This document shows positions 1 through 31,003 of a stretch of 31,003 bases of DNA, in pieces (position 1 is the first letter of the stretch; every line of letters starts with the position of its first letter). The notes below the pieces were generated by a model. It saw nothing but the letters and a program-made list of their open reading frames with translations, ran no database searches and had not been told where the DNA came from. The stretch covers positions 1 to 31,003 of IMG/VR virus record IMGVR_UViG_3300033182_000785. One strand, written 5' to 3'. The stretch is from a virus. Both the position numbers and the translations under genes were made by a program.

Positions 1-19
1 GGGCGGGGTCGCCGCCGTG
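1..19 (+). terminator. GC-rich hairpin at window edge, possible terminator of an upstream gene
   Basis: Positions 2-6 (GGCGG) and 12-16 (CCGCC) are perfect inverted repeats around a five-base loop, in a stretch far more GC-rich than the rest of the window. No U-tract follows directly; the next bases are GTGTATATAAAAA. It may be the end of a longer hairpin cut by the window edge. A terminator or mRNA 3'-end stabiliser is an inference from the fold and from the non-coding 80 bases that follow. Confidence 0.3.
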
Positions 20-99
20 TATATAAAAACCTCCAACTACCCTAACCTACAAAGTGTTACGATCGACCTCTAAATTCTTAAAGCTCATATATAAAATCA

Positions 100-294
100 A
101 TGAACGAAAACAACGAGATGCAAAAAAATCCGGAGGAAAATTTTACGACCGTAGAAGTTGACCCTATAACCGGGGAGTATTATATTAATATTCCCGAGTG
201 GGTCCTGAATGATTTTGGATGGTATGAGGGCACACAGGTGAACATGGAAGTTGAGGGAGATTGTATAGTGATAACTGAAATCAAGGAAGATTGA
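100..294 (+). CDS. Small AbrB/SpoVT-like (swapped-hairpin) protein, 64 aa
   Basis: Starts at the first ATG after about 80 non-coding bases and ends in TGA. Residues about 20-60 fit the AbrB/MazE swapped-hairpin pattern: a beta strand with GEYYINIPEWV, a turn, then WYEGTQVNMEVEGDCIVITE, which is the usual 'x-E-G-x-x-hydrophobic ... I-V-I' ending. Proteins of this fold are dimeric DNA binders or antitoxins. Here the N-terminal 18 residues are acidic and Asn-rich, with no extra domain, and no toxin gene is next to it. A regulator of phage or host transcription is possible but not shown. The match is by pattern only. There is no clear Shine-Dalgarno; a TATAAAAT stretch lies just upstream at 88-95. 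Confidence 0.65.
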   Translation: MNENNEMQKNPEENFTTVEVDPITGEYYINIPEWVLNDFGWYEGTQVNMEVEGDCIVITEIKED

Positions 295-341
295 CATCAC
301 ATAGATAGTACTGTATGATAATGAAGTAATTACACTCTATT

Positions 342-1100
342 ATGGCTAAAGGATTTACCGTAAAAGCAAAACCCCCAGCCGCCTCACAATCCAAAGAAGA
401 ATGGGATTATGAGAAGGCAAAAGAGATGATTAAAGGGAAGGCAATTGTTTTCTGTCTTCCCGGACGTGGGGTCTCTTACACTTACTTAAAGAACTTTGTA
501 CAACTCTGTTTTGACCTTGTACAAGCGGGAGCAAGCATCCAGATTTCGCAGGATTATTCTTCCATGGTGAACTTTGCAAGATGCAAGTGTCTTGGAGCTA
601 ATGTACTGCGAGGACCAGATCAAATTCCCTGGGACGGCAAATTAAAATATGATTATCAGTTGTGGATCGATAGTGATATTGTTTTTAATACTGAAAAGTT
701 TTATCAGTTAGTTCTGATGGATAAGGATATTGCCAGTGGATGGTATTGTACCGAAGACGGGCGGACGACTTCTGTTGCACACTGGTTAGATGAGGAAGAC
801 TTCTCAAATAATGGTGGAGTCATGAATCACGAAACACTTGAGAGCATTTCAAAGCGTCGTAAACCATTTACTGTTGACTATGCAGGATTTGGATGGTTAA
901 TGATCAAGCACGGTGTTTTTGAACATGAGGCTATGAAATATCCCTGGTTTGCACCAAAGATGCAAGTCTTTGAATCTGGTGCAGTACAAGATATGTGTGG
1001 AGAAGATGTATCATTCTGCCTGGATGCAAAAGAGGCAGGATTTGAAATCTGGTGCGATCCTCGCATTAGAGTCGGTCACGAGAAGACAAGAGTGATTTGA
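342..1100 (+). CDS. GT-A-fold glycosyltransferase-like protein, 252 aa
   Basis: Probably transfers a sugar from a nucleotide-sugar donor to a phage or host target. The N-terminal half has a nucleotide-binding-like strand (AIVFCLPGRG, residues 34-43) and the motif WIDSDIVF with Asp110-Ser-Asp112. This matches the metal-binding DXD of GT-A enzymes. The C-terminal part carries GEDVSFCLDAKEAGF (Gly220-Glu-Asp222), the acidic motif expected for the acceptor/base region, and His246 near the end, which often completes the metal site. No membrane segment or signal peptide is visible. The gene ends 1 nt before the next start and sits in a run of small genes ahead of the baseplate operon, so it may modify a virion protein or the host surface. 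The family is reasonably clear; donor and acceptor are unknown. Confidence 0.72.
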   Translation: MAKGFTVKAKPPAASQSKEEWDYEKAKEMIKGKAIVFCLPGRGVSYTYLKNFVQLCFDLVQAGASIQISQDYSSMVNFARCKCLGANVLRGPDQIPWDGKLKYDYQLWIDSDIVFNTEKFYQLVLMDKDIASGWYCTEDGRTTSVAHWLDEEDFSNNGGVMNHETLESISKRRKPFTVDYAGFGWLMIKHGVFEHEAMKYPWFAPKMQVFESGAVQDMCGEDVSFCLDAKEAGFEIWCDPRIRVGHEKTRVI

Positions 1101-1101
1101 T

Positions 1102-1266
1102 ATGGCTGGCGAAACTTACAGCATTTATTGTAAGGGACGAAAACTGTATTCCAACTTGACAGAGGAGGAATATTTCGATATTATGGAGGACCTGTCGATA
1201 GAGTTTTATCAGACAGGTTCTCCAAGACCTGAAGATCTTGAAACTAAAATTACTAAGAGGTATTAA
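1102..1266 (+). CDS. Small conserved-looking protein, 54 aa, function unknown
   Basis: ATG lies one base after the preceding TGA, so translation is probably coupled. The product starts MAGETYSIYCKGRKLYSNLT, followed by an acidic helix (EEEYFDIMEDL) and a Pro-rich turn, and ends in TKRY. I recall similarly sized proteins with a CxGRxLYxNLTEEEF pattern in marine T4-like phages, always without a function; this recollection is unverified. Soluble, with no membrane segment. It reads through without stops and is flanked on both sides by tightly spaced genes, which supports it being real. Confidence 0.72.
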   Translation: MAGETYSIYCKGRKLYSNLTEEEYFDIMEDLSIEFYQTGSPRPEDLETKITKRY

Positions 1267-1268
1267 TT

Positions 1269-1406
1269 ATGGCTATGCGTAAGGGTGGCGGTTATGTAGA
1301 AGGTGTGCCCAAGAAAACTCGTCAAGGAGCAGGTTCTCATACTAAGTATGCAGCGTCTTCTCGTAATAAAGCTAGAAAGAAGTATCGCGGACAAGGAAAA
1401 GGATGA
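1269..1406 (+). CDS. Very small, strongly basic Gly/Lys/Arg-rich protein, 45 aa
   Basis: Starts two bases after the preceding TAA and overlaps the next gene by four bases (ATGA at 1403-1406), a typical coupled arrangement. The product opens MAMRKGGGYVEGVPKKTRQG and ends in RNKARKKYRGQGKG. It has about 14 Lys/Arg residues and no acidic residue except one Glu. Such a composition suggests nucleic-acid binding or a minor virion or DNA-condensing protein, but nothing more specific can be said. Arginine codons are mostly CGT/CGC, unlike the AGA-rich giant genes downstream. Confidence 0.7.
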   Translation: MAMRKGGGYVEGVPKKTRQGAGSHTKYAASSRNKARKKYRGQGKG

Positions 1407-2071
1407 GTTGTTTAATCACCAATCTCCCATCAATAGAAGTATGGGTTCGTAAGGAATATCTTACAGATCATCAGAGTGGGCACGGTGAATTTGTTAAGGG
1501 CGTTTGGGTTTCGGCTAAGTCGATTCCTGGACGCGCTTTTTATTTTGAGACCTATTTGCCAGAATATGCGGCAATGTATGACAAATTACCCATTAGCGCG
1601 TTTGTCTCGTCGCCGGAAACACCTAGTCCAGACATGGACCTACCAAATTTACAGTTTTGGAACTGTATGGACTATGGTGTAGTCAGTATTGACAAGAAAT
1701 TCATCGGAAGTATGGACTTTGAGTGCTATACACGCGACTTTGGTATCCAAAAAGGCACTTATGTGTGTACAATCGACAATTATCATCGTGATCCAGACAT
1801 GGTAGACTGGGCAACGAGTGAAAATCCTGCCGAACATAAGTCACATAACTTGATTGAACTTGAAAATGGACAATATGCACTGTATCCAAACAATAGGTTG
1901 CGTATTTTTGACAATAGTTTGACTCCTGTCGAACCAAAAATGCCTGATTTTAAAGTTTCTACTCAATATTATCAGGTAGAATGTGGTTATGATCGTCTTG
2001 GAATGGGAAATGAGGATGAATATCACTGGAAAACTGCCAAAGAGCGGGAAATAAATACCGATAAGGGATAG
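1403..2071 (+). CDS. Hypothetical protein, 222 aa, unknown function
   Basis: Start chosen at 1403 because it makes the ATGA overlap with the preceding gene and follows a purine-rich AAGGAAAAGG. The protein begins MSCLITNLPSIEVWVRKEYL and is rich in aromatic residues and Asp. It has a Cys/Tyr-containing middle (QFWNCMDYGVVSIDKKFIGS, residues about 84-103) and a Tyr-rich C-terminal region ending near GYDRLGMGNEDEYHWKT. No catalytic motif, signal peptide or transmembrane helix is evident. I do not recognise it as a T4 protein; gp53, expected in this neighbourhood, does not match. The predicted look is a soluble alpha/beta protein. Its 3' end contains a late-promoter-like ATAAATA. Confidence 0.72.
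   Translation: MSCLITNLPSIEVWVRKEYLTDHQSGHGEFVKGVWVSAKSIPGRAFYFETYLPEYAAMYDKLPISAFVSSPETPSPDMDLPNLQFWNCMDYGVVSIDKKFIGSMDFECYTRDFGIQKGTYVCTIDNYHRDPDMVDWATSENPAEHKSHNLIELENGQYALYPNNRLRIFDNSLTPVEPKMPDFKVSTQYYQVECGYDRLGMGNEDEYHWKTAKEREINTDKG
2051..2057 (+). promoter_or_regulatory. Candidate T4-type late promoter box (ATAAATA) inside the 3' end of the 222-aa gene
   Basis: Reads GAAATAAATACC. It lies 57 bases upstream of the 72-aa gene and just ahead of the only sizeable gap in this part of the operon. The seven-base core matches the late box bound by gp55-type sigma factors in T4-like phages. Because the DNA is AT-rich and the box is inside coding sequence, chance occurrence is a real possibility. 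Confidence 0.4.
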
Positions 2072-2088
2072 CAACCCCTCTAAAAGTT

Positions 2089-2106
2089 CTGTTTTTAACA
2101 AAACAG
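2089..2106 (+). promoter_or_regulatory. Hairpin overlapping the ribosome binding site of the 72-aa gene
   Basis: CTGTTTT (2089-2095) and AAAACAG (2100-2106) form a perfect 7-bp stem with a TAAC loop. The Shine-Dalgarno AGGAG (2105-2109), five bases before the ATG at 2115, begins in the last two bases of the stem. The fold could partly hide the ribosome binding site, or simply separate the two cistrons. There is no U-tract after it, so a terminator is unlikely. Confidence 0.4.
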
Positions 2107-2114
2107 GAGCTAAA

Positions 2115-2333
2115 ATGGGAAATCATCACCAGGTTGACAAGGGAGAACTGTTCATAGAACAAGGAATGACCCTTATTACAGAAGTAGAAAGTGAAAAATA
2201 TCTTAGAAAAGCATCAAAACAGAAAAAAATTGCTCAAAATGAGGAACTCTACCCAATTCCAGACGATCGTTTAGAGCGTCCATGCGGTGGTGCTCATGGT
2301 TTTGATGATTTTGTTGAAAGGTGGCATGAGTAA
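2115..2333 (+). CDS. Small acidic/basic hypothetical protein, 72 aa
   Basis: Well-placed AGGAG five bases before the ATG. The product starts MGNHHQVDKGELFIEQGMTL, continues through a Lys-rich helix (KYLRKASKQKKIAQNEEL) and a Pro/Asp segment, and ends DDFVERWHE. No recognised domain or membrane segment. It is separated from its neighbours by a candidate late promoter on either side (2051 and 2335), so it could be expressed as its own small unit. Function unknown. Confidence 0.66.
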   Translation: MGNHHQVDKGELFIEQGMTLITEVESEKYLRKASKQKKIAQNEELYPIPDDRLERPCGGAHGFDDFVERWHE

Positions 2334-2334
2334 A

Positions 2335-2342
2335 TATAAATA
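2335..2342 (+). promoter_or_regulatory. T4-type late promoter TATAAATA ahead of gp25-gp6-giant gene
   Basis: Exact TATAAATA in the 31-base gap between the 72-aa gene and gp25. Late promoters of T4-like phages are essentially this single -10-like box, recognised by the phage sigma factor gp55 with gp33 and gp45. Transcription would start about 10 bases downstream, giving a very short leader to the gp25 start at 2365. Confidence 0.7.
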
Positions 2343-2364
2343 AAATCAAGAAAACTCTATACTA

Positions 2365-2766
2365 ATGGCAGAACAAAGGGTATCCAGATCATTTAAAGAC
2401 ATCAGTTTATCCTTTGTTCCACATCCAGTGACAAAGGATCTTCAGGTATTAAAAAATGAGAATGCGATTCGTAGATCCGTAAGAAATATTGTTGAAACTA
2501 TTCCCACAGAAAGATTTTTTAATTCATTGTTGGGATCTGATGTGAGGGATAGTTTATTTGAATTTGTTGATTTTGGTACTGCTTCTGTCATTCAAAGTCA
2601 AATATTAGTTGCAATTGAAAACTTTGAACCGAGGGTTGATAATGTAGTCGTTGAAGTAGACCCTCAACCAGATGAAAATACATTTAATGTAACTGTCATT
2701 TTTGATATTATTGGACAAGAGTTTCCAACACAAGAGTATACGTTCCTATTAGAGGCAGCAAGATAA
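2365..2766 (+). CDS. gp25: Baseplate wedge subunit, T4 gp25 family
   Basis: The 133-aa length is almost identical to T4 gp25 (132 aa). The sequence shows the GPW/gp25 pattern: an N-terminal segment (RSFKDISLSFVPHPVTKDL, residues 8-26), then NENAIRRSVRNIVET (31-45) and PTERFF. The conserved core EPR is at residues 88-90, followed by a beta-rich end. gp25 is the lysozyme-like-fold wedge protein that sits on gp6/gp53 and primes sheath polymerisation. It is the first gene after the TATAAATA box at 2335 and ends one base before gp6, matching the gene pairing seen in marine T4-like phages. Confidence 0.93.
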   Translation: MAEQRVSRSFKDISLSFVPHPVTKDLQVLKNENAIRRSVRNIVETIPTERFFNSLLGSDVRDSLFEFVDFGTASVIQSQILVAIENFEPRVDNVVVEVDPQPDENTFNVTVIFDIIGQEFPTQEYTFLLEAAR

Positions 2767-2767
2767 G

Positions 2768-4663
2768 ATGCCCTTTACAAAATTCACGAATCTAGATTTT
2801 GACCAGATAAAGACTTCAATCAAAGATTATCTCCGTGCTAATTCAACATTTAGCGACTTTGATTTTGAGGGATCAAACTTTTCTGTTTTAATTGATACAC
2901 TGGCATATAACACTTATATTACTGCATTCAACAGTAATATGATTGTGAATGAATCGTTCTTAGATTCGGCAACTCTTCGTGAAAATGTAGTATCTCTCGC
3001 AAGAAATATTGGTTATGTGCCTCGTTCAAGAACGGCAGCAAGAGCAACGATTTCTTTTACGGTATCAACTAGTGAAGACACACCAACACTAACCCTCAGG
3101 AGGGGTCTAGTGTGTGTAGGAACGGCAAATAACACAACATATACCTTCTCAATTCCAGAAGATGTAACCGCTAATGTTGTTGATGGTGTTGCATCATTTA
3201 ATGAGGTGCAAGTTTATCAGGGAACTTATCTTACGAAGCAATTTGTCTATGATGGATCTCTGGACCAGAGATTTATTTTAAACAATTCCTTCATCGATAC
3301 ATCCACTCTTTCTGTTTATGTTAGAAAAACAAATGATAGTGGACTAGGAATTGAATATAGTCTGATTGACAATATTTTAAATACTACCGCAGATTCTAGA
3401 ATTTATATTCTACAGGAAGTTCAAGATGAAAAGTATGAAATAAAATTCGGTGATGGAATTATTGGCAAGAAGCTTGGAGACGCTGTTGGATCTGATGGAA
3501 CTGTAATTACGGCAAATTACATCATTACTGATGGGGAAGATGGAAATGGTGCTAGCGTTTTCACATTCTCTGGAAGTGTTATTACTGCAAATGATAAATT
3601 AATAAATCCAGGAACAATTACAATAACAACGAATCAAGCATCACAAAATGGATCGAATATAGAACCGATTGATTCTATAAAATATTATGCTCCAAGAGTA
3701 TATTCTGCCCAGAACAGAGCAGTAACTTCCAGAGACTATGAGGCAATCGTAAAGAGAATATATCCAGAAACAGAGTCTGTTGCCGTGATTGGTGGTGAAG
3801 AATTAGATCCACCAGAATATGGCAATGTGGTTCTGAGTATTAAACCAAAAAATGGAAGTTTTGTTTCTGATTTTAATAAGTCAAGAATTCTAAGTCAATT
3901 GAAACAGTATACCGTTTCAGGAATTAATCCAAAAATTATAGATCTCAAAATCCTTTATGTTGAGATAGACTCTGCTGTTTATTATAACTACTCCCAAGTT
4001 TCTAGTGTAGATTCATTAAAGACTAATGTGGTCAATAGTCTGACCAAGTATTCAGAATCATTAGATCTTAATAAGTTTGGTGGAAGATTCAAGTACAGTA
4101 AGGTTCTGAGTGTAATTGATACAACTGATACTGCAATCACTTCTAATATCACCAAAATTAGAATTAGAAGAGATTTGAAGGCATCTTTAAATCAATTCGC
4201 ACAGTATGAGTTGTGTTTTGGTAATAAATTTCATGTTAATCCTCAAGGAAGAAATATTAAGTCAACAGGATTTAAAATTGCGGGCGAGTCTTCCACAGTA
4301 TACTTAACAGACATCCCAACAACGATTGGAGCGAGAACAGGTGTTCTTTCAATAGTTAAGGATAGTGGTGTTATTGTTGCCAAAGACGTAGGAACAGTTG
4401 ATTATGTTAAGGGTGAGATTAAAATAGGAACGGTTAACATAACATCAACGGTAAAAGGAAATGGAATTATAGAGATTCAGGCTATACCAGAATCTAATGA
4501 TGTTGTTGGATTGAAAGACCTCTATTTGTCTTTTGATATTTCCAAAAGTGCGATAAATATGGTAAGGGATGTAATCGCTTCTGGTGATGAAATAACAGGA
4601 AATGTGTTTACTAGAAATTACTATACGTCAAGTTACTCAAACGGGAAATTAGCAAGAAACTAA
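2768..4663 (+). CDS. gp6: Baseplate wedge protein, T4 gp6 family
   Basis: 631 aa, close to T4 gp6 (660 aa). Recognisable features are the N-terminal helical core (FEGSNFSVLIDTLAYNTYIT, residues 33-52), NESFLDSATLRENVVSLARN (61-80) and GYVPRS. Later comes the segment with VTSRDYEAIVKRIYPETESV, which is typical of gp6/baseplate J-like proteins. gp6 forms the dimeric ring around the central hub that clamps the wedges and drives the sheath-contraction switch. The gene starts one base after the gp25 stop and ends one base before the giant gene, so the three genes are read as one unit. Nothing suggests truncation. Confidence 0.93.
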   Translation: MPFTKFTNLDFDQIKTSIKDYLRANSTFSDFDFEGSNFSVLIDTLAYNTYITAFNSNMIVNESFLDSATLRENVVSLARNIGYVPRSRTAARATISFTVSTSEDTPTLTLRRGLVCVGTANNTTYTFSIPEDVTANVVDGVASFNEVQVYQGTYLTKQFVYDGSLDQRFILNNSFIDTSTLSVYVRKTNDSGLGIEYSLIDNILNTTADSRIYILQEVQDEKYEIKFGDGIIGKKLGDAVGSDGTVITANYIITDGEDGNGASVFTFSGSVITANDKLINPGTITITTNQASQNGSNIEPIDSIKYYAPRVYSAQNRAVTSRDYEAIVKRIYPETESVAVIGGEELDPPEYGNVVLSIKPKNGSFVSDFNKSRILSQLKQYTVSGINPKIIDLKILYVEIDSAVYYNYSQVSSVDSLKTNVVNSLTKYSESLDLNKFGGRFKYSKVLSVIDTTDTAITSNITKIRIRRDLKASLNQFAQYELCFGNKFHVNPQGRNIKSTGFKIAGESSTVYLTDIPTTIGARTGVLSIVKDSGVIVAKDVGTVDYVKGEIKIGTVNITSTVKGNGIIEIQAIPESNDVVGLKDLYLSFDISKSAINMVRDVIASGDEITGNVFTRNYYTSSYSNGKLARN

Positions 4664-4664
4664 T

Positions 4665-7600
4665 ATGATACAGACTGGTTTTGAATCTAGAGTTAAGGTT
4701 CATCAGATTGTTGAGAGCCAACTTCCAAGTTTTATATTGGATGAAAATCCAAATGCTTCTGAGTTTTTAAAACAATATTACATATCTCAGGAATATCAAG
4801 GCGGACCAATAGATATTGCCGAAAATCTTGATCAATATCTAAAATTAGACAATCTTACACCAGAAGTAGTTGTTGATAGCACTACACTGTCTTCTAATAT
4901 TAGTTCGAGTGCGGATAGTATTACTGTTTCAAGTGTTAAAGGTTTTCCGAATAAGTATGGTCTTTTAAAGATTGGTGATGAAATTATTACCTATACTAAT
5001 ATAAGTGGAAGCACTTTTACTGGATGTATCCGTGGATTTAGTGGTATTACAAATTATCATCAGGATTTAAATCAAGAAGATCTTATATTTTCATCTTCAA
5101 CTGCATCAGAACATTCTTCTGGTGTCAGTGTTCAGAATCTAAGTTCTTTATTTTTAAAAGAATTCTATCAAAAGTTAAAATATTCTATTGCACCAGGTCT
5201 AGAAAAAACTGAATTTACGTCAAGTTTAGATGTAGGAAATTTCCTGAGTGAAGCAAATTCATTCTACAAGGCAAAGGGAACTGAAGAATCATTCAGAATT
5301 TTATTCAATATTCTTTATGGTGAGACGCCAAAGATTATAAATCTGGAAGATTATTTAATCAAACCATCTTCCGCAGAATATGTAAGGAATGAAGTCATTC
5401 TGATAGAAGTTATTTCTGGTTCTAATCCAAGAAATTTGGTTGGACAGACAGTAGTAAAATCTACCGATTCTTCTACTAGCGCCTCTCTTTCATCGATAGA
5501 ATCATTTAACAGAAACAATAAACAATACTATAAAGCATCTCTTTTTGTTGGAAATGATGAGTATCCAACAATTTTAGGCAATTTTACAATAACTCCAAAC
5601 ACGAAAACAACAGCAGATTCCTCAATATCATCAACAGTAGTTACTGTCGATTCTACCATAGGTTTCCCAGAAAGTGGAACATTGGTTTGTGGGAATAATA
5701 CAATAACATATACCAACAAGTCATTAAATCAATTCTTGGGTTGTAGTGGAATAGAAGAATCCATTGCAAAGAATTCGTTAGTTAGAAATAATGATACTTA
5801 TTTTGGATATGAAAATGGAGATACTTCCAAAAAGGTAGAGTTCAGAGTCCTTGGTGTTTTATCCAAATTCACCCCATCAACAGAAAATATTAATGTTTCT
5901 GAAAATGACATTATCAGCATTAAAAATGTTGGCGATCTAATCAAAAATCCCCAGAATAAAACACAAAAGGAGATTTTTGCAAACTCTTGGATTTACAATA
6001 CTGCTTCCAGATATAAAGTATTGAGTACTGGTTCTAATTATGTCTTAGCAAGTAATATTGATAGATCCAGTCTAAAAGTTGGTGATAGAGTAGAACTTCT
6101 TGTAAGAGATTCGGATACATTAGTAAACTCATCAGATGATCCAAGAATAACTCAGATTATTTCAGATAATACTGTAGAAATAGGCGGAGGATCTTTCTCA
6201 GTAGAATCCGGAAAAGAGTATGATCTGAGAAGAAAAATTAATACTGCAAGTAGTTCTGGCGTTTCCATTGAATATGGGAATGGTTTGATTACTTCTGATG
6301 TACAGAACTTATATTCTGATGGTGAAAAATATGCATATGTTGCGTCAAATTCATTACCATCATCCGAGATAGATAGTTCTTTTGATTATAGACATACTAT
6401 AACTGCGGATATCAAGACTGCAAATATATCTTCGGTAGACAATTTATTCAACAGAAATTCTGATGATGAATATGACACAATAGGTTTTACGGATGCTGCA
6501 CCATTTATAACAGGAGATAGAGTTTACTACCAACCAAATTCCGTAGCACTTGTAGGTCTTGAAACAGGAAGTTACTATGTGGAAGTTCTTCCTTCCGATA
6601 GTAAGAAAATCAAACTGTATTCTTCACCATCTTTTGTTGGATTAACTCCATTAAAGTTTAGAGTTCCAGAATCTGGATTAGACACACAAACATTCACTCT
6701 ATATTCTCAGAGGTTTGATGAGATTGGTGTGCAAAAGGTTCTTAAAAAGTTCCCACTTCAATCTGAAATAAAGAGTCCAGGGAAAGAAACAATTCCAGGA
6801 ACAACTGGAATGTTGATCAATGGTGTTGAAATTAGTAATTACAAATCACTTGATAAAGTTTACTATGGTCCTTTACAATCCATCGATGTTTTAAATGGTG
6901 GAGAGGGTTATGATGTTGTAAATCCTCCAAATATATCAATCTCTTCTGGTTCCTCAAATGCATTAGCACAACCAGTTGTTAGTGGATCTATTACTGAGGT
7001 TTATATTGATGCTCAGGATTATGACATCAATAAAATTCTTTCTGTGGATATTAGTGGAGGAAATGGATCAGGGGCTGTTTTAGAACCTATTGTTAGGAAG
7101 AGAGTAAGAGAAATAAGTTTTGATGGAAAAACTGTATCGAATGGTGGGAGTATAAGTACAACAGGAGATAGAATCTCTTTCTTAACAGACCATAATTTAA
7201 ACAATGGGGAAGAGGTAATATATAACTCAAATGGAAATTCACAGGTAGTAATTGGATCTGGATCTTCTACACTAATAAACAATTCCTCTTATTTTGTAAA
7301 GGTTGAGAATAATACCACCGTAAGTTTGTTTGAAACCTTGAATGATTATAATAACAACACTAATGTTATTGGGTTTTCCACAGGAACTCAGGGAATTCAT
7401 AAATTTACGACCGTAACCTCCAAAAACACAATCTCAGAAATAAAAGTAATTGATGGTGGAAGTGGATATACAAATAGGAAGTTAATTGTCAAGTCATCTG
7501 GAATCTCAACCACAAAAAATTCGATTATCTTCGAAAATCATGGATTTGAAACGGGAGAGTTGGTTACCTATGATTACGAAACATCTGCAATATCTGGAAT

Positions 7601-10600
7601 TTCATCGTCCAATCAATATTATGTCTTAAAAATTGATGATAACTCTTTTAGAATTTGTAACGCAGGAGTTGGTGGAACAAATACATCCTACTATAATAGA
7701 AAAAAATATGAAACATTCTCTGATACTGGTTCTGGATACCAGTATTTCAGTTACCCATCAATTTCAGTATCAATAAAATACAATCCTGTCGGATTTGGCA
7801 CCAATACTCAAACTTATCAGGAGATTGTAGCAACTCCTGTTGTAAAGGGAAGCATAGAGCAAGTATATCTCTATGAAAATGGCGCTGGATATGGATCCAC
7901 TGTACTAAATTATCAAGACAAACCTACTATAACCATAAAAAATGGAAAAAATGCATCATTAGTCCCCATCATTTCTAATGGTCAAATAAGATCAGTAGAT
8001 ATTCAGTATGGTGGTGAAGAATATTATTCAATTCCAGATTTAATTGTAAGTGGATCTGGAAGTGGCGCAAAATTAAGACCAGTAATTACTAATGGTAGAA
8101 TAACAGAAGTAAAAATAATTAGTGGTGGAGTAGGATACTCTGATACAACGACTTCTATTCTTGTAAAATCTTCTGGAATCAATGCACTATTGGATTCCAA
8201 AATTAGACAACTTACCGTAAATGAAAATCTTAGATTTGGGAATGAAATTTTACTAGAATCCAGTAATAAACTGAAATATACAGTTTCTGGATATTATTCT
8301 GATTTAAGAACAGTATTTGGAGAAACTGGTAGTATTTCTGGAATTATTGGATGGGCTTATGATGGAAATCCCATTTATGGACCATATGGATATTCTGATC
8401 CAAAGGATTCTACATCACAAGTAAAAAGAATCATTTCTGGTTACGTTTTAGATACATCATATTCGGATAGACCATCTGGATTCTCGGCAGGATTCTTTGT
8501 AGAAGATTATAAGTTTACTGGTTCGGGATCTACTCTGGACAAAAATAACGGCAGATTTGGAAAAACACCAGAATTTCCAAATGGAGTTTATGCCTACTTC
8601 GCCACTATTGATTCTTCTGGAGTTCCACAATTCCCATATTTCATTGGAAATGATTATAAATCAGAAACATTATCAGAAAATACAACTCTGACCCAATCAT
8701 TTGATTTTTCAACCTCCAGTCTACTTAGAAATACTTTCCCATATAAAGTTTCCGACAAAAATGCTGGGTATGATTTTATAACCGAAATAGATGATATTAC
8801 AAAGCAAAAAATAGTTGTAGAATCTGTTGCACAGGGATCTGTTGAAAAATTTGTTATTAAAAACTCTGGTTCCAACTATAAAGTTGACGATGTTCTAGAT
8901 TTTAGTGATACAGGAACTAATGGTGGTGGAGCAAATGCTGTTGTTTCATCAGTAGAAGGAAAAAATATCACTAATTTAGAAACCACTGTCAGCACCTACG
9001 AGGGATCTATCTTTACATGGGTTGATGGAGAGACTATAAAAGTTTCGATTCTTCCAAATCATACTTTGAGTGATAATGATTATGTAACTATTTCTGGACT
9101 ATCCACCGATCTTGTTAAATTGAACGGTGTACACAAAATAAATGTCACATCCAATAGTTCTGTTGCAATATCTTCTATATCGTCGGCAACAAGTATTGGC
9201 GGAACTGAAATATACGTTTCTAGAATTCCAGATAACATTTCAATAGGAAGTAGTATTGGAATAGGAACAGAAACTCTCAAAGTTTTGGGATTATATAGAA
9301 ATCAAAATATAATTCGTGTAGAAAGAGGATTGATAAATGTTTCGCACGATTCAAATTCAAATATAATATTTAATCCCGATTCATTTACGATTAAACAGAA
9401 TGTCAATTTCTTTGATTCTAAGTTAGATGACAAAGTTTTCTTCAATCCAATTGAAACTGTGGGATTTGGAACAACAGTAGGAACTTCTCATCTAGTAACT
9501 CTCGATTTTGGTGATCAAACTGGTATTCAGAGAGGAATTCCAACCAAATCAATTTACCTCGAAAATCATCCATTCAAAAATAATCAGCAAATTGTTTATA
9601 CTGCAGATGGATCCAATATTTTAGTTTCAACTGATGGCGTAACAACCATCAATTTACCCTCAACTGTTTTTGTCGTTAACAAGGGTGATAATTTAATTGG
9701 AATTAAAACTACTTTGAATTCAGAAGAAGTATTTTTCCATAGTGGTGGTAGTGATAGTGATTTATATTCCTTTGAGTCTGATTATAGTCAAATTACTGGA
9801 AAAGTTGAAAAGATAAAGTCTACAGTTTCAGTTTCAACTTCACATGGAATGTCTGTTGGTGATATAGTTGATTTGACAGTCAATTCTAATTTATCAGTTG
9901 GAATTGGCACATCTACTGCGGTAAAAATTTCTAGAAACCAAGATAGAATTTTAGTTAATCCAATAGGATTCAATTCTACTGGAATTAATACAACTACAAA
10001 TACCATAACATTAACAAATCATCAATTAGAAACAGGAGATAAAGTTTACTATTCTGCTGATCTAGTTGCTTCTGGATTGTCTACCGGCGATTTCTACATA
10101 TTGAAAGTAGATTCTAATAACATAAAACTTTCCGAAACATATTTTGATTCCGTAAAAGTACCACCAACGGTAGTAAGTATTGCAGGAACTGGTGGAAGTT
10201 CTCAATTTATATCTCAGATCAACCCCCAAATTTTATCAACGAAAAATAATAATTTAGTATTTGATTTAACAGACACATCTCTCTCAGGATATGATTTCAA
10301 AATTTATAGAGATCATAATTTTAAAGATGAGTTCGTTTCCACAGGTTCAACAACACCATTCAATTTATCAGGTGTCGGAACCGTTGGTGTATCAACAAAT
10401 GCTTCCTTGACTTTAAATTATAGTTCCAACTTACCTGAAAAATTATTCTATAACTTAGAAAAATCTGGATTTATAAGCACTGCTGATAGAGATGTAACTA
10501 ACTATTCGCAAATTTCATTTGTAGATAGTGTATATAATAGAACTTATAGTATTGTTGGTGTAGCCACAACAACCTTTGATTTGGTCCTTAATCGTGTTCC

Positions 10601-13600
10601 AGAAAAACTTTCATATACTCAGAGTGAATGTGATGACCTGAAATATACAACCTCATCAAAGACTGCATCGGGTGGAATTGATGGTTTGAAACTTATTTCT
10701 GGTGGATATGGATATAAAAAATTACCAGTTGTTGATAATATTACATCGACAAATGGTAAGGATGCATATCTACTGACAAGATCAAATTCTATTGGAAGTG
10801 TAAAGGAACTAAGAATTGTAAATGAAGAGTTTGAATATTCCTTCGATCCAACACTGGGTCCAACAGCGTTCATATCGCCAAACATTGTCACAATAAATTC
10901 GAATACATTAGAGTCTGTTTCAGTTCAAAATGGTGGTAGTGGTTATATACAATCACCAGACATTATTATTGTAAATCCCACATCTGGCGAAAAGATTGAT
11001 ACAGGAGTTTTGAAGGCTACTGTACTGGGAGAATCAATTCAGTCAGTAGAAATAGAAAACAATCCAAAAGGTCTTCCAGAAGATTCTGTCAGAATTCTTA
11101 CCATTAATAATACTAATGGAATAAGTATTCAAAGAGTTGAATCTAGTTCTACTGGAATATTCACTTGTGCTATAACTGTTCCTCCACTAGGATTTAGCAC
11201 CTTCCCATTTGCTGCTGGAGATAAAGTTTTTGTCGAAGGAGTAGAAAAGTTTGGATCTGGTGGATCTGGATTTAATTCGGAGGATTATGGATACAAATTC
11301 CTCGTTGTTGATAGTTACATTGAAGCATCTCCATATCACAAAGTAGTATTTGACCTTTCTAGCACCGCCAATAGTGGACTAACAACAAATACCGGTATTG
11401 CAAAAACAGCACTGGGTGGATTTGGTTCACTGATACATTTCAATGATTATCCAACATTTGAAGTAACGCAGAAGAGACTAGAATTTAATCTTGGAGAACA
11501 ATTAATTTCAAATGAAATAGAAAGAGATTTATTCATTGCTAGTTCAGATGGGACTAAATTAAAAGTTTCTGGAACATATGAATTATCCCTGGGCGAAAGA
11601 ATTACAGGCAAATCATCAGGGACAGTAGCAACTATCAATGAAATAGAAACTAATTCTGGATATTTTGGTGTTAATTATTCTATTCCTAAAAATTCTGGTT
11701 GGACTAATGAAATTGGAAAACTAAATTCCGATAGTCAAGTAATTCCTAATAACGATTATTATCAGAATCTTTCATACTCCATAAAGAGTAGCAAAGAATA
11801 TAAAGAAGTAGAAAAATCAATCAAACCTCTTCTTCATACTAGCGGACTGAAAGATTTTGCTGACACAGGTATAACTTCCACATCAGATGCATCAGATCTC
11901 CTTGGAATTGATGGAACAACTGTGATTCGTGATTTTATAGATGACCTTAGAGTTGATACGATTTATGATTTTGATTTTGTTGGAGACATTGATATTGATT
12001 CCAACGGAAATTCTAAGTATTTGAAATTGGCAAATACAAAGTTGACTGACTATACTGATAATGTTGGAAATGATGTGTTATCGATAGATGATATCAGTGG
12101 TCAATTCTCTTATTTTGAAGATAATCCAAGTGAACATCTAAATTTACTCAAATTAGATCCTTCCATTTCTTTTGAAAATTTCTTAGTTAGAATTACAAAT
12201 ACAGATAACAGCGAAGTTCAATTTACTGATGTGGTAGTATTGAATGATGGTAGTAATAGTTTCCTTGTAGAAAAAGGTGGAGTTGTTAACGCAGGATCCG
12301 GATCAACATCACATATACCAGACGAACAATATGGTGATTTGTCTATCGTAGTAGATGAATTTAACGATAGTTATCTGAGATTTGTCCCTGAGGATGCTTA
12401 TGATACAGATTACGATCTGAAAATCATAAGAAATAGATTTACAGATTCTATTTCTGGCATTGGTACAACTTCGATAGGATTTATCGATTTGGTAAGTTCT
12501 ACTGGTGTAACAACTTCGGGAGCAACTGGAACCATCGCATCATTTGATAATACGAAATTTGAATCGTTATATGCAAATGTGCAAATCATTGACGATGTTT
12601 CTAATGACATGAATTTTGTTGAACTGTATGTAACATCAGATGGATCAGACACCTATATTTCGGAATATTATTTTGACAGTGAAAGTGAAACATCGAGTTT
12701 CTCAAATAACTTCATAGGATCTTTTGGTGCCGATCTTTCTGGTGGAATTTTATCGTTAAATTGCACAAATACTTCCTCCAATAACAATACTTTTAGAGCA
12801 AGAGTTGTTGGATTTGGAACTACCACATCTGGAATTGGAACTTATAGGTTTAAATTGGATAGACAACCAGACGGATCGGAGAGATCTGTCATTTATAAGT
12901 CCGATTCCACATCAGGTGTTGGAACAACTACTATCGTTTCACTTGATAAAACATTATTCAATTCTGTAAAATCTCTTGTAGAAGTTAGTATTGGATCTAC
13001 AAAGTCTGTTCATCAAGTTATGATGATACAAGACAACAGTGATGTTTATTTACAACAATCATCTCTATTGAGTGTTAGCGGCATAACAACCTTTGACACT
13101 GCTATCGGTATGGGAACATTTGGTGGAAATAATTCAGGATCAAACTTGGAACTTAAGTTCTATCCAGATTCTGAATATTCTTCGGAAGATACTGTTATTT
13201 CGGCATTCAGTCAGTGTTTCTATAATGCTTTAGATACTCAGAATACTCCACCAGCATTAGAGTATGGAAATATTCAAGAGTCCACAGACTTGAAGTTCTA
13301 CAATTCAATCAATGGGGATAGAATTAACAGAACTAATTTCACGTTAACATCGGAAGGAACTCCAATTTTTGTTAAGGTAATTGATCCACAAGATACCAGT
13401 GCATTAATTGCAACAACAGGAACATTTAATGTCACAAACCACTTCTTCAAAGATGGTGAAGAATTAATTTACACACCAAAATCAACAATCATTGGTATTG
13501 CAACAACTGCGTTAACATATAGTAATGTTAGCAGTGGTGTAACTGACACTCTTCCTTCTACCGTTTTTGCTGTAGTATCTAATCAAAATTATGATCAATT

Positions 13601-16259
13601 CCAAATATCAACAACAAGAAGTGGAACTGCTGTAACATTTACAGACCTTGGTGGAGGAAATGCTCACCAATTTGAAATGGTGAAGAAAAATGAGAAGTCA
13701 ATTGTAGTTGTTGATAACCTCATTCAACACCCATTAATTTTTACAAATGTTTCTCATACATTATCTGGTTCAATTGGAACAGGAACCACGATATTTAATC
13801 TGAGTGGAATATCTTCAATAAATCCATCAGATATATTAAAGATTAGTGATGAGTATCTCCGAGTTAATAATGTAGGATTGGGAACATCGAGTGTTGGACC
13901 AATCACTAATAGTGGTTCATTCAATCTTGTTCAAACTGAAAGGAGTTTTATCGGAACCTCCGCTACTTCCTATGCATCATCGACACAAGTGGATGTTTAC
14001 AGAGGAGCATTCAATATTGTCGAAAATGAAATACATTTCGCAGACGCTCCAAGAGGAAATCCGCAGATAGATAAGACAAAGTTTAATTTAGATTATGAGA
14101 CTTCTACATTCAATGGAAGAGTTTTCCTAAGATCTGATTATTCAACAAACAAAATATATGATGATTTATCAAATGAGTTCAATGGTATTGGCAGAACATT
14201 TACCCTGCAAGTTGGTGGATCAAATACAACTGGTATCGGAACAACTGGTGGTAGTGGAATTGTATTGATTAATGGAATTTTCCAACAACCAACAACACCA
14301 AATAATCCAAGAGGTAATTTTGAAATTGTAGAGAATACTTCTGCTGGTATAAGCACAATAGTTTTCTCTGGAATTACAGTTCCTAATAGTGATCCATTAG
14401 AATATATCACATCTGATAGTGATGTGAATCAAAATGAAACTCCAAGAGGTGGAATTATCGTTTCCTTGGGATCTACTCCTGGACTTGGATTTGCACCTCT
14501 TGTAGGAGCATCTGTAACCGCTATAGTGGGTGCGGGAGGATCTATTGCAGGTATTAGCACGGGAATTCCTGGAGGATCATTTGGATCTGGTTACAATGGA
14601 CTAACTTCTATTGGAGTTACTGTTTATGAAGATGATCACTCCGGAACAGCAGCAACTATTACTGCTTCCGTTGGTGCTGGTGGAACACTTTCATTCAATA
14701 TTGTTGGTGGAGGAACAGGATATACAAATCCATCTATATCAGTATCATCTCCATCATATGAAAATCTTTCGGCCATCGGAGTTTCTAGAATTGGAATTGG
14801 AGCAACAACTGTAACTGGTATTGGATTATCAATCAGTTTGAGTGTTGGAAATGTAAGTAATGTTGGAATTGCATCAACACACTTTGGTGTAACGGATTAT
14901 AGAATTTCTAGAAATGGATATTCTTTCCGAAGAGGTGATGTAATCAAACCTGTTGGTCTTGTTACCGACGCCAGACTGTCATCTCCCATAAACGAATTTG
15001 AATTAACAGTGTTAGAAACATATTCCGATAAGTTTGCAGCTTGGGAGTTTGGCGAATTAGATTTTATTGATTCGATTTCTGATCTTCAAGATGGTGTAAA
15101 AACAACCTTCCCACTGTTCTACAACGGAGAACTTATTAGTTTTGAAAAGGAACCTGATTCTAGAATTAACTTGCAGAATTGCTTACTAATCTTTATTAAT
15201 GGAGTTCTTCAGGAACCAGGGGTTAATTATACATTTGGTGGTGGAACATCCTTTATATTCACCACTGCACCAAAACCAGAAGATAAGGTTTCAATTTACT
15301 TCTATAAAGGTTCTTCTGCTGATATCAGTGTAGTCACCAATATTAATGAAACTATAAAAAAAGGTGATATTGTTCAGGTTCAAAAATTCAATGATATCCC
15401 GAACATTCTATCTCAAAATAAGAGAACTATTACGGACTTATCATTCTCGGATAAATTTGAAACGGATTTATATTCTGGTCCAGGAATATCAACTGTTTAC
15501 AGACCATTAAGTTGGACAAAACAAAAAGTTGACAAGGAAATCAATGGAGAAATTGTTTCTAAGGCAAGAGATTCCATCGAACCATTGATTTTCCCAACCG
15601 TAAATATCATTGGCGATGTATTTACGACTGATACACAAATATTTGTTGATAGCGTGGAACTGTTCAAATATGAAGATCCAGATTTATCTTCCTTTGACGG
15701 TTTGGTTGTCGATGGAATATCAACAACTGCCAGTGGATCAGTTGAACTTGTGAAGAATTTCTCTACTATTCAGGGAGATTTTGGATCAATTGTTGGCATT
15801 GCATCAACAACCTCACCAAATGTTGCAATAGAATTTACTCTGGATTCTCTGATTGGTTCAGATCTTCAAGTTGGATATCCAATTTATATTTTCGACACAT
15901 TAGTTGGTTCTGGAATTACATCTATTAATTCTTCCGATAGCGAAGTTATTGGTATTGGAACAACACATATTGATAATGTTTATTATGTAGAATCACTTGA
16001 TAATGCTACTGGTATTGTAACATGTCGCGTTCATTCTGCCTCAAATCTTGTTGGAATAGACACCACCGGAACTACAAATTACCCAGTTGGCAGATATTCA
16101 TGGGGTAGATTGTCCAATACGTCTGGACTAGTTAGATCTTCTAATCCAGTTTCAATAGGTGTAACTGGAAAAGTAGTGTCCGGACTTTCAACATATCCAA
16201 TCATTCAGAGAAGAAATGTTGGAATAAGGTCTACTGGCGCTCTCCCCAAACTATTATAA
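4665..16259 (+). CDS. Giant mosaic virion protein (3,864 aa) in the gp7 position
   Basis: One uninterrupted frame of 11.6 kb between gp6 and gp8, where T4 has gp7 (1,032 aa). I see no convincing gp7 sequence match, so function is inferred from position: a peripheral baseplate or fibre protein. Residues 1-280 look non-repetitive and may anchor the protein (IGDEIITY near 103-110). The rest is mostly beta modules: GGxGY repeats (residues 744, 930, 1071, 1115, 1153, 2012, 2089, 3348), at least seven H-x-aromatic-x2-G-x2-V-x-Y modules (843, 959, 1466, 1635, 1786, 2926 and near 1727), one GERITGKSSG element (about 2309), a degenerate YHYH-type domain (1226-1335), and near the C terminus the element INGVLQEPGVNYTFGGGTSF. 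Arg is almost always AGA. No signal peptide or transmembrane helix is evident. Could also be a distal fibre rather than a wedge protein. Confidence 0.85.
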   Translation: MIQTGFESRVKVHQIVESQLPSFILDENPNASEFLKQYYISQEYQGGPIDIAENLDQYLKLDNLTPEVVVDSTTLSSNISSSADSITVSSVKGFPNKYGLLKIGDEIITYTNISGSTFTGCIRGFSGITNYHQDLNQEDLIFSSSTASEHSSGVSVQNLSSLFLKEFYQKLKYSIAPGLEKTEFTSSLDVGNFLSEANSFYKAKGTEESFRILFNILYGETPKIINLEDYLIKPSSAEYVRNEVILIEVISGSNPRNLVGQTVVKSTDSSTSASLSSIESFNRNNKQYYKASLFVGNDEYPTILGNFTITPNTKTTADSSISSTVVTVDSTIGFPESGTLVCGNNTITYTNKSLNQFLGCSGIEESIAKNSLVRNNDTYFGYENGDTSKKVEFRVLGVLSKFTPSTENINVSENDIISIKNVGDLIKNPQNKTQKEIFANSWIYNTASRYKVLSTGSNYVLASNIDRSSLKVGDRVELLVRDSDTLVNSSDDPRITQIISDNTVEIGGGSFSVESGKEYDLRRKINTASSSGVSIEYGNGLITSDVQNLYSDGEKYAYVASNSLPSSEIDSSFDYRHTITADIKTANISSVDNLFNRNSDDEYDTIGFTDAAPFITGDRVYYQPNSVALVGLETGSYYVEVLPSDSKKIKLYSSPSFVGLTPLKFRVPESGLDTQTFTLYSQRFDEIGVQKVLKKFPLQSEIKSPGKETIPGTTGMLINGVEISNYKSLDKVYYGPLQSIDVLNGGEGYDVVNPPNISISSGSSNALAQPVVSGSITEVYIDAQDYDINKILSVDISGGNGSGAVLEPIVRKRVREISFDGKTVSNGGSISTTGDRISFLTDHNLNNGEEVIYNSNGNSQVVIGSGSSTLINNSSYFVKVENNTTVSLFETLNDYNNNTNVIGFSTGTQGIHKFTTVTSKNTISEIKVIDGGSGYTNRKLIVKSSGISTTKNSIIFENHGFETGELVTYDYETSAISGISSSNQYYVLKIDDNSFRICNAGVGGTNTSYYNRKKYETFSDTGSGYQYFSYPSISVSIKYNPVGFGTNTQTYQEIVATPVVKGSIEQVYLYENGAGYGSTVLNYQDKPTITIKNGKNASLVPIISNGQIRSVDIQYGGEEYYSIPDLIVSGSGSGAKLRPVITNGRITEVKIISGGVGYSDTTTSILVKSSGINALLDSKIRQLTVNENLRFGNEILLESSNKLKYTVSGYYSDLRTVFGETGSISGIIGWAYDGNPIYGPYGYSDPKDSTSQVKRIISGYVLDTSYSDRPSGFSAGFFVEDYKFTGSGSTLDKNNGRFGKTPEFPNGVYAYFATIDSSGVPQFPYFIGNDYKSETLSENTTLTQSFDFSTSSLLRNTFPYKVSDKNAGYDFITEIDDITKQKIVVESVAQGSVEKFVIKNSGSNYKVDDVLDFSDTGTNGGGANAVVSSVEGKNITNLETTVSTYEGSIFTWVDGETIKVSILPNHTLSDNDYVTISGLSTDLVKLNGVHKINVTSNSSVAISSISSATSIGGTEIYVSRIPDNISIGSSIGIGTETLKVLGLYRNQNIIRVERGLINVSHDSNSNIIFNPDSFTIKQNVNFFDSKLDDKVFFNPIETVGFGTTVGTSHLVTLDFGDQTGIQRGIPTKSIYLENHPFKNNQQIVYTADGSNILVSTDGVTTINLPSTVFVVNKGDNLIGIKTTLNSEEVFFHSGGSDSDLYSFESDYSQITGKVEKIKSTVSVSTSHGMSVGDIVDLTVNSNLSVGIGTSTAVKISRNQDRILVNPIGFNSTGINTTTNTITLTNHQLETGDKVYYSADLVASGLSTGDFYILKVDSNNIKLSETYFDSVKVPPTVVSIAGTGGSSQFISQINPQILSTKNNNLVFDLTDTSLSGYDFKIYRDHNFKDEFVSTGSTTPFNLSGVGTVGVSTNASLTLNYSSNLPEKLFYNLEKSGFISTADRDVTNYSQISFVDSVYNRTYSIVGVATTTFDLVLNRVPEKLSYTQSECDDLKYTTSSKTASGGIDGLKLISGGYGYKKLPVVDNITSTNGKDAYLLTRSNSIGSVKELRIVNEEFEYSFDPTLGPTAFISPNIVTINSNTLESVSVQNGGSGYIQSPDIIIVNPTSGEKIDTGVLKATVLGESIQSVEIENNPKGLPEDSVRILTINNTNGISIQRVESSSTGIFTCAITVPPLGFSTFPFAAGDKVFVEGVEKFGSGGSGFNSEDYGYKFLVVDSYIEASPYHKVVFDLSSTANSGLTTNTGIAKTALGGFGSLIHFNDYPTFEVTQKRLEFNLGEQLISNEIERDLFIASSDGTKLKVSGTYELSLGERITGKSSGTVATINEIETNSGYFGVNYSIPKNSGWTNEIGKLNSDSQVIPNNDYYQNLSYSIKSSKEYKEVEKSIKPLLHTSGLKDFADTGITSTSDASDLLGIDGTTVIRDFIDDLRVDTIYDFDFVGDIDIDSNGNSKYLKLANTKLTDYTDNVGNDVLSIDDISGQFSYFEDNPSEHLNLLKLDPSISFENFLVRITNTDNSEVQFTDVVVLNDGSNSFLVEKGGVVNAGSGSTSHIPDEQYGDLSIVVDEFNDSYLRFVPEDAYDTDYDLKIIRNRFTDSISGIGTTSIGFIDLVSSTGVTTSGATGTIASFDNTKFESLYANVQIIDDVSNDMNFVELYVTSDGSDTYISEYYFDSESETSSFSNNFIGSFGADLSGGILSLNCTNTSSNNNTFRARVVGFGTTTSGIGTYRFKLDRQPDGSERSVIYKSDSTSGVGTTTIVSLDKTLFNSVKSLVEVSIGSTKSVHQVMMIQDNSDVYLQQSSLLSVSGITTFDTAIGMGTFGGNNSGSNLELKFYPDSEYSSEDTVISAFSQCFYNALDTQNTPPALEYGNIQESTDLKFYNSINGDRINRTNFTLTSEGTPIFVKVIDPQDTSALIATTGTFNVTNHFFKDGEELIYTPKSTIIGIATTALTYSNVSSGVTDTLPSTVFAVVSNQNYDQFQISTTRSGTAVTFTDLGGGNAHQFEMVKKNEKSIVVVDNLIQHPLIFTNVSHTLSGSIGTGTTIFNLSGISSINPSDILKISDEYLRVNNVGLGTSSVGPITNSGSFNLVQTERSFIGTSATSYASSTQVDVYRGAFNIVENEIHFADAPRGNPQIDKTKFNLDYETSTFNGRVFLRSDYSTNKIYDDLSNEFNGIGRTFTLQVGGSNTTGIGTTGGSGIVLINGIFQQPTTPNNPRGNFEIVENTSAGISTIVFSGITVPNSDPLEYITSDSDVNQNETPRGGIIVSLGSTPGLGFAPLVGASVTAIVGAGGSIAGISTGIPGGSFGSGYNGLTSIGVTVYEDDHSGTAATITASVGAGGTLSFNIVGGGTGYTNPSISVSSPSYENLSAIGVSRIGIGATTVTGIGLSISLSVGNVSNVGIASTHFGVTDYRISRNGYSFRRGDVIKPVGLVTDARLSSPINEFELTVLETYSDKFAAWEFGELDFIDSISDLQDGVKTTFPLFYNGELISFEKEPDSRINLQNCLLIFINGVLQEPGVNYTFGGGTSFIFTTAPKPEDKVSIYFYKGSSADISVVTNINETIKKGDIVQVQKFNDIPNILSQNKRTITDLSFSDKFETDLYSGPGISTVYRPLSWTKQKVDKEINGEIVSKARDSIEPLIFPTVNIIGDVFTTDTQIFVDSVELFKYEDPDLSSFDGLVVDGISTTASGSVELVKNFSTIQGDFGSIVGIASTTSPNVAIEFTLDSLIGSDLQVGYPIYIFDTLVGSGITSINSSDSEVIGIGTTHIDNVYYVESLDNATGIVTCRVHSASNLVGIDTTGTTNYPVGRYSWGRLSNTSGLVRSSNPVSIGVTGKVVSGLSTYPIIQRRNVGIRSTGALPKLL
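6894..8180 (+). repeat. GGxGY beta-repeat cluster A in the giant protein
   Basis: Residues 744-1172 hold NGGEGY (6894), DGGSGY (7452), ENGAGY (7875), YGGEEYY (8007) and SGGVGY (8121). Most are followed by a strand of the type P-x-I-x-hydrophobic-S and then by a Gly/Ala-rich turn (GSGSGAKLRPVI). The last three have a roughly 40-residue period (1071, 1115, 1153). Two H-x-[FL]-x2-G-E-x-V-x-Y modules are interleaved (7191 and 7539). The repeats are degenerate at DNA level, so they are old rather than recent tandem copies. Confidence 0.7.
8340..8670 (+). other. Degenerate YHYH-type domain inside the giant protein
   Basis: Residues 1226-1335 begin GIIGWAYDGNPIYGPYGY and continue to NGRFGKTPEFPNGVYAYFAT and FPYFIG. 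This order and spacing match the YHYH protein family as I know it (G-x-A-x-D-G-x-P-I-Y-G-P, then NG-x-F-x-x-TPE-x-P-x-G-x-Y, then FPY-x-IG). The place where the family name motif is expected reads YAYF (residues 1309-1312, nt 8589-8600), so both histidines are absent. The family's role is unknown, so no activity is claimed. Confidence 0.7.
10698..10980 (+). repeat. GGxGY beta-repeat pair B in the giant protein
   Basis: Residues 2012 (SGGYGY) and 2089 (NGGSGY) each follow a hydrophobic strand (LKLI or VSVQ) and precede a segment with Pro and alternating hydrophobics (KLPVVDNI; SPDIIIVNP). Same module type as cluster A. Confidence 0.6.
14512..14775 (+). repeat. Gly-rich GxGY repeat cluster C in the giant protein
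   Basis: Contains VGAGGSIAGISTGIPGGSFG, then GSGYNGLTSIGVTVYE (from 14583), a second VGAGGTLSFNIV, and GGGTGYTNPSISVSSP (from 14706). The two halves look like tandem copies about 41 residues apart. This is the closest in style to the repeats inserted in gp14 (GYT-x-P-x-[VI]-x-[VI]-S). Confidence 0.65.
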
Positions 16260-16262
16260 ATA
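16255..16262 (+). promoter_or_regulatory. T4-type late promoter TATAAATA ahead of gp8
   Basis: Exact TATAAATA overlapping the TAA stop of the giant gene (16257-16259) and 20 bases before the gp8 start at 16282. It extends to TATAAATATCTA, identical over 12 bases with the promoter at 25135. It allows gp8 and the following genes to be transcribed without first reading the 11.6-kb gene. Confidence 0.72.
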
Positions 16263-16281
16263 TCTAAAAAACTATGTTAAT

Positions 16282-17811
16282 ATGGCTGCTGTCGTAACAG
16301 ATCAATTTAGAATACTGAATGCGAGTAACTTTATAGATTCTGTATTGGATGCTAATAATTCATACTATGTTTTCTTAGGTCTACCAAATTCTTCCGCTGT
16401 TGGATTTGGTAGAACTTCTAATTGGAGCACTGCTACTAGTGGACCTCCAAGTCCAACTGATAATTTTGAGTATCTAACACATTATAGAGATACTGGAATA
16501 TTTGGAAAAAGAGTTACTAGTACAAATATTAGAAGAGTAATAAGAAAAGTTCAGTGGACATCAAACACTGCCTATGACATGTATAGGCATGATTATAGTT
16601 CCTCAAATACAACTCCAAATTCTGGAACCAGTAGATTATATGATTCAAACTATTATGTAATTAACAGTGATTATAGAGTATATGTTTGTATTGATAATGG
16701 TTCTTCTGGATCTAATCTGAAAGGTGGCAGATCGAAATTTGAACCAACCTCAACAGATTTACAACCTTTTAGTGCTGGATCTGATGGGTATAGGTGGAAA
16801 TACTTATTCTCTATTTCTCCAAGTGATATAATTAAATTCGATTCTACGGAATATATTGTTCTTCCTAACGACTGGGCAACCTCTTCTGATTCTCAAATTC
16901 AAGCGGTCAGAGAAGCAGGAGATTCTGACGTTAACAATAACCAGATTAAAAAAGTTTATATTAAAAATGCTGGATTAGGATACACAGCATCCACATATGA
17001 CATTTTGGGCGATGGCACTGGTGGAAAAGTTGCTATAACGGTTGATAGTAATGGTGCTATTACCTCCACAAATGTCACAACTGGTGGAAAGGGATATACA
17101 TTTGGTATTGTTGATTTGGAGAGAACAGGAACTATATCAAGTGCAGCGAATTTGATTCCCATCATTCCACCATCAAAAGGTCATGGATATGATATTTACA
17201 CTGAGTTAGGTGCTGATAGAGTTTTAGTATATGCAAGATTTGACGATTCAACGAAAGATTTCCCTGTAGATACAAAGTTTTCTCAGGTTGGGATAGTTAA
17301 GAATCCAAAAGAGTATTCATCTGGTGTTACTACATTCACTGGTTCAAACTATTCTTCTTTATATGCATTGAAACTAAATTCTTCATATACAGGAACACCT
17401 GCAGTGGGAGAAAGAGTTAGCCAAGAACAATCTTCTACAGAAATTGCAAAAGGATGGGTTGCTTCGTATGATAGTGATACAAAAGTATTAAAGTATTTTA
17501 GAGACAGATCTTTGTTCTTGACTGATGGAATCAATCAGGAAGACAGAACAACTATTGGAGTAGATTCGAAAGTTGTTGATTTTAATAATACTGATAGTGT
17601 TACATTTACCACTGCAACTAGCACAACGGTATCATCTGGGTTTACTGGAAGTTCGGAAAACGGAATCAATTTAGGTGTCAATTTTACAGGTGGACTTTCA
17701 AATCCAGAGATAAATAAAAAGACGGGGGATATTATCTACATCGACAATAGACCCGAAGTTGGAAGAAATCTCAGACAAAAAGAAGACGTTAAAATTATTC
17801 TGGAATTCTAA
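16282..17811 (+). CDS. gp8: Baseplate wedge subunit, T4 gp8 family
   Basis: Matches T4 gp8 in several landmarks in order: the N-terminal VTDQFRI segment, YYVFLG, FGRTSNWS, PPSPTDN, then YRVYVCIDN, DGYRWKYLFSISP, EYIVLPNDW, FSQVGIVKNP, and the C-terminal TGDIIYIDNRP followed by EDVKIILEF (T4: GEMIYMENRPP ... EEINILFTF). gp8 is the dimeric wedge protein that binds gp7 and gp10. T4 gp8 has 334 aa; this one has 509. Part of the extra length is a pair of GxGY repeats at residues 229-274, and part is near the C terminus (TTATSTTVSSGFTGSSENG). The gap to the next gene is only 5 bases, so the two are co-transcribed. Confidence 0.88.
   Translation: MAAVVTDQFRILNASNFIDSVLDANNSYYVFLGLPNSSAVGFGRTSNWSTATSGPPSPTDNFEYLTHYRDTGIFGKRVTSTNIRRVIRKVQWTSNTAYDMYRHDYSSSNTTPNSGTSRLYDSNYYVINSDYRVYVCIDNGSSGSNLKGGRSKFEPTSTDLQPFSAGSDGYRWKYLFSISPSDIIKFDSTEYIVLPNDWATSSDSQIQAVREAGDSDVNNNQIKKVYIKNAGLGYTASTYDILGDGTGGKVAITVDSNGAITSTNVTTGGKGYTFGIVDLERTGTISSAANLIPIIPPSKGHGYDIYTELGADRVLVYARFDDSTKDFPVDTKFSQVGIVKNPKEYSSGVTTFTGSNYSSLYALKLNSSYTGTPAVGERVSQEQSSTEIAKGWVASYDSDTKVLKYFRDRSLFLTDGINQEDRTTIGVDSKVVDFNNTDSVTFTTATSTTVSSGFTGSSENGINLGVNFTGGLSNPEINKKTGDIIYIDNRPEVGRNLRQKEDVKIILEF
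16966..17118 (+). repeat. GxGY repeat pair inserted in gp8
   Basis: NAGLGYT (residues 229-235) and GGKGYT (268-273) flank GDGTGGKVAITVDSNGAITS. The pattern is the same as in the giant protein and gp14. It falls between regions that align with T4 gp8, so it reads as an insertion into the ancestral fold. Confidence 0.65.
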
Positions 17812-17816
17812 AAAAG

Positions 17817-20800
17817 ATGGCACAAAAAACAGACTTAAATATCAACCCATACTATGATGATTTTGATTCGGGTAAAAACTTTTATAAAGTCTTATTTAAG
17901 CCAGGATTTCCAGTTCAGGCACGAGAGTTAACTACATTACAATCAATATTACAAAATCAAATTGAATCTTTTGGCAGTTATACTTTTAAAGAAGGAACTG
18001 TTGTAATTCCAGGAAACATTGCCTATGATGGGCAGTTTTATGCGGTTAAATTAAATACAATAGAATTTGGAATAGATGTATCCCTATATTTGAATAGTTT
18101 TATAGGGAAAAAAATTACCGGTCAAACATCTGGTACTACTGCAACTGTACAATTTGTTGCTCTTCCAAATAATTCTAATATCGAAAATCCAACAATCTAT
18201 GTAAAATATGTAGATTCTAATAATAATTTTACTTTCGATCAATTCGAAGATGGAGAAGCATTATTTGCCAGTGAAAACGTAACATATGGAAATACGACAA
18301 TTAATGCTGGAACTCCATTCGCATCTCTAATTAGTTTAAACGCAACTTCCATTGGATCGGCAGCATCTATTGGAGAAGGAGTATATTTTATTAGAGGATA
18401 TTTTGCAAACGTATCCAAACAAACAATTATACTCGATAATTATGCCAATACACCATCTTATAGAGTTGGTTTGACAATCAGTGAATTACTTGTTAATGCT
18501 AAGGATGATTCTTCTTTGTATGATAATGCAAGAGGATTTACAAATTATGCTGCACCAGGTGCAGATAGATTACAAATCAATTTAACACTATCAAAGAAAT
18601 TACTCACAGATACTAACGACACAGATTTCGTAGAACTTCTCAGAGTAGAAGATGGTAAGATAAAGAAGATTGAAAATAAAACTCAACTTAACAGACTTGG
18701 TGATTATATTGCAGAAAGAACATATGAGGAGTCTGGTCATTATGCATTAGACAATTTTAAAGTATCATTACACAATTCACTTAATGATAAATTGGGTAAT
18801 GATGGATTATTCTTTGATAATCAGTCCACAGATCAACTCAATTCACCTTCCGATAATTTAATGTGCGTTAAAGTTTCTCCCGGAGAAGCTTATGTTGGTG
18901 GATATAATGTGGAGAAAGTTTCCAATACAATTATTGACGTAGAAAAACCAAGAGATACTGCAACAATATCTGCTGCAAATATTCCCTTCGAAATGGGGAA
19001 CCTTCTTAGAGTCAATAATGTAAGTGGAGCACCAAAACAAAAGGAATCCATTGATCTTTATGATCAATTTGCTGGTGGTGGAACACAGATTGGTGATGCC
19101 AGAGTCTATACTTTTAATTTAACTGGTTCTTCGTATCAAGATGGATCTACAAATTGGGATCTCTATCTTTATGACGTTCAGACTTACACATCTCTCACCT
19201 TAAATACACCAGTAGCACCTCTGGGATTAATAACTTCATCTTATATTAAAGGTAAGAGTAGTGGTGCTAGTGGATATGCAGTTTCCTCTGGTTCTGGAAG
19301 TACTGTAAGTATAAGACAAACTTCAGGAACATTTTCTGTTGGTGAACAATTAATTATTAATGGCGTCGATGCTTCCGCAACAGTGGCATCCGTTATTTCA
19401 TATGGAACAAGAGATATTAAATCAGTTTCTCAATCTGGTGTTTCTGGATTCCCATCATTTACGGCAGATTCTCTTTTAGATTCTATCAATCTTCCCAATG
19501 GTGTTGTTGGTGGAACCATAAGCGGAGGAAATACTCTTGTAAGTCCAGGAAAAGTATTTACAGGCATTAAAGTTGGTGATATTATTAGATATCAAACTGC
19601 TTCTGGCGATGAAACTTTCAATAGAGTTACGGCGAATAATACAACATCCTTAACACTTGCAGCATCTACAACTGTATCTGGTGTGCATGTAGGTACAGTT
19701 TCTAATGGAACATATTCTCAGATTAAACTTGGCGTTCCAGCATTGAGAAATCAAGACAAAGGATACCTCTATGCAGAACTTCCAGATTCCAATATCGAAT
19801 CAGTAAATCTTTCTAGTTCATCGTTAAAAATATCAGAACAAATTACTGGAGAATCAACAGATCCTAGCGGTGTTTTAACGTTTGATTTATCTTCAACTGG
19901 AATTACTGCTGGAGTCACAAGTGCATTTTTTGATCCTTTTGATGAAGAAAGGTATTCTGTACATTACAATGGAGGTGGAATCGGAACAGTAACTTCCGAC
20001 GCATTCTCCATCAGCAATAATACTGTAACTATCAATGGATTATTGGCAAGTCAAACCAATAATGTTGTAGTAAATGCCTCTCTGACAAAGAATGGTATTC
20101 AGAGCAAAATAAAAGAATACACAAGAAGTTCAACACTTGATGTCATCTATTCAAGAGATCAACAGTCTGGTGTTGGTGTCAATACTTCCGTCAATGATGG
20201 TCTCACATACAACACAAACTATGGATTGAGAGTCCAAGACGAAGAGATTTCTTTAAATTATCCAGATGTAGTAAAAGTTCTCGCTATCCACGAATCCTTA
20301 GATGAAAATGCACCAACACTGGATCAAATTCAATTCTTCGATACATCAGTAGTAAGTAATGCAATCATTGGGGAAAATATTACAAGTTCTTCAAGTAATA
20401 CAGTAGCAAGAGTAGTTGGTAAACCATCTTCCCTCGTTTTATCTGTCGTATATCTAAATCAAGACAGATTTATTGCTGGCGAATCAGTAACATTGGAAGA
20501 ATCCAACAACACTGCTTCATTACAGTCTGTAACCAGAGGTTCTTATAAGGATGTTACTTCATCCTTTACCCTAGATAAGGGTCAGAGGGATCAATACTAC
20601 GACTATTCCAGAATTGTTAGGAGTTCAAATACACCAGTTCCTTCTAGAAGATTGAAGATTGTATTTGACCATTATACTGTTCCTGCTTCCGATAGTGGTG
20701 ATGTCTACACCATTTTGAGTTACGATAAAGACAGATTTGCAGAAGATATTCCATACATTGGAGAAAGAAGAGTAAGAGCTTCTGATACTCTTGATTTTAG

Positions 20801-23800
20801 ACCAAGAGTATCGCAGTTCACTGCCACTGACAAATCTCCATTTGATTTCGATTCGAGAACTTTTGGAACTTTACCAAAACTTATTTTGAAACCAAAAGAA
20901 AGTTCTTTGATTGGTTATAATTATTATCTTCCCAGAATAGATAAGATTTACTTAGATACATTTGGCAATTTTATTGTTCAAAAAGGAATTTCCGAATCCA
21001 ATCCAAAAGTTCCAACAAACAAAAATCCTGATGGATTAATGGATTTGGGTACAATAACTCTTCCCGCATATCTCTATGATCCAAGTGATGCTAATATTTC
21101 ACTTGTAGATAATAGAAGATATACTATGAGAGATATTGGAAAACTTGAAGGTAGAATTGAAAATCTGGAAAGACTTACCTCACTTTCTCTCTTAGAATTA
21201 AACACTCAAACTCTCCAAGTTCAAGATGCTCAAGGAAACAACAGATTTAAGACTGGTTTCTTTGTAGATGATTTCAAAAATAATTCTTTAATTAATCTGG
21301 ATGTTTCTTCAATAGAAGTAGATTCCAACGCTCAGGAACTTACAACTATAATTAGCGACAATTCTCTCAAGAGTCAGATAGCGACATCAGTCGATACCAC
21401 AGATGAAAATCTGGATTTACCTACAACTTCAACTCTCTTAGATTCTAATGTACAAAAAACTGGAAGTGCCGTTACATTAAAATATACTAGTGTTGGATGG
21501 ATCGAACAACCATTAGCGACTAAGGTAGAAAATGTAAATCCATTCCATGTAGTTTCATATAATGGATTTGTTAAGTTATCTCCTACTAGTGATAGTTGGG
21601 TTAGAACTATTAGACTTGCAGATTCCAACTCTTCGGTCACAAGGAACGTTCCAGATCCAAATCGCAGGGGAACTTCGGCAACCTTTGTATCTTCACGGGA
21701 TGTTGTAGTTTCTTCTGGTAGAGATGCATACATGCGTTCCAGAAACACTCAGTTCTCTGCCAATAACTTAAAACCTTTAACAAGATTCTATCAATTCTTC
21801 GATGGAAATGGTAGTGTTGATTTTATTCCAAAATTACTTGAAATTTCTAATAGTTCATCACTGGCAAATTATGGATCCGTTGGATCATTTGAGGTTGGAG
21901 AAACTGTAATTGGTTATGATGATAATGAGTCCATAATCACATTTAGATTATGCTCTGGGAATCATAAAGAAGGTGCATTTAATTCACCATCAGAAACTTT
22001 TAACATAAATCCATACATAAAGTCGGAAAATCTTTCTCCTACATATAGTCAATCAACTAAGGTTCTAAATGTTGACACATTTGCTCTTTCGGAAGAGGCG
22101 CAAGGAAAATATTCTGGATATGTTAAGGCTGGAATTAAATTGGTTGGTCAAACCAGTGGTGCTGTTGCATATGTTAAGGATCTTCGTCTGATTAGTGACA
22201 ATTATGGCGATCTGTTAGGTTCATTCTTCCTGAGAGATCCATACACAGTTCCAGCTCCTGCTGTTAGAATATCTACTGGAACTAAGACTTATAAATTGAC
22301 AAATAGTTCCACAAATGCTGCTCCTCTTCCAGGAAGTAAGTTACAGTCAACAGCAGAAGCATCTTACAGATCTGAAGGTAGATTTGAAGTTCGTCAGCGT
22401 CAAACTACCAGAGTTACTGCCAACTTCTATGATCCTCTGGCACAATCATTCAGTGTCGGTGGAACAATTGATGCTCCCGATTTAAATGGACAAAATGATG
22501 ATGCTAATGGTGCTTTCTTAACCGCAGTAGATCTTTTCTTTGGCACTAAACCATCCGGAAATGATCCAGTAAGAATTGAAGTAAGAACTGTTGAATTGGG
22601 TACACCAACAAGAACAATTATTGGAAATCCAGTAACATTAAAACCAGAAAATGTCAATACTTCAACAACTGGCGAAACACCAACCAGAGTAACATTCGAT
22701 TATCCAATATTCCTCGCACCTGGACAAGAATATGCAATCGTTGCAGTAGCAGAAACAACTGATGAATATGAGTTGTGGATTGCAGAAATGGGTGAGAAAA
22801 CTGTCAATACACAATCTTTACCAGATTCCGAATCTGTTATTTACTCAAAACAATTTGCTCTCGGAAGTCTGTTCAAATCTCAAAATGGGTCTATTTGGAC
22901 CGCTAATCAGTATCAGGATCTTAAATTCAAACTCTATAAAGCAAACTTCACATCTACAACTGGAACCGCTTTCTTCTACAATCCAACATTAGATGAAAGT
23001 AATGGTTACGTTGAGAATTTGGGAAGCAATCCAATCACAACATTACCAAAAACAGTAACTCTTGGAATATCCTCAATCGCTGCTGGAGATGGTAACATTG
23101 GAATCTTAACAGTTGGTAGAAAAATTTCTGGAACGAATGGATTTGGATATGGTCACGTTGTTGGTCAAGGAAGTTCTGTTTCCCAAGTAACAATTACGGA
23201 TGGTGGACAAAATTATGTAACTGCCAATAACTTGGAAACTACAACTCTTGTTGGTAGTGGATTTGGTCTTAGACTTAGTGTTACTGCAATTAACGGAGTT
23301 ATTACCGGAATTGCTGGAACAACTGCTACTGGAAATGGATATCAAGTTGGAGATGTTGTTGGTATTGTAACAACTCTCGGAAGAGATGCTAGAATTACAA
23401 TCGGTTCCATTAATGGATTAGATACTCTCTATCTTTCAAATGTACAGGGTGAAAAAGGAGCATCTAAGACTTTCCAAGTTGGAGCAGCAGTAAGTTACTA
23501 CAATGACTCTGGAACTATTGTTTCTCTTGCGGGAACAACAATCACTGATAGAACTTCGGAAGGTTCTAATTTAAGTTCTGGAAATTATTTGAGAATTGAT
23601 CATTTTGACCATGGAATGTATCATTCAACAAATAAGGTTATTCTTTCCAATATACAATCAAACGTACCACCAACGGTTCTGAGTTCTTCCTTAGCAATTG
23701 ATGAATCTACAACGATTAGTGTTGCAAGCACTTCCAATTTTACAACCTTTGAAGGACAAACAGTTTCTGGATCTTATCTTGGATATGTAAAAATTGGCGA

Positions 23801-24920
23801 CGAAATAATTTCTTACAATGCTGTTGGTAGTGGAACTCTTACCATAAGTGCAAGAGCAGTAGAGGGTAAAGTACAGCCGCATGAAGTTGGAAGTTCAGTC
23901 ACAAAATATGAGTTAAATGGAGTTTCTCTTAGAAGAATCAATGGCGTTACTCATGATGTAAGTTCTCTCGGAAATGAAATTGATCAGTATCATGTTGCTA
24001 TTGACATGTCAACAAATGGATCTGACAGATCTAATGATGGAGACACCTCTGGGACACCACAATTATCCTTCACATCACAAGCATCTATCGGTGGAGACAG
24101 ATGTAAAGCAACGGAAAACATTCAATTCAATGAAATTGTTCCAAATTATGATGTCTTGACACCAAGTTCTTCAACATCAGTGACGGCTTCGGTGAGAACT
24201 ACTACTGGAAGAAGTGTTGATGGTTCAGAAACACCATTTGTTGATAAAGGTTTCGAAAATGTTGAACTTAATGAAGTAAACAGATTGAATTCTGTAAGAA
24301 TGGTTGCTTCCAATATCAATGAAACTACAAGACTTACTACATTACCAAGAAATAAGTCATTCACTACCGGCATAACATTAAGTACAACTGATCCAAATCT
24401 GTCACCAATCATCTATACTGATACTGCGATGACAGAATTTAGATTGAATAGATTGAATCAACCAATATCAGATTATTCTGCTGATAATAGAGTTAATTCC
24501 TTATTGTTTGATCCACATTCTGCGGTTTATGTTTCTAACACGGTTAATTTGACTCAGGCAGCATCTTCTCTTAAAGTTATTCTTGCTGCATATAGACATG
24601 AGTCGGCAGATTTCAGAGTTCTCTATAATCTTATCAGAGCAGATTCTGGCGAAGTAACACAGGAATTTGAATTGTTCCCTGGATATGATAATTTGACCAT
24701 TGGTGCTGATGGTACAATTACTCCTGTTGATGCATCTAAGAATAGTGGAAGACCTGATTCTTTTGTTCCAGCAAGTTTGGAAAATCAATATCTTGAATAT
24801 GAATTTACTGCTGACAATTTAGATCTGTTTACTGGATATACAATCAAAATTGTAATGTCTGGAACAGATCAGGCACATGCACCAAGAATCAAGGATCTGA
24901 GAACTATCGCACTTGTATGA
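17817..24920 (+). CDS. Giant DUF4815-containing tail/baseplate protein (2,367 aa)
   Basis: The N terminus (NINPYYDDFDSGKNFYKVLF, then PGFPVQARELTTLQSILQNQ) is the signature of the DUF4815 family found at the N terminus of large phage tail proteins. Probable coiled coil at about residues 1104-1130 (MRDIGKLEGRIENLERL). A second recognisable region starts with DPLAQSF (residue 1539) and runs to about 1720 (FLAPGQEYAIVAVAE, WIAEMGE), a jelly-roll-like element common in phage tail proteins. GxxITGxTSG elements occur at residue 95 and near 1440-1455, a GGQNY element near 1790, and an IGDEIISY module at 1993. The C terminus (YLEYEFTADNLDLFTGYTIK) is non-repetitive. It lies after gp8 where T4 has gp9/gp10, so a wedge-to-fibre adaptor or fibre is likely (inference). 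Start chosen 5 bases after gp8. Confidence 0.87.
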   Translation: MAQKTDLNINPYYDDFDSGKNFYKVLFKPGFPVQARELTTLQSILQNQIESFGSYTFKEGTVVIPGNIAYDGQFYAVKLNTIEFGIDVSLYLNSFIGKKITGQTSGTTATVQFVALPNNSNIENPTIYVKYVDSNNNFTFDQFEDGEALFASENVTYGNTTINAGTPFASLISLNATSIGSAASIGEGVYFIRGYFANVSKQTIILDNYANTPSYRVGLTISELLVNAKDDSSLYDNARGFTNYAAPGADRLQINLTLSKKLLTDTNDTDFVELLRVEDGKIKKIENKTQLNRLGDYIAERTYEESGHYALDNFKVSLHNSLNDKLGNDGLFFDNQSTDQLNSPSDNLMCVKVSPGEAYVGGYNVEKVSNTIIDVEKPRDTATISAANIPFEMGNLLRVNNVSGAPKQKESIDLYDQFAGGGTQIGDARVYTFNLTGSSYQDGSTNWDLYLYDVQTYTSLTLNTPVAPLGLITSSYIKGKSSGASGYAVSSGSGSTVSIRQTSGTFSVGEQLIINGVDASATVASVISYGTRDIKSVSQSGVSGFPSFTADSLLDSINLPNGVVGGTISGGNTLVSPGKVFTGIKVGDIIRYQTASGDETFNRVTANNTTSLTLAASTTVSGVHVGTVSNGTYSQIKLGVPALRNQDKGYLYAELPDSNIESVNLSSSSLKISEQITGESTDPSGVLTFDLSSTGITAGVTSAFFDPFDEERYSVHYNGGGIGTVTSDAFSISNNTVTINGLLASQTNNVVVNASLTKNGIQSKIKEYTRSSTLDVIYSRDQQSGVGVNTSVNDGLTYNTNYGLRVQDEEISLNYPDVVKVLAIHESLDENAPTLDQIQFFDTSVVSNAIIGENITSSSSNTVARVVGKPSSLVLSVVYLNQDRFIAGESVTLEESNNTASLQSVTRGSYKDVTSSFTLDKGQRDQYYDYSRIVRSSNTPVPSRRLKIVFDHYTVPASDSGDVYTILSYDKDRFAEDIPYIGERRVRASDTLDFRPRVSQFTATDKSPFDFDSRTFGTLPKLILKPKESSLIGYNYYLPRIDKIYLDTFGNFIVQKGISESNPKVPTNKNPDGLMDLGTITLPAYLYDPSDANISLVDNRRYTMRDIGKLEGRIENLERLTSLSLLELNTQTLQVQDAQGNNRFKTGFFVDDFKNNSLINLDVSSIEVDSNAQELTTIISDNSLKSQIATSVDTTDENLDLPTTSTLLDSNVQKTGSAVTLKYTSVGWIEQPLATKVENVNPFHVVSYNGFVKLSPTSDSWVRTIRLADSNSSVTRNVPDPNRRGTSATFVSSRDVVVSSGRDAYMRSRNTQFSANNLKPLTRFYQFFDGNGSVDFIPKLLEISNSSSLANYGSVGSFEVGETVIGYDDNESIITFRLCSGNHKEGAFNSPSETFNINPYIKSENLSPTYSQSTKVLNVDTFALSEEAQGKYSGYVKAGIKLVGQTSGAVAYVKDLRLISDNYGDLLGSFFLRDPYTVPAPAVRISTGTKTYKLTNSSTNAAPLPGSKLQSTAEASYRSEGRFEVRQRQTTRVTANFYDPLAQSFSVGGTIDAPDLNGQNDDANGAFLTAVDLFFGTKPSGNDPVRIEVRTVELGTPTRTIIGNPVTLKPENVNTSTTGETPTRVTFDYPIFLAPGQEYAIVAVAETTDEYELWIAEMGEKTVNTQSLPDSESVIYSKQFALGSLFKSQNGSIWTANQYQDLKFKLYKANFTSTTGTAFFYNPTLDESNGYVENLGSNPITTLPKTVTLGISSIAAGDGNIGILTVGRKISGTNGFGYGHVVGQGSSVSQVTITDGGQNYVTANNLETTTLVGSGFGLRLSVTAINGVITGIAGTTATGNGYQVGDVVGIVTTLGRDARITIGSINGLDTLYLSNVQGEKGASKTFQVGAAVSYYNDSGTIVSLAGTTITDRTSEGSNLSSGNYLRIDHFDHGMYHSTNKVILSNIQSNVPPTVLSSSLAIDESTTISVASTSNFTTFEGQTVSGSYLGYVKIGDEIISYNAVGSGTLTISARAVEGKVQPHEVGSSVTKYELNGVSLRRINGVTHDVSSLGNEIDQYHVAIDMSTNGSDRSNDGDTSGTPQLSFTSQASIGGDRCKATENIQFNEIVPNYDVLTPSSSTSVTASVRTTTGRSVDGSETPFVDKGFENVELNEVNRLNSVRMVASNINETTRLTTLPRNKSFTTGITLSTTDPNLSPIIYTDTAMTEFRLNRLNQPISDYSADNRVNSLLFDPHSAVYVSNTVNLTQAASSLKVILAAYRHESADFRVLYNLIRADSGEVTQEFELFPGYDNLTIGADGTITPVDASKNSGRPDSFVPASLENQYLEYEFTADNLDLFTGYTIKIVMSGTDQAHAPRIKDLRTIALV
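23185..23390 (+). repeat. GGxxY/GNGY repeat pair in the DUF4815 protein
   Basis: TDGGQNYVTANN, then VGSGFGLRLSVTAINGVITG, then TATGNGYQVGDVVGI. Same strand-Gly turn-strand layout as the GGxGY modules of the giant protein, gp8 and gp14, with a spacing near 40-50 residues. Confidence 0.6.
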
Positions 24921-25114
24921 TAAGAGTAGAAGGTTATAAAAATCTTTATAGAGATGAAAAAAGTGGTGCCATAGTAAATTGTGATACCACTTCATACAAT
25001 AATTATGTGAATATGATGGAACAGAAACAACTTCAAAAATCCGAAATTGATCGGATGAAATCGGATATTGATGAAATAAAATCTCTTTTGAAGGATCTTT
25101 TGAATAGAAAATAA
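24917..25114 (+). CDS. Small coiled-coil protein, 65 aa
   Basis: Overlaps the DUF4815 gene by four bases (ATGA at 24917-24920), so it is translationally coupled. The N-terminal half (MIRVEGYKNLYRDEKSGAIV) is a compact segment with NCDTTSYNNYV after it. The C-terminal half (KSEIDRMKSDIDEIKSLLKD) is a clear heptad coiled coil. The same two-part plan occurs in small proteins of other T4-like phages next to neck or baseplate genes, from memory and with no known function. It may help trimerise or anchor the large protein encoded before it; this is an inference from coupling only. Confidence 0.75.
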   Translation: MIRVEGYKNLYRDEKSGAIVNCDTTSYNNYVNMMEQKQLQKSEIDRMKSDIDEIKSLLKDLLNRK

Positions 25115-25134
25115 TATCCTAGGTCTTTGGTTAA

Positions 25135-25142
25135 TATAAATA
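25135..25142 (+). promoter_or_regulatory. T4-type late promoter TATAAATA ahead of the neck/terminase block
   Basis: Exact TATAAATA in the 55-base gap after the 65-aa gene, 27 bases before the ATG at 25170. It extends to TATAAATATCTA like the box at 16255. A second TATATAAA at 25145-25152 overlaps the likely start region. No terminator hairpin is visible in the gap. Confidence 0.7.
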
Positions 25143-25169
25143 TCTATATAAACGCACCCTATCTGAATA

Positions 25170-25508
25170 ATGGCGGTATTTGTATCAAATATAGTAATTG
25201 AGCAGGGATTTGATTTTGATACTACTTTTCAGTTGGAAGATACTTTAACGGGAAGTCTTTTAGATTTGTCAAATTATACTATTGACGCCCAACTTAGAAA
25301 AACATATACTAGTTCTACTTCTGTATCTTTTTCATCTACGATTACATCAGCAGCAGAAGGAAAAGTTCAAATATCATTGGGCACAACTGCTACTTCAAAC
25401 TTGAAGTACGGAAGATATGTGTATGATATAAAACTAACTAGTCCTCTTGGTGTTGTGACAAAACCAGTGGAAGGATCTGCACTTGTTAGAGCGGGGGTAA
25501 CCAGGTAA
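25170..25508 (+). CDS. Small beta-rich virion-type protein, 112 aa
   Basis: First gene after the late promoter. Opens MAVFVSNIVIEQGFDFDTTF, continues with LLDLSNYTIDAQLRKTYTSS and SAAEGKVQISLGTTATSNL, and ends YDIKLTSPLGVVTKPVEGSA. The alternating hydrophobic pattern predicts an immunoglobulin- or BppU-N-terminus-like beta sandwich of the kind that joins fibres to baseplates (resemblance from memory, weak). It overlaps the fibre-like gene by one base (TAATG at 25506-25510), suggesting that the two products work together. It is unrelated to any T4 protein I can name. Confidence 0.72.
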   Translation: MAVFVSNIVIEQGFDFDTTFQLEDTLTGSLLDLSNYTIDAQLRKTYTSSTSVSFSSTITSAAEGKVQISLGTTATSNLKYGRYVYDIKLTSPLGVVTKPVEGSALVRAGVTR

Positions 25509-26416
25509 TGCCTGTCATTAAAGCTAGAGTTGGGTCACAAAACGCTGTTCGTGTATTATCAAATGCCTCAGCAGCACCAACAAAACTCCTCAGTTTAGTA
25601 GACGTTGATTCGACGCTAAAAGAGCAGGATGGAATATTCCTTGTATGGGATGCTCCTACTTCTCAATTTATAATGACAAGTGTTATCGATCATTCGGTAA
25701 CTATAACTGATACATTATCTGTTGCGGGAATAACAACTTTTGGAACTGGAACAGTAGTAATTGATGGTGATAATGATCTTGTTAATGTAGGAACTGCGGT
25801 CACTATCAGTTCTGCCGATGGAATATTTACACCTGCATTACAGGTTAATGGACCATTTACAGCACAAAGTCTTAACATATCTGGTATATCAACATTAGCA
25901 TCTAATGGTGGAATTACTACCACCGGAGGGAATTTATTTGTAGGTCAAAATTTAGAAGTTGCTGGAACATCCAACTTTATTGGAACAGCGACTTTTAGAG
26001 GTGGTACTATAAATCTTGGTGATGCTGATAGTGATGATATTAATGTTAGTGGAGAGTTTATATCAAGTTTAGTGCCTAATGATGATGCATCATATGATTT
26101 AGGTTCTGACGCTAAAAGATGGAGAAATCTTTTTACATCTGGAATAACTACAACAAACAACTTATACGTTGTTGGCATATCTACATTTACAGATTCATTA
26201 AATATAACAGGATTTGTAACTGTAACTCAGGGATTATATTATGATGCCGATGATTATGATGGACCCAATGGAATAGCATATTTTGATAATACTGGTAAAT
26301 TAATAAGTGCCAACAGTTCCAGCACAGAAACGTTAACAACAACAAATTTAATACTTACCACAAATGCATCTGGACTGCCTAGGTGGTCTTCGGTCATAGA
26401 TGGAGGAGAATTCTAA
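25508..26416 (+). CDS. Fibre-like structural protein, 302 aa, in the wac/fibritin position
   Basis: N terminus PVIKARVGSQNAVRVLSNAS is a compact head. Residues 65-190 are beta-repeat shaft-like with recurring VAGITTF, ISGISTLAS and VGISTFTDSLNITG. Residues 196-209 read YDLGSDAKRWRNLF, a motif common to phage and bacterial fibre proteins (LxP-x4-YDLGS-x3-RW). The C terminus ends in RWSSVIDGGEF. It lies directly before gp13, where T4 encodes fibritin (wac), but there is no long coiled coil and no foldon-like end, so homology to wac is not claimed. It overlaps both neighbours by one base (TAATG). Probably a short tail or collar fibre. Confidence 0.78.
   Translation: MPVIKARVGSQNAVRVLSNASAAPTKLLSLVDVDSTLKEQDGIFLVWDAPTSQFIMTSVIDHSVTITDTLSVAGITTFGTGTVVIDGDNDLVNVGTAVTISSADGIFTPALQVNGPFTAQSLNISGISTLASNGGITTTGGNLFVGQNLEVAGTSNFIGTATFRGGTINLGDADSDDINVSGEFISSLVPNDDASYDLGSDAKRWRNLFTSGITTTNNLYVVGISTFTDSLNITGFVTVTQGLYYDADDYDGPNGIAYFDNTGKLISANSSSTETLTTTNLILTTNASGLPRWSSVIDGGEF
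26402..26410 (+). promoter_or_regulatory. Strong ribosome binding site that fixes the gp13 start
   Basis: GGAGGAGAA lies inside the last codons of the fibre-like gene and 5-9 bases before the ATG at 26416. An in-frame ATG at 26383 would add 11 residues (MVFGHRWRRIL) but lacks such a site, and the gp13 family begins with the MAKPSTRQ-type sequence. Confidence 0.75.
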
Positions 26417-27255
26417 TGGCTAAACCATCCACAAGACAAGGACTTATTGACTATTGTCTCAGAAGACTAGGTGCTCCTGTATTAGAAATTAATGTCGATG
26501 ATGATCAAATAGATGATCTTGTCGATGATGCAATACAATATTTCAATGAAAGACACTATGATGGTGTCGAAAAAATGTATTTGAAATATAAAATAACAAG
26601 TGATGATGTTGCCAGAGGTAAGGCGGGAGGAACGAGTGGAGTAGGAATTGTAACTACCACCGGAACTTCAACTATTGTTGGAGCAGCAACAACATTTAGT
26701 TTCTACGAAAATTCAAACTATATTCAAGTTCCAGAATCTGTTATTGGTATCGAAAGAATATTTAAATTTGACACTAGTTCTATTTCTGGTGGAATGTTCA
26801 GTATTAAGTATCAACTGTTTTTAAATGACTTATATTATTTCAACTCAGTCGAACTCTTACAATATTCGATGGTTAAGTCTTACCTGGAAGATATAGATTT
26901 TCTTTTGACCACGGATAAGCAAGTAAGATTTAATAAGAGACAGGATAGATTATATTTGGACATAGATTGGGGATCTCAGGCAGCAAATGAATTTATAGTA
27001 ATTGAATGTTATAGAGCACTTGACCCAGCATCATTTAGTCAAATATATAATGATAGTTTTGTCAAGAAATATTTAACTGCTCTCATTAAGAGACAGTGGG
27101 GTCAAAATCTTATCAAGTTTAATGGTGTAAAACTACCAGGTGGAATAGAACTGAATGGTAGACAACTCTATGAAGATGCTGAAAGAGAACTTGAAGATAT
27201 CAAACAAAGAATGACCATGGAATATGAATTACCACCATTAGATTTTATTGGATAA
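26416..27255 (+). CDS. gp13: Neck protein, T4 gp13 family
   Basis: 279 aa from the chosen start (T4 gp13 has 309). The N terminus AKPSTRQGLIDYCLRRLGAP followed by EINVDDDQIDDLVDDAIQYF and NERHYDG is diagnostic of the family. The C-terminal helices (FVKKYLTALIKRQWGQNLIK, then LPGGIELNGRQLYEDAEREL) also fit. gp13 with gp14 completes the head neck after packaging and gives the docking site for the tail. The start at 26416 shares its first base with the preceding TAA and is preceded by a strong GGAGGAG. An inserted low-complexity loop (TTTGTSTIVGAATTF) sits near residue 75-90. It is two bases from gp14. Confidence 0.92.
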   Translation: MAKPSTRQGLIDYCLRRLGAPVLEINVDDDQIDDLVDDAIQYFNERHYDGVEKMYLKYKITSDDVARGKAGGTSGVGIVTTTGTSTIVGAATTFSFYENSNYIQVPESVIGIERIFKFDTSSISGGMFSIKYQLFLNDLYYFNSVELLQYSMVKSYLEDIDFLLTTDKQVRFNKRQDRLYLDIDWGSQAANEFIVIECYRALDPASFSQIYNDSFVKKYLTALIKRQWGQNLIKFNGVKLPGGIELNGRQLYEDAERELEDIKQRMTMEYELPPLDFIG

Positions 27256-27257
27256 TT

Positions 27258-28682
27258 ATGGCACTCAATCCTTTCTTCCTACAAGGTTCTGCTGGGGAGC
27301 AATTTCTAGTACAAGACCTTATTAATGAGCAACTAAAAATTTATGGCATTGATGTCTATTATCTTCCTAGAAAGTTTTTAAAAACAGATGATATATTGAG
27401 AGAAGTGGAGTCATCAAAATTTGATGACAATTTTATTATTGAAGCATATTTGGACAACTATGAGGGATATGCTCCTGGTTCAGATATAATGACGAAGTTT
27501 GGATTGAGATTAAAAAATGAAATCAATTTAATTATTTCTAGCGAGAGATTTGAAGAATCTATAGTTCCCTTTTTAAATGGAGAACTTCAAGCAATAACTG
27601 ATGGTACAAACACAGAGTATGATATTAATATCACAACAAGACCAAGAGAAGGAGATTTAATTTACTTCCCATTGGGAGAAAGATTGTTTGAAATTAAGAG
27701 GGTAGAAGCAGAAAAACCATTCTATCAATTAGGAAAAACATATGTCTATGAACTACAATGTGAATTATTTGAGTATGAAAATGAAGACATTGATACTTCT
27801 ATAGAAGAGATTGACAATACTGTTAAGGATGAAGGTTACATAACAACATTGGTTTTAGATCCTGTAAGTATTGGTGCTACTGCTACGGCATCAATAGGTA
27901 GCACTGGAATGGTGGGGCAGATTGTATTGTCAGATGATGGATATAGTTATACTAGTGCCCCAACCGTTACTATTTCTGCTCCTGGTGCTGGAACTACTGC
28001 TACTGCTGTCGCCATAACAACTTCTGTTGGAGGAACTAGATCCGTAAAAGAAATACGAATAACGAATGCAGGTTCTGGTTATACATCAACAAATCCACCA
28101 ACAGTGACTATATCTGGTGGTGGCGGAACTGGTGCTGCTGCGACTGCGGTTATAGTTGATAATGGCGTTCAAACATTATCAGTAGGTGGAGCAGGTAATG
28201 GATACTTCACAGCACCAACAGTTACTATAACTGGTCCTTCTGTCGGACAAACAGCAACCGCAGTGGCTACAATAAACTCCTCTGGAGGAGTTTCTGGTTT
28301 CCAAATAACAAATGCTGGTTATGGATACACAGTAAATCCAACTGTCACAATATCTGGTGTATCTACAACTGGAATAGGGACTTATGTTGTTAATGAAACT
28401 ATTACTGGTTCTCTTTCTGGAACAACAGCAGAAATTAAGAGTATTAAGTATAGAAGAGATTTGGATTCCGACAATCCACCAATAGAACTTTATGTTGGAT
28501 TAAATGATGGACAGTTCTCTGCTGGTGAAGTCATAACAGGAGCAGCATCTTCTGCAACCTATATACTTAAATCCTATGATAATGATAGTTATGAGGAGTC
28601 TTATGATATTAATGAAGAAATAGAAACAGAGGCGGACTCAATATTAGACTTCACAGAAAGTAATCCATTTGGAGAATATTAA
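27258..28682 (+). CDS. gp14: Neck protein, T4 gp14 family, with a large repeat insertion
   Basis: Residues 1-185 match the gp14 family: NPFFLQGSAGEQFLVQDLIN, YGIDVYYLPRK, DDILREV, FIIEAYLDNYEGYAPGSDIM, RPREGDLIYFPLGERLFEIK and the FYQLGKTYVYELQCELFEYE end. T4 gp14 has 256 aa; this has 474. Residues 205-366 carry four GxGYT repeats, and 370-440 two TSGTTA-type elements (ETITGSLSGTTAEIKSI; EVITGAASSATYILKS). The ancestral C terminus resumes at about 445-474 (SYDINEEIETEADSILDF). The gene ends in a TAATG overlap with gp15. The protein still should act with gp13 in joining head and tail, while the insertion would project from the neck as an added surface domain. Confidence 0.92.
   Translation: MALNPFFLQGSAGEQFLVQDLINEQLKIYGIDVYYLPRKFLKTDDILREVESSKFDDNFIIEAYLDNYEGYAPGSDIMTKFGLRLKNEINLIISSERFEESIVPFLNGELQAITDGTNTEYDINITTRPREGDLIYFPLGERLFEIKRVEAEKPFYQLGKTYVYELQCELFEYENEDIDTSIEEIDNTVKDEGYITTLVLDPVSIGATATASIGSTGMVGQIVLSDDGYSYTSAPTVTISAPGAGTTATAVAITTSVGGTRSVKEIRITNAGSGYTSTNPPTVTISGGGGTGAAATAVIVDNGVQTLSVGGAGNGYFTAPTVTITGPSVGQTATAVATINSSGGVSGFQITNAGYGYTVNPTVTISGVSTTGIGTYVVNETITGSLSGTTAEIKSIKYRRDLDSDNPPIELYVGLNDGQFSAGEVITGAASSATYILKSYDNDSYEESYDINEEIETEADSILDFTESNPFGEY
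27933..28355 (+). repeat. Four GxGYT-P-TVTIS repeats inserted in gp14
   Basis: Residues 226-240 (DDGYSYTSAPTVTIS), 270-286 (NAGSGYTSTNPPTVTIS), 311-325 (GAGNGYFTAPTVTIT) and 352-366 (NAGYGYTVNPTVTIS). Period is 41-44 residues. Each is followed by a Gly/Ala-rich segment of the type TATAVA. These are the best-preserved copies of the module in the window. Confidence 0.85.
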
Positions 28683-29482
28683 TGTTAGGAACTTATTTTT
28701 ATCACGAAATTATAAGAAAAACAATCGTTAGTTTCGGAACTCTCTTTAATAATATCTACATTAGACATGAAGATAAAAATAATAATGTAGTTGACGAAAC
28801 TAAGGTTGGACTATCTTATGGTCCTATGCAAAAGTTCTTAGCAAAACTGGAACAGCAAGCAGACCTAAAAAAACCAATTGCCATCACTCTCCCAAGAATG
28901 TCATTCGAAATGACATCTATACAATATGATCCTTCAAGAAAAGCGGGAGTAACACAGACATTCAAAGCTTCTGACACTTCTGGCAATATTAAAAAAGTCT
29001 ATATGCCAGTCCCATATAATATTGGATTTGAGTTAGCAATATACACAAAGTTAAGTGATGATGCTCTCCAAATCATTGAGCAGATATTGCCATTTTTTCA
29101 ACCATCATTCAATCTTACATTAGACTTAGTTGATTCTATCGGAGAAAAGAAGGATGTTCCTGTTGTTCTAGACAGTATTGATATGCAAGATGACTATGAA
29201 GGAGACTTCACAGTTAGAAGAGCTTTAATATATACCCTAAGATTTACTGCAAAGACTTATCTGTTTGGACCCATCGCAGAAACTACGGATGGTCTTATTC
29301 GTAAAGTTCAGGCAGACGTTTATGCTAGTTCAGATACTTCAACAGCAAAACGCGAAATGAGATATACAGTTACACCAGATCCTGTCAGTGCTGGTCCAGA
29401 TGATGATTTTGGTTTCAGCGAATCTTGGGAAACGTTTACCGATTCCAAATCATATAGTCCAACACAACAACAGGATATTTGA
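28682..29482 (+). CDS. gp15: Proximal tail sheath stabiliser/tail completion protein, T4 gp15 family
   Basis: 266 aa, as in T4 gp15 (272 aa). Diagnostic stretches: GTYFYHEIIRKTIVSFGTLF, IAITLPRMSFEMTSIQYDPS (residues about 66-85), PVPYNIGFELAIYTKLSDDA, QIIEQILPFFQPSFNLTLDL and the DDYEGDFTVRRALIYTLRFT block. gp15 forms the hexameric ring that ends the sheath and tube and docks to gp13/gp14. It starts with a one-base TAATG overlap to gp14, so the two neck genes are coupled. The C-terminal 40 residues are acidic and variable. No insertion or repeat is seen, unlike in gp14. Confidence 0.92.
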   Translation: MLGTYFYHEIIRKTIVSFGTLFNNIYIRHEDKNNNVVDETKVGLSYGPMQKFLAKLEQQADLKKPIAITLPRMSFEMTSIQYDPSRKAGVTQTFKASDTSGNIKKVYMPVPYNIGFELAIYTKLSDDALQIIEQILPFFQPSFNLTLDLVDSIGEKKDVPVVLDSIDMQDDYEGDFTVRRALIYTLRFTAKTYLFGPIAETTDGLIRKVQADVYASSDTSTAKREMRYTVTPDPVSAGPDDDFGFSESWETFTDSKSYSPTQQQDI

Positions 29483-29488
29483 TAAATT

Positions 29489-29914
29489 ATGTCTGATAAT
29501 TATGATTCTATCGACGAGGCACTTAATGTGGAAAGTAGCATTGTAAAACCTGAAAAGGTTTCTTCTGAATTAGATCGAGTAAAACCAAAAGGTCCTGATA
29601 TTGAAAAGGACTATGAGTATACCCGAGCCAATCTTTACTCCTTGATTGAAAAAGGTCAGGAGGCAATCAATGGAATCATGGAACTTGCCGGAGAGGGTGG
29701 AAGTCCCAGAGCATATGAAGTCGCTGGACAATTGATTAAGAGTGTTGCTGATACTACAGACAAACTCATTGACCTACAGAAAAAACTTAAAGATGTTGAG
29801 GATCAATCTGTAAAAACTACCAACAACAATGTTACAAATAATGCTGTATTTGTTGGATCAACCACCGAGTTACAAAAACTACTTAAACAAGGTTTTCTAA
29901 ATAATAAAGAGTAA
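29489..29914 (+). CDS. gp16: Terminase small subunit, T4 gp16 family
   Basis: 141 aa (T4 gp16 has 164). The N-terminal 45 residues are acidic and disordered. The core (KDYEYTRANLYSLIEKGQEA, NGIMELAGEGGSPRAYEVAG, QLIKSVADTTDKLIDLQKKL, residues about 40-105) is the conserved helical oligomerisation region of gp16. A variable Asn/Thr tail (VKTTNNNVTNNAVFVGSTTE) and a short C-terminal helix follow. gp16 forms rings that recognise or regulate the concatemeric DNA and stimulate the gp17 ATPase. The gene sits 6 bases after gp15. gp17 normally follows; here another reading frame does, at 29928. Confidence 0.88.
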   Translation: MSDNYDSIDEALNVESSIVKPEKVSSELDRVKPKGPDIEKDYEYTRANLYSLIEKGQEAINGIMELAGEGGSPRAYEVAGQLIKSVADTTDKLIDLQKKLKDVEDQSVKTTNNNVTNNAVFVGSTTELQKLLKQGFLNNKE

Positions 29915-29927
29915 TCTTCTTTAAAAA

Positions 29928-31003
29928 ATGATAAATGAGGAGGGACTCCGCGATTGGTTCGGAAAGTCCAAATCAAAAGATGGTAAGAAGGGTTGGGTCA
30001 ATGTTGTGACAGGTGGAACCTGTGCAAGTGACGAACCTGGTGAAGGAACTCCTAAATGCGTCTCCTCCGCAAAAAGAGCAAGTATGAGTAAGGCAGAGAG
30101 ACTTTCTGCTCAAAGAAGAAAGAAGAAAGCGGACCCAGGACAACAACAAAAGTCTGGTGCCGCAAAACCAACATATGTCTCTACAGACCCTAAGAAGAAA
30201 ATGAAAAAAGAAGAAGTAGAAGTAACAGAAGCAAAGGATAAACCAGGTAAGGGTAGTGGCAAGAAAGATGCTTGCTACAATAAAGTTAAGTCTCGTTACT
30301 CCGTTTGGCCCAGTGCATATGCATCAGGAGCACTTGTAAAGTGTCGTAAGGTCGGTGCTGCTAACTGGGGCAATAAGTCAGAGTCTTATGATTTCTCAAA
30401 CTGGAGAGATGACTTTAAGGCACTTGAAATCGAGACAGTAAATCTTATTGAACCCGATCCAATTCAAGGTGGACAACCCATTGATGAAAAGTGTTGGGTT
30501 GGATATACCCAAAAGGGAATGAAGAAGAAGGGTAAGAAAGTAGTTCCTAATTGCGTTCCAGTTGGCGAATCAAAAAATGTTCATGGGGAGATTGAGGTTC
30601 CTACTGGAGATATTAAAAAGATAGTTGCTAAAGCAGTAAAAAGAATTGATACTGATGTTGATGGTGATGTAGAACATAATGATAAGCACAAGGGAGGGTA
30701 TGGAGAATTTGTTCCAACTCCTGATGGTAAAAAGTTTACTGGAACACAGGCATATAAAGGACCCAGCAAGACAAAAGTAAGAAAAGAAGAGTTTTCAGAT
30801 TGGAGACAAGACCTTGGTGAAGATTGGCAGAAGGTCAATAAAGGTGATAAAACTGATGGTATGAGTCAGAAAGCAGTTAATGCCTATCGTCGTGAGAACC
30901 CAGGTTCCAAACTTAAGACTGCTGTAACTGGTGATCCAAAACCAGGTAGCAAGGATGCTAAGCGCAGAAAGTCCTTCTGCTCACGCTCTAAGGGGCAGCA
31001 AGA
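29928..31003 (+). CDS. Partial Lys/Cys-rich multi-domain phage protein with an EF-hand-like loop (runs off the window)
   Basis: Begins 13 bases after gp16 (MINEEGLRDWFGKSKSKDGK) and stays open to the last base: 358 complete codons, C terminus missing. Parts in order: residues 1-90, a Gly/Lys/Cys segment with KKGWVNVVTGGTCASDEPGE and AKRASMSKAERLSAQRRKKK; 105-150, DACYNKVKSRYSVWPSAYAS and VKCRKVGAANWG; 186-212, CWVGYTQKGMKKKGKK and VPNCVP; 241-252, a calcium-binding-type loop; 310-358, MSQKAVNAYRRENPGSKLKT and KDAKRRKSFCSRS. These resemble uncharacterised phage DUF5872/DUF6321-type domains from memory; labels unverified. The motif FS[ND]WR occurs twice (157-161 and 290-294). Lys/Arg-rich and more GC-rich than the giant genes. 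Function unknown; a nucleic-acid-associated or virion-packaged protein would fit its basic nature. Confidence 0.8.
   Translation, partial: MINEEGLRDWFGKSKSKDGKKGWVNVVTGGTCASDEPGEGTPKCVSSAKRASMSKAERLSAQRRKKKADPGQQQKSGAAKPTYVSTDPKKKMKKEEVEVTEAKDKPGKGSGKKDACYNKVKSRYSVWPSAYASGALVKCRKVGAANWGNKSESYDFSNWRDDFKALEIETVNLIEPDPIQGGQPIDEKCWVGYTQKGMKKKGKKVVPNCVPVGESKNVHGEIEVPTGDIKKIVAKAVKRIDTDVDGDVEHNDKHKGGYGEFVPTPDGKKFTGTQAYKGPSKTKVRKEEFSDWRQDLGEDWQKVNKGDKTDGMSQKAVNAYRRENPGSKLKTAVTGDPKPGSKDAKRRKSFCSRSKGQQ
30648..30683 (+). other. EF-hand/dockerin-like calcium loop in the partial C-terminal gene
   Basis: Residues 241-252 read DTDVDGDVEHND. Asp at positions 1, 3, 5, Gly at 6, a hydrophobic Val at 8, Glu at 9 and Asp at 12 fit the canonical 12-residue EF-hand loop. 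An amphipathic helix (DIKKIVAKAVKRI) precedes it, as expected of the E helix. No clear second helix follows (KHKGGYGEF), so a single-loop, excalibur- or dockerin-like site is more likely than a full EF-hand. Confidence 0.6.

Follow-up and report, generated by a model that had tools for sequence, protein, structure and literature searches.

A stretch of 31,003 bases from a T4-like marine virus of cyanobacteria (the window) carries, between the genes of the baseplate wedge proteins gp6 and gp8, a single gene for a protein of 3,864 amino acids. In T4, the gene between gp6 and gp8 is that of gp7, the baseplate wedge initiator, which forms the (gp6)2-gp7 wedge core, and the outer baseplate is made of several separate proteins. 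The locus raises the question of whether the giant protein is itself a gp7, and of what its added length contributes. Giants of this kind are already present in databases; what is added here is the homology evidence and the layout of a split core.

The giant gene and its neighbours

The giant gene (4665..16259, + strand) is an uninterrupted frame of 3,864 codons with an ATG start. At 34% G+C, a frame of this length would arise by chance with a probability of about 1e-134. The frame is kept in the five relatives that were read end to end (3,866-4,127 aa). The PHROG 2885 'baseplate wedge subunit' profile matches aa 2-3311 of the 3,864 residues (E 0). Upstream lie gp25, the sheath initiator (2365..2766, +; PHROG 261 baseplate wedge subunit, E 2.5e-52), and the wedge protein gp6, the expected direct partner (2768..4663, +; profile to T4 gp6 E 9.9e-30; Pfam Gp6-like_1st). 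Downstream lies the wedge protein gp8 (16282..17811, +; profile to T4 gp8 E 1.6e-10; Pfam Phage-Gp8). The gp6 and gp8 profiles of the window match no other T4 baseplate protein tested. The initial annotation, which saw a single intact frame over a third of the window in length and placed it in the gp7 slot, is borne out on both points: the frame takes up 37% of the window and is conserved, and the genes around it are identified by T4 profiles.

The order gp25, gp6, gp7-position protein, gp8 is also annotated in P-SSM2, S-SRM01, P-HM1, S-CAM4, S-CREM2, and HTVC008M. S-TIM4 has gp9 and ORF_103 between the giant and gp8, and Melnitz-1 has several genes after its gp7-position protein, one of which is labelled a wedge subunit. 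For P-SSM4 and S-SKS1, the order does not follow from the stretch or its annotation. Elsewhere in the window, ORF 1403-2071 matches a phage ferredoxin family, and ORF 342-1100 matches an uncharacterised family and, weakly, a glycosyltransferase.

Homology of the N-terminal core to gp7

A PDB-wide profile search with aa 1-440 and 51 relatives finds only two sequences, and both are gp7: 9f4a at E 4e-4 and T4 gp7 (5hx2/5iv5) at E 1e-3. When the family is compared with seven T4-type gp7s, T4 gp7 702-830 is matched at E 2.4e-9 with a score of 81.8, whereas 40 column-shuffled decoys reach at most 22.1 and the reversed family 19.1. The same N-half profile scores at most 18.5 against seven other T4 baseplate proteins. 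Pfam PF23786 (Baseplate_wedge) falls at aa 187-221 of the giant with E 0.008, a weak match that falls short of the Pfam cut-off, and is the top family for the N-half in 27 of 52 members. A phmmer search of the PDB with the whole giant protein gives no matches.

The N-half of the core opens with the helices 'LPSFILDENPNASEFLKQYY' (aa 6-45, 4680..4799, +; helices predicted at 6-19, 22-27, and 29-44). This segment is conserved down to the compact relatives and resembles T4 gp7 645-671, a likeness that is non-significant by itself. A small beta barrel of repeat type C follows within the core (aa 71-145, 4875..5099, +); it repeats at aa 313-361 (E ~1e-7), and VIA-align gives Z values of 10.9 and 10.5 to domains of the phage Chi tail tip and JBD30 baseplate proteins. 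The N-half then continues (5127..5594, +) with the helices of the FYKAKGT motif (aa 155-225) and a domain V-like beta domain (aa 237-310), both within the gp7 profile match.

Structure models point the same way, at lower strength. The AlphaFold2 model of aa 1-440 has a mean pLDDT of 67 and a pTM of 0.37. With this weak model, Foldseek returns only 9f4a_A0 and 5iv5_BJ below 1e-3, both gp7 chains as judged by entry and length, with TM-scores of 0.12-0.13. VIA-align lays model residues 1-404 on T4 gp7 637-848 in order, with an rmsd of 24 A, so this part does not superpose as one rigid body; residues 237-402 lie on 9f4a_A0 763-846 with Z 8.1 and 2.7 A over 83 residues. The Z values to gp7, 8.1-8.5, are near background. 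A shared beta barrel at aa 310-377, found in F1-ATPases and phage proteins, dominates the VIA-align rows and is not taken as a sign of function. The fold model of a whole compact relative (mean pLDDT 49.6) is too poor for use. In the structure-prediction check proposed at the outset, gp7 chains rank first for aa 1-440, on a weak model and with low TM-scores. The gp7 assignment is carried by the sequence comparisons, and the structural evidence is supportive only.

The second core motif

A second conserved segment, 'YYQNLSYSIKSSKEYKEVEKSIKPLLHTSGLKDF', starts at aa 2365. Its pattern is 'YYQNLSYSIKS...H..G...F', which reads 'YYQNLSYSIKS...LLHTSGLKDF' in the giant (aa 2365-2400, 11757..11864, +), and it represents the C-half of the core. 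The family profile of this motif matches T4 gp7 865-892 at E 4e-4 with a score of 34.4, against at most 20.4 for shuffled decoys. T4 865-892 stands just downstream of the first match at 702-830, so the order is collinear with that of the giant. The giants alone are non-significant against T4 gp7 in this motif (E 0.1-0.4), and the link is bridged by compact relatives, with the giants matching Melnitz at E 3e-8 and S-CREM2 at E 4e-9, in the latter at the extreme C-terminus of the protein. An hmmsearch of the PDB with the second-motif profile alone finds no gp7. PF23786 is the top family for the second segment in 11 of 20 members, which match it at model positions of about 233-282. In this model the N-half extends to about position 221 and is adjacent to the second motif, which occupies about 228-282, and the family supports the second-motif link independently.

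T4 gp7 and the giant share the helical core with domain V (702-830) and the later motif (865-892) in the same order. They differ in that T4 gp7 has about 125 residues between the motifs and about 150 after the last one, compared with 2,164 and about 1,460 in the giant, and has its own 640-residue N-terminal part. A whole-family profile comparison does not detect these 640 residues in the giant, and the whole family gives only chance-level scores against T4 gp7 1-640, gp9, gp10, gp11, and gp12. Minimal homologues such as XM1 gp17 are also far smaller in this part, which suggests that the T4-type N-terminal 640 residues are dispensable for the wedge role.

The initial annotation had the protein replacing gp7, with no obvious T4 counterpart beyond its position. 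Both views are refuted, the first by the two gp7 core halves found in the giant and the second by the profile match at E 2.4e-9 together with the collinear second motif. It had also looked to the ends of the chain for similarity to baseplate proteins. The N-terminus has such similarity through its gp7 match, whereas a profile of the C-terminal 519 residues finds no significant match in the PDB, and nor does a profile of aa 2440-2909.

VrlC and the reported absence of gp7

According to a published account, cyano- and pelagimyophages lack gp7, for which VrlC is apparently substituted (PMC7029224). On that basis the giant could be an unrelated adhesin or fibre in the gp7 position, with gp7 lost or replaced by VrlC, and the missing 640 N-terminal residues of T4 gp7 would fit such a loss. 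The window does encode a VrlC-like protein of 2,367 aa (17817..24920, +; PHROG 358, DUF4815), but this protein has no match to T4 gp7 (E 0.31), nor to T4 gp5, gp6, gp8, gp9, gp10, gp11, gp12, or gp53. The gp7 matches of the giant, in contrast, are significant, specific, and collinear, and this profile evidence contradicts the loss of gp7, which appears highly improbable. As far as sequence comparison goes, the statement of absence is contradicted for cyanophages. In the pelagiphage HTVC008M, a homologue of the Melnitz protein sits between the wedge genes. This protein, gp055 (4983-8033), is in the gp7 position and is annotated 'head closure Hc2' although it matches the compact gp7 family; the label is probably due to shared repeats.

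Repeats and added domains

Self-comparison of the 3,864-residue protein was used to map its internal repeats. Type C lies at aa 71-122 and 313-361, and type B ('H....GD.V') at about aa 605-653, 838-894, 942-998, 1630-1686, 1769-1824, 2917-2999, and 3041-3077. Type A ('GGxGY') lies at aa 732-811, 912-954, 1061-1181, and 2071-2116, and the longer type D at aa 2617-2700 and 2749-2832 (12513-12764 and 12909-13160, +). The repeat motif counts exceed those of 300 shuffles, with six GGxGY motifs against a shuffle mean of 0.1. A YHYH domain occupies aa 1214-1318 (8304..8618, +; Pfam PF14240, E 1.4e-26) and is likewise present in S-CREM2 gp122, and an FCCH-like repeat at aa 1465-1507 falls short of the Pfam cut-off. 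The several beta-repeat families and the YHYH-like domain that had been read from the sequence at first sight are confirmed by these results.

An insertion between the core halves (about aa 311-2364, 5595..11756, +) contains repeats of types A, B, and C, the FCCH-like repeat, and the YHYH domain, and a C-terminal extension after the last core motif (about aa 2420-3864, 11922..16256, +) contains the type D repeats. Beta domains thus add about 2,000 residues between the core halves of the giant, and about 1,450 more residues follow the second motif. Counted from the KGT motif, the second motif lies 125 residues further on in T4, 438 in Melnitz, 1,610 in S-CAM4, 2,164 in the giant, and 2,857 in P-SSM4, and the part after the second motif varies as widely as this spacer among family members. 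In S-CREM2 gp122, the N-half opens the chain and the second motif closes it, with the C-terminal extension nearly absent. No description of this split-core layout was found in the open literature searched, which is not proof that none exists.

Repeats of a similar kind occur in other proteins of the window. The neck protein gp14 (27258-28682, 474 aa) has giant-like repeats (28% over ~160 aa), and its residues 228-377 align with about aa 1030-1180 of the giant in relatives. The gp8 protein (16282-17811) has 509 aa compared with 334 in T4, and contains a weak match of the same repeat kind. It seems that several tail proteins have gained repeats of this type.

Relatives and the size series

Queried with residues 1-2,778, tblastn yields 466 phage records, of which 93 are covered over at least 80%; almost all of the 466 come from Synechococcus or Prochlorococcus phages. 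Their database labels vary, with many entries called 'baseplate wedge initiator' or 'gp7' and others 'structural' or 'hypothetical' protein. The marine cyanophage giants (PHROG 2885) are homologous to the protein described here along most of the chain, at 41-54% identity across residues 1-2,778 (S-SKS1, S-SRM01, P-SSM2), and share its place after gp6 and its core motifs; they differ in total length and in the content of the inserts and the C-terminal extension. Members have 896 aa in Melnitz, 1,937 in S-CREM2, 3,494 in S-CAM4, 3,895 in S-SRM01, and 4,446 in P-HM1, and larger ones have 5,195 in P-SSM2, 6,603 in S-TIM4 (ORF_101), and 7,312 in P-SSM4. The protein was at first thought to be among the largest virion proteins of such a phage; within the range of 896-7,312 aa at this locus, it is mid-sized.

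The Melnitz (896 aa), HTVC008M gp055 (1,016 aa), and S-CREM2 gp122 (1,937 aa) proteins have both core halves, with A-type repeats or a YHYH domain between them, and differ from the giant in an insertion that is far smaller. An alignment of seven distant members is too divergent for scanning, and the N-terminus of the S-CREM2 protein as query finds only two further loci.

The closest cultured relative, S-SKS1, has no intact giant frame annotated at 9001-21387, where the first open frame has 710 codons and the match is broken into four pieces. Parts are annotated as separate wedge subunits, and either a sequencing error or a real split would account for this. Such a reading in several frames, along with a core that extends no further than aa 2,400 and an S-CREM2 protein that ends soon after the second motif, would suit a post-translational cut near aa 2,400 that separates a wedge protein from a C-terminal product. 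The single frame in every fully read relative speaks against a cut, and the S-SKS1 split may be a sequencing error; cleavage seems quite improbable.

Function of the split core and the added domains

One relative, S-CREM2 gp122, is a virion protein, of which mass spectrometry of virions detected 91 unique peptides at a coverage of 27% (PMC10665884). Gp17 of the Vibrio phage XM1 takes, by its published description, the part of gp7 in a wedge core of the (gp6)2-gp7 type (PMC10457771). At 242 aa it is minimal, and it is likened to the giant by this description. A loop and the C-terminus of this gp7 orthologue anchor the tail spikes (PMC10457771), which offers an example of core additions that serve attachment.

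The initial annotation suggested that wedge scaffold and receptor binding may be combined in one chain. The wedge role is supported by sequence and weakly by structure. Under the receptor-binding reading, beta domains of the insertion or of the C-terminal part would recognise the host themselves, and the anchoring of spikes by the XM1 homologue lends this some plausibility. However, comparison with six relatives shows that identity is even along the whole chain, without a hypervariable distal part, and gene length is steady in the five read end to end, unlike a receptor-binding tip. In a contig whose gp7 is 74% identical, gp25 is 92%, gp6 83%, gp8 82%, and VrlC 83% identical. A tip-like pattern is found instead in ORF 25508-26416 (302 aa), in which the N-terminal ~66-80 residues are conserved and the remainder diverges among close relatives; the adjacent 112-aa ORF 25170-25508 has a tail-fibre-assembly family match. 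ORF 25508-26416 is a candidate short tail fibre or receptor-binding protein. Direct receptor binding by the giant is unlikely, and a structural outer-baseplate role of the inserts is favoured over it on the strength of the even identity and the tip-like ORF. In the text of the S-TIM4 evolution paper, as far as it was available, ORF_101 is not among the mutated genes named.

We consider it likely that the giant protein is an orthologue of T4 gp7, in which a split core nucleates the wedge and the added domains build the outer baseplate and an attachment surface. Residues 1 to ~310 hold the helical core and domain V of gp7, interrupted by a single small beta barrel, and the last recognisable core segment comes only at aa 2365-2400. 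The ~2,000 residues between and the ~1,450 after are added beta-repeat, YHYH, and related domains. Six copies per virion would nucleate the wedge through the split core, together with gp6 (in putative direct contact), gp25, and gp8. The looped-out and trailing domains may form the outer baseplate and a surface for the attachment of peripheral proteins such as the VrlC-like protein and fibres. These domains would stand in for the N-terminal 640 residues of T4 gp7 and for the peripheral T4 proteins that are unrecognised in the window.

Significance

Sequence and weak structural evidence suggests that abundant ocean phages keep gp7, against the published statement of its absence. The homology also provides grounds for a database label that the records give without stating a basis. 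For structural biologists, the layout of the split core marks off the core from the added domains, and the size series of 896, 1,937, 3,864, and 7,312 aa is a natural set for probing the extra domains. More tentatively, marine T4-like phages may enlarge the baseplate by insertions into a loop and at the end of the wedge initiator, by which the outer baseplate would become covalent within six gp7 chains of about 900-7,300 aa, depending on the lineage.
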